Positions 1 to 49,069 of a DNA stretch of 49,069 bases are shown here, in pieces. The stretch lies in IMG/VR virus record IMGVR_UViG_3300030389_004018, positions 1 to 49,069 of that record; one strand, given 5' to 3'. The DNA is from a virus. The position numbers were made by a program, and so were the translations under genes. The notes beneath the pieces were generated by a model. That model ran no database searches, was not told where the DNA came from, and saw only the letters and a program-made list of their open reading frames with translations. Position 1 is the first letter of the stretch; each line of letters opens with the position of its first letter.

Positions 1-260
1 TCATGCAAAAATTCTTTGATCAGGCAATCAGTGGTAACTGGAGTTACAATCCAGAACATTATCCCGACAATGAAGTTCCAGTTTCAGTAATGGCACAAGA
101 TTGGTTGACTACATATAAGTATGGTTGGAAGACAAGTTATTATCAAAACACATATGACATTAAAACAGATGAGGTAGAGGAACAGTCTACTTCACTTGAC
201 TGTTTGGTGTCCGAAATTTTAGACACATCGGAGGAAGAGTGTGAATCCTGCAAAATTTAA
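1..260 (+). CDS. nrdA: Ribonucleotide reductase large (alpha) subunit, C-terminal end only
   Basis: The gene enters from the left edge, so only about 85 C-terminal residues are present. The end reads CESCKI, matching the C-terminal redox cysteine pair of class I NrdA (CESGACKI in E. coli), which passes electrons from glutaredoxin or thioredoxin to the active site. NrdA with NrdB reduces ribonucleotides to deoxyribonucleotides for phage DNA synthesis. nrdB follows 25 nt downstream, the usual order in T4-like cyanophages. An in-frame ATG at position 3 is internal and not a start. Confidence 0.9.
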   Translation, partial: MQKFFDQAISGNWSYNPEHYPDNEVPVSVMAQDWLTTYKYGWKTSYYQNTYDIKTDEVEEQSTSLDCLVSEILDTSEEECESCKI

Positions 261-285
261 AATCTCATCAACAGATAGGAGTACT

Positions 286-1434
286 ATGCCAGCAGTTAAA
301 GGTATGACAGTATTCAATACTGAAGAGGTTGATACTAAGAAACAACCCATGTTTTTTGGTAAACCTTTAGGTGTTCAAAGATATGATAACTTTAAATACA
401 ATCAATTTGAAAATCTAACTAAACAACAGTTAGGATATTTCTGGAGACCAGAAGAGGTTTCTTTACAGAAAGATCGTGGTGACTATCAATCATTACGTCC
501 AGAGCAGAAGCATATTTACACTTCGAATTTGAAGTATCAAATTATGCTTGATTCTGTACAGGGTCGTGCACCAGGCATGGCATTCCTACCATATTGTTCT
601 CTACCTGAATTGGAAGCATGCATGGAGTGTTGGTCATTTATGGAGATGATTCATTCACGTTCATACACTTATGTGATTAAGAATGTCTACCCAGATCCAT
701 CAGAAGTGTTTAATAAAATATTATCTGATGATCGCATTCTAGAACGTGCTGCGAGTGTGACCGAATCATATGACACATTCATCAATTATGCACAGGAGTG
801 GGGTCAGGGTAGCATGTGGAAAGATGATTGGAAGGCATCACCATCATCAGTCTGGACACGTAAAGATTTAAAAAGACACTTATATAGGGCAGTCGCAAAT
901 GTTAACATACTGGAGGGAATTCGTTTTTACGTCAGCTTTGCTTGTAGCTTTGCTTTTGGAGAACTCAAACTCATGGAGGGATCAGCAAAAATTATCTCCC
1001 TCATTGCCAGAGACGAGAACCAACACCTTGCAATCACCCAAAATATAATAAACAATTGGAGAAAGGGTGATGATCCTGAGATGAAGGAGATTGTAAAGGA
1101 AGAAGAACAGTGGACTTATGAGATGTTTGATCGTTGTGTGAATGAAGAAAAGGTATGGGCAGAATATCTATTTAAAGATGGTAGTATGATTGGTTTAAAT
1201 GATAAACTACTTCATCAGTATGTTGAGTGGATTGCAAACAAGAGAATGAAGTCAATCGGACTGAAACCTGTATATGATATATCTGCAAGAAATAATCCAT
1301 TACCTTGGACACAACATTGGATATCATCAAAGGGTCTGCAAGTTGCACCACAGGAGACAGAGGTGGAGTCATATATAGTGGGAGGAATCAAACAAGATGT
1401 GAAAAAGGACACATTTAGTGGTTTCAAACTATAA
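286..1434 (+). CDS. nrdB: Ribonucleotide reductase small (beta) subunit
   Basis: This 382-residue class Ia di-iron radical subunit generates the tyrosyl radical used by NrdA. Visible ligands are D89, E120, H123, E210, E244 and H247, with radical tyrosine Y127. The first four of these (D89, E120, H123, Y127) are offset by exactly five from the E. coli numbering (D84, E115, H118, Y122). The ATG at 286 is chosen because TAGGAG lies a few bases upstream. An in-frame GTG at 241 would lie inside nrdA and has no ribosome binding site. Function is very likely intact, since all metal ligands are present. Confidence 0.97.
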   Translation: MPAVKGMTVFNTEEVDTKKQPMFFGKPLGVQRYDNFKYNQFENLTKQQLGYFWRPEEVSLQKDRGDYQSLRPEQKHIYTSNLKYQIMLDSVQGRAPGMAFLPYCSLPELEACMECWSFMEMIHSRSYTYVIKNVYPDPSEVFNKILSDDRILERAASVTESYDTFINYAQEWGQGSMWKDDWKASPSSVWTRKDLKRHLYRAVANVNILEGIRFYVSFACSFAFGELKLMEGSAKIISLIARDENQHLAITQNIINNWRKGDDPEMKEIVKEEEQWTYEMFDRCVNEEKVWAEYLFKDGSMIGLNDKLLHQYVEWIANKRMKSIGLKPVYDISARNNPLPWTQHWISSKGLQVAPQETEVESYIVGGIKQDVKKDTFSGFKL

Positions 1435-1445
1435 CGCATGATACT

Positions 1446-1652
1446 ATGGATGATAAAGATCTACTTGATGAACTAAAAGAAAGAATCAAAGAAGGACCTG
1501 TTATCTTTACACCAGATGAGGACTTTTTAGATAGATTAAATCCTAAAGATGATATTGAATTATACAAGGATGCTATCAAAGATGCTGCTGATAGTTACAA
1601 TCAAGATATAAATAAACTTAATAATGATGAACAATCTGAGGAATCCATTTAA
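1446..1652 (+). CDS. Small acidic hypothetical protein
   Basis: Encodes 68 residues, strongly charged and rich in Asp, Glu and Lys, with no membrane segment or recognisable domain. It starts 11 nt after nrdB with an ATG and only a weak upstream purine signal. It overlaps the next small gene by 26 nt and so belongs to the dense nrdB-downstream string. Function unknown. Confidence 0.65.
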   Translation: MDDKDLLDELKERIKEGPVIFTPDEDFLDRLNPKDDIELYKDAIKDAADSYNQDINKLNNDEQSEESI

Positions 1653-1797
1653 CTTTGTCAAAAATACTCGTCAAAGTTACTGTAGATTTTATCAAAAAAC
1701 CTTTACTGAGGTGCAAGTGCAAATAGAAACTGAAGACCCTGCGTGGATTCCGCTAGATACTTTAGTTGCTATTACAAAAAAGTATGAGTCAGTATGA
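1627..1797 (+). CDS. Small hypothetical protein (56 aa)
   Basis: Reading ATG at 1627 (another ATG at 1624 is out of frame) gives 56 codons to TGA at 1795. The product is rich in aromatic and charged residues (a YCRFYQKTF stretch, then QIETEDPAWIPLD). It fills an otherwise empty 130-nt gap and overlaps both neighbours, as is typical here. No domain is recognised. The case is tight packing plus sensible protein composition, so it may still be a chance reading frame. Confidence 0.5.
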   Translation: MNNLRNPFNFVKNTRQSYCRFYQKTFTEVQVQIETEDPAWIPLDTLVAITKKYESV

Positions 1798-2215
1798 AAA
1801 TCCTTGGTTATATAATGAACAAATTTTTGATAGTGATCTGATTGGTGATTATTATGGGTTTGTTTATCTAATTAGTGGTAAACAAACAGGAAGAAGATAC
1901 ATAGGTAGGAAATATTTTTGGCAGAAGAGAAAACCAAGAACAGGGTCGAAGAGAAGAGTTACGTCCGAAAGTGATTGGAAAAAATATTACGGTAGTTGCC
2001 CAGAACTAAAAGAAGATATAAAACAATTTGGTAAGTTAAATTTTAAGAGGGAGATATTAAGTTTACACAAAACAAAAGGTTTGGTTAATTTTGAAGAGAC
2101 AAAACAGTTGTTTTTAAATAATGTATTGAGTGAGTCTCTTGACGATGGAAGACCTTTATATTATAATAGTAACATTCTAGGACGCTACATGCGGAAAGAC
2201 TATGGACAATTTTAA
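1784..2215 (+). CDS. GIY-YIG-like nuclease domain protein
   Basis: Encodes 143 residues. An N-terminal YYGFVYLI segment is followed by RRYIGRKYFW, resembling the GIY...YIG core strands of GIY-YIG nucleases, with conserved basic residues after it and a Glu (VNFEET) near the C-terminus. Such proteins in T4-like phages are homing or repair-type endonucleases. The ATG at 1784 overlaps the end of the previous gene; an upstream in-frame TTG at 1766 is less likely. The rather different YxG spacing leaves open a non-catalytic relative. Confidence 0.6.
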   Translation: MSQYENPWLYNEQIFDSDLIGDYYGFVYLISGKQTGRRYIGRKYFWQKRKPRTGSKRRVTSESDWKKYYGSCPELKEDIKQFGKLNFKREILSLHKTKGLVNFEETKQLFLNNVLSESLDDGRPLYYNSNILGRYMRKDYGQF

Positions 2216-2405
2216 TGAAACGTTAAAAACAACTCATGATTGGGCTATGAGTCGCATTCAAGCATTATGCGAGACTAGTGACCTTCATACAGTTGAAGAT
2301 GGTTGTGCAATTCATGATGAATTTGCGGAATGGTTCTACTTTGAAAAAGAAGAACTTGATATATTTTCACTCGCTTACATAGGAGAAGATAGTGAGTATG
2401 CTTAG
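2202..2405 (+). CDS. Small hypothetical protein
   Basis: Encodes 67 residues, acidic, rich in aromatics and predicted helical (AEWFYFEKEELD). The ATG at 2202 lies inside the end of the GIY-YIG-like gene, a 14-nt overlap, suggesting translational coupling. No domain is recognised. Confidence 0.65.
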   Translation: MDNFNETLKTTHDWAMSRIQALCETSDLHTVEDGCAIHDEFAEWFYFEKEELDIFSLAYIGEDSEYA

Positions 2406-2562
2406 TAATGAACAGATGAAACTTAGACAACAAACTTTAAGTATCTTACTTAGAAATTTTAATGATAATCGTGCTATTTATGAGTGTGCTGATGAATGGA
2501 CAAATAAATTTGAAACTACTTCTGGACTAATCAAATACTATAAAACTTATTTTGATAAATAA
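2398..2562 (+). CDS. Small hypothetical protein (54 aa)
   Basis: ATG at 2398 overlaps the preceding stop by 8 nt. It gives 54 residues (MLSNEQMKLRQQ to KTYFDK) ending at TAA 2560-2562. The predicted protein is helical and charged. Its last codons contain the GATAAATA late-promoter box for the next gene. Function unknown. Confidence 0.6.
   Translation: MLSNEQMKLRQQTLSILLRNFNDNRAIYECADEWTNKFETTSGLIKYYKTYFDK
2554..2561 (+). promoter_or_regulatory. T4-type late promoter box GATAAATA
   Basis: GATAAATA matches the NATAAATA late promoter of T4-like cyanophages. It sits 22 nt before the ATG at 2584, a normal distance for a short late-transcript leader. Confidence 0.55.
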
Positions 2563-2583
2563 GAGTGCATTCTAGTATGTAAC

Positions 2584-3015
2584 ATGGTAGATAAAAAACC
2601 AGAGCAAAAGGTTGAGGAAAAACCGAAAAATCTTTTAACAAAAATTAAAGAGAGTGTCGATGATAAGGAAGAGCAACTTGCATTTTTATCTACAATTGTA
2701 AGACTTTCTGTTCTTGTATGGTCTGCAGGAATCTTAACTTTAGCATATGTTAAGTTACCAGCGGCATTTAATATACCAGAACAAAAGCTTGATCCAACTT
2801 TCATAGCTTCTGTGTTCACAGGAACTTTAGCGACTTTTGGCGTCCAAGCAGCAGGTAAGAAAAAGGGTGGAGATAGTGGTAGCAGTAGTGCAAACATATC
2901 TAAAAAGGATATGGAGTTCCTTATTGCTAAAGCATCCGAAACTGCACCAGCACAAACAATCAGAATCGAGCAAGCACCAGTATCAATCGTACCGACTGCT
3001 GCACCTAAAAAATAG
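2584..3015 (+). CDS. Membrane protein with two hydrophobic segments
   Basis: Encodes 143 residues: a charged N-terminus (about 1-40), two hydrophobic segments (about 45-64 and 76-96), then a Lys/Gly/Ser linker and an Ala/Pro-rich tail. The GATAAATA box suggests late expression. A short, late-expressed protein with two membrane spans is compatible with a holin, but nothing diagnostic is seen and no endolysin is adjacent. It could equally be a conserved membrane protein of unknown role. Confidence 0.75.
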   Translation: MVDKKPEQKVEEKPKNLLTKIKESVDDKEEQLAFLSTIVRLSVLVWSAGILTLAYVKLPAAFNIPEQKLDPTFIASVFTGTLATFGVQAAGKKKGGDSGSSSANISKKDMEFLIAKASETAPAQTIRIEQAPVSIVPTAAPKK

Positions 3016-3026
3016 GAATTTGAATT

Positions 3027-3692
3027 ATGGATATGGAAGAGGCGATGTTTGGACCAGAGGTAAAAATCTCAAATCCCAAAAAAGAAAAACCAAAAAAGAA
3101 TATTAATTTAACCAAGTGGTTTGCACTTGGTCTTGGTGGAATTTTTGGTCTATCTCATATTGGTTTAATTGGTATGATAAGTCGAAAAGATAATTTACCA
3201 ATCATAAGTCCACCTGTAGGACCTTATACATCATATCTAGCAGAAGTTAGTAAAGAAGGATATCGAATTAGTTACAAAGCAAATGATCCTAAGACAGCAT
3301 TTATTACTAAGGATATCAAAGAGAAAGGTGGTTTCTTAGGATTAGCAAATGAGAAAACTCAGATCACTGAAGAATACTTTATGGATGGTCAAATTAATCA
3401 AGGTGGTTCTGTTTCGAATCATAGATCTTGGATGGATCAACCACCTGGTTTAACTAATAAACAAGCAGAAGAAATATCTGCAGCAAAATCAGAAGAATGC
3501 ATCAAGGCAATTGGATCAGCAGAAGGCACAGGTAGATTAGTTGGTACAAGTGTTGGTGCAGCTGCTGCTCCTACTCTTTCCTCTATTCCCTTTGTTGGTT
3601 GGGTTGCTGCAGGTTGGGTAGCAATGTTTGGAGGTAATCAAGGTGCAGATATTGGTGGTAATATGGCGGAAAACTTAAATAAAAATTGTTAA
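3027..3692 (+). CDS. Membrane-anchored hypothetical protein
   Basis: Encodes 221 residues. A Lys-rich cytoplasmic start is followed by one hydrophobic segment near 31-50, a soluble central region, and a C-terminal Gly/Ala-rich segment (GTSVGAAAAP, GWVAAGWVAM, GGNQGADIGG). That segment has small-residue spacing like a glycine zipper and may insert in or associate with membranes. It follows the 2584 gene by 11 nt and probably shares its late promoter. Function unknown. Confidence 0.75.
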   Translation: MDMEEAMFGPEVKISNPKKEKPKKNINLTKWFALGLGGIFGLSHIGLIGMISRKDNLPIISPPVGPYTSYLAEVSKEGYRISYKANDPKTAFITKDIKEKGGFLGLANEKTQITEEYFMDGQINQGGSVSNHRSWMDQPPGLTNKQAEEISAAKSEECIKAIGSAEGTGRLVGTSVGAAAAPTLSSIPFVGWVAAGWVAMFGGNQGADIGGNMAENLNKNC

Positions 3693-3694
3693 AA

Positions 3695-3772
3695 ATGATT
3701 GCTCTTATAGTTGTTGTTGTTCTTATTGCCGCTGCAGGTATTTTAATTAAAATTTATGATCCGCATACGTAA
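3695..3772 (+). CDS. 25-residue single-span membrane peptide
   Basis: MIALIVVVVLIAAAGILIKI forms one complete hydrophobic helix, followed by YDPHT and a stop. It begins 2 nt after the preceding stop. The composition is far from random and it occupies the gap exactly, but it is too short to assign. Many cyanophage membrane mini-proteins look like this. Confidence 0.5.
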   Translation: MIALIVVVVLIAAAGILIKIYDPHT

Positions 3773-3796
3773 ATTTTTATATTTAAGAATTTTATA

Positions 3797-4977
<1,181 letters not shown>

Positions 4978-4979
4978 CG

Positions 4980-5165
4980 ATGACTAAAAGAAAAAAAACT
5001 ACCTTCCAAAAAATTGAAGATGTATTGACCGATTTTGCGATGTGGCATAAAAAATTAATACGTAAATTTAGAAAATGGTTTAATCTTACAGACTATAAAC
5101 TCCTATGGATATCCTTTGCGAAGGGTTTATTGTTAGGGATTGTAATTGTATGCATCATTGGGTGA
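4980..5165 (+). CDS. Small basic protein with C-terminal membrane span
   Basis: Encodes 61 residues: a very basic N-terminal two thirds (KRKKTTFQK, KKLIRKFRKW) and a terminal hydrophobic helix (about 43-60) ending CIIG. It starts 2 nt after the bilin reductase stop. The shape is that of a tail-anchored inner-membrane protein with its basic part in the cytoplasm. Function unknown. Confidence 0.7.
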   Translation: MTKRKKTTFQKIEDVLTDFAMWHKKLIRKFRKWFNLTDYKLLWISFAKGLLLGIVIVCIIG

Positions 5166-5201
5166 GGGAGTCCACACATAAATGCGTAATTATACTTAGT
5201 A

Positions 5202-5210
5202 TGTTATACT
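5202..5210 (+). promoter_or_regulatory. Possible extended -10 promoter
   Basis: TGT followed by TATACT (5205-5210) forms an extended -10 element 30 nt before the ATG at 5241. No convincing -35 is seen at the right distance, so strength is uncertain. Confidence 0.4.
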
Positions 5211-5240
5211 AAATAGTAGTGTACTGGAGTTGAAACTATC

Positions 5241-5402
5241 ATGTCCCATTACGTCATAGGTTATCACGACCTACAGAATAATCATTACGAAATCTGCGAG
5301 TACGCAGATGACGCATACAACGCAATAAAACAAGCAAAAGAGGATTTGCCCGATATGAAGGCAAGTCCTCTTTCTTGTGAATACTGTATTAAGGAGGATT
5401 AA
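5241..5402 (+). CDS. Small hypothetical protein (53 aa)
   Basis: Reads MSHYVIGYHDLQNNHYEI onward to CEYCIKED. It ends with a CxxC pair (C46, C49), and an earlier Cys is at 19. It is the first gene after the -10-like element and is directly followed by another ATG at 5403. It may bind metal through its cysteines, but this is only a suggestion. Confidence 0.6.
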   Translation: MSHYVIGYHDLQNNHYEICEYADDAYNAIKQAKEDLPDMKASPLSCEYCIKED

Positions 5403-5507
5403 ATGAAAAACATACCAATTACATCTACCTTAGTTATTTTTGCAACCATAGGAACAGCACTTTGGTTCTATCCACAATATGCATGGGCAACACCTACATT
5501 ATTATGA
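5403..5507 (+). CDS. 34-residue membrane peptide upstream of PTOX
   Basis: Encodes MKNIPITSTL and a hydrophobic helix (LVIFATIGTALWFY), then PQYAWATPTLL. The AGGAGG in the last codons of the previous gene serves as its ribosome binding site. Its stop overlaps the PTOX start (ATGA), so the peptide is co-translated with the oxidase. It resembles a small photosynthetic-complex subunit or a signal anchor in shape only. Confidence 0.6.
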   Translation: MKNIPITSTLVIFATIGTALWFYPQYAWATPTLL

Positions 5508-6007
5508 AAAAATTTAACACATGGGTATTAGATACCACAATTTATATCATTGATTTTCTCTACAGAGGTAGAGACTTTCAAAGATTTTGGGTTTTGGAAG
5601 TCATTGCAAGGGCACCTTACTTTGCATTTATCAGTGTGTTACATTTTCGTGAATCACTTGGATTGCGAGGTGAAGAACATATATATTTGATGAAAGAACA
5701 TTTCTATCAAGCACTCAATGAAACGGAACATTTGGAAGAGATGGAACTTAGGGAGGGAAATAAGTATTGGATCGATAGGTTCTTTGCCAAGCATCTTGTT
5801 TTATTTTATTTTTGGGTCATGGTTGGCTACTATTTTGTTGATCCTGTTAACGCTTACGATATCAACATGAAGATCGAAAAGCATGCTTTTGAAACATATA
5901 CAAAGTATAGTGCTTATCACCCTTTAGATGCTAAGATTGCAGAGATTGCTCAAGACGAATATGAGCATTCCAAAGAATTACAAAAGGCGATGTTGATGAT
6001 TGCATAG
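5504..6007 (+). CDS. ptox: Plastoquinol terminal oxidase (alternative oxidase family)
   Basis: Encodes 167 residues of the di-iron alternative-oxidase family, which oxidises plastoquinol and reduces oxygen to water in the photosynthetic membrane. Family motifs are LEVIARAPYF with E32, NETEHLEEM with E73 and H76, and the final DEYEH with E152 and H155, plus a membrane-associated segment near 98-112 (LVLFYFWVMVGYYFV). The length is shorter than chloroplast PTOX, as in marine cyanophages. The start at 5504 overlaps the previous stop; longer readings would cut into that peptide. It likely drains excess electrons when photosystem I or carbon fixation is limiting. Confidence 0.93.
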   Translation: MKKFNTWVLDTTIYIIDFLYRGRDFQRFWVLEVIARAPYFAFISVLHFRESLGLRGEEHIYLMKEHFYQALNETEHLEEMELREGNKYWIDRFFAKHLVLFYFWVMVGYYFVDPVNAYDINMKIEKHAFETYTKYSAYHPLDAKIAEIAQDEYEHSKELQKAMLMIA

Positions 6008-6033
6008 ATAATACTAATCACATGTATTAGTTT

Positions 6034-6327
6034 ATGTTATCTACCAATTATCGTTTAAGGTTAGAGGCAATCTGCAAAGATATTGCATCAGGAACAGAAG
6101 TAAGTATTGAAGATATGATATGGGCACAAAAATTAGCAAAGGCTAATACAAGTGCAAGGGGAATGTTGTCCTCTGCAAGAAGACTAGCAACTGATACAGA
6201 TGGATCTTGTCTTAAGTACCTAGATATTGGAGATCCAAAATCAGACAAGAAAGGATTTTATGGTGCAGATGATATTGCAGACTGGTTTCGAAACGATAGA
6301 TCTGATGATTGGAGACAGAGAGATTGA
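6034..6327 (+). CDS. Hypothetical protein
   Basis: Encodes 97 residues, soluble, mixed charge, with a helical N-terminal half (RLRLEAICKDIASG) and a polar tail ending DDWRQRD. No domain is recognised. It is followed by a TTGA stop-start overlap with the next gene, part of a run of coupled small genes. Confidence 0.65.
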   Translation: MLSTNYRLRLEAICKDIASGTEVSIEDMIWAQKLAKANTSARGMLSSARRLATDTDGSCLKYLDIGDPKSDKKGFYGADDIADWFRNDRSDDWRQRD

Positions 6328-6569
6328 TTCGACTTCTAAAATTATTAGGTAATATTGTAGATCCAAGTTGGTGGGCAGATATTATTGGTGAGAAATCAGG
6401 AGCATATGAACGTGCAAGAAAACCAAATAAGTTTAAAGAATGGAAGTTAAAGCAACCTCTATGGAAACAATTTTTTATAGAAGTTTTAATGTTTACATTA
6501 ATCGCATTAGCATTTGAACCAGTGTTAAATATGTTAGGTATGTCCATGTTACCTTGGAGGTGGTTTTGA
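6324..6569 (+). CDS. Small protein with a C-terminal membrane helix
   Basis: Encodes 81 residues if translation starts at TTG 6324, where GAGACAGAGAG gives a ribosome binding site and the codon overlaps the previous stop as TTGA. An upstream in-frame TTG at 6309 is possible. The protein has a soluble basic part (ERARKPNKFKEWKLKQ) then a hydrophobic stretch at about 49-66. Function unknown. Confidence 0.65.
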   Translation: MIRLLKLLGNIVDPSWWADIIGEKSGAYERARKPNKFKEWKLKQPLWKQFFIEVLMFTLIALAFEPVLNMLGMSMLPWRWF

Positions 6570-6904
6570 TTAAATTTAATTTCGAAAAACAATTTGGTAA
6601 AGGCACAGATCCTTGGTATGAAAAGGCAGAAAGGTGGGTTAAGAAAAAATTCAAGAACCCATATTTTCAGCACCTTGCTTTAGGTTTCATTGAGTGGTTA
6701 AAGCAAAAATGGATTGATGTTAAAATTGCAAATACAATGAGAGAGATTGATAGGCAATCAGATGAAATTAAAAAAATCTGGCAAGAAGAAAATTATCCAT
6801 ATCCATGGGATGGATTTACCCAACCCACGATCAAAGAAACTCCATCTGAAGTTGAGGGTTTGAATGATATAGAAATCGAATATAACAAATATTATCATGG
6901 GTAG
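6566..6904 (+). CDS. Hypothetical soluble protein
   Basis: Encodes 112 residues from TTG 6566, which overlaps the previous stop as TTGA and lies just downstream of TTGGAGGTGG, a strong ribosome binding site. Rich in Trp, Lys and Glu, predicted largely helical (WLKQKWIDVKIANTMREI). No family is recognised. Confidence 0.65.
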   Translation: MIKFNFEKQFGKGTDPWYEKAERWVKKKFKNPYFQHLALGFIEWLKQKWIDVKIANTMREIDRQSDEIKKIWQEENYPYPWDGFTQPTIKETPSEVEGLNDIEIEYNKYYHG

Positions 6905-7007
6905 TGTTGTTTGGAGCATAATTTGGATGATTGGAATTCTCTTGATTTCTGTAGGAGTTGTGATATACTACATAATGAGATACGATCATTTTTGGCCAAA
7001 TGACTAA
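6897..7007 (+). CDS. 36-residue membrane peptide
   Basis: ATG 6897 to TAA 7007 encodes MGSVVWSIIWMIGILLISVG followed by VVIYYIMRYDHFWPND: one membrane helix with a short polar tail. It overlaps both neighbours by 8 nt. Function unknown. Confidence 0.5.
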   Translation: MGSVVWSIIWMIGILLISVGVVIYYIMRYDHFWPND

Positions 7008-7110
7008 AAAGAAAGAAAAACGTGAGTATGCGAAGAATCGTGAAGAATACTTTCGTGAGTTTCATCGAGTCATTGCACCTGTGGTGGTAATGAAAAAGTA
7101 TGATGAATAA
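7000..7110 (+). CDS. 36-residue basic peptide
   Basis: ATG 7000 to TAA 7110 encodes MTKKKEKREYAKNREEYFRE then FHRVIAPVVVMKKYDE, a highly charged helical peptide. It overlaps the membrane peptide before it and the oxygenase after it, so it fits the coupled-gene pattern. Function unknown. Confidence 0.45.
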   Translation: MTKKKEKREYAKNREEYFREFHRVIAPVVVMKKYDE

Positions 7111-7819
7111 CACCTCTGAGAAAATTATGAGTCAAATTTTTAATATATTTCCTACAACAATTTATGTTGGAGAGGTTATTGGTCATGAAAGTTTTAAGAG
7201 TGAATTTTTAAAATTATACGATAAATTTGATTATGAAGAGAATGATTTATCTAATACTGTAAGTGAAGGTCAGGTTGATCCACTTATTCATCTAGAACCA
7301 TCAATGGATGATATGTTTAAAGAAATTATTAAACATATAAAATCTTATGTTTTAGACACCCTGAAATTTAAAAATATGTTTAATTATAGTATCACAAAGA
7401 CTTGGATTTCTAGAACAAGAGATAATAAAGAAATCCCCTGGCATATTCATTCAACAAGTCATATTTCTTTTGTTTATTATTTGAATATACCACCTTATTC
7501 TCATACCACAAAATTTTTAAACAATGAGAATTATAATAGTCTATTTCTTGGTTCTAATTCTCATAATAAAAATGATGATAAAAATATGATTTCCGAGTTT
7601 AATGCTCTTAATTGTAAAACTTTTTTTATACACCCAGAAGAGGGTCATGTCGCAATATTTCCTAGTAGAGTATCACATGGGACAAAGTGTATAAATCCAG
7701 AATTTAGTGGTGAAAGATTATCTATTGTGGGTGACGTTAATTTAATTCTAAAGGATGAGCATCTACTTCATTCGATGGGTTTAATAGATGAAAAATATTG
7801 GAGGAAGTATGATGGATAA
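7100..7819 (+). CDS. Putative 2OG-Fe(II) oxygenase (TIGR02466/PF13759-like)
   Basis: Encodes 239 residues. The WHIHSTSHISFVYYLN stretch (114-129) matches the conserved His-rich strand of this phage oxygenase family, with an HxH in place of the more usual HxD. A later FPSRVSHGT supplies the distal His, and GERLSIVGDVN supplies the Arg that binds 2-oxoglutarate. The target is unknown. Unlike the 3797 protein, the whole N-terminal IFPTTIYVGEV start is also typical of this family. Confidence 0.72.
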   Translation: MMNNTSEKIMSQIFNIFPTTIYVGEVIGHESFKSEFLKLYDKFDYEENDLSNTVSEGQVDPLIHLEPSMDDMFKEIIKHIKSYVLDTLKFKNMFNYSITKTWISRTRDNKEIPWHIHSTSHISFVYYLNIPPYSHTTKFLNNENYNSLFLGSNSHNKNDDKNMISEFNALNCKTFFIHPEEGHVAIFPSRVSHGTKCINPEFSGERLSIVGDVNLILKDEHLLHSMGLIDEKYWRKYDG

Positions 7820-8081
7820 ACTACTAATTATACCAATATTCTTTTTAACAATGTGTGCACCTGCACCAGTCACTCCACCTGTAGAGGCGATGGAGGTGGA
7901 AGAAGAATTAATGTGGAAAGCTTTAGAGTATATACAAAACTATAATACGTTACAAAAACAAAAAACAAAACCTGATGATGCTATAAATAGTGCACTGGAT
8001 AATTTTTGGGAGGATAGTTATGGGAGCAATGATCCCACCGAGTCGGAAGAGTTGTTACAATTTTCGGGTGACGGAGATTAA
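7809..8081 (+). CDS. Short exported protein, possible lipoprotein
   Basis: Encodes 90 residues from ATG 7809, just after a GGAGG site. MMDKLLIIPIFFLTMC is a signal-peptide-like start with a Cys at 16, followed by APAPVTPPVEA. The residue before Cys is Met, unlike a standard lipobox, so lipid attachment is uncertain. The remainder is acidic and soluble. It overlaps the nuclease gene by 62 nt and contains a perfect late promoter box for it. Confidence 0.6.
   Translation: MMDKLLIIPIFFLTMCAPAPVTPPVEAMEVEEELMWKALEYIQNYNTLQKQKTKPDDAINSALDNFWEDSYGSNDPTESEELLQFSGDGD
7982..7989 (+). promoter_or_regulatory. T4-type late promoter box TATAAATA
   Basis: A perfect TATAAATA lies inside the preceding gene, 30 nt before the ATG of the nuclease gene at 8020. 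The position suggests separate late expression of the nuclease and following structural-type genes. Confidence 0.6.
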
Positions 8082-8484
8082 TCGTGTTGTTGACGGGGAT
8101 ACTATTGATGTCACCATTGATCTTGGGTTTGATTTATACAAGAAAGAAAGAGTTAGAATTGCAGGAGTTGATACGCCAGAGAAGAGAACAAGAGACTTGG
8201 AAGAGAAGGCACTGGGATTAGATGCCACAAATTGGATGAAAGAACAATTAGAAGGAGCAATCGATGGAGATGATGAACTCACTATACGAACTGAACTCAA
8301 AGGTGGCATGGGTAAGTATGGTAGGTTGCTTGGTTGGTTATACGTTGGCGATGCTGATGTATCACTCAACGAACAAATGATAACCGAAGGATATGCATGG
8401 GCATATGATGGAGGAACAAAACAAAAAAATTTCGAAGAACTACGTGAGATTCGTAGATCTTTCGGATCATTAAACGAGGGTTAA
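8020..8484 (+). CDS. Staphylococcal-nuclease-like (thermonuclease family) protein
   Basis: Encodes 154 residues with the SNase OB-fold motifs: VVDGDTIDVTID (D26, D28, T29), RVRIAGVDTPE (R46), an acidic ELEEKA-type region (E61/E62) and GKYGRLLGWL (R102). These correspond to the calcium-binding Asp and the two catalytic Arg residues of staphylococcal nuclease. It may act on DNA or RNA. The ATG at 8020 follows a GGGAGG site; an in-frame ATG at 7990 lacks one. No signal peptide is seen. Confidence 0.85.
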   Translation: MGAMIPPSRKSCYNFRVTEINRVVDGDTIDVTIDLGFDLYKKERVRIAGVDTPEKRTRDLEEKALGLDATNWMKEQLEGAIDGDDELTIRTELKGGMGKYGRLLGWLYVGDADVSLNEQMITEGYAWAYDGGTKQKNFEELREIRRSFGSLNEG

Positions 8485-8488
8485 AACA

Positions 8489-8722
8489 ATGCAAAAAATT
8501 ATTAATGTAATCGCAATCGCAAGTGGAGTCGTATCACTTACAGTCGTAGGACTTGGAGGATATGTATTCATACGTAAGGATGCAATTATAGATGGAGTCA
8601 AATCTAAAATTACAGAATCAGTCATGGGATCTGTCGGTGGTATGTTACCAGATGTAATGGGAGGAGTGTTACCAGAGACAACAGGACCAGCATTACCTAG
8701 TGCTCCCCTTCCTAAATTTTAA
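8489..8722 (+). CDS. Small membrane protein
   Basis: Encodes 77 residues: an N-terminal hydrophobic helix (about 4-28, INVIAIASGVVSLTVVGLGG) and a Gly/Pro-rich tail with repeated VGGMLPD / MGGVLPE elements. A one-base overlap with the next gene (TAATG) indicates coupling. Function unknown. Confidence 0.7.
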   Translation: MQKIINVIAIASGVVSLTVVGLGGYVFIRKDAIIDGVKSKITESVMGSVGGMLPDVMGGVLPETTGPALPSAPLPKF

Positions 8723-9474
8723 TGGAACCTATTGAAGAAATTAATATACCATTAATCCAACAGATAGGGTCAAGATCATGGATGTATACAATTCCATCTG
8801 TCCCAAACAATGACCCACCTGTAACTTTACAGTTGGGTTTTCCTATTGTTGAGTTACCTGGTTGTGTTGAAACACATCAAGATAATAAAATAGGGGCAAA
8901 TAGATTACCCCTTGATCGTGATTTGGTTAATGATGATCCAAATGGAGTTACAATATTATGTCCAAATGGTGAATATCCATCTTATGATGCGATGAATTTT
9001 GAGGCTGTACAGGCGGTTCCCACAACGGCAGCAGCTCCACCACCAGTTGCACCACCTGCACCAGAGATTCCTGATACTGGTAAAGTTATTCCTCCAGAAA
9101 AAGAAGTGCTTTGTCCTGGTCCAAATCAGTTGAGAGTTGGTGATGTTACTCAATCAGGTGATGAAAGGGTTGTTGGACATCGACTTCTTGGTGATGGAAA
9201 AACCTGTGAGACATTATATGAACCCACTACAGTAGTCGAAAAATTTCTTCCACCATTAAATCAGGCATCAACTGTGACGGCACTCGCAGTTTTTGCAACG
9301 GCAGGAGCTGCAGCGACACCATTATTAATAAGAGTTATAAGACCTGTAATTAAAAAATTATGGACAACAATACAGAAAAAAATAGGTAAAGAAGTTAAGA
9401 GACCTTCTATGGCAGAGGTAAGAACAAATAAGTATCGTGAAAAGAAAGGACTCCCACCGATGAAGAGAAAATAA
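8722..9474 (+). CDS. Hypothetical protein with Pro/Ala linker and membrane span
   Basis: Encodes 250 residues. An N-terminal soluble domain (1-95) is joined by a Pro/Ala-rich linker (about 96-122) to a second small domain with Cys 131 and 157, a hydrophobic segment near 184-201 (ALAVFATAGAAATPLLI) and a very basic tail. This looks like an anchored envelope or virion-associated protein. It ends exactly where the convergent minus-strand gene ends. Confidence 0.7.
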   Translation: MEPIEEINIPLIQQIGSRSWMYTIPSVPNNDPPVTLQLGFPIVELPGCVETHQDNKIGANRLPLDRDLVNDDPNGVTILCPNGEYPSYDAMNFEAVQAVPTTAAAPPPVAPPAPEIPDTGKVIPPEKEVLCPGPNQLRVGDVTQSGDERVVGHRLLGDGKTCETLYEPTTVVEKFLPPLNQASTVTALAVFATAGAAATPLLIRVIRPVIKKLWTTIQKKIGKEVKRPSMAEVRTNKYREKKGLPPMKRK

Positions 9475-10170
9475 TTACTTAATTCTTCCAATTGAAACAG
9501 TTTTTAAATCTTTAGCCTCACCTTTTGGGTTTGGTGTAATCTTATGATTATGTTTGCCAACTACACCAGGTGGATTAATTAACATAACATCAGCACATAC
9601 ACTATGATAAGGAGACTTTGGGTGAAATACAATTCCAGCCTTCATTAGTTCTCCACAGTTTTTAAGTCTTGCAATCTCAAAGTCTAATCTTTTGTTTGCA
9701 ACTGTTTGAGTCATTAAATCTATATTTGCCTGTGCTGCTTCTTTACATTGTTTTTGTAATTCTTCGTCAAGTGGTTTTGACCATGTGGCAGAGAAACCTA
9801 ATGAAATTGTATAGTTATCTTGTTGACCAGTTCTTGTAGGGATTTCATATAAGATTTCACCAGGATTGTCTGGAATATTATCATCATCATTGTCTGCGTT
9901 GTTGTACACTGGATCGAGGTACATTCTTTCGAATGGTTTTTTATATGAAACTGATGCATTTGCATAGGGTGTAAGGTTTCTGGTAGGTCCTTGACACTGT
10001 ATCCCACCACCATACGTGTTTGTTATATACGGACCTTGTAAAACCTGAATTGCCTGGTTGGTCACTGAGCCCGAAGAATTAGCTATGGGATTTGCAGTTG
10101 CACTTACACCACCCACATCAGTAGCAAATGAAGGGGTTGCTGTTCCTAATGTGAGACTCAGTGCGATCAG
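9475..10170 (-). CDS. Exported protein of unknown function, possible CTG start
   Basis: The open frame runs back to 10338, but its first 56 codons are a shadow of the neighbouring gene. The protein proper begins with a signal-peptide-like LIALSLTLGTATPSFA and continues as a 215-residue secreted protein with four Cys. No ATG, GTG or TTG lies in frame near this point. The CTG at 10170 overlaps the upstream stop as CTGA, like the TTGA couplings elsewhere here, and is the best start candidate. Convergent with the 8722 gene. Confidence 0.65.
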   Translation of the reverse strand: MIALSLTLGTATPSFATDVGGVSATANPIANSSGSVTNQAIQVLQGPYITNTYGGGIQCQGPTRNLTPYANASVSYKKPFERMYLDPVYNNADNDDDNIPDNPGEILYEIPTRTGQQDNYTISLGFSATWSKPLDEELQKQCKEAAQANIDLMTQTVANKRLDFEIARLKNCGELMKAGIVFHPKSPYHSVCADVMLINPPGVVGKHNHKITPNPKGEAKDLKTVSIGRIK

Positions 10171-10610
10171 TTTGAGAACGTGCTTGTCGTGTTTGTGACA
10201 CTTTCTATGGTGGTAGTGCGCTGTATTATTGTTTGCGTCTTGAGTCCTGGTCCAGAATAACTTTCTGTGAATTGGAAAGCTACTCCTGGTAATGTCATTG
10301 TGAAGTTTGGTTTTGTGTTTAGATCTAAACCAGTCCATGTTGAAGTCACTCCGTCAATGGTATTTTCAGTCGTCAAATTTGCTGTTGGTGATATTGATGT
10401 CCCGTCCATTTCTACGTTAGTACCAGTGATGACATACTGATAGCCTGTATCATAATTCATCGAATTTATGGTCTCCACCACCGTAGAAGTAGTTTCGGTG
10501 GTTGAAGTCATCGCGCCCTGGGTGAAATTAGGTACCACTGGCACAGCAATCGCAGTCCTCGCACTCGCAAGGACACATGCAACCACACTTAGGACATATA
10601 TCTTTTTCAT
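10167..10610 (-). CDS. Exported Thr/Ser-rich protein
   Basis: Encodes 147 residues beginning MKKIYVLSVVACVLASARTA, a clear signal peptide likely cleaved near AIA. The mature part is rich in Thr, Ser, Val and Asn with no Cys (TSTTETTSTVVETIN, TIIQRTTTIESVTNTTS), a composition suited to beta structure on the cell surface or in the periplasm. It has its own sigma70-like promoter on the minus strand. It sits between two other exported proteins. Function unknown. Confidence 0.75.
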   Translation of the reverse strand: MKKIYVLSVVACVLASARTAIAVPVVPNFTQGAMTSTTETTSTVVETINSMNYDTGYQYVITGTNVEMDGTSISPTANLTTENTIDGVTSTWTGLDLNTKPNFTMTLPGVAFQFTESYSGPGLKTQTIIQRTTTIESVTNTTSTFSN

Positions 10611-10615
10611 TAGTC

Positions 10616-10643
10616 ATTATAACATAAATTAGTTAATTGTCAA
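10616..10643 (-). promoter_or_regulatory. Minus-strand sigma70-like promoter
   Basis: Reading the minus strand, TTGACA (10643-10638), a 16-nt spacer and TATAAT (10621-10616) form a near-consensus promoter with a TGT extended -10. Transcription would begin almost at the ATG at 10610, giving a nearly leaderless message. Confidence 0.6.
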
Positions 10644-11141
10644 TTCACTAACAAATTGTCCTACAGCGTCAGTACCAGCTCCGCCAGCTGTTATTGTCAT
10701 GACACCCGCAGATGTAATTGTTCCAGCTAAGTCTCCAGCAACACCACCACTTGATGTTGTAACCTCACCAAATGCTGGCATATCAGCTACGACACCTGCA
10801 GCTACATCAACACCTGAACCAATAGTATTTACTGCATCACCATAAGTGAATGATTCACTAAAGCTATATGCAGACCCTGCTGTGGTCAATTCATAATCAG
10901 TTTGCTTCATGGTTGCTGCTGCCGTCACTGATCCTGGTGCGGTTAACCCACCAAAATCTGCTGAGTCTGCAACGGAAATATTGTTACCACTAGAACTATA
11001 TGTCGATCCAATACGAGTCGATTGAGTCGCAGCTGCATCAACTGAAAGTTGTGTGCTGGTCGATAATTTATGCACCAAGTCTGCCTTTGCAGTTAATGGT
11101 GCGGTCATCAAAAGCATAACGATAGCTAAAAATTTTTTCAT
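10629..11141 (-). CDS. Exported Gly/Ser/Thr/Ala-rich protein
   Basis: Encodes 170 residues from ATG 11141: MKKFLAIVMLLMTAPLTAKA is a signal peptide with likely cleavage after AKA. The mature part has low charge and is dominated by Gly, Ser, Thr, Ala and Val, with no Cys, resembling fibre- or adhesin-like beta proteins. An in-frame TTG at 11153 would only weaken the signal peptide. It is the first gene of the minus-strand trio and divergent from the 11227 gene. Function unknown. Confidence 0.75.
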   Translation of the reverse strand: MKKFLAIVMLLMTAPLTAKADLVHKLSTSTQLSVDAAATQSTRIGSTYSSSGNNISVADSADFGGLTAPGSVTAAATMKQTDYELTTAGSAYSFSESFTYGDAVNTIGSGVDVAAGVVADMPAFGEVTTSSGGVAGDLAGTITSAGVMTITAGGAGTDAVGQFVSELTIN

Positions 11142-11187
11142 GCCCTGAGACAATATACCTATGTGCTATTTAGGTTTTAAAAAAGTG

Positions 11188-11195
11188 TATAAATA
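11188..11195 (+). promoter_or_regulatory. T4-type late promoter box TATAAATA
   Basis: A perfect TATAAATA 31 nt before the ATG at 11227, in the divergent gap between the minus-strand trio and the plus-strand genes. Confidence 0.65.
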
Positions 11196-11226
11196 AACCA
11201 GTACAAATATTAATTAATTACTTATT

Positions 11227-11472
11227 ATGTCTGAACAACAAGATCATCTAGCAAATTTGTTACAGCAAAGACAAACGTTAATAGATGAAATTAATGGATT
11301 GCAGCAGCAAGCAACAGAAAAGAGAGAATTACTTTTAAGAGCATCAGGTGCAATCGAATATCTAACACAAATCGGAGTTAAATTACCAGAGAAACCTGCA
11401 GAAACTCCAGCAGAACCAGTCGCAGAGACAGAGGTTGTTGAAGAAGTTGCGGAAGAAGCACCAGTAGCTTGA
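11227..11472 (+). CDS. Small coiled-coil protein
   Basis: Encodes 81 residues. Residues 1-50 form a predicted coiled coil with many Gln, Leu and Glu (LLQQRQTLIDEINGLQQQ), followed by a Pro/Ala/Glu/Val-rich acidic tail. The late box upstream suggests a virion or assembly role. Its end overlaps the -35 of the talC promoter. Function unknown. Confidence 0.75.
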   Translation: MSEQQDHLANLLQQRQTLIDEINGLQQQATEKRELLLRASGAIEYLTQIGVKLPEKPAETPAEPVAETEVVEEVAEEAPVA

Positions 11473-11497
11473 CATATAATATAAAGACTGTTATACT
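11469..11497 (+). promoter_or_regulatory. Sigma70-like promoter of talC
   Basis: TTGACA (11469-11474), 17-nt spacer, TATACT (11492-11497). This near-consensus host-type promoter would start RNA near 11504, about 250 nt before talC. Confidence 0.75.
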
Positions 11498-11503
11498 ATA
11501 TTT

Positions 11504-11740
11504 GTTGGACGCAACATGGGAGTGACTGAATAAACTTACTGGCAACCGCTGGTTAAGGTGATGAGACACAGGTGGTGCTGCTACCGAGAGGTAGAACCGA
11601 TCAACCAATCGGGTCTCAGGCAATAACGTATTTACTACTGTAGTAATGCCCGTTATTTGTTGGTACACAGGAATCCAACCTCCCTCTTTTTTTAGACCTA
11701 AGATGCAACTCTATGAGTCGGGCAGATGGTCTTATTTTTT
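11504..11740 (+). ncRNA. Structured leader RNA of talC
   Basis: No reading frame of note is present, but stems abound: CTACC-GAGA-GGTAG (a GNRA loop), CCGAT/ATCGG, TGAGAC/GTCTCA and AATAACG/CGTTATT. TCCAAC (11674-11679) can pair with GTTGGA at 11504 or with GTTGG at 11659, which are mutually exclusive choices. GGGAG (11518) can pair CTCCC (11680), forming a pseudoknot with the first. A final AGACC/GGTCT hairpin followed by TTATTTTTT (to 11740) looks like an intrinsic terminator just before talC. This suggests a switch or attenuator; the ligand is unknown. Whether it belongs to the known manA or wcaG cyanophage RNA classes could not be judged. Confidence 0.6.
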
Positions 11741-11756
11741 ATGAACTTATTATCAA

Positions 11757-12407
11757 ATGAAAATATTTTTAGACACTGCTGATACAACCGCAATACAGGA
11801 AGGATTCAACACAGGTTTAATTGATGGTGTCACAACCAATCCCACACTCATTAAAAAAAGTGGAAGAGATCCAGAGACAGTATATAAAGAACTGATTGAT
11901 ATGGGAGTACCAGACATCAGCATGGAAGTTGTCGGTAATCGAAAGGAAATGTATAGAGAAGGTGAAAGACTTGCGAAAAAATTTGGAAGTTATGCGACTA
12001 TTAAAGTTCCTTGTACACCTGATGGACTTGCAGTTTGTAGACAGTTAAAAAAATTAATAATTCGAGTTAATGTAACACTTATATTTTCACCATCACAAGC
12101 AATATTAGCAGCAAAGGCAGGAGCGACATACATATCACCTTTTGTTGGAAGAGTTGATGATAATTCTTTCGGTGGTCTATGCCTTATCAAAGACATCGCA
12201 AATATATTTTCAAAACAAAATTGGAAGAGGACTGAAATATTAGGAGCATCAATTCGTAATGTTCGTGATGTAGGACGTGCATTTGAGTATGGTGCAAATA
12301 TATGCACTATACCACCAACTGTTTTTAACAAGATGTATAATCATATTTTAACTGATAAAGGATTAGAACTCTTTGATAATGACTGGAAATCCGTACAAAA
12401 TGTATAG
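11757..12407 (+). CDS. talC: Transaldolase (TalC type)
   Basis: Encodes 216 residues, the short TalC/fructose-6-phosphate aldolase subfamily. It interconverts sedoheptulose 7-phosphate plus glyceraldehyde 3-phosphate with erythrose 4-phosphate plus fructose 6-phosphate in the pentose phosphate pathway. Key residues seen are D6, N28 (TTNPT) and Schiff-base K83 (TIKVPCT). Cyanophages use it to push carbon through the host pentose pathway for NADPH and ribose. There is no strong ribosome binding site, and expression probably depends on the long leader upstream. Confidence 0.95.
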   Translation: MKIFLDTADTTAIQEGFNTGLIDGVTTNPTLIKKSGRDPETVYKELIDMGVPDISMEVVGNRKEMYREGERLAKKFGSYATIKVPCTPDGLAVCRQLKKLIIRVNVTLIFSPSQAILAAKAGATYISPFVGRVDDNSFGGLCLIKDIANIFSKQNWKRTEILGASIRNVRDVGRAFEYGANICTIPPTVFNKMYNHILTDKGLELFDNDWKSVQNV

Positions 12408-12408
12408 C

Positions 12409-12437
12409 TTGACACAATCTCAAAGAAAGTGTATACT
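12409..12437 (+). promoter_or_regulatory. Sigma70-like promoter
   Basis: TTGACA (12409-12414), 17-nt spacer, TATACT (12432-12437), overlapping the end of talC. It drives the leader and gene at 12560. Confidence 0.75.
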
Positions 12438-12454
12438 AAATATCATTACATAGA

Positions 12455-12486
12455 ACAAAGGACTCGAAAGATCGTAACCCTGCGTA
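12455..12486 (+). repeat. Leader element shared with the psbA 5' UTR (copy 1)
   Basis: The 32 nt here recur at 33250-33282 with a single inserted G and no substitution. Both copies lie shortly downstream of a sigma70-like promoter and upstream of an unrelated gene. It starts ACAAAGGACTCGAAAG and ends CCCTGCGTA. Confidence 0.85.
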
Positions 12487-12532
12487 GAATGTAAAATTCT
12501 TAGTCGAAAGAATTTCCATCCGCAGGTTTTTT
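12479..12532 (+). terminator. Hairpin with U-tract in the leader (possible attenuator)
   Basis: CCTGCG (12479-12484) pairs with CGCAGG (12521-12526), followed by TTTTTTA. The 5' arm is part of the shared leader element. Because it stands between the promoter and the 12560 gene, it could attenuate rather than end transcription. Confidence 0.5.
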
Positions 12533-12559
12533 ATTGTCTGCGAGATACTTTAAAAACAA

Positions 12560-12919
12560 ATGATTAAATCAACAATCGCTGCAGTAGCAGCATCTCCATT
12601 CCTATTCGCTGGTGCAGCTTTTGCTGGTCCATACGTTAACTTGGAAGCGACTGGTTCTTATCCTGAAGGAGCATACGCATCTGGTGGACTAGAAGCAGTA
12701 ATCGGATACGAAGGAGCAACAGAAAGTGGAATCGGATACTATGTATCTGGTGGTCCTACAGTCACTCATACAGAAACTACTGATGAGTTTGGTGATGTTG
12801 AACTTATTGGATATGTTGGAGCAACATACGACAAGTTCTACGGAGAAGTCTCTGGTGTAACTACACCTGCTGACGAAATTGACTGGTCTGCAAAAGCAGG
12901 TGTGAAGTTCACATTCTAA
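12560..12919 (+). CDS. Small exported beta-barrel-like protein
   Basis: Encodes 119 residues with a signal peptide (MIKSTIAAVAASPFLFAGAA, cleavage near AFA/GPY). The mature part alternates polar and aromatic residues, Gly-rich (ASGGLEAVIGYEG, GIGYYVSGGPTV, GYVGATYDKFYGEV) and ends KFTF with a terminal Phe, as outer-membrane strands often do. It is too short for a complete porin but could be a small barrel or periplasmic protein. It has its own promoter, the shared leader element and a terminator, so it is a single-gene unit. Confidence 0.75.
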   Translation: MIKSTIAAVAASPFLFAGAAFAGPYVNLEATGSYPEGAYASGGLEAVIGYEGATESGIGYYVSGGPTVTHTETTDEFGDVELIGYVGATYDKFYGEVSGVTTPADEIDWSAKAGVKFTF

Positions 12920-12939
12920 ATTAAGTATCGCACTGATAC

Positions 12940-12969
12940 AGAGACCTCTTTTTAGGGGTCTCTTTTTTT
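12940..12969 (+). terminator. Intrinsic terminator
   Basis: AGAGACC pairs with GGTCTCT around a short T-rich loop, followed by a run of seven T, 20 nt after the stop of the 12560 gene. Confidence 0.85.
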
Positions 12970-12983
12970 ATTGTCAAGATTTC

Positions 12984-13003
12984 GTAACAATAAATATTGT
13001 TAC
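12984..13003 (+). promoter_or_regulatory. Palindrome containing a late promoter box
   Basis: GTAACAAT and ATTGTTAC are perfect 8-bp inverted arms around AAAT. The left arm and centre together contain AATAAATA (12989-12996), a late-box variant 22 nt before the ATG at 13019. This may be a promoter with an overlapping operator-like site. Confidence 0.45.
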
Positions 13004-13018
13004 AGGAGGTAAAGACAA

Positions 13019-13192
13019 ATGTTACATTTACTAGGAAAAGGACAAGCACCAGAATGGGACGAAGATAAACACGATATAGAGGAGGTCTTTGCCCTTCTAT
13101 GTTACAGAGGAATACACTATGCAAAGTGGGTATTCGTAGGAGATATCTTTGGGCAAAACTGGAATTTGAGAAATCCAAGACAAGAAGGTTAA
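13019..13192 (+). CDS. Small hypothetical protein (57 aa)
   Basis: ATG 13019 follows a strong ACAGGAGGT site. The protein (MLHLLGKGQAPEWDEDKHDI then EEVFALLCYRGIHYAKW) is soluble, with aromatic and charged residues. It lies between two terminators, so it is likely transcribed alone. Function unknown. Confidence 0.7.
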   Translation: MLHLLGKGQAPEWDEDKHDIEEVFALLCYRGIHYAKWVFVGDIFGQNWNLRNPRQEG

Positions 13193-13211
13193 GACAAGGT
13201 GAACGGTATAC

Positions 13212-13242
13212 AAAGACCTCTACATAGTAGGGGTCTTTTTTA
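13212..13242 (+). terminator. Intrinsic terminator
   Basis: AAAGACC and GGGTCTTT with an inner CTAC/GTAG stem form a long hairpin followed by six T. It lies 20 nt after the 13019 gene and 5 nt before the next ATG. Confidence 0.85.
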
Positions 13243-13246
13243 TATA

Positions 13247-13390
13247 ATGAATCTACTTAAACATCCGTTGTTTCAGATCAATATGATATTGGTTTGTTCT
13301 CTTGTGTTCATAGAGTTGCTACACCTTAATTATCACAGAACAGCACCACCTTGTCCTGTACAGCAAATAGAAATGGAAGATGATTGGTGA
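13247..13390 (+). CDS. Small membrane protein (47 aa)
   Basis: MNLLKHPLFQINMILVCSLV continues as a single membrane helix to about residue 27, then a short polar tail with two Cys. The ATG at 13247 is used; an in-frame GTG at 13199 would run through the terminator hairpin. TATATAATG just at the start may double as a -10. Function unknown. Confidence 0.6.
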   Translation: MNLLKHPLFQINMILVCSLVFIELLHLNYHRTAPPCPVQQIEMEDDW

Positions 13391-13418
13391 TATATAGTTA
13401 TGATATCGTAACAATATA

Positions 13419-13574
13419 ATGTTTCGTAAAATAAAATCAATATTGAAGATAGTAGTTCCAGTTGCTATTGTGGTTCAACTGACTGCTATCATTTTTTTGT
13501 TAAGAGAAGATAAGATATTTAACTGTAGAATGTATGGTAAAGGAGCAATAGCCTGTAGGCAGATAAAACTATGA
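13419..13574 (+). CDS. Small membrane protein (51 aa)
   Basis: ATG 13419 to TGA 13574. A basic start (MFRKIKSILK) is followed by a membrane helix (IVVPVAIVVQLTAIIFLL) and a polar tail with C36 and C46. The preceding gene ends 28 nt upstream. Function unknown. Confidence 0.55.
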   Translation: MFRKIKSILKIVVPVAIVVQLTAIIFLLREDKIFNCRMYGKGAIACRQIKL

Positions 13575-13612
13575 TATATAATAGTAACGTATATGTGATT
13601 GGTCTTTGATAA

Positions 13613-13873
13613 ATGGAACCGATTAGAGTAAGATGTAGATCCTGTGGAAAGGAGGTATCAGCACAGACTGGCAAAACTGCGAGTTGTGGATGTCTCAACA
13701 TGGTAACAGTATCAGGAGATACAATATCTGCAAATGATATGTCTAAAGTAATTATGTTAAGTCCACGTAGAGAGGAACAAGTAACAAAAACTTTGTTTTC
13801 AAAAGAAGACTTAGAGTTTCAAGAATTGAGGAAAAGGAGAAAAATAAGAAAATTAGATTTTGAGGTCAGATAA
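13613..13873 (+). CDS. Small zinc-ribbon-like protein
   Basis: Encodes 86 residues. C8-x2-C11 and C25-x-C27 (RCRSCGKEV, ASCGC) form a likely zinc knuckle near the N-terminus. The rest is charged, and the C-terminus is strongly basic (ELRKRRKIRKLDFEVR), compatible with nucleic acid binding. No specific family is identified. Confidence 0.7.
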   Translation: MEPIRVRCRSCGKEVSAQTGKTASCGCLNMVTVSGDTISANDMSKVIMLSPRREEQVTKTLFSKEDLEFQELRKRRKIRKLDFEVR

Positions 13874-13876
13874 ATA
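13869..13876 (+). promoter_or_regulatory. T4-type late promoter box GATAAATA
   Basis: GATAAATA overlaps the end of the zinc-ribbon gene, 61 nt before ATG 13938. Two TATAAT sequences (near 13901 and 13912) follow in the same gap and could act as -10 elements, so the gap may hold more than one promoter. Confidence 0.45.
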
Positions 13877-13937
13877 TTTGCTAAACCTGAATCCCATGTT
13901 ATAATGGTTTATAATGGTTAACATCTAGAAACATACC

Positions 13938-14321
13938 ATGATCAAAACTTTAATCACAGAGTTTCCTATAACAGACGTTCCTGTAGAAAGGAGTATCAGT
14001 AAGGAGAAAATTAAAAAGTACACCTATTCAAAAGCAGAGGTAGATACCCTCATTGATGCTGCTGTTGAAAGAGCAGTTGCGGAAGCAAGAAGAATTGATG
14101 AAGAGTCAATGGCAAAGCATAATCGTGAAGCTACTGTCATTAGTATGATTCTTGGGTTCACTACTCTTGCATTATTTGTTGATGGTCTACTTAGAATGTT
14201 GGGTATCATACCACCGTTCATGGATCTTGATGTTAATATCTTAGATAAGATTGAAACTGATATTATAGATAGAGTAAGACAGGTTCCTATACAGAAAATG
14301 TTTCCACATGGTTTTAGATGA
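13938..14321 (+). CDS. Membrane protein with helical N-terminal domain
   Basis: Encodes 127 residues: a charged, helical region (about 20-62, with AVERAVAEARRIDEE), one membrane segment (about 67-92, ATVISMILGFTTLALFVDGLL), and a basic C-terminus. Its stop overlaps the next start by four bases (ATGA). Function unknown. Confidence 0.7.
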   Translation: MIKTLITEFPITDVPVERSISKEKIKKYTYSKAEVDTLIDAAVERAVAEARRIDEESMAKHNREATVISMILGFTTLALFVDGLLRMLGIIPPFMDLDVNILDKIETDIIDRVRQVPIQKMFPHGFR

Positions 14322-14551
14322 ATGACATTTCAGTCTTAATATATTTTTTATTATTTGCGGTTGTTGTGGGGATGACTTTTGCATTTATGTATGTTATGAT
14401 GAGAACCACAATCAACGAATTTAATAAACCTAGAAATAACATTCATCCAGAAATGGAAGAAGTTCAATCAGGTGATGAGTTATTAGTCTTTACCATCAAT
14501 GAAGATGATGAGGATAATGATGAAGGCAGTCTTACTATTATTAGAAAATGA
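14318..14551 (+). CDS. Small membrane protein
   Basis: Encodes 77 residues with an N-terminal membrane helix (about 4-26) and a very acidic C-terminus (DEDDEDNDEGSLT). It is coupled by ATGA overlaps on both sides, forming a three-gene unit with its neighbours. Function unknown. Confidence 0.7.
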   Translation: MNDISVLIYFLLFAVVVGMTFAFMYVMMRTTINEFNKPRNNIHPEMEEVQSGDELLVFTINEDDEDNDEGSLTIIRK

Positions 14552-14784
14552 AACCAACAGAAAATTACGAACAACTTACAGAAAGATTCACCAAGAGAAT
14601 TAAACAACTTGGAGAAGAACAATCAAAACTTGATGACTCATATGATAAGTGGGTCAAACTAAATGACCAATTAAGTTATTTACAAGGATGTCTTGATACT
14701 GTACAATATTTAATGAAAGGAGAACTTCCGAATGATGGAAATCATAACGGTATGAAAAATCACCAACCCACAACCAATGATTAG
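14548..14784 (+). CDS. Small coiled-coil protein
   Basis: Encodes 78 residues, predicted helical with heptad-like leucines (YEQLTERFTKRIKQLGEEQ, then LNDQLSYLQG). Coupled to neighbours by overlaps. Function unknown; it may pair with the adjacent membrane proteins. Confidence 0.65.
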   Translation: MKPTENYEQLTERFTKRIKQLGEEQSKLDDSYDKWVKLNDQLSYLQGCLDTVQYLMKGELPNDGNHNGMKNHQPTTND

Positions 14785-15037
14785 TTTTTTATTTTCAATG
14801 GCAGGTTTTTTAAACCTCTTATTTTATATCTTTGCAATAGGAGCTGGAATTTCATTTGTTCTTGAACAGTTTGTTAAGGACGATGAGAGAAATCTCTATA
14901 TCGTGCAGACTAATAGAAGATATTGTTTCAGACAAGCATGGATGACCAATGTTTATTGGTTTCTGTGTAATATAGGTTTGTTTTTAATATCAAGAAATAT
15001 GCAGACACCATCAGATACTTTTTGGGATGGTATGTAA
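14777..15037 (+). CDS. Membrane protein with two hydrophobic segments
   Basis: Encodes 86 residues with hydrophobic segments at about 3-29 and 59-72. Its start overlaps the previous gene by 8 nt. It is the last gene before the promoter of the sugar island. Function unknown. Confidence 0.65.
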   Translation: MISFLFSMAGFLNLLFYIFAIGAGISFVLEQFVKDDERNLYIVQTNRRYCFRQAWMTNVYWFLCNIGLFLISRNMQTPSDTFWDGM

Positions 15038-15041
15038 TATC

Positions 15042-15070
15042 TTGACATATAATAGAATTTTGTTTATAAT
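15042..15070 (+). promoter_or_regulatory. Near-perfect sigma70 promoter of the sugar island
   Basis: TTGACA (15042-15047), 17-nt spacer, TATAAT (15065-15070): both hexamers match consensus exactly. It is the only obvious promoter for the following 16 kb of closely packed glycan genes. Confidence 0.85.
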
Positions 15071-15093
15071 ATAATCATACATCCCTTTTTATT

Positions 15094-15327
15094 ATGAAAA
15101 CAATTATTCATCACCAAAACTTTCCATATAGATATGTAGAGTGTGGAATACTTGAGATCAACGATGAACCAGATTATCGTATTCAAAAGTATAATCAATA
15201 CTCTGATAGATATCAGAACATGTATTATTGTGATAATCGTATGCAATTTGATACTGCTATTGAGGACTTTGAATATACTAAATGGTTAGATCCTGCAGGT
15301 GTTCCATGTTATTCTAAGAACACATGA
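15094..15327 (+). CDS. Hypothetical protein at the head of the sugar island
   Basis: Encodes 77 residues, unusually rich in Tyr, Asn and Asp ([19 protein letters not shown]). There is no membrane segment or known domain. It is the first gene after the strong promoter and overlaps the cupin gene by four bases (ATGA), so it belongs to the operon. Function unknown. Confidence 0.65.
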
Positions 15328-15662
15328 AAGAAACAAGACCTTGGGGATCCTATGAAGTTATAAATCAAGGATCAAGATATAAAGTAAAATGTATAGAAGT
15401 TGCTGCTGGATTGAGTTTGTCTCTTCAAAGACATACTCATCGAGCAGAGCATTGGGTCGTTGTTGAAGGAACAGCGCTCGTACACATTGATGGTGAAAAA
15501 AAATTAGTGATTGAAAATGAAAGCACCTTTATCCCTGTTGGTATTAAACATAGATTAGAAAATCCTGGTAGAATACCACTTAAGATAATCGAAGTTCAAA
15601 GTGGTGCTTATTTGGAAGAAGATGATATAGAAAGATTTGAAGATGATTATGGGAGATCCTAA
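15324..15662 (+). CDS. manA: Mannose-6-phosphate isomerase, type II cupin domain
   Basis: Encodes 112 residues equal to the C-terminal cupin of ManC/type II phosphomannose isomerases, which convert fructose 6-phosphate to mannose 6-phosphate. Hallmarks are [29 protein letters not shown] with metal-binding His/Glu, [13 protein letters not shown] and a [18 protein letters not shown] end. The guanylyltransferase half of ManC is absent, so GDP-mannose would need a host enzyme. It feeds the GDP-mannose 3,5-epimerase downstream. Confidence 0.88.
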
Positions 15663-15663
15663 A

Positions 15664-16686
15664 ATGAAAAAAGTATTAATCACAGGTGGTGCAGGTTTTA
15701 TTGCACACCATTTAATTGGTCACATATTGGAGACCACAGACTGGGAAATCATAACACTAGATCGTCTAGATTATAGTGGTAATTTAAATCGATTACATGA
15801 TTTAATGATTTCTTTTATGCCCGAAACAAAAAGAAGAGTTAAGATTGTTCATCATGATTTAAAGGCAGAATTAAATCCATTAGTTCGTAGTGAGATAGGA
15901 GATGTAGATTACATATTACATCTTGCAGCAGGATCACATGTTGACCGAAGTATAGATTATCCAATGGAATTTGTAATGGATAACGTTGTAGGAACTTGCA
16001 ACATTCTTGAGTTTGCTCGACTTCAACCCAACCTTGAAAGATTTGTATATTTTAGCACTGATGAAGTATTCGGTCCTGCACCAAATGGTATTAAGTATAA
16101 AGAGAATGATAGATACAATTCTACAAATCCATACAGTGCTACAAAAGCAGGTGGAGAGGAGTTAGCAGTTGCTTATCAGAATACATATAATCTACCTGTG
16201 TATATCACACACACTATGAATGTATTTGGGGAAAGACAACATCCAGAAAAATTCATACCCATGTGTATTCGAAAAACAAGAGATAATGAGTATATAACAA
16301 TTCATAGTGATTCAACAAAGACAGTACCAGGTTCAAGACATTATATACATGCTGGAGATGTCGCATCTGCTGTTCTATTCTTGTTAAATTATGAAGGAAC
16401 ATTTAAACCTACATGGGGTAATGCTAAATGTCCTAAGTTTAATATTGTTGGTTCTGAGGAGTTAAATAATTTAGAGTTAGCACAAATCATTGCTGATACC
16501 CAAGAAAAAGAATTATTATATGAAATGGTAGATTTTCATTCATCAAGACCAGGACATGACTTGCGGTATGCTCTTGATGGTGATAAAATGAAAGAACTTG
16601 GATGGGAACCTGCCAAATCTGTCCGAGAAAGGATTGCTGAAGTTACAAAGTGGACTCTTGCAAACAGACGTTGGATTCGAATTTAG
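15664..16686 (+). CDS. NAD-dependent sugar-nucleotide 4,6-dehydratase (RmlB-like)
   Basis: Encodes 340 residues, extended short-chain dehydrogenase fold. NAD site GGAGFIA is at 8-14, catalytic STDEVFG at 131-137 (the Asp-Glu pair of dTDP-glucose 4,6-dehydratases) and YSATK with Y157 and K161. The HPEKFIP segment is also typical of RmlB. It would make a 4-keto-6-deoxy sugar; whether the substrate is dTDP-, UDP- or GDP-linked is not clear. The ATG at 15664 is chosen because the upstream in-frame codons lie within the cupin gene. Confidence 0.85.
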   Translation: MKKVLITGGAGFIAHHLIGHILETTDWEIITLDRLDYSGNLNRLHDLMISFMPETKRRVKIVHHDLKAELNPLVRSEIGDVDYILHLAAGSHVDRSIDYPMEFVMDNVVGTCNILEFARLQPNLERFVYFSTDEVFGPAPNGIKYKENDRYNSTNPYSATKAGGEELAVAYQNTYNLPVYITHTMNVFGERQHPEKFIPMCIRKTRDNEYITIHSDSTKTVPGSRHYIHAGDVASAVLFLLNYEGTFKPTWGNAKCPKFNIVGSEELNNLELAQIIADTQEKELLYEMVDFHSSRPGHDLRYALDGDKMKELGWEPAKSVRERIAEVTKWTLANRRWIRI

Positions 16687-16695
16687 GAGAAAAAC

Positions 16696-17730
16696 ATGAA
16701 AAAAGCATTAGTATTAGGCGCAGGTGGATTTATTGGAAGTCATATGGTAAAAAGACTTCGTAAAGAAGGTTACTGGGTGCGTGGTGTGGATCTGAAACAT
16801 CCAGAATTTTCTAAAACTGAAGCAAATGAATTTATTATCGGAGATCTACGTGATGGAAATTTTGTGCGTCGTGTGATCCAATTTAAAGGATATCAAGGAA
16901 ACTTTTTCAATGATATTCCATATAAATTATTAGAATCATTTGATGAGATTTATCAGTTCGCTGCCGACATGGGTGGTGCAGGATTTGTATTTACTGGTGA
17001 GAATGATGCATCTATTATGCATAACTCTGTATCAATCAATTTGAATGTTCTCGAAGAGCAACGTAAATTTAATGAAGCATATAAAGTAAATAAAACAAAA
17101 ATATTTTATTCTGGTTCTGCTTGCATGTATCCAGAGCATAATCAACTTGATCCAAATAATCCAGATTGCCGTGAATCATCAGCATATCCCGCAGACCCCG
17201 ACTCAGAATACGGATGGGAGAAACTCTTCTCCGAGCGTCTTTACCTTGCTTATAGTCGGAATCATTCTATGCCTGTACGGATTGCTCGATACCATAACAT
17301 CTTCGGTCCTGAAGGAACTTGGGAAGGAGGTAGAGAGAAAGCACCAGCAGCAATCTGTAGAAAGGTAGCTCATGCAGGTCTTGCCGATAGCATCGAAGTA
17401 TGGGGTGATGGTAAGCAGACTCGATCCTTTTTGTACATTGACGAATGCATTGAAGCAACTCGAAGATTGATGGAATCTGATTTTATAGGACCTGTGAATA
17501 TTGGTTCAGAAGAGATGGTTACTATCAATGAGTTGGTAAGAATAACTGCAAAAGTAGCACAAAAATCCATAGGCAGAGATCACATTGACGGTCCTTTAGG
17601 TGTTCGAGGTCGTAACTCGAATAATGATTTAATACGTGAGAAACTTGAATGGGATTATCAACAATCTCTTGAAGAAGGTATTCGTAAAACTTATGTATGG
17701 ATTAGTGAACAAATAAATGCTGGCATTTAA
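16696..17730 (+). CDS. GDP-mannose 3,5-epimerase-like protein
   Basis: Encodes 344 residues closely patterned on plant GDP-mannose 3,5-epimerase. NAD site GAGGFIG lies near 8-14, then ADMGGAGFV at 90-98, SGSACMYPE with C143, YGWEK with Y172 and K176, and a TWEGGREKAPAA stretch with K215. These match the catalytic Cys, Tyr and Lys residues known for the Arabidopsis enzyme. Product would be GDP-L-galactose (or GDP-L-gulose). A GGAGAAAAAC ribosome binding site precedes the ATG. An intact enzyme is likely. Confidence 0.88.
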   Translation: MKKALVLGAGGFIGSHMVKRLRKEGYWVRGVDLKHPEFSKTEANEFIIGDLRDGNFVRRVIQFKGYQGNFFNDIPYKLLESFDEIYQFAADMGGAGFVFTGENDASIMHNSVSINLNVLEEQRKFNEAYKVNKTKIFYSGSACMYPEHNQLDPNNPDCRESSAYPADPDSEYGWEKLFSERLYLAYSRNHSMPVRIARYHNIFGPEGTWEGGREKAPAAICRKVAHAGLADSIEVWGDGKQTRSFLYIDECIEATRRLMESDFIGPVNIGSEEMVTINELVRITAKVAQKSIGRDHIDGPLGVRGRNSNNDLIREKLEWDYQQSLEEGIRKTYVWISEQINAGI

Positions 17731-18508
17731 TCATCTTGGTAAGTTGGGACAACTGGGAAATCAGATGTTTCAGTATGCCTCCACAAAAGGTATAGCATCT
17801 AAATTAAATATTCCTTTTATGATACCTGACCATAAAGAAATATTTGACGATGGTATAGGTAATAGATATCCTATATTAATTCATGATGCTTTTAATTTGG
17901 ATGGTAAAAGAGGTATGTTACAGACTCAGGATTACATTCAAGAAACTACTTTTCACTTTGAAGAAAAGTTTTTTAATATATTACCTAGTACTAATGTATC
18001 ATTATGGGGATTTTTTCAGACTGAAAAATATTTTAAACATATTGAGGATGATATAAGAAAAGATTTTACTTTTCATAATGATATTTTTATTGCATGTAAA
18101 GAACTAAGAGAAACTGTAGATAATCCTATAGCTCTTCATATACGTAGAGGAGATTTTATTTGGAACAATGCACATCATCCACCATTAGGATTGGATTATT
18201 ATGAGAAAGCATTAAAAGAATTTGATGATGACAGGAATGTTATTATATTTTCTGATGATACTAAGTGGTGTAAGGAACAAAACTTATTTGAGAGTGATAG
18301 ATTTATTGTCGCCGAAGATAATGATCAGTTCCATGACTTATGCTTGATGAGTATGTGTGATGATTTTATTATTGCTAATTCAACATTCTCTTGGTGGGGT
18401 GCTTGGTTGGGTAATAGAGGAAAAGTTATTGCACCTAAGAAATGGTTTGGAGAAAATTTAAATCATGATACAAAAGATCTTTATTGTGAGGAATGGATTT
18501 TGTTATGA
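17717..18508 (+). CDS. Alpha-1,2-fucosyltransferase-like (GT11)
   Basis: Encodes 263 residues of family GT11, which transfers fucose from GDP-fucose to galactose in alpha-1,2 linkage. GQLGNQMFQYA is at 11-21, the donor-binding HIRRGDF at 141-147, and ANSTFSWWGAWL at 220-231, all highly conserved in the family. It overlaps the epimerase gene by 14 nt. The donor could instead be the L-galactose nucleotide made by the preceding gene, since L-galactose and L-fucose differ only at C6. That is an inference. Confidence 0.88.
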   Translation: MLAFNHLGKLGQLGNQMFQYASTKGIASKLNIPFMIPDHKEIFDDGIGNRYPILIHDAFNLDGKRGMLQTQDYIQETTFHFEEKFFNILPSTNVSLWGFFQTEKYFKHIEDDIRKDFTFHNDIFIACKELRETVDNPIALHIRRGDFIWNNAHHPPLGLDYYEKALKEFDDDRNVIIFSDDTKWCKEQNLFESDRFIVAEDNDQFHDLCLMSMCDDFIIANSTFSWWGAWLGNRGKVIAPKKWFGENLNHDTKDLYCEEWILL

Positions 18509-19515
18509 AGAAAATTAATTATTATATTCTTGGTCCTTGGGCCGAGTCTGGAGGTCCAGAGGGTCTCCATCAATTATGTTACGAATTAATAAATCTTGGT
18601 GAGAATGCTTATATGGTTTATTATGATCCGTGGAGAGATAGAATTCAAAAAGAACATAAAGGTCAAATATGCGGAAGATATAATCAATATAAAGGTATAA
18701 CTTCATTTACACCAAATTATATTTCTGATATTGATACTGAAGATAGTCTTATTGTTTTACCTGAAGTTTGTAATATTAATCATATTAAAAAATTTAAAAA
18801 AGCAAAGGTATTGTTTTTGAGACTTTCAAATAATACAAAAGAAACCGCTTTAGATCCTTATAATTATGATTCTTTATATGACCCTGTATTTAAAACTTGC
18901 TATACTGCTTGTGATCCTTTTTTAATCTTTAATATGATTAAGAATTCCAAATCATATGATATGAAAAAAGTTTTTATGTTGAGACCTAATATAAATTCTT
19001 CATATCTCACGTCAGAAAAAGAATTGGATGATCTTAAAAATAAGAGAAAAAATGTTGTTATGTATAGTCCTGCTAGAGGAATAGAACATTTTGATAAAAT
19101 AATTGAAGAATCTAAAAATATTAATTTGGATATTGATATCGAATTCATTCCACTACAAGGAATGAATCAAATTGAATTGAGAAGTATAATGGATACTTCA
19201 AAACTTTACATAGAGTTAGGACATCTTCCAGGTCCTGATAGATTATCAAGAGAGTGTGCATCAAGAGGATCTGTAATTTTATTGGGAAAAAGAGGATCTG
19301 GTTTGGATTGGGATGATTTTCCTATAGAGGAAAAGATTGATTATGATCAATCAAATAACACTTTTAATTATGAAAGTATCTGTTATAGTATTGTGGACAT
19401 GATAAAAAATTATGATTATTACTATGAGAAACAAAAATCATTTAGAGAAATACTTCGTAATGAGAGAGAAATTTATATAAATCAAATTAAAAAAATGATA
19501 GAAGTTGTTAAATAG
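18505..19515 (+). CDS. Glycosyltransferase-like protein (GT-B fold)
   Basis: Encodes 336 residues from ATG 18505, which overlaps the previous stop as ATGA (an in-frame ATG at 18493 is possible). LGPWAESGGPEGLHQLCYEL near the start and LYIELGHLPGPDRLSRECAS in the C-terminal half resemble the acceptor and donor loops of GT-B transferases. From here the DNA becomes markedly more AT-rich than the flanks. The acceptor and sugar are unknown. Confidence 0.65.
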   Translation: MKKINYYILGPWAESGGPEGLHQLCYELINLGENAYMVYYDPWRDRIQKEHKGQICGRYNQYKGITSFTPNYISDIDTEDSLIVLPEVCNINHIKKFKKAKVLFLRLSNNTKETALDPYNYDSLYDPVFKTCYTACDPFLIFNMIKNSKSYDMKKVFMLRPNINSSYLTSEKELDDLKNKRKNVVMYSPARGIEHFDKIIEESKNINLDIDIEFIPLQGMNQIELRSIMDTSKLYIELGHLPGPDRLSRECASRGSVILLGKRGSGLDWDDFPIEEKIDYDQSNNTFNYESICYSIVDMIKNYDYYYEKQKSFREILRNEREIYINQIKKMIEVVK

Positions 19516-19519
19516 ACAT

Positions 19520-20620
19520 ATGTATGATTATTTAATAGTGGGTTCTGGTTTATTTGGATCTGTATTTGCAAGACTCGCAACAGATGCAGGTAAAAAATGT
19601 TTAATTATTGAAAAAAGAAATTATATAGCAGGTAATTGCTATACTGAGAATATTGAAGGAATTAATGTTCAAAAATTTGGTGGACATATTTTTCATACAA
19701 ATAATAAAGAGGTTTGGAATTTTGCTCAAAGATTTACAGAATTTAATAATTTTATAAATTGTCCTAAAGCTTTATCTGGTGGTAAATTATATTCATTACC
19801 ATTTAATATGAATACATTCTATGAATTATGGGGATCAATCACACCAGAAGATGCTAAAATAATTATTGAAAAGCAAAAATTTAAAGGAAATCCAACTAAT
19901 CTTGAGGAACAAGCGCTATCACTTGTAGGAAAGGACATATATGAAAAATTAATTAAAGGATATACTGAGAAACAATGGGGAAGATCTCCAGCAAATCTTC
20001 CATCATTTATTGTTAAAAGACTTCCTTTAAGATTTATTTACGATAATAATTATTATAAAGAAACATATCAAGGATGGCCAAAAGGTGGTTATACTAAAAT
20101 GTTTGAAAAAATTCTTAATGGTATTGAAGTTAAATTAAATACTGATTACTTTGACGATAAAGAATATTTTAATTCTCTTGCCACTAAGGTTGTATATACT
20201 GGTTGTATTGATGAATTTTTTGATTATGAATTTGGGGATTTAGAATATAGATCATTAAAATTTGATCATAAGATTTTAAATACTTTTAATTTTCAGGGAA
20301 ATGCTACAATAAATTATTGTGATACTAGTGTAGATTACACAAGATGTTTAGAACATAAACATTTTGAAAAAATAAATTCAGAAAAAACTGTAATATCATA
20401 TGAATATCCTGTGGAATATAAAAGAGGTATGATTCCTTTTTATCCAATTAATGATGATAGAAATCAAAAGATATATAAAAAATATAAAAATAAATCAAGT
20501 AAATTGACAAATTTTATATTTGGTGGTAGATTAAGTGAATACAAGTATCTTGACATGCATGTTGTAATTGAATCCGCTATTAATAAATTTAAAAAAGAAA
20601 TGAAAATGGAGAAAAATTAA
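19520..20620 (+). CDS. glf: UDP-galactopyranose mutase
   Basis: Encodes 366 residues. The FAD site DYLIVGSGLFGSVFA is at the N-terminus, followed by EKRNYIAGNCY and the family signature GGHIFHTN. RLPLRF and QGWPKGGYT in the middle and a FGGRLSEYKYLDM end are all typical of Glf. It converts UDP-galactopyranose to UDP-galactofuranose, for galactofuranose in surface glycans. The ATG at 19520 is preferred to an upstream TTG at 19505. Confidence 0.93.
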   Translation: MYDYLIVGSGLFGSVFARLATDAGKKCLIIEKRNYIAGNCYTENIEGINVQKFGGHIFHTNNKEVWNFAQRFTEFNNFINCPKALSGGKLYSLPFNMNTFYELWGSITPEDAKIIIEKQKFKGNPTNLEEQALSLVGKDIYEKLIKGYTEKQWGRSPANLPSFIVKRLPLRFIYDNNYYKETYQGWPKGGYTKMFEKILNGIEVKLNTDYFDDKEYFNSLATKVVYTGCIDEFFDYEFGDLEYRSLKFDHKILNTFNFQGNATINYCDTSVDYTRCLEHKHFEKINSEKTVISYEYPVEYKRGMIPFYPINDDRNQKIYKKYKNKSSKLTNFIFGGRLSEYKYLDMHVVIESAINKFKKEMKMEKN

Positions 20621-20626
20621 AGTATT

Positions 20627-21367
20627 ATGAAAGTATCAATTGCTATACCTACTTTTGAACATTATGGTAAAGGTGTGGAGGTTTTGGACGACATGTTCAG
20701 AACTATTTCTTATCAAACTTTAAAAGATGTACAACTTGTAGTTTCTGATCATAGTGTAAATAATGATATTCAAGATTATTGTAATTTAAATCAATATAAT
20801 TTGAATATAAAGTATATTCGTAATGAAAATGATAGAGGTGATCCAGCATCAAATACAAATAATGCTATTGATAATAGTGATGGTGAAATAATAAAAATAT
20901 TTCAACAAGATGATTTTTTTTATGATACTGAAGCTTTAGAAAAAATGTATAATGAAATGACTAATTCAACTAAGAATTGGTTTGTTTGTGGTACAATACA
21001 TACTCGTGATGATGGTAATACATTTTTCAATCCAATGTATCCTAGATGGGATGATAAAATGATATTGGAGAATAATAATAATTTTATTGGGGGTGTATCA
21101 GTTATTTCAATAAAAAATAAAGTTAAAACTAGATTTGATTCTAACGCTAAAATTTTACTTGATGTTGATTTTTATTATGGAACTATGTTAGAATATGGAA
21201 TGCCAATTTTCTATCAGGATATTTTAATTGGTAATAGATGTAGTGGAAAAGAATCTTTTACAGGAGAACTTTGTGACTATGATGAAAATAATAATATGAG
21301 ATATAAACAAGATATAATAGATTTTGAATTTTCATATGTAAGTAAAAAATATAATTTGATAAAATAA
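20627..21367 (+). CDS. Family 2 glycosyltransferase
   Basis: Encodes 246 residues with the GT-A start MKVSIAIPTFE, a strand-loop VVSDHSVNND, and DPASNTNNAI then IIKIFQQDDF, where QDD stands for the metal-binding DXD. The C-terminal third is less conserved, so the sugar specificity cannot be read. There are very short gaps to both neighbours. Confidence 0.82.
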   Translation: MKVSIAIPTFEHYGKGVEVLDDMFRTISYQTLKDVQLVVSDHSVNNDIQDYCNLNQYNLNIKYIRNENDRGDPASNTNNAIDNSDGEIIKIFQQDDFFYDTEALEKMYNEMTNSTKNWFVCGTIHTRDDGNTFFNPMYPRWDDKMILENNNNFIGGVSVISIKNKVKTRFDSNAKILLDVDFYYGTMLEYGMPIFYQDILIGNRCSGKESFTGELCDYDENNNMRYKQDIIDFEFSYVSKKYNLIK

Positions 21368-21369
21368 CC

Positions 21370-22053
21370 ATGGATTTTAAATTGCAAGATATTGAATATG
21401 ATAGTAATCCTTTTGATCATTGGATTATTAATGATTTTTTAGATGTAGATACTGCGAGACAAGCAAGTAAAGAATTTATTGATTATGATTATCCAACAGA
21501 AGAAATAATTCATTACAGTGGATGGATTGCAGAAAAGAAGGCATGTAATAGGTGGGATAGATTTCCACCATTAACTTATAGAATATTTTCTAATTTATTA
21601 TCAGTGGATTTTGTTGATTATCTGTCAAAGATAACTGGTATTTCTCCTCTATATCCTGATATAGGATTACATGGTGGTGGATGGCATATGCATAGTAAGA
21701 ATGGAAAACTTGCTGTGCATTTGGATTACTCTATACATCCTAAACTTAATCTTCAAAGGAAATTAAATTTAATTGTTTATCTTGAGGAAGATTATGATCC
21801 TGCATGGGGTGGTAGTCTTCAATTATGGTCACATAATAAAGATAATAATAGACCTCTTAATAATGTAAAAGAGATAGAACCCAAGTTTAATAAAGCTATT
21901 ATATTTGATACAACACAGAAATCATGGCATGGATTTCCAGAGCCTATTCATCCACCAGAGGGTAAGATGAGAAAAAGTTTTGCTGTTTATTATATGACTG
22001 ATATTACATCTACAGCAGAAGAGCGGTATAGAGCACATTACATAGGAGTATGA
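21370..22053 (+). CDS. 2OG-Fe(II) oxygenase (prolyl 4-hydroxylase-like fold)
   Basis: Encodes 227 residues. H117-x-D119 (AVHLDYSIHP), distal H187 (KSWHGFP) and R201 (KMRKSFAVYYMT) form the iron and 2-oxoglutarate sites. LNLIVYLEEDYDPAWGGSLQ between them is typical of the fold. Placed among glycosyltransferases, it may hydroxylate or tailor a sugar or lipid. It is the third such oxygenase in the window and differs clearly from the other two. Its stop overlaps the next gene. Confidence 0.82.
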   Translation: MDFKLQDIEYDSNPFDHWIINDFLDVDTARQASKEFIDYDYPTEEIIHYSGWIAEKKACNRWDRFPPLTYRIFSNLLSVDFVDYLSKITGISPLYPDIGLHGGGWHMHSKNGKLAVHLDYSIHPKLNLQRKLNLIVYLEEDYDPAWGGSLQLWSHNKDNNRPLNNVKEIEPKFNKAIIFDTTQKSWHGFPEPIHPPEGKMRKSFAVYYMTDITSTAEERYRAHYIGV

Positions 22054-22055
22054 TT

Positions 22056-22745
22056 ATGAACATCGATCAAATTATTAAAGAGTATTTGGAGAAAAAACAA
22101 TATGATACTCGTACAGAGATGTGTAATCTCTTTGAAAAAAATAAATCAGATAAAAGTTTGTGGCATAACTACACTACTTTTTATGATAAGATATTTGAAT
22201 CTTATATTGATAGAGAAATTAATTTTTTTGAATTAGGATTAGGTTCAAATAATTCAGATGTTGTAGGGTTCATGGGTAAAAATGCAAGACCTGGTGCTTC
22301 TCTTTATGCCTTTAGAGATTATTTTAAAAATGCAAATATATGTGGAGCTGATATTGATGATAGAGTTCTTTTTAATGATAAAGGTATATGGACATTTTAT
22401 GTAGATCAAACGGATTCGGATACAATTAAAGATTTATGGGATAATTTTGAAGATACTAAATTTAATATAATTATTGATGATGGACTTCATGATTATGATG
22501 CTAATATAATATTTTTTGAAAATTCCATTGATATTTTAGAGGATAGTGGAATTTATATTATTGAAGATATAGATAAAAGTGTGGTTAATAAGTACGAAAA
22601 ATATTTTGAAAAACTTAAAGACCAATATTCTTATGCTAGTATTCTTACACTGCCCATAACACAACAATGGGCAGACTATGCACCACATCCTTGGAAAGGT
22701 AGAAAGAATACTTTTGATAATACTTTGGGAATTATTATAAAATGA
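22056..22745 (+). CDS. SAM-dependent methyltransferase-like protein
   Basis: Encodes 229 residues from ATG 22056 (TAGGAG site upstream; ATG 22050 is also in frame). FFELGLGSNN is a Rossmann motif I, and YAFRDYFKNANICGADIDD fits motifs II-III of class I methyltransferases acting on surface sugars or macrolide-type glycans. FNIIIDDGLHDYDAN is the acidic post-motif. It probably methylates a sugar of the glycan built here. Confidence 0.75.
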   Translation: MNIDQIIKEYLEKKQYDTRTEMCNLFEKNKSDKSLWHNYTTFYDKIFESYIDREINFFELGLGSNNSDVVGFMGKNARPGASLYAFRDYFKNANICGADIDDRVLFNDKGIWTFYVDQTDSDTIKDLWDNFEDTKFNIIIDDGLHDYDANIIFFENSIDILEDSGIYIIEDIDKSVVNKYEKYFEKLKDQYSYASILTLPITQQWADYAPHPWKGRKNTFDNTLGIIIK

Positions 22746-23503
22746 AAATAGCAATTTGTTTTATTGGTACAGGAAAACATTTAAATTTTTTACCAAACTA
22801 TTATAAAACAATTAACCAATATTTTATTCCAGAATGTGAAAAACAATTTTTTGTTTTTACTGATGGAAATTTAAACGATTTACCTAAAAATATTACTGTT
22901 TTTAATGTAGATCATATCAATAGTCCTTACGATAATAAGGATAGAATGTTTAAATCTATTGGTGGGTTATATAGATTTCATACAATATATGATAAAGTTG
23001 AATATTTTAAGGATTATGATTGGTTAGTTTATATTGATGCTGATTATTATTGTTGTTCTCAAAACATTTCCTACAGTGAATTTTTTGATGATAAAAAAAA
23101 GTTTTTTGGAGTTCAACATCCAACCTTTAGTAGTGAATGGAGTAGATTTACTGGATCTATTCCTTATGAAACTAATAGTCAAAGTTGGGCGTATATTAAA
23201 CCAGAAGAATATGATAAAATATATCTTCAAGGATGTTTGTGGGGTGGAAAAATTCCATACATATTTAATTTAATAGAAGAATTGAAAAATGTTACTACAA
23301 AAGATTTAAATAATGGGGTAATTCCTAGAGCACATGATGAAAGTTATTTGAATAGGTATAGAATTAATATGTTAGATAACTTTAATGTTCTTCATCCATG
23401 TTTTGCAAAACCTGGATTATTACCTAATCATGAATTTAAATTTACACCAAAAATGGTTCATTCACCTGAATATAGATATAGTATACTGGAGGTTGGTGAA
23501 TGA
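22742..23503 (+). CDS. Family 6 glycosyltransferase (ABO / alpha-1,3-Gal(NAc) transferase type)
   Basis: Encodes 253 residues. Family GT6 hallmarks are FFVFTDG near 36-42, YIDADYY with DXD at 99-101, QHPTFSS at 125-131, YLQGCLWGG at 161-169 and HDESYLNRY at 198-206, the last nearly identical to the ABO transferases. Cyanophage GT6 proteins have been reported before. Most bacterial members have NXN, while this one retains DXD and so should need a metal. Typical acceptor is a fucosylated galactose, and GT11 genes are in the same cluster. Confidence 0.85.
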   Translation: MKIAICFIGTGKHLNFLPNYYKTINQYFIPECEKQFFVFTDGNLNDLPKNITVFNVDHINSPYDNKDRMFKSIGGLYRFHTIYDKVEYFKDYDWLVYIDADYYCCSQNISYSEFFDDKKKFFGVQHPTFSSEWSRFTGSIPYETNSQSWAYIKPEEYDKIYLQGCLWGGKIPYIFNLIEELKNVTTKDLNNGVIPRAHDESYLNRYRINMLDNFNVLHPCFAKPGLLPNHEFKFTPKMVHSPEYRYSILEVGE

Positions 23504-24120
23504 GTAAAAAAATTTTTATTGATTGTGGAACACATTTATTTCAAGGTTTATGTGAATTCGTTCAAAAATATAAAATTGATGAAACATGGGAGTGTTATTC
23601 ATTTGAATCTAATCCTATTACCTTTAAATTATCTCAGGATAATTATAAAACATTAACTGAAAGTTGGGGATTAAATATAAAACATTTCAATAAAGCTGTT
23701 TATACAGAAGAAACAAAATTAAAAGTACATTGTTCCAAAGATGAGTGGGGTGAAAATGATTTTGATTACATTAGTGCAGGTTCAAATATTCTTTTAAATG
23801 CACCAGATTATGATGATATATCTAAGGCAGCATTTCATTATAAAGATGAAGATATACTTGTAGATACTATAGATTTTTGTGATTTTTTACAGAAAACTTG
23901 TAAAAAAGAAGATTATGTTATAATTAAAATGGACATTGAAGGATCAGAATTTTATGTTCTTCCTCAATTAATAGAGAAGAATTTATTTCATCTTATTGAT
24001 GATATGAGTGTTGAATTTCATGAAAGATTTTTTGAACCGAAATCAAAATACAAGAAACTTAAAGAAGAATATAAGAAAATTTTTTCTGAACATAATATTA
24101 TAATTGAGGAGTGGAAATGA
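23500..24120 (+). CDS. FkbM-family methyltransferase
   Basis: Encodes 206 residues. IDCGTH near the N-terminus, ECYSFESNP (motif for SAM ribose), VDTIDFCDFL and IIKMDIEGSEFYVL (motif IV) are diagnostic of FkbM O-methyltransferases, which commonly methylate sugars of surface polysaccharides. It is coupled to both neighbours by ATGA overlaps. Confidence 0.88.
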   Translation: MSKKIFIDCGTHLFQGLCEFVQKYKIDETWECYSFESNPITFKLSQDNYKTLTESWGLNIKHFNKAVYTEETKLKVHCSKDEWGENDFDYISAGSNILLNAPDYDDISKAAFHYKDEDILVDTIDFCDFLQKTCKKEDYVIIKMDIEGSEFYVLPQLIEKNLFHLIDDMSVEFHERFFEPKSKYKKLKEEYKKIFSEHNIIIEEWK

Positions 24121-25787
24121 TAAAAAAGCATTATTTATCTGTAGCATCTATATTTAAAAATGAAAGTTGGGGATTGAAAGAATGGTTAGATCATTACAGT
24201 TTTCATGGGGTAGATCATGTTTATTTGGTAAATGATTTTAGTAATGACGAGTATTTAACAATTCTTCAACCTTATATTGATAGTGGTTTTGTAACATTGT
24301 TTCATAATGATATATCTGAAATGTATGTTGGTAGGCAAATTCATATTAACAATAAATTTTTCAAACCAATTCTTAACGAAACAAGATGGATTGCAAACAT
24401 AGATCTTGATGAATATCTTTATAGTCCAAAATATATAGATCTAAAGAAAATATTTTCCCAATATGAATCTTTTGGTGGTGTTGTTGCAAATTGGGTATGG
24501 TTTAATTCTAATGGTCATGTAAAACAACCATCTTCAATTGTAAAGTATTTTACTAAAAGATGTGAATATGATTCTTCTGTTATTTTAGATTCTCCTACAA
24601 GAGGAAAAGAATTTGTTAAATTCGATGCACCAAAAATGATTTTAAATACTGATTTTAAAATTAATTCTTTTGATATTCATACTGCACAGATTGATGGAAA
24701 AATTATAAATTTATCTTATAAGGGTTTAGATGATCCTCTATTGTTAATTAATCATTATCAGTTACAGTCTCAGGAATATTGGAAAAAAATAAAAATGAAT
24801 CGAACTGATATGAATCATATAAATCCTCTTCGTGATATGAATGAACATAAAACGATGGATATTGGAGATATTGAGGATACTCGTTTATGGGATCAGAATA
24901 AAAATATTAGTTCTGGTTATAGTGGAGTAATTGGAATGAATAATCTTGGTAGAAATGGTAGGTTAGGAAATCAGATGTTTCAATATGCTGCTCTAGTAGG
25001 TATCGCCAAGCAGTGTGAATTTGATTTTAGAATACCAGATCATTCTAATGCACCATATTTTGATTATAAATCTGGATCAAATATTATAACTGAATATCAT
25101 CAATTACAACATTGTTTTGATATGATTTACTGTGGAGATAGATATGGTTTAATTGATGGTGATGAAGTTGAATTGCATGAATCTCATGAGTTTTGTGAGG
25201 ATTTATTTGAAGAGTGTCCTAATCATATAACCTTAAATGGATACTTTCAATCTGAAAAATATTTTAAGAATGTTGAGAAGTTAATTCGATTAGATTTTAC
25301 ATTTAAAAAGAATATTATAGATGAGGTTCATAAACATTTTGGAAATTATTTTTACCAAAAACCAGTATCTATTTTAGTAAGAGATTTTAATCCTGAATTT
25401 GATTATCCTAATTGCGAAAATAATCATATTAATATTCCTATGGAGTATTATAAAAAATGTATCAATATTTTAGGAGAGCATAGAACTTATATTATCTGCT
25501 CTAATAATATTGATATGTGTAAGGAGCAGGATGTATTTCAAGGAGATAATTTTATCTTTAATGAGGTTATTCCTGATAGCATATATAAAGGACACTTTGA
25601 TTTGTGTTTAATTTCTAGTTGCCAAGATTTTATTATCTCTAATAGCACTTTTGGATGGTGGGGTGCTTGGTTAGGAACTGGAAAGAATAAGAGAGTTCTT
25701 ATACCAGAACCTTGGTATGGTCCAGGACTTTCTCATATCAACACCAATGATTTGTATCCAGAACAATGGGAGGTTGTGAAATGGTAA
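24117..25787 (+). CDS. Two-domain glycosyltransferase: GT92-like plus GT11-like
   Basis: Encodes 556 residues. Residues 1-260 look like a GT92/Glyco_tranf_2_4 domain (ASIFKNESWGLKEWLDHY, HVYLVNDFSND, and NIDLDEYL with a DLD metal site at 96-98). Residues 272-556 form a GT11 domain (GRLGNQMFQYA at 281-291, SNSTFGWWGAWLG at 508-520). However, the donor motif HxRRGD of GT11 is replaced by SILVRDFNPEF (418-428), so fucosyl transfer may be lost or altered. The start ATG overlaps the previous stop and follows GAGGAGTGG. Confidence 0.82.
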   Translation: MIKKHYLSVASIFKNESWGLKEWLDHYSFHGVDHVYLVNDFSNDEYLTILQPYIDSGFVTLFHNDISEMYVGRQIHINNKFFKPILNETRWIANIDLDEYLYSPKYIDLKKIFSQYESFGGVVANWVWFNSNGHVKQPSSIVKYFTKRCEYDSSVILDSPTRGKEFVKFDAPKMILNTDFKINSFDIHTAQIDGKIINLSYKGLDDPLLLINHYQLQSQEYWKKIKMNRTDMNHINPLRDMNEHKTMDIGDIEDTRLWDQNKNISSGYSGVIGMNNLGRNGRLGNQMFQYAALVGIAKQCEFDFRIPDHSNAPYFDYKSGSNIITEYHQLQHCFDMIYCGDRYGLIDGDEVELHESHEFCEDLFEECPNHITLNGYFQSEKYFKNVEKLIRLDFTFKKNIIDEVHKHFGNYFYQKPVSILVRDFNPEFDYPNCENNHINIPMEYYKKCINILGEHRTYIICSNNIDMCKEQDVFQGDNFIFNEVIPDSIYKGHFDLCLISSCQDFIISNSTFGWWGAWLGTGKNKRVLIPEPWYGPGLSHINTNDLYPEQWEVVKW

Positions 25788-26575
25788 CTGCGACTATAAC
25801 AAAACATAGTGGATTATGTAATAGAATAAAAAATATATGGGGTGCTTTAGTAGAATATGAAGACGTAAAAACAACTGTTGATACTGACGCTTATATTTTT
25901 TCATCTTTGGAAAAAGTAGATACTCCTATAAATCCTTATCCTCCAAATTGGAGATTGGAAATTCTTGATGAAGAACAAAAATATTTGAATGAAATTGGAT
26001 ATAAAACAATAGATTTACTATATGAAAAAACACCTAAGTATTTTATAGATAAGTATTTAAAATCAGTTGAGAAATTGAAGATAAATTCTGAGATAGAAGA
26101 TTATGTTAATGATTTTACTTCTGGATGGGAGGATGTTATTGGTCTCCAAATAAGAACATGGTTTAATCAGAGATCTGTATTACATGATAATAAAATATTT
26201 GAAGAAGAAATTAAAAAACTTTCAAATGATAGAAAGATTTTTTTATGTAGTGATAATTCAGATGTAATTAAATATTTCAAACAAAAATATTCAAATAGAA
26301 TTATCACTTATCCACAAGCTTTACATTCACAATCTCCTCAATCTTGGAATGATCAAAGAATATTTGATGATCTGCAACTTGTTGTGGATGGATTTATTGA
26401 TTGTTTTATTCTTTCAAAATGTTCTACTATTGTAGGAACATATGGTAGCACCTTTCCTGAAGTTTCTTGGTGGTTTAGTAGATGTAAATCAAATGTTATT
26501 ATACCAAATCCAGTTAATAACTCTAATAAACAATTTTTTGAAGAGTTTAATAATGTAAATTTTATTAAAAAATAA
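25781..26575 (+). CDS. Fucosyltransferase-like protein (NodZ/O-FucT-type GT-B)
   Basis: Encodes 264 residues from ATG 25781, with GGGAGG upstream and a 7-nt overlap with the fusion gene. GLCNRIKN at the N-terminus, IGLQIRTWF in the middle, and FLCSDN then CSTIVGTYGSTFPEVSWWF near the end follow the pattern of GDP-fucose-type GT-B enzymes. The family call is tentative because the identity to known members cannot be measured here. Confidence 0.55.
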   Translation: MVTATITKHSGLCNRIKNIWGALVEYEDVKTTVDTDAYIFSSLEKVDTPINPYPPNWRLEILDEEQKYLNEIGYKTIDLLYEKTPKYFIDKYLKSVEKLKINSEIEDYVNDFTSGWEDVIGLQIRTWFNQRSVLHDNKIFEEEIKKLSNDRKIFLCSDNSDVIKYFKQKYSNRIITYPQALHSQSPQSWNDQRIFDDLQLVVDGFIDCFILSKCSTIVGTYGSTFPEVSWWFSRCKSNVIIPNPVNNSNKQFFEEFNNVNFIKK

Positions 26576-26576
26576 A

Positions 26577-27404
26577 ATGATGAATCTTAAACAATGCACC
26601 TTTATTATTCCTATAAGGATTGAAAGTGAAGATAGGATGCGTAATGTTATTACAGTTCTTTGTTATCTTTTAGAAAATTTTGATACAAAAGTTATTTTAA
26701 AAGAAGTAGACACTGAATCTGTATTTGAAAAAGAAGTATTACCACAGATTAAAGATTATCTTGGAGATGCTATCAATAATCTTACACATGTCTTTGAACA
26801 ATCAGATGATCCTGTATTTTATAGAATGAAGATTATAAATGAGATGCTTGATATATCTGATACACCAGTAATTTCTAATTACGATTGTGATGTTTTATTC
26901 AAACCAGAGACATATGTTAAATCAGTTAAGATGGTTGAGAGTGGATATGATATGGTGTATCCTTATGGATTTGGTGAGTATCAGAAGCAGGTATTTGTTG
27001 ATGATAGTGATGTGAGTGAGTTTCTCTCTAACGATTTTGATTTTGATATTCTTGATAAGAAGTCAAAAATGTATGATGCTCAGTACGGACATGTTCAATT
27101 TGTAAATAGAAAGTCTTATATTGAAGCAGGAATGGAGAATGAAAACTTTAGGGGTTCATCACCAGAGGATAAGGAGAGATTTTATAGATTTGATAAAATG
27201 GGGTATAATATTGGTAGAATAAATGATAAAGTGTATCATTTAGAACATAGTAGAGGTAGGAATTCTTGGCCTAATTCTGTTCAAGGAAATCCATATATGC
27301 AAGAAAACTTTAATGTATGGGAATCTATTCAGAATATGTCTGGAGAAGAATTGAAACAATACTATTCTAGTCAGAAGTATCTTAAAAAGTATGTTAGTTG
27401 CTAG
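26577..27404 (+). CDS. GT-A glycosyltransferase (GT2/galactosyltransferase-like)
   Basis: Encodes 275 residues. FIIPIRIESEDRMRN begins the fold, SNYDCDVLF holds the DXD metal site, and ENFRGSSPEDKERFYRFDKM then YHLEHSRGRNS are the C-terminal acceptor and His motifs seen in chondroitin-type and galactosyltransferase-like GT-A enzymes. Sugar and linkage unknown. It overlaps the kinase gene by 14 nt. Confidence 0.75.
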   Translation: MMNLKQCTFIIPIRIESEDRMRNVITVLCYLLENFDTKVILKEVDTESVFEKEVLPQIKDYLGDAINNLTHVFEQSDDPVFYRMKIINEMLDISDTPVISNYDCDVLFKPETYVKSVKMVESGYDMVYPYGFGEYQKQVFVDDSDVSEFLSNDFDFDILDKKSKMYDAQYGHVQFVNRKSYIEAGMENENFRGSSPEDKERFYRFDKMGYNIGRINDKVYHLEHSRGRNSWPNSVQGNPYMQENFNVWESIQNMSGEELKQYYSSQKYLKKYVSC

Positions 27405-28338
27405 TTGTCCATTAAGGATTTCACTATTTGGTGGATCTACAGATAATCCTTATTTTGTAGAGAAGTATGGGAGAGGTTCTGTCATTAGTTTTACTTCTAA
27501 TCTTAAAACATATGTAACGATTAGTCAGGATAAGATAGGATATAATAAGCAACAACATAAGTATCTTATAAACTATTCAAAAAGAGAAGAAGTTTCTACA
27601 ATAGATGAGATACAAAATGAAGTTGTGAAAACTGTGTTGAAACATTATAACATGCCTCCAGTTCAGGTTACTCTTACAAGTGATGCTTATTCACAGGGAA
27701 GTGGACTTGCTTCTTCATCATCATATACAATAAGTCTCATCAAGGCTTGTTGTTTATTTTTAGGAAAATCTATTACAGATAATGCTGCTTGTAAACTTGC
27801 ATTCGACTTAGAAAGAATTTACAATCCTTATTGTGGTTATCAAGATCCATATGGTTGTGGTGTTGGGGGTTTTAAAAGGATTGAGTTCATGAGTAGTGAT
27901 TGTATTAAGTATGAATTTTTATCTACTGATATATTTGATTATTACGATACTCATCTTGTGTTTACTGGTGTTACTAGAAACTCTAAAAAAATCCTTAAAA
28001 GCATCACAGAAAATTTAGATAAAGTTAAACCATTATTAAAAACTTGTGATGATGCATATGAAACACTTATTAATAAAGACTATGATAGGTTTTTATATTT
28101 TTTAGGTAAGAGTTGGTCTCAAAAGAAAAAGACATCTTCAACGATTGTAGAGAATAAGACTGTTTGTGAGATTGATTCTGTATTAGAAAATAACGATGCT
28201 GTATGTGCTCATAAATTATGTGGAGCAGGAAATGGTGGATTTTTCTTAACATTTTCTGAAAAGAATACATTGACGATTCCTTATGAATCTGTTAAAATAG
28301 ATGTTGAAACGGATGGTGTGTATGGTAAATCCATTTAG
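27391..28338 (+). CDS. hddA: GHMP kinase, heptose 7-phosphate kinase (HddA-like)
   Basis: Encodes 315 residues. PLRISLFGGSTD (N-terminal motif), GSGLASSSSYT (phosphate-binding motif II) and KLCGAGNGGFFL (motif III) identify a GHMP kinase; the combination fits D-glycero-D-manno-heptose 7-phosphate kinases. It would make heptose 1,7-bisphosphate. The isomerase, phosphatase and nucleotidyltransferase of the same route follow immediately. Confidence 0.85.
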   Translation: MLVASCPLRISLFGGSTDNPYFVEKYGRGSVISFTSNLKTYVTISQDKIGYNKQQHKYLINYSKREEVSTIDEIQNEVVKTVLKHYNMPPVQVTLTSDAYSQGSGLASSSSYTISLIKACCLFLGKSITDNAACKLAFDLERIYNPYCGYQDPYGCGVGGFKRIEFMSSDCIKYEFLSTDIFDYYDTHLVFTGVTRNSKKILKSITENLDKVKPLLKTCDDAYETLINKDYDRFLYFLGKSWSQKKKTSSTIVENKTVCEIDSVLENNDAVCAHKLCGAGNGGFFLTFSEKNTLTIPYESVKIDVETDGVYGKSI

Positions 28339-28828
28339 TGAATATATTAATACTCTTGAGTCTGCTCATATGGAAGTTGAGTTTTTCAAATTTCAGAAAG
28401 CATTTTATACTCATAAAAGAATAATCATATTGGGTAATGGTGGTAGCAATTCAGTTGCTTCACACATTTCTCAAGATTACATGAAGTTTCATAATAAGAA
28501 AGTTTCAATTCTTTCTGATCCCTCCATGATCACAATGCTTACTAATGACTTTGGTTATGAGTTTGCATATCAAAAGTTTTTAGAGTATTATGTAGAACAT
28601 GATACTTTAGTTGTTATAATTAGTTCTGGTGGAGAATCTCCAAATATGTTAAAGTGTGTAGATTGGTGTGAGGATAATAAAATATCCTATGGTGTATTGA
28701 CGGGATTTAAGAATGATAATACAATAAGAACGGTTGCAAAAAATGCACTTTGGAACTATCATATTGATAGTATTAGTTATGGTGTAGTCGAGTGTGTACA
28801 CCAAATATTTTTACATGGAGTGGTATGA
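28322..28828 (+). CDS. gmhA: SIS-domain sugar isomerase (GmhA-like)
   Basis: Encodes 168 residues. LGNGGSNSVASHISQDY and VVIISSGGESPN are the two phosphosugar-binding loops of SIS isomerases. The pattern and neighbours fit sedoheptulose 7-phosphate isomerase, the first step to NDP-heptose. The ATG at 28322 is chosen, with ATG 28313 also in frame. It overlaps the kinase by 17 nt and the next gene by four bases. Confidence 0.8.
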   Translation: MVNPFSEYINTLESAHMEVEFFKFQKAFYTHKRIIILGNGGSNSVASHISQDYMKFHNKKVSILSDPSMITMLTNDFGYEFAYQKFLEYYVEHDTLVVIISSGGESPNMLKCVDWCEDNKISYGVLTGFKNDNTIRTVAKNALWNYHIDSISYGVVECVHQIFLHGVV

Positions 28829-29568
28829 AGTATTGTTTTGATTTGGATGGAACTATTTGTGATACTCCATTACGTGAAGAAGATTTAAAACCAGGTTACC
28901 TAGAATCAACACCCTTCCCATTCATGGTAGAACAGATTAACAGATTATTTGATGAAGGAAATCATATAATTATAATGACTGCTAGAGGTAGAGGATCAGG
29001 AATAGATTGGACAAGTCTGACTGTACAACAATTAGATAGATGGGGAGTTAAGTATCATGAATTAGAACCTATGTTTCATAAACCTACTGCTGATATTTTT
29101 GTAGATGATAAGGGCATAAATGTAGAGGAGTGGAAGAAAACTGTACCACCCAAGAAAGGTATTATTGCAGGTGCTTTTGATGTAATTCATCCTGGTTATA
29201 TTCGAATGTTTAACGAAGCAAGAGATTATTGTAATCATCTTACGGTAGCACTTCATGAAGATCCATCTACAGAGAGGAAACATAAATTAAAACCAGTTCA
29301 AACAGTAGAAGAAAGGAAAGAAATATTACTGGCCATACAATACGTAGATGATGTGGTAGTATATCAAAAAGAGGAGACTTTTCACGAATACCTTAAAGAT
29401 TATGATATAAGATTCTTAGGAACTGACTATCGTGATGGGAGTTATACAGGAAAAGATCTTAGTATTGATATTATATGGTTAACTAGAAAACATGATTATT
29501 CAACAACTCGTATGAAAAGATTAATTCATGAATCAATTTTAAAAATGAACGGAGTGGACTATGATTAG
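28825..29568 (+). CDS. Fusion: HAD phosphatase plus sugar nucleotidyltransferase
   Basis: Encodes 247 residues. The N-terminal HAD-like domain has CFDLDGTICDT (D6, D8), MTARGRG and a final FVDDKG (D94, D95). The C-terminal domain starts AGAFDVIHPGYIRMF (HxGH-like motif H122) and ends near DYSTTRMKR (STTR motif), the marks of an HldE/RfaE-type or cytidylyl nucleotidyltransferase. Together they could remove the heptose 7-phosphate and then activate the sugar. Fusing the two steps in one protein is unusual. The nucleotide used (ADP, GDP or CDP) is not clear from sequence. Confidence 0.75.
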   Translation: MKYCFDLDGTICDTPLREEDLKPGYLESTPFPFMVEQINRLFDEGNHIIIMTARGRGSGIDWTSLTVQQLDRWGVKYHELEPMFHKPTADIFVDDKGINVEEWKKTVPPKKGIIAGAFDVIHPGYIRMFNEARDYCNHLTVALHEDPSTERKHKLKPVQTVEERKEILLAIQYVDDVVVYQKEETFHEYLKDYDIRFLGTDYRDGSYTGKDLSIDIIWLTRKHDYSTTRMKRLIHESILKMNGVDYD

Positions 29569-30445
29569 TTTAGTTACTGGTGGTGCAGGATTCATAGGAT
29601 CTAATCTTGTAGATTACTTACTAGAACAAGGACATAATGTTGTTTGTATCGATAATGAAAGTGCGAACAATGAAAAGTTTTATTGGAATGAAAAAGCATG
29701 GAATGTAAACGCTGATATAACTGATTATAAAACTATGAAAAATGCTTTCACGAATGTAGATTATGTTTTTCATTTAGCAGCAGAGTCAAGATTACAATCA
29801 GCAATACAAAATCCAATTGAAGCAGTTAATAAAAATTGCGTAGGCACGACAGTTATGTTGCAATGTGCAAGGGAAGCAGGAGTTAAACGGTTTGTATATT
29901 CTTCAACTTCTTCTGGTTATGGAAACAATCCATATCCAAATGTTGAAACTCAACCAGATGATTGTTTGAATCCATATTCGGCATCTAAAATTTCAGGTGA
30001 GAAATTCTGTAAAATGTATACTGATCTTTATGGATTAGAAACAGTTACTCTTCGATACTTTAATGTGTTTGGAGAGAGGTCTCCTGCAAGGGGTCAGTAT
30101 GCTCCTGTAATTGGAATATTCCAGAGACAAAGAGATGCAGGTGAGTCACTTACAATCGTTGGTGACGGGTCACAGAGAAGGGACTTTATACATGTTAAAG
30201 ATGTAGCAAGAGCAAATTATATTGCAGCAACTGTTCCTCTAAAAGGACATGAAGGTGAAGTATTTAATGTTGGTAGTGCTAATCCCTACTCTATTCAACA
30301 AATTGCTGATTCGATATCAAACAACCAAACTTACATTCCAAAACGAAATGGTGAAATGGAGACTACTTTTGCTGATATAACTAAGATAGGTGAAGTCATG
30401 GGATGGAAACCAGAAATTGATGTAATTGATTGGATCTATGGATAG
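29561..30445 (+). CDS. NAD-dependent epimerase/dehydratase
   Basis: Encodes 294 residues, extended SDR: TGGAGFIGSNL near 6-16, STSSGYG, PYSASKISGEKFC (YxxxK), and RYFNVFGERSPARGQYAPV in the substrate loop typical of UDP-glucose/UDP-N-acetylglucosamine 4-epimerase-like enzymes. It directly follows the heptose genes, so it may act on an activated heptose or on a hexose nucleotide. It overlaps both neighbours by 8 nt. Confidence 0.82.
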   Translation: MISLVTGGAGFIGSNLVDYLLEQGHNVVCIDNESANNEKFYWNEKAWNVNADITDYKTMKNAFTNVDYVFHLAAESRLQSAIQNPIEAVNKNCVGTTVMLQCAREAGVKRFVYSSTSSGYGNNPYPNVETQPDDCLNPYSASKISGEKFCKMYTDLYGLETVTLRYFNVFGERSPARGQYAPVIGIFQRQRDAGESLTIVGDGSQRRDFIHVKDVARANYIAATVPLKGHEGEVFNVGSANPYSIQQIADSISNNQTYIPKRNGEMETTFADITKIGEVMGWKPEIDVIDWIYG

Positions 30446-31229
30446 AAACAAAGCTGCATATAAACTGAAAGGGTTACCTCGAATTTATTACATTAATCTT
30501 GATGATCAACCAGAAAGAAGAGTGTACATGGAAGCTCAGTTTAAGTATTGGGAGATTGAAAATTATACAAGAATCTCTGCCTATGATGGTCGTGAGGATG
30601 ATTTAGGAGATATACTCAAAGGGAAGTATCCTGATAATATGTTGTCGGGTGAAGTCGGATGTACAACATCTCATTTAAAATTACTTAAAAAATTTCTTGA
30701 GGAGACAGATGATCCTTGTTTACTTGTTATGGAAGATGATTGTGATATTGGAACAGTCGCTTCTTGGGGATTTACATGGAAAGATTTTTACGCACGGATT
30801 CCTTATGACTATGATGTGATACAGTTAGCAATAATTAATCCCGCAGAAGTTCATATGAGATTACATCGCCGATTTGTAAATGATTTTTCAACTGCTTGTT
30901 ATCTAATTACAAGACATCATGCTGAAAAATTAGTAAAGTTACATTGTCGTGGTGATAAGTATAAGATTGACCAAGGTGTTAGACCAAGAGCTGTTGCAGA
31001 TGATTTAATATACAATTCAGGTAACACATTCTCTATTCCCCTTTTCCTTTACAGATTACAAATGGGATCTTCGATTCATAAAGAACACGTTGAGGTATTT
31101 CATAAGTCAAGTCATAATGGTTTGAGTGAATTTTGGAGGGCACAGGCACCTACAATAGCAGATTGGAAACCATTTTTTGAGTATGATCCATATTTTGGAA
31201 CACTTCCACCAGGTTGGGAAGGTAAATGA
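30438..31229 (+). CDS. Family 25 glycosyltransferase (LPS type)
   Basis: Encodes 263 residues from ATG 30438. RIYYINLDDQPERRVYM, a GEVGCTTSHLKLLKKF stretch and LLVMEDDCDIG (EDD metal motif) are the standard GT25 blocks of LPS beta-galactosyl or related transferases. It is the last gene of the sugar island, followed by a 140-nt gap holding the hli promoter. Confidence 0.85.
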   Translation: MDRNKAAYKLKGLPRIYYINLDDQPERRVYMEAQFKYWEIENYTRISAYDGREDDLGDILKGKYPDNMLSGEVGCTTSHLKLLKKFLEETDDPCLLVMEDDCDIGTVASWGFTWKDFYARIPYDYDVIQLAIINPAEVHMRLHRRFVNDFSTACYLITRHHAEKLVKLHCRGDKYKIDQGVRPRAVADDLIYNSGNTFSIPLFLYRLQMGSSIHKEHVEVFHKSSHNGLSEFWRAQAPTIADWKPFFEYDPYFGTLPPGWEGK

Positions 31230-31313
31230 TAAGAATAATTTATATCAATTATTAAGTTTAATTAAGTGTATTAGCATTTTAGAACCCAAATCAGGGGATT
31301 TATATTAAGTTTC

Positions 31314-31342
31314 TTGACTAAATTTAATATTTGCTATATAAT
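31314..31342 (+). promoter_or_regulatory. Sigma70-like promoter of the hli operon
   Basis: TTGACT (31314-31319), 17-nt spacer, TATAAT (31337-31342), 27 nt before the first hli ATG. The rest of the gap (31230-31313) is AT-rich with nothing else recognised. Confidence 0.8.
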
Positions 31343-31369
31343 ATTGTTACGTTTCTTAATAAAACTTAA

Positions 31370-31567
31370 ATGACTGTTACAACAGAATCAGGTGGAAGAC
31401 AGAATGCTTTCCCAAATGAAACTCGTCCATACATCGATGAGTCTGTATCTTATCAGGGATACCCACAAAATGCTGAAAAAGTTAATGGTCGTTGGGCTAT
31501 GATCGGTTTCGTTGCACTCCTTGGTGCTTACGTAACAACAGGACAAATTATACCAGGTATTTTCTAA
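31370..31567 (+). CDS. hli: High-light-inducible protein (Hli)
   Basis: Encodes 65 residues, a one-helix chlorophyll-binding protein of the LHC superfamily. It protects photosystems under excess light or during D1 turnover. The chlorophyll motif AEKVNGRWAMIGFVA lies near 35-49 and the end QIIPGIF is typical. It carries a longer polar N-terminus than the other three copies. First gene of a tight operon; stop overlaps the next start (TAATG). Confidence 0.93.
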   Translation: MTVTTESGGRQNAFPNETRPYIDESVSYQGYPQNAEKVNGRWAMIGFVALLGAYVTTGQIIPGIF

Positions 31568-31692
31568 TGGATACAAATCATCCCTATTGGAAATATGCTG
31601 AGAAGGTCAATGGTCGTTTAGCGATGCTTGGTCTAATCATCGGTACAATTAACTATGTGTTATTCGGAGAAATAGCACCAGGTTTTTTCTAA
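31567..31692 (+). CDS. hli: High-light-inducible protein (Hli), second copy
   Basis: Encodes 41 residues: a short polar start (MDTNHPYWKY) then AEKVNGRLAMLGLIIGTINY and GEIAPGFF. The chlorophyll-binding motif is intact. An upstream reading at 31492 only runs through the first hli. Both ends overlap neighbours by one base (TAATG). Its helix end (GTINYVLFG) differs from the usual GAYxTTG of the other copies. Confidence 0.88.
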   Translation: MDTNHPYWKYAEKVNGRLAMLGLIIGTINYVLFGEIAPGFF

Positions 31693-31844
31693 TGAAATTC
31701 AACTCACAATTCACAATTCAAAAAAGGTACAAACTCATGACACCAGAAGCAGAAAGATTTAACGGATGGGCAGCAATGCTAGGTTTTGTTGCAGCAGTAG
31801 GCGCATACGCAACAACAGGAAACATCATTCCAGGTATTTTCTAA
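31692..31844 (+). CDS. hli: High-light-inducible protein (Hli), third copy
   Basis: Encodes 50 residues from ATG 31692, which overlaps the previous stop, or 35 residues from ATG 31737 after an AAAAAGG sequence. The helix motif is AERFNGWAAMLGFVA with Trp where most copies have Arg. The end NIIPGIF is standard. The substitution removes the Arg of the ExxNGR motif, which may alter helix pairing. Confidence 0.85.
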   Translation: MKFNSQFTIQKRYKLMTPEAERFNGWAAMLGFVAAVGAYATTGNIIPGIF

Positions 31845-31973
31845 ATGAAAAAGGAAATCGAAAAGGAAAAATTAGTTGCTGAGAAACTAAATGGCAGACT
31901 TGCCATGCTCGGCATCATCGCAGGTATCGGAGCATACCTAACAACAGGTCAACTCATACCAGGTTTTGTTTAA
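31845..31973 (+). CDS. hli: High-light-inducible protein (Hli), fourth copy
   Basis: Encodes 42 residues: a very charged start (MKKEIEKEKLV) then AEKLNGRLAMLGIIAGIGAY and TTGQLIPGFV. It begins directly after the previous stop and ends in a TAATG overlap with the next gene. The motif is intact. Confidence 0.9.
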   Translation: MKKEIEKEKLVAEKLNGRLAMLGIIAGIGAYLTTGQLIPGFV

Positions 31974-32146
31974 TGACCGATTTAGTAGCAGACAATGCTA
32001 TATCACCCTTCCAAGCAATACTATGGTGTTTCTATCCAGTAGGTGCCATAGTATTTCTTGAGTTATTACTTCGTGCCATAAGTGGTGACGATGATGACGA
32101 CGATGAGGGTGGTGGAATCATGACCCCAGTATACCAAGGAGCATAA
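31973..32146 (+). CDS. Small membrane protein with Asp cluster (57 aa)
   Basis: Encodes 57 residues: a membrane helix (about 13-35, FQAILWCFYPVGAIVFLELL), a run of six Asp and a Glu after it, and a short end MTPVYQGA. TAATG overlaps join it to the hli gene and the next peptide, so it is co-translated with light-protection genes. It might be a small photosystem-associated subunit; no family is recognised. Confidence 0.65.
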   Translation: MTDLVADNAISPFQAILWCFYPVGAIVFLELLLRAISGDDDDDDEGGGIMTPVYQGA

Positions 32147-32220
32147 TGCAACACATTTTATTCACAACTTTAGTTACAGCATACATCGTATCAGGTGTAG
32201 GTAATATCGCATTCGCATGA
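32146..32220 (+). CDS. 24-residue membrane peptide
   Basis: MQHILFTTLVTAYIVSGVGN then IAFA and stop: one short hydrophobic helix. It is linked by overlaps of one and four bases to its neighbours. It is real mainly because of the exact TAATG/ATGA chain. Function unknown. Confidence 0.5.
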   Translation: MQHILFTTLVTAYIVSGVGNIAFA

Positions 32221-32312
32221 AGCAAATATTTTATAGTCCATACTACCCACTCTATGAGTTTGGTTTCTTTATAATTATAGGCACAGGAGCAGGAATGGCA
32301 GGTTTAATCTAA
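32217..32312 (+). CDS. 31-residue membrane peptide
   Basis: MKQIFYSPYYPLYEFGFFII then IGTGAGMAGLI: a Tyr-rich start and a membrane helix. It starts in an ATGA overlap and ends in a TAATG overlap. Function unknown; it resembles small photosystem subunits in size only. Confidence 0.5.
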   Translation: MKQIFYSPYYPLYEFGFFIIIGTGAGMAGLI

Positions 32313-32698
32313 TGAGCGATTTTATGTCACAATCATACCATGATGTCATGGAAGTATATAAAAGACCCATGAGCGTCAAATACATACCCACATTTTTCTG
32401 GGCAATTGTATGTGTCTTTTCATTTTCACTGGCATTTCCAGTTCTTGCACATGCATATGAATCAGAACCTGTTATTTGGGTTCAAGTTCCACAGTGGACA
32501 GATGACTGGGCAGTTTGTGCAGTGGATATTCCTGATGCAGCATGTCATTGGTATGTTGCAAATGCAGATAACACATTTGGAGAAGGATTCGACTGGGAAG
32601 AAGCTCCTTGGTTTGATGTTAATGGATTAAATGACGTGGCACCAATACAAAAAGAAACAGTAGTTCAGCATCTACAGGAAGTTAGTTATAAAAAATGA
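32312..32698 (+). CDS. Membrane-anchored or exported hypothetical protein
   Basis: Encodes 128 residues. A polar start (1-24) precedes a hydrophobic segment (about 26-45, PTFFWAIVCVFSFSLAFPVL) ending AHA, compatible with a signal peptide or an anchor. The following lumen- or periplasm-side domain is acidic, rich in Trp and Asp, with two Cys (AVCAV and AACHW). It is part of the hli operon by overlaps. Function unknown. Confidence 0.7.
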   Translation: MSDFMSQSYHDVMEVYKRPMSVKYIPTFFWAIVCVFSFSLAFPVLAHAYESEPVIWVQVPQWTDDWAVCAVDIPDAACHWYVANADNTFGEGFDWEEAPWFDVNGLNDVAPIQKETVVQHLQEVSYKK

Positions 32699-32799
32699 GT
32701 TATTACGATGTATTTTTAATGTTCATATCGATATTTTCTGGAACTGTATTAATGACTACAGTTGCAGTTGTGATGATGTCTGCTATGATAGATAGATAA
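32695..32799 (+). CDS. 34-residue membrane peptide
   Basis: MSYYDVFLMFISIFSGTVLM then TTVAVVMMSAMIDR: one long membrane helix rich in Met. ATGA overlap with the previous stop. Function unknown. Confidence 0.55.
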   Translation: MSYYDVFLMFISIFSGTVLMTTVAVVMMSAMIDR

Positions 32800-32815
32800 T
32801 AAAAACAATTATCTT

Positions 32816-32980
32816 ATGTCAGAATATTCAGAACACGTAAATGATCTGTGGGAAGACATGGATCGTCTAAATGCCATGTATGAAGAACTTATGTGGGATA
32901 ATGAAGATGTATTAGAATTTGTTGCAGATTATAAAAATAATCAAATCATTATTAGGAATAGAACACAAGATATTGTATAA
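32816..32980 (+). CDS. Small acidic protein (54 aa)
   Basis: ATG 32816 to TAA 32980 encodes MSEYSEHVNDLWEDMDRLNA onward to NRTQDIV, an acidic, helical, soluble protein. It follows the membrane peptide by 16 nt. Function unknown. Confidence 0.6.
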   Translation: MSEYSEHVNDLWEDMDRLNAMYEELMWDNEDVLEFVADYKNNQIIIRNRTQDIV

Positions 32981-32995
32981 ATTACAACAGTATGC

Positions 32996-33003
32996 TATAA
33001 ATA
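32996..33003 (+). promoter_or_regulatory. T4-type late promoter box TATAAATA
   Basis: Perfect TATAAATA located 21 nt before ATG 33025, in the gap between the two small soluble genes. Confidence 0.6.
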
Positions 33004-33024
33004 TTGTAGTTGCAAGGTGTTTCT

Positions 33025-33189
33025 ATGAATGGTAGAATAGACAAAGTAGCCATGCTTGGCAAGGTTATGAGAATCAAAGATGGTATTCATCGGCATCAGT
33101 GGTATCCTCACTGGCATGAAAATGAAAGAGTAGCAGCACAATTAGCACTAAACAATGTGCTCGATGTATTAGACGAGTATTGGGAATAG
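33025..33189 (+). CDS. Small hypothetical protein (54 aa)
   Basis: ATG 33025 to TAG 33189, with AAGGTG upstream. MNGRIDKVAMLGKVMRIKDG is followed by a His/Trp-rich stretch (IHRHQWYPHWHENE) and an acidic helix. The four closely spaced His could bind metal; this is a guess. Its stop touches the psbA -35. Confidence 0.6.
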   Translation: MNGRIDKVAMLGKVMRIKDGIHRHQWYPHWHENERVAAQLALNNVLDVLDEYWE

Positions 33190-33218
33190 TTGACGGATAT
33201 GTAAAGTTATGTTATAAT
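33190..33218 (+). promoter_or_regulatory. Sigma70-like promoter of psbA
   Basis: TTGACG (33190-33195), 17-nt spacer, TATAAT (33213-33218). RNA would start near 33225, giving a leader of about 180 nt. Confidence 0.8.
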
Positions 33219-33224
33219 AAATAA

Positions 33225-33406
33225 CGAAAGGTGGTGTTTTCCACACAATACAAAGGACTCGAAAGGATCGTAACCCTGCGTACAACTGCTCTTAAACCGA
33301 GACCTATAGGCAGTCTAATACTTCGTCTCTCATATCCATCAGTGAAGGGATTGATGGAAATATAAGTTTCGCTCTACCCTTTGAGCCCTACTTATTCAAC
33401 GTCCTA
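33225..33406 (+). ncRNA. Structured psbA leader RNA with two possible pseudoknots
   Basis: Two pairs of interleaved stems can be drawn: ACTGC (33285-33289) with GCAGT (33310-33314) crossed by GAGAC (33299-33303) with GTCTC (33325-33329), and TCCATCA (33335-33341) with TGATGGA (33352-33358) crossed by AAGGG (33345-33349) with CCCTT (33377-33381). Conserved psbA leader RNAs (PhotoRC classes) are known in cyanophages; membership was not tested. No clear ribosome binding site precedes the psbA ATG. Confidence 0.55.
33250..33282 (+). repeat. Leader element shared with the 12560 gene (copy 2)
   Basis: 33 nt identical to 12455-12486 apart from one extra G in CGAAAGGATCG. It lies about 25 nt into the predicted psbA transcript, before the pseudoknot region. 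Confidence 0.85.
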
Positions 33407-34495
33407 ATGACAACTTCAAATTTAACACGCAGACAAGGTGGACTCCTACAGGGATGGCCTGAGTTCTGTGAGTGGGTAACATCAACTAACAACAGACTTT
33501 ATGTTGGTTGGTTCGGTGTACTCATGATTCCATGCTTACTCACAGCAGCAGCATGCTTCATTGTTGCATTCATTGCAGCACCTCCAGTCGATATCGACGG
33601 AATCAGAGAACCTGTAGCAGGTGCTCTAATGTATGGTAACAACATCATCTCTGGTGCAGTTGTTCCTTCATCTAATGCTATTGGTCTACACTTCTACCCA
33701 ATTTGGGAAGCAGCAACAGTAGATGAATGGTTATACAATGGTGGTCCTTACCAACTTGTAATTTTCCACTTCCTAATTGGTATTTCTGCTTATATGGGCA
33801 GACAGTGGGAACTATCCTACAGATTAGGTATGCGTCCTTGGATATGTGTAGCATATTCAGCACCAGTATCTGCAGCATTTGCAGTATTCTTAGTGTATCC
33901 TTTTGGTCAGGGATCTTTCTCAGACGGAATGCCTCTAGGTATCTCAGGTACATTTAACTTCATGTTCGTATTCCAAGCAGAGCACAACATTCTAATGCAC
34001 CCATTCCACATGGCAGGTGTGGCAGGTATGTTCGGAGGAGCACTCTTCTCAGCAATGCACGGTTCACTTGTAACATCTTCTCTAATCAGAGAAACAACTG
34101 AGCAAGAATCTCAGAACTATGGTTACAGATTCGGACAAGAGGAAGAAACATACAACATCGTGGCAGCACACGGATACTTCGGTAGATTAATCTTCCAGTA
34201 TGCAAGTTTCAACAACTCAAGAAGTCTTCACTTCTTCCTTGCTGTATTCCCAGTTGTTTGTGTATGGTTAACATCTATGGGTATCTGCACAATGGCATTC
34301 AACCTTAACGGTTTCAACTTCAACCAATCAGTTGTTGATGCAAACGGTAAGATTGTTCCAACATGGGGTGATGTTCTAAACAGAGCAAACCTTGGTATGG
34401 AAGTTATGCACGAAAGAAATGCACACAACTTCCCATTAGACCTAGCATGTGCTGAGTCTACAGAGGTTGCACTAACTGCTCCAAGCATTGGTTAA
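33407..34495 (+). CDS. psbA: Photosystem II reaction-centre protein D1
   Basis: Encodes 362 residues, full-length D1 with a three-residue longer N-terminus than Synechocystis. Tyr-Z is Y164, its partner His is H193, the P680 ligand is H201, and the Mn-cluster D170 and E189 equivalents are D173 and E192. The residue equivalent to 130 is Q133, the low-light (D1:1) form. The C-terminal extension of 15 residues after A347 would be removed by the host processing protease. It replaces damaged host D1 during infection. Own promoter, leader and terminator. Confidence 0.98.
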
Positions 34496-34521
34496 AACCA
34501 AAATCACTTCTTAATTTCATT

Positions 34522-34551
34522 TACCCCGAAAAAAATTTCGGGGTATTTTTT
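34522..34551 (+). terminator. Intrinsic terminator of psbA
   Basis: TACCCCGAAA pairs perfectly with TTTCGGGGTA around AAAA, followed by a T-run. It lies 27 nt after the psbA stop. Confidence 0.92.
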
Positions 34552-34575
34552 TCCTTTAAAGTATTTTTTTAGCAA

Positions 34576-34583
34576 GATAAATA
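34576..34583 (+). promoter_or_regulatory. T4-type late promoter box GATAAATA
   Basis: GATAAATA 11 nt before the first LamG-like gene ATG (34595), directly after the psbA terminator; it marks the switch to virion genes. Confidence 0.65.
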
Positions 34584-34594
34584 ATTAAAAAAAC

Positions 34595-35239
34595 ATGGCA
34601 GGTATATCAGGACCAAATATAGTAATGGACGGACTCGTGTTTGGTGTTGATGCCGCTAATAGTCAAAGTTATTCTGGTAGTGGAACCACATGGAACGACA
34701 TTAGTGGAAATGGAAATAATGGAACCTTATACAGTAGTCCGACTTTTAGTAATGATAATGGAGGAAAATTTAACTTTGAGTCTGCTGATTATGTAGATTG
34801 TGGATTTGTATTGAGTCAAACGGCATATACCAAATCAGCTTGGTTTAGACCAGAGTCAGCAACTGCAAATATAGTTTCAGGACCTTCTCAGCATGCATTT
34901 TGGATGGCTAACACTGATGATACAATACAATCAGGACATCAAGGTGCATGGACAACAGTATCACATACAGTTCCTTCAGGAAATATGTTGAACCAGTGGT
35001 GGAATGGTGCTGTCACATGGAATGATTCGACTGGATGGGTATTATATTTGAATGGAGTTCAGGTAGACACTAATTCTAATACTGCAGATCCAAATGGTAC
35101 TACCAGGGTTTACGTTGCTCGTTATGGTTCTGGTAATTACTTTGATGGTGACATTGCAGAAGTTCTAATATATAATAGAGCATTAACGGCAGCAGAAATT
35201 TTTCAAAATTATAAAGCACTTAAACCAAGGTATTTGTAA
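34595..35239 (+). CDS. LamG/concanavalin A-like domain protein, first of three
   Basis: Encodes 214 residues. The pattern VMDGLVFGVDAANSQSYSGS, WNDISGNGNNGTL, GKFNFE, WVLYLNGVQV and AEVLIYNRALTAAEI is that of a LamG/ConA-like jelly roll, which binds carbohydrates in many proteins. The late promoter and position beside the giant fibre point to a virion surface or fibre-associated role. It overlaps the next copy by one base (TAATG). Confidence 0.8.
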   Translation: MAGISGPNIVMDGLVFGVDAANSQSYSGSGTTWNDISGNGNNGTLYSSPTFSNDNGGKFNFESADYVDCGFVLSQTAYTKSAWFRPESATANIVSGPSQHAFWMANTDDTIQSGHQGAWTTVSHTVPSGNMLNQWWNGAVTWNDSTGWVLYLNGVQVDTNSNTADPNGTTRVYVARYGSGNYFDGDIAEVLIYNRALTAAEIFQNYKALKPRYL

Positions 35240-35982
35240 TGGCACTAATACACTCTCCTCGAACAGTTATTGATGGTCTTACTATATACATAGATCCAGC
35301 AAATATTAAAAGTTATCCTGGCAGTGGAACAACTTTAAAGGATTTGACCTCAAATGAATTAGATTTATCTGCCACAGGCACTTTGGATACAGCTACTGAT
35401 GCAAAGGCAGGAACAATTTATGATCTGAATGGGTCTAGTGCTATGCAAACTGTTACTTTTACTCCAATAAGTAGTTTAACGTGGTCTATCATATGGTGGA
35501 TAAGGAGCACTGGATCTCCACCTTCTAATTATAGAACTATAATTAGATTAATGGATAGTAATTCGGGAACAGGTTCAAATTATCCTGGTTATTATTGGAA
35601 CTGTGATAATAGAACAACGACAAACTCATATATTCATGAGTATCAAAAAGCTTGGAATGGAACTGATCAGCAACAAAGTTGGTCTGCAGCAAACATTGTT
35701 AATACAGCAGATTGGGGTAGTCAGGCATGGTTTTGTTGTGGAGTTTCTCACGATAAACCAGTTGGTGGTGATGGTGTTTTTAGAGGTTATAGAAATGGAT
35801 CAAAAGTAACAACTAGAACAAATTCACTTCCTCATGCTTATGGAAATATTAATCAACTTCGTTTTAATGTATCAAGCGGTAATTCAGTATACATGGGTGC
35901 TGTTTCACTTTATAATCGAGTATTAACAGACATAGAATTTAAACAAATTTTTGAAGAATTTAAAGTGAGGTTTGGTTACTAA
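35239..35982 (+). CDS. LamG/concanavalin A-like domain protein, second of three
   Basis: Encodes 247 residues. The same start pattern appears (VIDGLTIYIDPANIKSYPGS, LKDLTSNELDLS) with AVSLYNRVLTDIEFKQIF at the end. It is a paralogue of its neighbours, with diverged loops in the middle, where carbohydrate contacts usually lie. TAATG overlaps on both sides. Confidence 0.8.
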   Translation: MALIHSPRTVIDGLTIYIDPANIKSYPGSGTTLKDLTSNELDLSATGTLDTATDAKAGTIYDLNGSSAMQTVTFTPISSLTWSIIWWIRSTGSPPSNYRTIIRLMDSNSGTGSNYPGYYWNCDNRTTTNSYIHEYQKAWNGTDQQQSWSAANIVNTADWGSQAWFCCGVSHDKPVGGDGVFRGYRNGSKVTTRTNSLPHAYGNINQLRFNVSSGNSVYMGAVSLYNRVLTDIEFKQIFEEFKVRFGY

Positions 35983-36716
35983 TGGCAACAGTTTATAATA
36001 CAGAAATAGTCAGAGATGGTCTCACGTTTTATATGGATATGATGAATGCAAAAAGTTATTCTGGCACTGGAAATAAAATAAATGATTTGAGTGGTCTAGA
36101 AAAAAATGCAACTATTTTCAATAATCTACCATTTGATTCTAGTCAAAATGGTGGAGCTTTTAATTTTCAGGCAGATTCAAGTGAATATATCAGAATAGAT
36201 TCAGATTTTTTAATACCATCATCAGCATCTGGCCATAATTCACTTAGAGAACCGTTTACTTTAAGTATGTGGATACAAAGAATCGGGGGAGGAACTATTG
36301 TTTCTAGAGCATCTGGTAATCGTTCACTACAAATGAGATTTGCTGGTGGAGGAACAGCAGGTGGTAAAATAGCATTAGTTAATTCAATGCATGAGAATAT
36401 TGGAACTTTTGATAATAGTGCGTTAAAGCAGAACCAAACTTATAATATTACTCTTACCAGAGAGGCTTCAGGTGTTACATCAACCTTCAAACTTTATATG
36501 AATGGAACCACAACAAATCCCGACGATGGAACAACAATAGGCACTCTTACCTACACAAGTCTTTTTAATGCTGATACAGACACAATTGGTAGAAACCCGA
36601 ATGGTGAGCCAGTTAATGCATACGTATATGCAGTTTCTTCTTATTCAAGAGTGCTTACAGATGTAGAGATTTTACAAAATTTCAATGCACTTAAGCATAG
36701 ATATTCGAATGTCTAG
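35982..36716 (+). CDS. LamG/concanavalin A-like domain protein, third of three
   Basis: Encodes 244 residues: VRDGLTFYMDMMNAKSYSGT, INDLSGLEKNATIF, FTLSMWIQRIGGGT and SSYSRVLTDVEILQNF. The fold pattern is the same as in the other two. The triplication looks like tandem duplication followed by divergence. Likely function is receptor binding or decoration (inference). Confidence 0.8.
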   Translation: MATVYNTEIVRDGLTFYMDMMNAKSYSGTGNKINDLSGLEKNATIFNNLPFDSSQNGGAFNFQADSSEYIRIDSDFLIPSSASGHNSLREPFTLSMWIQRIGGGTIVSRASGNRSLQMRFAGGGTAGGKIALVNSMHENIGTFDNSALKQNQTYNITLTREASGVTSTFKLYMNGTTTNPDDGTTIGTLTYTSLFNADTDTIGRNPNGEPVNAYVYAVSSYSRVLTDVEILQNFNALKHRYSNV

Positions 36717-36768
36717 ATATACGTAAAAGTTTTCTAAACTTCTAAATAAAATTAACTTACAATTTTAT

Positions 36769-37140
36769 ATGGGTATTCTCCAGTCATCTAAAGCTTATGT
36801 TTTTAATTTACAGACAACGAGTTCAGCAGAGGCAAAACGATTATGGAGGAGGGATATAAAAGAAAAATGGCACTATGAATGTGCCTATTGTGGGAATAAA
36901 AATAATCTGACAATTGATCATGTAGTTCCAAGATGCAAAGGTGGAACAGATTTTACGAAGAATGTTGTATGCTGTTGCAACACTTGTAATCAAAGAAAGG
37001 GGCATGAATCTTGGGAAGATTGGTATTTTAATCAGGAATTTTTTAATATGAATCGATATAATAAAATTCAAGAGTGGATGAAACCTGACCCTGTTAAAAA
37101 CTTATTCTTATATAAACCAAGAAGAAATAATTTAACATAA
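36769..37140 (+). CDS. HNH endonuclease
   Basis: Encodes 123 residues with C38-x2-C41 (ECAYCG), LTIDHVVPRCKGG holding the DH pair (D50, H51), and CCCNTCNQRKG near 68-78, the standard zinc-HNH core. Freestanding HNH genes in T4-like phages are usually homing endonucleases. It sits between the LamG genes and the giant fibre gene, a possible target of its spreading. Confidence 0.88.
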   Translation: MGILQSSKAYVFNLQTTSSAEAKRLWRRDIKEKWHYECAYCGNKNNLTIDHVVPRCKGGTDFTKNVVCCCNTCNQRKGHESWEDWYFNQEFFNMNRYNKIQEWMKPDPVKNLFLYKPRRNNLT

Positions 37141-37146
37141 TAAATA
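37139..37146 (+). promoter_or_regulatory. T4-type late promoter box AATAAATA
   Basis: AATAAATA overlapping the HNH stop, 49 nt before the giant fibre ATG (37196). Confidence 0.5.
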
Positions 37147-37152
37147 TATCAG

Positions 37153-37166
37153 ACAGTATATACTGT
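37153..37166 (+). repeat. Perfect 14-bp palindrome
   Basis: ACAGTATATACTGT lies in the giant fibre leader and is followed by seven T. It could be a weak terminator for the HNH gene (5-bp stem, 4-nt loop) or an operator-like site. Confidence 0.35.
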
Positions 37167-37195
37167 TTTTTTGTGGTACATACCGAATAGAATAA

Positions 37196-40100
37196 ATGGC
37201 GACGCCAATACGAATAAAAAGATCTGCGGTATCTGGAAAGAGACCACAGTTAACAGATTTACAGGTAGGAGAATTAGCGCTTAATACTTATGATGGATCT
37301 CTTTTCACTGAGAGAGATACTGGTGGAGTTGGAATTGCAACAACTGTAAGTAATCTTACACCATGGACGGAAAGTTATGGTGCATCTTCAATAAGTTACT
37401 TAAATTCGGTTGGAATTGGAACCACTAATCCAGTAGCAAAATTAGATGTTACTGGAGATTCAACCTTTACTGGCAGCATGACTGTTGCGAATGGAAATAT
37501 TATAGGAGATGATGTAACAAATATAAGTGGTATTAATTCAGTAACTGCAACATCATTCTTTGGTGATGGTTCTGGATTAACTAATACTGGTGCAGTATTA
37601 AGTGCAGCATCTGGTTCTCAAAGATTAGTTTTAACAAGTCTTACATCAGGTATTATGACAACCACTGCAACCGATGCAGATTTGTCTTTCAATGCTACGA
37701 GTAATTTATTAAGTGCAGGAAACGCTCAGTTTGATGGTAATGTTTCTATTGGTGGGACATTAACATACGAAGACGTAACTAATATAGATGCAGTTGGATT
37801 AATTACTGCTCAGAGTGGTATTGATGTTACTGGAGGTTCTGTAAGAATTGGTGATAATGCGAGTTATACCGCAAATAGTAATGGTGATAATCTAGTAATT
37901 GGTAGTTTATCTGGTAATCATGGAATTACAATAATCTCTAATAATACTATTTCTAATAACGCTGCAAGTTTATTTTTTGGAGATTCTGGTTCTCCGATAG
38001 CTGGGGCAATTCGATATTTTCATGCTTCTAATTACATGATGTTCCGTGTTGCTGGTGGTGAAAGACTTCGCATCACAGGAACAGGTCACATTGGTATTAA
38101 CAGCTCTTCTCCAACACACGAGTTAGAAGTTCTTGGAGATAGTTCATTAAAAGGTAATTTAAATGTAACAGGTGTTTCAACATTCTCTAATAAAATAGTC
38201 GTAGATACCAGTAGTATATCAGAATTTAAAGGTAATGGAAGAATAAAAATAAGTGGTGCTTCTCAAACCACCAAATTACATTTACAGAGAGGCAGCACTT
38301 CCGATGTTGCAATGAGATTTGAAAATAACCATGGTAGTATTTACGCTGGACTCGCTGCTGGTTTTAATAACAACCAAAGATTTATTATTGGACTAGATGC
38401 TGATTTATCTAATGATCCAATATTAATAGCTAATGAAACTAAGCATGTAATTGTTGGAAGTTCTACTACTGGTGTAACTCTTAGTGGTGCAACAGGTGAT
38501 TTCAAGGCAACTGGTATAGCAACAATCGGAACTGGTGTTACTGTATTAACAAATGGAAATGTATCCATTGGTGGAACCTTAGAACTTTTCAATACAACAG
38601 GAAACCCAAATAATCATCCATCGGAAATTAAACTAAGTACTTTTTCAATAGGTCAGCATAATAATGTTGGCACTATGAAAATCATGAATAATAATGCCAC
38701 AGGGACGTTAATTATTGGTGCTGGTGGTGGAGGAGGATATGGTGGTATTACCCTATTCAATAAAAACTTAAATGCTAAGTATCTGCAAGCAAATAATGAG
38801 GGATCTGTTGATTTATATCATGATGGTGATTTACGTTTTGGGACGACTGGTTATGGAGTTACAGTCTTTGGTACTACTGAAACTCAACAATTAAATGTAA
38901 CTGGATTCACAACATTATCTACTGGCACCAAATTCTTCCAACATACACCACGAATTGAGATGCAGGGTAATAGCACTGCACAATTCCAACTTACAAATGC
39001 AACCTCTGGCACCACTCTTAATGATGGAATGGTAATGGGATTTTCATCTAGTAGTAAAGTTGGTTTTATCAATGTAAATGAGAGTGCTCATGGATTTATA
39101 TTAAAAACTAGTGGAAATGCAACTACTGCTGAGAGAATTAATATTTCTGGTGTTGGAACAGTAAGCATAAGAAAAGGCACCACTGAAGAAATGATTACTG
39201 CAAGACCAGATGGAGCTGTTGAATTATATCATGATAATGTCAAGCGTCTTGCGACCACAAATTCGGGAGTTGATATAACTGATAATTTAAATGTTTCTGG
39301 TGTATCAACATTTAATAATCAGATATTTACAAATAAAATATCAAATTCAGGTATAATAACCTCAAATATGATTCATCTCACAGGTGGATCATTTACTGCT
39401 CCCGCTCCTGGTGGTGATACAAGAAATGATACTGCAATTGTTGTAAATGAAAACTTTGGCATTTATGCATTAGAATTACAAGTAGGTTCAGGTAATAATG
39501 ATAAATTTTTAAGAAGAATTATTGAAAAAGAAAATAATATTCTAACCATAGGTCAGGATGATACCTCTCTCTTTGCTGCAATAAACATAAGACCAGGTAA
39601 TACTGGAACTGTAAGTATTGGAAATAGTGGTGCAGTCAGTCTGGTAGGAGTATCTGAGGATGGAACTACTGCCGAAATAGAAAAATTAAGAACTGTTGGA
39701 TCTGGAATTACAGTTTTTGGAACAACCGAAACTCAAAAATTAAATGTTACTGGTGTTTCTACCTTTGTAGGAAATGCTCAGTTTAATGGTAATATCGGTA
39801 TCGGAACTACTAATCCACAGCAAGAACTTCATATACAAAATAATGTTCCTATCATAAGATTCACAAAACAAAATGGAACAACAGACAATAAAGACTGGAA
39901 TATTGGTGCTGGAACTCCTCAAATTTTAAGAATACAAGCAATCAGAGATGATGGTGGTGGTGGTGGACAATTATTTGATTTTTATAGAAATGCTGGTGAT
40001 GTAGAAGAATTCCGTGGAAAATCAGGAGCTGCTTATTGGTTTACAATAAACAATGATACTAGAAGAGTCGGTATTGGAACTGATAATCCACAAGCACTAT

Positions 40101-43100
40101 TAGATGTTTCGTCAGACAGTCCTAATCTTAGAATAACAGATTTGAATAGTTTGGTTGGTGCTGGTAATACATCATATACTCAATTAGCAAATTTAAATGG
40201 AAATACTTATGTTTATACGAGAGCAAATGAGAATAATGGTAGTTATCTAATAGGTGGTCATGGTAATGGTGTATTTGACGAGTTTATTCGCATTACATCA
40301 GCAGGTAATGTTGGTATCGGAACTGCTAATCCACTTGGAACTGGTGCACTCGCAAATAATACTGCAACACTAGCAGTTGGTATTTTAACTGCAAATACAA
40401 TTTATGGAAATGTCGTTGGTGGTCTCTCTCCTACTGGAGACGTATTTATCGGTGGTAATTTAGATGTAGACGGACAAACAGATCTAGATGTATTAAATGT
40501 TTCAGATACGGCAACATTTACTGGAAATGTAAGTGCTTCAAATTTAATAGTATCACGTGATGGAAATGCAAATATTAGTTTAGTAGATACTGGGCATGGA
40601 TTTAGTGCTTCAACTATTGGAATATCAAATGGTGGTCGAGATTTAGCCATAACAGCACCAAGAGATATACGTTTAAAACCTTCAGGTGGTGAGGATGGGA
40701 TAGTTATTGAAAACGGCGGAGCCGTGGAATTGTATCACAATAATGTCAAGAAAGCAGAAACATCAGTAGGCGGACTTCAAATAACAGGAACTACTGATAC
40801 TGATCAGTTAAATGTATCAGGTGTTTCAACATTCGTGGGTAATGCTGAATTTAAAGGAAATGTATCAATCGCAGGTACATTAACCTATGAAGATGTAACA
40901 AATATAGATTCAATTGGTATTATAACAGCACAGACAGATATTCACGTTGGTGCAGGTATTTCAGTTGTTGGTGTTGGGTCTTTCGGTTCATTAGTAGTTG
41001 GTGGTGGGACAACATTACAAAGTTCTACAACTACAGGCACGGGTAAAGCATTAAGAATAATATCACCTTCAGGATATATTGAAGTTGGTGCACAAAATAC
41101 CAGTAACGCTCATTTCTATACAGATAGACAAAGGTTTTATTTTAATAAAAAAATAGTAGTTGATGGAGGTGCAATTGGTTCCTTCAATGAAGATTTAGTA
41201 CTTGTAACTGATGGAAGTGAAGAAAGAATAAGAATCAAAAATGATACAGGTCACGTTGGTATAAACAGCACAGAACCTGAAACAATGTTAGATGTCGTTG
41301 AAAGTTCTACAAGTCGAAATTGGACACCAACGAGTGGAGTTACGGCGTTATTTGAACGTAATAATGGTACTTTAATTACACTAGTTAGTAATAATAGTTC
41401 TGTTGTTGGAATTGATTTTGGTGATTCGAATGATAATAATGCTGGATTCATTCACTATGACCATAGTGATAATAGTATGTTCTTTAGAACAAATACTGAT
41501 GAACAACTTCGCATCACATCAACAGGTAATGTTGGTATCGGAACTGATAATCCCACAGAAAAACTTCATTTAGCAGCAGACTCTGCATTTCAAATTCTTT
41601 TAAAAAGAAGTGGTGCTTCTCCTAGTGAGGTAATATTCGGGAATGAAGGTAATACTGCCAGAATCTCAAATAATACAAATGGAATTGATTTTCGAACAGG
41701 TTCGACTCCATCATCTTCGATGCTTATTGACCAGAATGGTAAAGTCGGGATCGGAACTGATGATCCTGATGAGTTATTGGAATTAGGTGGAACTGACCCC
41801 GTATTAAAACTTCATGATGTTGCTGGAGGTTCAACTCACGGATTAAAGGTGAGTCATGACGGTGTAAATGCCACAATTAATTTAGAATCTGCTGGTTTAT
41901 TATCCATAAAACAAACAAATGGTAATGCTGCTGCTAATGGAATTGCATTTAATACAGGGAATGTTGATACAGAAAAAGTTCGCATCACAGGTATTGGTTC
42001 AGTTGGTATTGGAACCAATGATCCAGATGGTCAATTACACATTTCTTCTGGAGCAGGTGCTAATGGTGATTGTCGTGTTTATATTGAGGCAGACGCAAAC
42101 AATACTGACGAGGGAAGCAATCCATTTATTATCTTCAAAAATGATGGAGGTTATGAAAATGCTTCTGTTTGGTGTGGAAATGCTCCTGATGGAGAGGGTG
42201 CTAATGACAATAGTTTAAATCTTTCTGCAGCAACAGATGTTAATGGTGGTATTAGATTTTTCACTAGTGATACTGCTGGTGGTTGGGAAACTGCACCAGA
42301 AAGAGCTCGTATCACATCAGATGGAGAACTTTTAATAAATGCAGTCACTGAGAGATCATACGTTGATGGTGCTGGATATACTCAAACTCCAAAACTACAA
42401 GTAGAATCAAATAGTAATGTCGATACTGCAATATCATTAAGATATAATTCTGGTGGTGGTGCTGATGTTAGAAGAGCATCATTTATATTTGCAAGAACTG
42501 CCGATGGAACTGCAGTATCAAATGACAGTGTTTTAGGTGAAGTTCTCTTTATGGGAGAGGGCAACAGTACTCTGGAAAAAGCAGCATCCATTCGTGCAGA
42601 AGTTGATGGAACACCAGGCACAAATGATATGCCTGGTAGATTGATATTCTCTACAAGTGATGATGGTTCGGATTCTCCGACAGAAAGACTTCGCATTACA
42701 TCAACAGGTAATATCGGTATCGGAACTATTGATCCTGCATATACTTTAGATTTTGGTAAATCATCATCGTCAACAATCAGACTTGTAAGTGGAAATGATA
42801 AAACAGCAATACGTATTGGTGCTGGTGGTAACGCTAGTGATGTAACTTTAATTAGAGTTGATGGTGTAACTGCAAATCATGATGGGGAATCTGATGATAG
42901 TGCATCTGGGTTCTCATTTAAATATGTGGGATCAGGAGCTGGAGTTAATAATAGATTTTCAATTTGTCCAGATAATCAAACAGGGACACAATTTGAAGGA
43001 GTTACAGTTCTTCAAGATGGTAAAGTCGGTATCGGAACTGCTAGTCCTGATGCAATACTTCATGCAATAGGTGAGATTAAAGTTGATGCCTCTGATTATG

Positions 43101-46100
43101 CAAGAGTTTTATATGCCCGTAATGATACAAACTTATGGTCTGTTGGATTAAGAGACACTGATGATTTCTGGTTCTTTAGAGAAAGTGGTAGTGGAAATGC
43201 TATTTTTCAACATGGTAATGTTGGTATCGGAGAGACAACACCAACAGCATCCTTAGAGATAGCAGCAACAGATAAAGCAGGATTAAGAATAGTTGATAGT
43301 CATATTAATAATAACGCACCTTATATTGAAGTTATTGGAAAAAGAAATGGTCTTAATAATAGTCAATCTTTCGGTGGTCAGATATTTTTAGCTGGAAATG
43401 TAGGTGATGCAGGAGTTCATACTGGAAAAATTTTAGGTGCCGTTCTCTTTGGTGGTAATCATACAGATGGATCTTTATCTAATATTGCATATCCAGCTTC
43501 AATAGCTGGTGTTTCTGGTGGTAGTTTTGATTCTGTAACAGATATGCCGACAGATTTGATATTTCGTACTGGATCCACAGGTAGAACTCCAACAACACCT
43601 AATGTGGCTAGTGGTGATGAAAAATTCCGCATCACATCAGATGGTAATTTAATACACACATCAGTTAATAAAACAATTAGTTTAGTATCAACTCAAAACG
43701 CAGTAAACGCTGGTACAAAAATCGCATTCTTTGGTGCAAATCGATATACCACTGATCAAGAATTTGCATCAATCAAAGGTTTACTTAAAAATAATTCAGG
43801 TGGTTCTGGAAAACAAAAAGGTCACTTGTTATTCACAGTTGGAAGTAATTCCCACCAACACATAATGGATGATGATGGTAATGTTGGTATCGGAACTGAT
43901 GACCCATCATCAAAATTACATGTTTTTGGAAATGCAAATTTCACTGGTGGTGCAGATTTTGGGGGAAATGTAGATATTCAGGGAGATTTGAGTGTAAGTG
44001 GAACATTAACCTATGAAGACGTAACAAATATTGATTCGGTTGGTATTATAACAGCACAATCGGGTATTCATGTGGTTGGGACAGCTTCATCAGTTGGTAT
44101 TGGAACTAGTGCTCCAATAGTAAAACTACATGTTGTCGGAAATTCTAAATTTGAAGGTACTGGAAGATTTACCAATGATGTAACCATTAGTAGACCTAAC
44201 ACTGCGACATTAACAGTTGAGACATCTGCATCTTCTAGTTATGATGCATTGATTAAAATACGTGGTGCAAGAACAGGTCTCACCAATGATACATCAATGT
44301 TGCAGTTTGATAATAGCACAAATACACCCTATGTCATGGCGCAGATCGCTGCACAAGATCCAGTTGCAGATCACGGAGAAAAAAAAGGTCAATTAATTTT
44401 TAGAACTAATTCTGGTAGTAACCTTACTGAAAAAATGCGTATCGAGTCAGGTGGTAATATTGGTATCATAACCACTAATCCAAATGCAAAGTTACATATT
44501 GGACCTTTGAATGGTGATACAACACATCATTTATATCTTGCTTCTGGAAATAATGACTACGGAATAGTAATCGATACACATGATTTTGGTGCAGCAAATG
44601 TTCCATTAAGAATACTTACAAGAAGTAACAATAATGATACTGAAAGAGTTAGAGTATTGCAATCTGGTAATGTTGGTATTGGAATAACGAATCCAGCAGA
44701 TATTTTAACAATTAGTGGAGGTGGTGCTGCCGATAATGTTTCTTTAAGGATTATTGATCCGACTAATGCTGATTTTGGATCACATTTTAGTTACTTTGAA
44801 AATGACACTGATGGAACTAACTTAAATGAAGTCGTCGTTGGTGGAGTTACAGATAATGTAAAAAATAAAGTAATCAGAATTGCTAGAGATACTGGTGATG
44901 ATGTCATGTTCATCAATACCTCTAAGAGAGTTGGTATTGGATCTATGAGTCCAAAAGCAAAATTAGATATTTTAGACACTGGTTCTCAAGGTATTCTTAT
45001 TTCCTCTGGATCAACACAAGCAAATGATACTAATAAAGCAATCAGAGTAAGAAATGGAATTGGAATTACCGCAGATACTTTCGTTGTAAGTCATAGAGGA
45101 CAAGTTGGAATTAATACTTCTGGTGTTAGTGGTGTTAATGTTGGTATCGGCACCATTACTAACAGCGATGTCAGACTTAAAGTTACACATGATGGACTTA
45201 ATGAAGTTATACAGCAGTGGGGAGGTCATCAAGGTCCAATTGCTGGTCACAGATTTATGGAGTTATATTCTCCAGAGAATGATGCTAATACTGACTACTT
45301 TAAATTTAAAACAGGCAATGCAATTAAATTTAGAATTGATAGCATAGATGCAATAGCAATGAATTCAGATGGTAAAGTCGGTATCGGAACTGATAACGTA
45401 CAAGAAAAACTTCATGTACGTGGTAATGGTAATGTAACATCTTTTGTTGAAGCTGTTGCTGGTGATGCAATACTTGATTTATCAAATACTGGAGATGGTA
45501 ATTATAGCGGAATAAACTTTACAAGGCAAAGAAGCACTGGATCAGTTGTTGGTGGATCAATTTGGATGCCATCAGTTACTGCAAATAATAGTGCATTATT
45601 GTATCTACAAACACAATCTGCTTCAGCACAAGCAGGTCAGAGTGGTGCATTAAGCGATAATAATGGTGTTAGAGTAAAATTAGCATCACAACCTGGTGGT
45701 GTTGCTGCAGATAGTGCATTTAGTGTTGAAGTAGGTGCTTCAGAAAGACTTCGCATCACATCTACTGGTCAAGTTAAAATTACTGGAGTCGATGATCAAG
45801 ATAATTTAGTAGTTAATGGTGGTGGTAGCCAATTTGCAGTTCATCAAGATGATACAGATGGTGAAGTTAGTTTAAGAGCACAAGATGGAAGTGGAAATAA
45901 TTACACAAAGTACATGACTTTCTTCACTGAAAATGGTTCAGGACCAGAAGAAAGACTTCGTATCACAGAACCAGGTAATGTCGGTATCGGAATTACAACA
46001 CCACAGGCAAAATTAGACGTTTATGGAGATATAAGGGTACGTGATAAAATTGTATCTAGTCAGTATTCAGAAAGTTTCTTAGATTTTGATGATGATAATT

Positions 46101-47026
46101 CATCTACGCCATTCCCCACAGGCACAAATAATGTTACTCTTGCATCAATCTCTGGTTTAAGTTTAGTATATGACTCGAATAATAATGATAATAATGGATT
46201 TATGATCGCACATGGGAATGTGAATACTGAAAGTTCCACACCTGTGATGGTCATAGATGAAAAGGATGATGTTGGTATCGGAACCATACATCCAGAAGCA
46301 AAACTTGAGGTAAATGTAGGCACTGCTATTACTGCTTTTGATGTTAAAGGAAGTCAGGGACAATTATTCTCTGTAACGAATAGTTTGTCTTCAGGATCTA
46401 TATTCTCTGTAAATGATATTAGTGGATCACCAAGTATTGATGTTGACGCAGATGGGACAATTCAATTAGCTCCAAATTTACCATCAGAAAAAGTTGGTAT
46501 TGGAATCACAAATCCATCTACAAAATTACATGTTAATGGTGGTATAACCGCAACTACGTACAATGGTGGTACTTATGCAAAATACACTGGAGCAGCTGGT
46601 GATAGTGCAAATATTAATACTGCGAGTTCAACATTAATAGATTGGATGCAAACAAATACAGAAGTATTCAGTGCTCCAACTAACACCACTTTTACAAATA
46701 CTGGAACCGAGGTTACAATTCCCACCACTGGAATTTATCAAGTTATATTCAATGGATTCATACATGGAAATGGTGGTGGCCAAAGAAATAATATGACCTT
46801 CAGATTTAGAGTAAATGGATCTGATGTGAATACAGATGTGAGTCTTAATAACTATATACGTGGAGCTGGAATACACACTACATCTAGTGTAAATCTTAAT
46901 GCGATACTTAGTTTAAATGCATCCGATACACTTGGTGTTGCAAGTAAACGAGAATCAACTATTACTGCTTCTTGTGTGTTACGTAAAGATCAATGTTCTC
47001 TATCACTTGTACATATAGGATCATAA
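37196..47026 (+). CDS. Giant repetitive tail fibre-like protein (3276 aa)
   Basis: The N-terminus (IRIKRSAVSGKRPQLTDLQV, GELALNTYDG, TERDTGG) is the conserved attachment segment of cyanophage tail fibres. The body consists of about 25 beta repeats, each with a core like RITSTGNVGIGTDNPxxKLxV, plus three copies of a GTLTYEDVTNIDxxGxITAQ module and several VELYHDN modules. The C-terminal 150 residues resemble a C1q/TNF-like trimer head (TEVTIPTTGIYQVIFNGFIH, near the end CSLSLVHIGS). No endosialidase-type chaperone domain is seen. It is probably a trimeric receptor-binding fibre; no frameshift is present. Confidence 0.88.
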   Translation: MATPIRIKRSAVSGKRPQLTDLQVGELALNTYDGSLFTERDTGGVGIATTVSNLTPWTESYGASSISYLNSVGIGTTNPVAKLDVTGDSTFTGSMTVANGNIIGDDVTNISGINSVTATSFFGDGSGLTNTGAVLSAASGSQRLVLTSLTSGIMTTTATDADLSFNATSNLLSAGNAQFDGNVSIGGTLTYEDVTNIDAVGLITAQSGIDVTGGSVRIGDNASYTANSNGDNLVIGSLSGNHGITIISNNTISNNAASLFFGDSGSPIAGAIRYFHASNYMMFRVAGGERLRITGTGHIGINSSSPTHELEVLGDSSLKGNLNVTGVSTFSNKIVVDTSSISEFKGNGRIKISGASQTTKLHLQRGSTSDVAMRFENNHGSIYAGLAAGFNNNQRFIIGLDADLSNDPILIANETKHVIVGSSTTGVTLSGATGDFKATGIATIGTGVTVLTNGNVSIGGTLELFNTTGNPNNHPSEIKLSTFSIGQHNNVGTMKIMNNNATGTLIIGAGGGGGYGGITLFNKNLNAKYLQANNEGSVDLYHDGDLRFGTTGYGVTVFGTTETQQLNVTGFTTLSTGTKFFQHTPRIEMQGNSTAQFQLTNATSGTTLNDGMVMGFSSSSKVGFINVNESAHGFILKTSGNATTAERINISGVGTVSIRKGTTEEMITARPDGAVELYHDNVKRLATTNSGVDITDNLNVSGVSTFNNQIFTNKISNSGIITSNMIHLTGGSFTAPAPGGDTRNDTAIVVNENFGIYALELQVGSGNNDKFLRRIIEKENNILTIGQDDTSLFAAINIRPGNTGTVSIGNSGAVSLVGVSEDGTTAEIEKLRTVGSGITVFGTTETQKLNVTGVSTFVGNAQFNGNIGIGTTNPQQELHIQNNVPIIRFTKQNGTTDNKDWNIGAGTPQILRIQAIRDDGGGGGQLFDFYRNAGDVEEFRGKSGAAYWFTINNDTRRVGIGTDNPQALLDVSSDSPNLRITDLNSLVGAGNTSYTQLANLNGNTYVYTRANENNGSYLIGGHGNGVFDEFIRITSAGNVGIGTANPLGTGALANNTATLAVGILTANTIYGNVVGGLSPTGDVFIGGNLDVDGQTDLDVLNVSDTATFTGNVSASNLIVSRDGNANISLVDTGHGFSASTIGISNGGRDLAITAPRDIRLKPSGGEDGIVIENGGAVELYHNNVKKAETSVGGLQITGTTDTDQLNVSGVSTFVGNAEFKGNVSIAGTLTYEDVTNIDSIGIITAQTDIHVGAGISVVGVGSFGSLVVGGGTTLQSSTTTGTGKALRIISPSGYIEVGAQNTSNAHFYTDRQRFYFNKKIVVDGGAIGSFNEDLVLVTDGSEERIRIKNDTGHVGINSTEPETMLDVVESSTSRNWTPTSGVTALFERNNGTLITLVSNNSSVVGIDFGDSNDNNAGFIHYDHSDNSMFFRTNTDEQLRITSTGNVGIGTDNPTEKLHLAADSAFQILLKRSGASPSEVIFGNEGNTARISNNTNGIDFRTGSTPSSSMLIDQNGKVGIGTDDPDELLELGGTDPVLKLHDVAGGSTHGLKVSHDGVNATINLESAGLLSIKQTNGNAAANGIAFNTGNVDTEKVRITGIGSVGIGTNDPDGQLHISSGAGANGDCRVYIEADANNTDEGSNPFIIFKNDGGYENASVWCGNAPDGEGANDNSLNLSAATDVNGGIRFFTSDTAGGWETAPERARITSDGELLINAVTERSYVDGAGYTQTPKLQVESNSNVDTAISLRYNSGGGADVRRASFIFARTADGTAVSNDSVLGEVLFMGEGNSTLEKAASIRAEVDGTPGTNDMPGRLIFSTSDDGSDSPTERLRITSTGNIGIGTIDPAYTLDFGKSSSSTIRLVSGNDKTAIRIGAGGNASDVTLIRVDGVTANHDGESDDSASGFSFKYVGSGAGVNNRFSICPDNQTGTQFEGVTVLQDGKVGIGTASPDAILHAIGEIKVDASDYARVLYARNDTNLWSVGLRDTDDFWFFRESGSGNAIFQHGNVGIGETTPTASLEIAATDKAGLRIVDSHINNNAPYIEVIGKRNGLNNSQSFGGQIFLAGNVGDAGVHTGKILGAVLFGGNHTDGSLSNIAYPASIAGVSGGSFDSVTDMPTDLIFRTGSTGRTPTTPNVASGDEKFRITSDGNLIHTSVNKTISLVSTQNAVNAGTKIAFFGANRYTTDQEFASIKGLLKNNSGGSGKQKGHLLFTVGSNSHQHIMDDDGNVGIGTDDPSSKLHVFGNANFTGGADFGGNVDIQGDLSVSGTLTYEDVTNIDSVGIITAQSGIHVVGTASSVGIGTSAPIVKLHVVGNSKFEGTGRFTNDVTISRPNTATLTVETSASSSYDALIKIRGARTGLTNDTSMLQFDNSTNTPYVMAQIAAQDPVADHGEKKGQLIFRTNSGSNLTEKMRIESGGNIGIITTNPNAKLHIGPLNGDTTHHLYLASGNNDYGIVIDTHDFGAANVPLRILTRSNNNDTERVRVLQSGNVGIGITNPADILTISGGGAADNVSLRIIDPTNADFGSHFSYFENDTDGTNLNEVVVGGVTDNVKNKVIRIARDTGDDVMFINTSKRVGIGSMSPKAKLDILDTGSQGILISSGSTQANDTNKAIRVRNGIGITADTFVVSHRGQVGINTSGVSGVNVGIGTITNSDVRLKVTHDGLNEVIQQWGGHQGPIAGHRFMELYSPENDANTDYFKFKTGNAIKFRIDSIDAIAMNSDGKVGIGTDNVQEKLHVRGNGNVTSFVEAVAGDAILDLSNTGDGNYSGINFTRQRSTGSVVGGSIWMPSVTANNSALLYLQTQSASAQAGQSGALSDNNGVRVKLASQPGGVAADSAFSVEVGASERLRITSTGQVKITGVDDQDNLVVNGGGSQFAVHQDDTDGEVSLRAQDGSGNNYTKYMTFFTENGSGPEERLRITEPGNVGIGITTPQAKLDVYGDIRVRDKIVSSQYSESFLDFDDDNSSTPFPTGTNNVTLASISGLSLVYDSNNNDNNGFMIAHGNVNTESSTPVMVIDEKDDVGIGTIHPEAKLEVNVGTAITAFDVKGSQGQLFSVTNSLSSGSIFSVNDISGSPSIDVDADGTIQLAPNLPSEKVGIGITNPSTKLHVNGGITATTYNGGTYAKYTGAAGDSANINTASSTLIDWMQTNTEVFSAPTNTTFTNTGTEVTIPTTGIYQVIFNGFIHGNGGGQRNNMTFRFRVNGSDVNTDVSLNNYIRGAGIHTTSSVNLNAILSLNASDTLGVASKRESTITASCVLRKDQCSLSLVHIGS
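37741..37827 (+). repeat. TYEDVTNID module, copy 1
   Basis: Encodes SIGGTLTYEDVTNIDAVGLI and TAQSGIDV. Nearly the same segment appears at 40861 and 43991. Confidence 0.85.
40861..40947 (+). repeat. TYEDVTNID module, copy 2
   Basis: Encodes SIAGTLTYEDVTNIDSIGII and TAQTDIHV, preceded by a TFVGNAEFKGNV segment also shared with copy 1. Confidence 0.85.
43991..44077 (+). repeat. TYEDVTNID module, copy 3
   Basis: Encodes SVSGTLTYEDVTNIDSVGII and TAQSGIHV. The DNA is also close to copy 2, so recombination between copies is possible. Confidence 0.85.
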
Positions 47027-47046
47027 CTTTGATATTCGTGAGTATG

Positions 47047-47075
47047 TTGACATCTGTAATTTATTGTTTTATAAT
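47047..47075 (+). promoter_or_regulatory. Sigma70-like promoter of the glutaredoxin gene
   Basis: TTGACA (47047-47052), 17-nt spacer, TATAAT (47070-47075): exact hexamers and optimal spacing, 61 nt before the ATG. Confidence 0.82.
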
Positions 47076-47111
47076 GTGTAAGATTTAATAATTTTTTAAT
47101 TAGTTAAAATA

Positions 47112-47119
47112 GATAAATA
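47112..47119 (+). promoter_or_regulatory. T4-type late promoter box GATAAATA
   Basis: GATAAATA 16 nt before the glutaredoxin ATG, giving this gene both an early-type and a late-type promoter. Confidence 0.55.
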
Positions 47120-47135
47120 AAATTTTAAGACGCAT

Positions 47136-47378
47136 ATGAACTTTGCAGTTTATTCAAAAGAGGGATGTCCATATTGTGAAAAAATAAAAAAAGTTTTAGA
47201 CTTGACAAAAACTAGTTACGTGGTGTATAATTTAGGAGAGCACTTTGATAAAAAATCTTTTTATGATGAATTTGGTGAAGGTTCTACTTTTCCTCAAGTC
47301 ATTGTTGACGGTCAAAAGTTAGGAGGTTGTATTGACTCAATCAAATTCCTCCAAGAAAAAAAAGTTATCAACGTCTGA
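47136..47378 (+). CDS. grx: Glutaredoxin
   Basis: Encodes 80 residues with the CPYC active site (11-14), FPQVIVDG (cis-Pro loop) and GGCIDS (glutathione-binding GG). It is a standard dithiol glutaredoxin, likely an electron donor to the ribonucleotide reductase encoded at the left end. An internal TTGACA-N18-TATAAT (47202-47231) could serve the following genes. Length is normal. Confidence 0.93.
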   Translation: MNFAVYSKEGCPYCEKIKKVLDLTKTSYVVYNLGEHFDKKSFYDEFGEGSTFPQVIVDGQKLGGCIDSIKFLQEKKVINV

Positions 47379-47386
47379 GATAAATA
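47379..47386 (+). promoter_or_regulatory. T4-type late promoter box GATAAATA
   Basis: GATAAATA immediately after the glutaredoxin stop and 65 nt before the ATG at 47452. Confidence 0.5.
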
Positions 47387-47451
47387 AAACAAATCTCACG
47401 GTTGACCGTGGTACTGAACTCATCCTTAACAGGAGAAAAAAAGGAGGTAAA

Positions 47452-47676
47452 ATGGTGGATACGAATGTTTTATTAGTTATCGCATTACCGATTGCTTTTT
47501 TACTCTATATTCTTGGAATTGTTAGTGGATGGTTAATTCGAGATTACATGATGAATTATCAAGAAATTCCAAGACCACATCCAGAGATGTTTGATCAAAA
47601 TGGGAATTTAGTTCCTGATGATATTGTAGCATTTAGATTTGAAAATTATGACAACAACGAAGAAGACGACGACTAA
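47452..47676 (+). CDS. Small membrane protein with acidic tail
   Basis: Encodes 74 residues: MVDTNVLLVIALPIAFLLYI and on to about residue 28 form a membrane helix; the rest is polar, ending YDNNEEDDD. The ATG at 47452 is fixed by AAAGGAGG upstream; an in-frame reading from 47332 would overlap glutaredoxin and lacks a site. It overlaps the next gene by 29 nt. Function unknown. Confidence 0.72.
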   Translation: MVDTNVLLVIALPIAFLLYILGIVSGWLIRDYMMNYQEIPRPHPEMFDQNGNLVPDDIVAFRFENYDNNEEDDD

Positions 47677-48253
47677 ACCTAGAAAACCTAAGTCATTCAC
47701 CGTCAAAAAACAAGTAAGTCTCGACTTACCAAGAAATCCCTTTTTGTTTGAGGTATTAGATTTAGTATCAAAACAAAGAACTAAGGCAAAAAAAATTGAA
47801 GTTCTTAAAAAATATGAAGAGCTTCCATTAAAGGTTATCTTGATTTGGAATTTTGATGAGAGTGTAGTAAGTATTCTTCCACCTGGTGAAGTTCCATATA
47901 CAGGATATGATGATCAAAATGTTTATAAGGGAGGTGTGAGTGCCAGAATTTCTGAAGAGGTTAGATCTATGCACTCTCAAGGAAATTTTTCACTCGGAGT
48001 TAGTGATGGACAGGGACATACCACAATTCGTAGGGAGTCGAAACATTTTTATCGTTTCATAAAGGGTGGTGATGATGGATTAAACAATTTACGTAGAGAG
48101 AGTATGTTTATTAATATACTAGAAGGACTGCATCCATTAGAAGCAGAAATTGTAATCGCATGTAAAGATAAAAAACTAGGAGAGATTTATAAAATTACAA
48201 AAGAAGTTGTGGCAGAGGCTTATCCTGATATCACATGGGGAGGTAGATCATGA
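47648..48253 (+). CDS. Conserved T4-like phage protein (DUF6433-like)
   Basis: Encodes 201 residues from ATG 47648. A Lys/Thr-rich start is followed by NPFLFEVLDLVSKQRTKAKK, VILIWNFDESVVSILPPGEV and a C-terminal region (GLHPLEAEIVIACKDKKLGE). The pattern recurs in T4-like phages of marine hosts and, from memory, corresponds to DUF6433. Soluble; role unknown. It ends in an ATGA overlap. Confidence 0.72.
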   Translation: MTTTKKTTTKPRKPKSFTVKKQVSLDLPRNPFLFEVLDLVSKQRTKAKKIEVLKKYEELPLKVILIWNFDESVVSILPPGEVPYTGYDDQNVYKGGVSARISEEVRSMHSQGNFSLGVSDGQGHTTIRRESKHFYRFIKGGDDGLNNLRRESMFINILEGLHPLEAEIVIACKDKKLGEIYKITKEVVAEAYPDITWGGRS

Positions 48254-48558
48254 GTAGTGTATGGACATCAAGTGAGAAGGATGAGTTAAAAGAAAAATAT
48301 GGATGTGAAATATTGATTGAATGTGGATCAATTGATCAAGTTAAATCAAATAAGTATCCATCTGATGCATATATTGTTAAGTATGAAGTGGGTGATAAAT
48401 TATGTTATGATCTAACAAGAGGAACGAAAGTTGATTTATTTGATATGTATTATGATAAATTTAAAAAGGCATTAAAGTCAATTGAGTATGGTATGGGAAA
48501 CATCAAACCTCAATTATGGAATTATAATAAACCAAAAGAAAAGAAAAAGAGAAGATAA
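48250..48558 (+). CDS. Hypothetical protein, conserved-looking
   Basis: Encodes 102 residues, soluble, with a basic C-terminal tail (YNKPKEKKKRR). It is coupled to the DUF6433-like gene by ATGA. The central part (SDAYIVKYEVGDKLCYDLTR) looks like a small beta domain. Function unknown. Confidence 0.7.
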   Translation: MSSVWTSSEKDELKEKYGCEILIECGSIDQVKSNKYPSDAYIVKYEVGDKLCYDLTRGTKVDLFDMYYDKFKKALKSIEYGMGNIKPQLWNYNKPKEKKKRR

Positions 48559-48589
48559 TATAAAATTGTAACAGAAATTACAAAACTTC

Positions 48590-48618
48590 TTGACTATATA
48601 GTGTGGGTATGCTAACAT
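48590..48618 (+). promoter_or_regulatory. Sigma70-like promoter
   Basis: TTGACT (48590-48595), 17-nt spacer, TAACAT (48613-48618), 18 nt before ATG 48637. It may drive both the 48637 gene and the riboswitch-controlled gene. Confidence 0.6.
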
Positions 48619-48636
48619 ACCTTTACGTTCATCCAA

Positions 48637-48840
48637 ATGATAGAACTCACACTACTGGCATCACTCCTCTCTGAACACAATGCTTCCCACTGGGAAATGT
48701 CTTGTTCAGAATGGAATAAAAACAGAATTGAGATACTTAGTGATAAAAATCTTAACTCTGATGCTCACGAGTATCTTATAGATTACTTGAGAACTAAGGT
48801 GTCAGATGACTGTGATGCTTATATCATCGGACGCAAGTAA
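48637..48840 (+). CDS. Small hypothetical protein
   Basis: Encodes 67 residues, acidic and soluble (MIELTLLASLLSEHNASHWE onward), with Cys at 23 and 59. The short distance to the promoter leaves almost no leader. The riboswitch-like element follows its stop directly. Function unknown. Confidence 0.65.
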   Translation: MIELTLLASLLSEHNASHWEMSCSEWNKNRIEILSDKNLNSDAHEYLIDYLRTKVSDDCDAYIIGRK

Positions 48841-48850
48841 GCCGACACGG

Positions 48851-48905
48851 AACGGGTTCGTTCATCTCCCACGGGAGACGCAAATGCCGACTGAAGGAAC
48901 GGGAG
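48851..48905 (+). promoter_or_regulatory. Glutamine riboswitch (Downstream-peptide/glnA class)
   Basis: CGTTC (48859-48863) pairs with GAACG (48897-48901). Between them are the TCTCCC/GGGAGA hairpin, a GACGCAAATG segment and CTGAAGGAACG, which match the glnA/Downstream-peptide aptamer as remembered (CGUUC..., GACGGAAGU-like, CUGAAGGAACG). Known examples lie in Synechococcus, Prochlorococcus and their phages just before short DUF4278-type genes, exactly as here. It would control the next gene according to glutamine, a nitrogen-status signal. Confidence 0.82.
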
Positions 48906-48937
48906 TAAAAAACCCTACTACTTACAGGAGAAAACCG

Positions 48938-49063
48938 ATGGCAAAAGTCACATACCGTGGTGTCGTATATGACACCGACAGGAACAAAGCAAAGCAGACT
49001 AACAAGGTCGATCTAACTTACCGTGGTGTAAGACAAGAAAAAGAACTTACAAGTATTAAATGA
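48938..49063 (+). CDS. DUF4278-like small protein
   Basis: Encodes 41 residues with two YRGV repeats (MAKVTYRGVVYD and DLTYRGVRQEKE), typical of the short peptide downstream of glutamine riboswitches. The ATG at 48938 follows ACAGGAG. Role unknown; in cyanobacteria such peptides are linked to nitrogen control by context. An upstream in-frame extension is a translation of the riboswitch itself. Confidence 0.85.
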   Translation: MAKVTYRGVVYDTDRNKAKQTNKVDLTYRGVRQEKELTSIK

Positions 49064-49069
49064 TTGAAA

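Follow-up and report, generated by a model that had tools for sequence, protein, structure and literature searches.

We suggest that three minus-strand genes of a T4-like marine cyanophage, GC237, GC236 and GC235, act together with GC234 and a DUF6450 protein as a late envelope-disruption (lysis) module that would be spanin-like in action and not homologous to spanins; we give this reading a probability of about 0.4. The genes lie in a 49,069-nt virus record (IMGVR_UViG_3300030389_004018, positions 1-49,069; hereafter the window) that also carries psbA, transaldolase, PTOX and ribonucleotide reductase genes. Because the exported proteins are late, occur all-or-none with two membrane proteins, and are found in phages with like hosts and unlike virions, they most likely act on the envelope late in infection, at lysis.

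Three minus-strand genes in a known cyanophage cassette

A sequence-only reading of the window had described a minus-strand trio at 9475-11141, and the genes are there. Going by the annotation of P-HM1, they are the T4-GC237, GC236 and GC235 clusters (genes 1, 2 and 3), and are thus already known but uncharacterised cyanophage clusters. Conservation is very wide: tblastn against 50,697 phage records found relatives of the three in 431, 403 and 412 of them, all named as cyanophage, Synechococcus or Prochlorococcus phage, or marine or uncultured virus. The trio was also said to be the only minus-strand genes, which holds as far as tested, as none of 10 other minus-strand open reading frames tested matched a PHROG. 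All three proteins belong to PHROG families of unknown function. The description of them as lacking known domains fails for gene 2, as GC236 is DUF6322 (PF19847; 126.3 bits against a curated cut-off of 30.6).

GC236 and GC237 are beta-rich and Ser/Thr/Gly-rich, and are remote paralogues (hhalign 96%). A sequence search of solved structures gave no credible match, with only marginal monobody-type matches for GC237, and eight cassette proteins searched against NCBIfam had no match. The AlphaFold models obtained for mature GC235 and GC237 (pLDDT 53 and 58) had no usable fold and were too poor to support an outer membrane protein fold. With these models, Foldseek returned only their own families at significant E-values, except for one unnamed, 19%-identical protein. 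There were ten matches in cellular assemblies, most of them in contigs from MAGs or single cells, besides a 188-kb Nonlabens contig. Wherever the contig is long enough it contains the phage cassette, so we regard these matches as phage or contaminating contigs. Contigs bearing the cassette are recorded under Formosa, Lewinella, Euryarchaeota, Bacteroidetes, Nonlabens xiamenensis and Chloroflexota, among other names, which probably reflects phage contamination of those assemblies.

Sullivan et al. (2010; PMC3037559) reported a cluster of GC218/219/234/235/237 in 15 of 16 cyanomyoviruses, considered it "clustered for functional reasons" and possibly mobile, and proposed no function in the main text. 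The window carries that cassette, with identical families, a convergent GC234 and the "plasmid stability" neighbour: homologues of GC234, GC235 and GC237 are clustered, with GC236 alongside (Table 1). The P-HM1 gene annotated GC218 sits at the position of the DUF6450 match, and we therefore equate GC218 with DUF6450. The internal start, the export signals and the occurrence in T7-like podoviruses that we describe below are absent from the main text of that study.

Table 1. Positions of the cassette genes and sequence elements in the window.
Feature	Positions	Strand	Remarks
Late-type promoter motif	2554..2561	+	within an ATAAATA run, before DUF6450
DUF6450 (PF20048, phrog_2714)	2584..3015	+	T4-GC218 by position in P-HM1; two-TM, holin-like
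GC219-like (phrog_605)	3027..3692	+	N-terminal TM; adjoins DUF6450
Lipoprotein-like small protein	7788..8081	+	same cassette; LTMC in the window, LVGC or ITAC lipoboxes in relatives
phrog_568 ("plasmid stability")	8489..8722	+	77 aa; one N-terminal TM, Pro-rich tail
GC234 (phrog_570)	8722..9474	+	predicted N-out/C-in; one C-terminal TM, basic tail; convergent with the trio
GC235 (phrog_848)	9475..10338	-	begins within GC236, -1 frame; mature part ~9478-10122, four conserved Cys
GC235 hydrophobic core and AxA site	10123..10176	-	LKLIALSLTLGTATPSFA, cleavage before TD
GC236 (DUF6322, PF19847, phrog_650)	10167..10610	-	exported, beta-rich, 147 aa
Dual-coded overlap	10170..10338	-	GC236 end; GC235 basic leader and first signal-peptide codons
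Sigma-70-like box	10616..10643	-	TTGACA-16-TATAAT, 12/12; before GC236
GC237 (phrog_564)	10629..11141	-	exported, beta-rich, 170 aa; signal peptide, mature from D22
Late promoter	11167..11174	-	CCTAAATA; 33 nt before the GC237 ATG

The variable position of these genes in some genomes, and the "plasmid stability" neighbour, both noted in PMC3037559, could indicate a cassette that is a mobile passenger, carried about by that neighbour and with no defined role at the envelope. We consider this very improbable. That protein has 77 aa and a single TM segment, and its name looks misleading; the families are nearly universal and conserved, the late promoter of the trio is conserved, and podoviruses retain the set as a unit. 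Farther along the window, a run of nucleotide-sugar epimerase and glycosyltransferase genes (15637-18508, +) is possibly involved in surface-sugar synthesis.

Export signals and the start of GC235

The trio proteins are almost certainly exported. All have type I signal sequences: MKKFLAIVMLLMTAPLTAKA in GC237, with cleavage before D, MKKIYVLSVVACVLASARTAIA in GC236, with cleavage before VP, and the core listed in Table 1 in GC235. Sequence statistics bear these signal peptides out. For GC235, the residue at -1 was A or S and that at -3 small or aliphatic in 72 of 75 relatives. Four cysteines were kept in 74 of the 75, and the same cysteines occur in P-SSP7; they would be expected to form disulfides in a mature protein located outside the cytoplasm. 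A secreted phage product made during infection, as the sequence-only reading had proposed, agrees with the signal peptides, the four GC235 cysteines, the late promoter and the detection of at most one of five cassette proteins in virions (both below).

Each gene had been thought to begin with its export signal. All three products do carry one, but GC235 starts upstream of its signal, within GC236. We analyzed 76 sequences with full context and found no start codon close to the hydrophobic core of GC235 in the marine cyanomyoviruses. Instead, the frame was open back to a single ATG that precedes the GC236 stop by 163-175 nt; in the window, the sole ATG is 54 codons upstream of the signal, in the -1 frame relative to GC236. 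One relative lacked the internal ATG and had a disrupted GC236 frame. Setting it apart left 75 sequences (window included), all of which keep the ATG and have a stop-free overlap of 54-58 codons, although these counts do not represent independent events because the sequences are related. In contrast, 98% of synonymous reshuffles of GC236 gained a stop.

In the internal ATG, the A falls at the third position of a GC236 codon and TG opens the next codon, TGG. The codon supplying the A is ACA (50 sequences), TCA (19) or CAA (6), and so encodes Thr, Ser or Gln, and always ends in A; ACA accounts for about 35% of Thr codons in non-overlapping GC236. The GC235 leader had a net charge of +8.5, compared to +3.2 expected. 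Conservation at synonymous sites rose only modestly in the overlap (0.51 versus 0.41), indicating that the leader is constrained in kind (open and basic) more than residue by residue. Taken as statistics on sequences, these comparisons establish the overlap and its ATG. Most of ten more distant relatives have an ATG in the same frame, and one has TTG at the same place.

The -1 frame and the lack of a start near the hydrophobic core in marine cyanomyoviruses could also mean that GC235 is a -1 frameshift fusion to GC236, with no start of its own. There is little chance of this: the ATG is kept in 75 of 75 sequences even though the GC236 codon contributing its A may specify Thr, Ser or Gln, and the AxA site would fall in the middle of the fusion. 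Furthermore, P-SCSP1u encodes GC235 at the other frame offset, with an ATG at -53, and the protein has an ordinary signal peptide there. This arrangement, together with the short leaders of GC235 in P-SSP3 and DSL-LC03, favours independent initiation of a secreted GC235. In P-SSM7 and NATL1A-7 the upstream ATGs lie at a greater distance. Extended bacterial signal peptides, such as the autotransporter ESPR and the FhaB type, likewise have a basic N-terminal extension of ~50 residues followed by a hydrophobic core and an AxA site; the GC235 extension differs in being encoded within another gene and in its very variable length among phages.

The S-RSM4 record has no gene annotated for GC235, and the P-SSP7 annotation places the start of GC235 after its signal peptide, giving what appears to be a truncated gene. 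The conserved out-of-frame start is an example of annotation missing real N-termini.

Late promoters and the link to T7-like cyanophages

A near-consensus promoter had been noted in front of gene 2. A perfect sigma-70-like box is present there, but few relatives share it (about 10 of 76), and the TTGACA of the box falls inside conserved C-terminal codons of GC237. We rejected it as the main GC236 promoter because it is not conserved; it is probably local or incidental. The conserved promoter precedes gene 1. We found [CA]TAAATA (counting C or A at the second base of the late motif) 22-45 nt before GC237 in 61 of 67 relatives, compared to a mean of 1.6 in shuffles, a statistic that establishes the conserved late promoter of the trio. 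The motif resembles NATAAATA, the described cyanophage late promoter (PMC2984593), as expected of a T4-type late gene. GC236 follows close behind GC237, and the trio is very likely under late control. The late motif also precedes DUF6450 in 14 of 29 relatives (1.1 in shuffles). It was not found before GC234, consistent with a downstream place in an operon. Elsewhere in the window, there are late-type motifs at 12435, with a small predicted cyanophage outer-membrane beta-barrel (PF24653) at 12560-12919 (+), and at 37139, just upstream of a single 3276-aa open reading frame (37196-47026, +).

The late promoter and the beta-rich sequences would also suit virion-associated or assembly proteins that are exported and become part of the particle as fibres or decorations. 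We think this improbable. Signal peptides are unusual for tailed-phage virion proteins, which assemble in the cytoplasm, and these families are common to T4-like and T7-like particles. According to Table 2 of PMC3037559, at most one protein among all genes found in 15 genomes was detected in virions; because the five cassette genes belong to that class, at most one cassette protein can be virion-detected. Of ordinary virion components under late control, which would have spoken against a secreted product, the late control applies to the trio, and Table 2 limits virion detection to at most one in five. Poor conservation in other phages would have counted against it as well, and the trio is very widely conserved. 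The virion proteome of S-CREM2 was uninformative in this respect, as that phage has no module.

A distant match to GC235 in P-SSP7 pointed to T7-like podoviruses. Genes 42-45 of P-SSP7 and their counterparts in P-SSP3 form one row: GC234-like, DUF6450 (Pfam E=2e-32 in P-SSP7), GC236 (E=1.7e-32) and GC235 (E=2.4e-53 to phrog_1755). The similarity of the podovirus proteins to GC234 is weak (E 0.03 to 9e-14). In both phages GC235 begins inside GC236, and in P-SSP7 the row lies between the tail fibre and terminase genes.

We searched the whole records of 20 phages to determine how these families are linked. GC235, GC236 and DUF6450 co-occurred in the same 14 phages, and none of the three was found above marginal scores in the other six (Syn5, S-PM2, S-CREM2, P60, P-SS2 and T4); S-CREM2 had one sub-threshold DUF6450 match. 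GC234 followed the same 14/6 split, with P-SCSP1u as one weak or missed call, and GC237 was seen in T4-like carriers only. In a broad tblastn search, GC235 was present in 461 records and DUF6450 in 446, none named for another host group. The counts establish the phyletic linkage and the sharing with T7-like phages, and the four families, with GC237, very probably constitute a functional module. Its presence in phages with unlike virions but like hosts argues for a role at the envelope. Syn9 and S-TIP37 carry module genes and Syn5 does not. A published cyanophage genetic system (PMC8776855), with Synechococcus WH8109 as host, covers suitable strains; Syn5 was engineered in that host too.

A possible role in lysis, and other envelope functions

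If the module acts in lysis, the trio would be transcribed late as an operon from the CCTAAATA promoter, and GC237 and GC236 would be secreted via their ordinary signal peptides. Ribosomes would also initiate at the ATG within GC236, in the -1 frame, producing GC235 with its long basic leader and its own signal peptide. GC234 would be a C-tail anchor in the inner membrane; the N-out/C-in topology is predicted from its C-terminal TM segment (the only one in 80 of 89 sequences by hydropathy), its +13 tail and the positive-inside rule, and it usually has four cysteines. Once in the periplasm, GC236 and GC237, both beta-rich, and a disulfide-bonded GC235 would exert their effect at the outer membrane and contact the ectodomain of GC234. 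DUF6450 (two TM segments in 40 of 48 by hydropathy) would open the inner membrane, the set would then disrupt the outer membrane, and virions would leave. We infer the contacts between these proteins and the holin activity of DUF6450; a role of the module in lysis is plausible, at somewhat less than even odds.

In T7, the holin and Rz/Rz1 genes are located between tail fibre and terminase, the same place that the cyanopodovirus pair occupies with its two-TM protein. Like Rz/Rz1 of lambda and T7 (18.5/18.7), the module has a late, exported, overlapping gene pair, GC235 being embedded in part in GC236 as in two-component spanins. It differs in having no detected sequence similarity, no N-terminal TMD of the i-spanin type (the TM of GC234 being C-terminal), beta-rich outer proteins and no lipobox: lipobox-like sequences were found in 1 of 75 GC235, 3 of 76 GC236 and 0 of 67 GC237. 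Because the lipobox and N-terminal TMD were not found, our claim is that the module works like a spanin, not that it is one. GC234 shares a C-terminal TMD with the unimolecular spanin T1 gp11, but has no signal or lipobox. DUF6450 resembles class II holins in its small size, two TM segments, charged ends and late motif, and has no sequence match to a named holin family.

Endolysin genes were not consistently adjacent to the module. Only in DSL-LC03 was there a PF00959 lysozyme within a few kb. A PF00959 match was absent from 11 of 14 module phages, and two others had the domain in long frames; standalone PF00959 lysozymes occur in S-PM2 and T4, and P60 has an annotated lysozyme without a Pfam match. 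We set aside an anti-correlation between module and endolysin, as DSL-LC03 has both, two domains are in long frames, and only PF00959 was considered.

A survey of spanins (Kongari et al. 2018) listed about twenty cyanophages as spanin-less and asked about another route. The list includes P-SSP7, P-HM1, P-HM2, P-RSM4, P-SSM2/4/7, Syn1/9/19/33, S-RSM4, S-ShM2, S-SM1/2, S-SSM5/7 and others, and also S-PM2, Syn5, P60 and P-SS2. The survey suggested that an N-out/C-in protein with a C-terminal TMD and an outer membrane protein might replace the i- and o-spanins. Most of the module carriers that we checked (e.g. P-SSP7, P-HM1, P-SSM2, Syn9, S-SM1) are on the list. The module cannot be the answer for all spanin-less phages, since S-PM2, Syn5, P60 and P-SS2 do not have it.

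Exported, beta-rich, Ser/Thr/Gly-rich proteins might instead alter the host surface late in infection by coating or plugging the outer membrane, and so prevent superinfection, grazing or the re-adsorption of progeny to debris; a further predicted cyanophage outer membrane protein lies nearby at 12560. We judge such surface remodelling unlikely. Exclusion functions are usually early and the trio promoter is late, and such proteins would not be expected to occur all-or-none with a C-tail anchor and a two-TM protein. That T7-like phages have these genes too, that one partner has two TM segments, and that the podovirus row lies between tail fibre and terminase all favour envelope disruption at lysis over blocking of adsorption, and the surface fibre or adhesion blocker suggested earlier found no specific support.

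The small lipoprotein of the cassette may be the true o-spanin, which would leave the trio with another envelope role, for example in forming a porin or helping uptake so that the infected cell stays fed or stable, while the lipoprotein and other proteins carry out lysis. The LVGC sequence in relatives of the lipoprotein, and the label "OMP1 protein" given to GC237 relatives in the S-CAM1 and S-RIM8 records, are in line with this. The linkage to the holin-like DUF6450, the podovirus position and the late timing all count against it, and we regard it as quite unlikely.

Lysis by cyanophages frees carbon fixed by Prochlorococcus and Synechococcus. The late, exported, all-or-none module of T4-like and T7-like cyanophages provides named candidate genes for opening of the outer membrane. 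We propose, tentatively, that it is a non-homologous, previously unrecognised system by which marine cyanophages achieve lysis, with an exported overlapping pair taking the place of the lipoprotein spanin. If true, this would explain how progeny are released in many of the "spanin-less" cyanophages.
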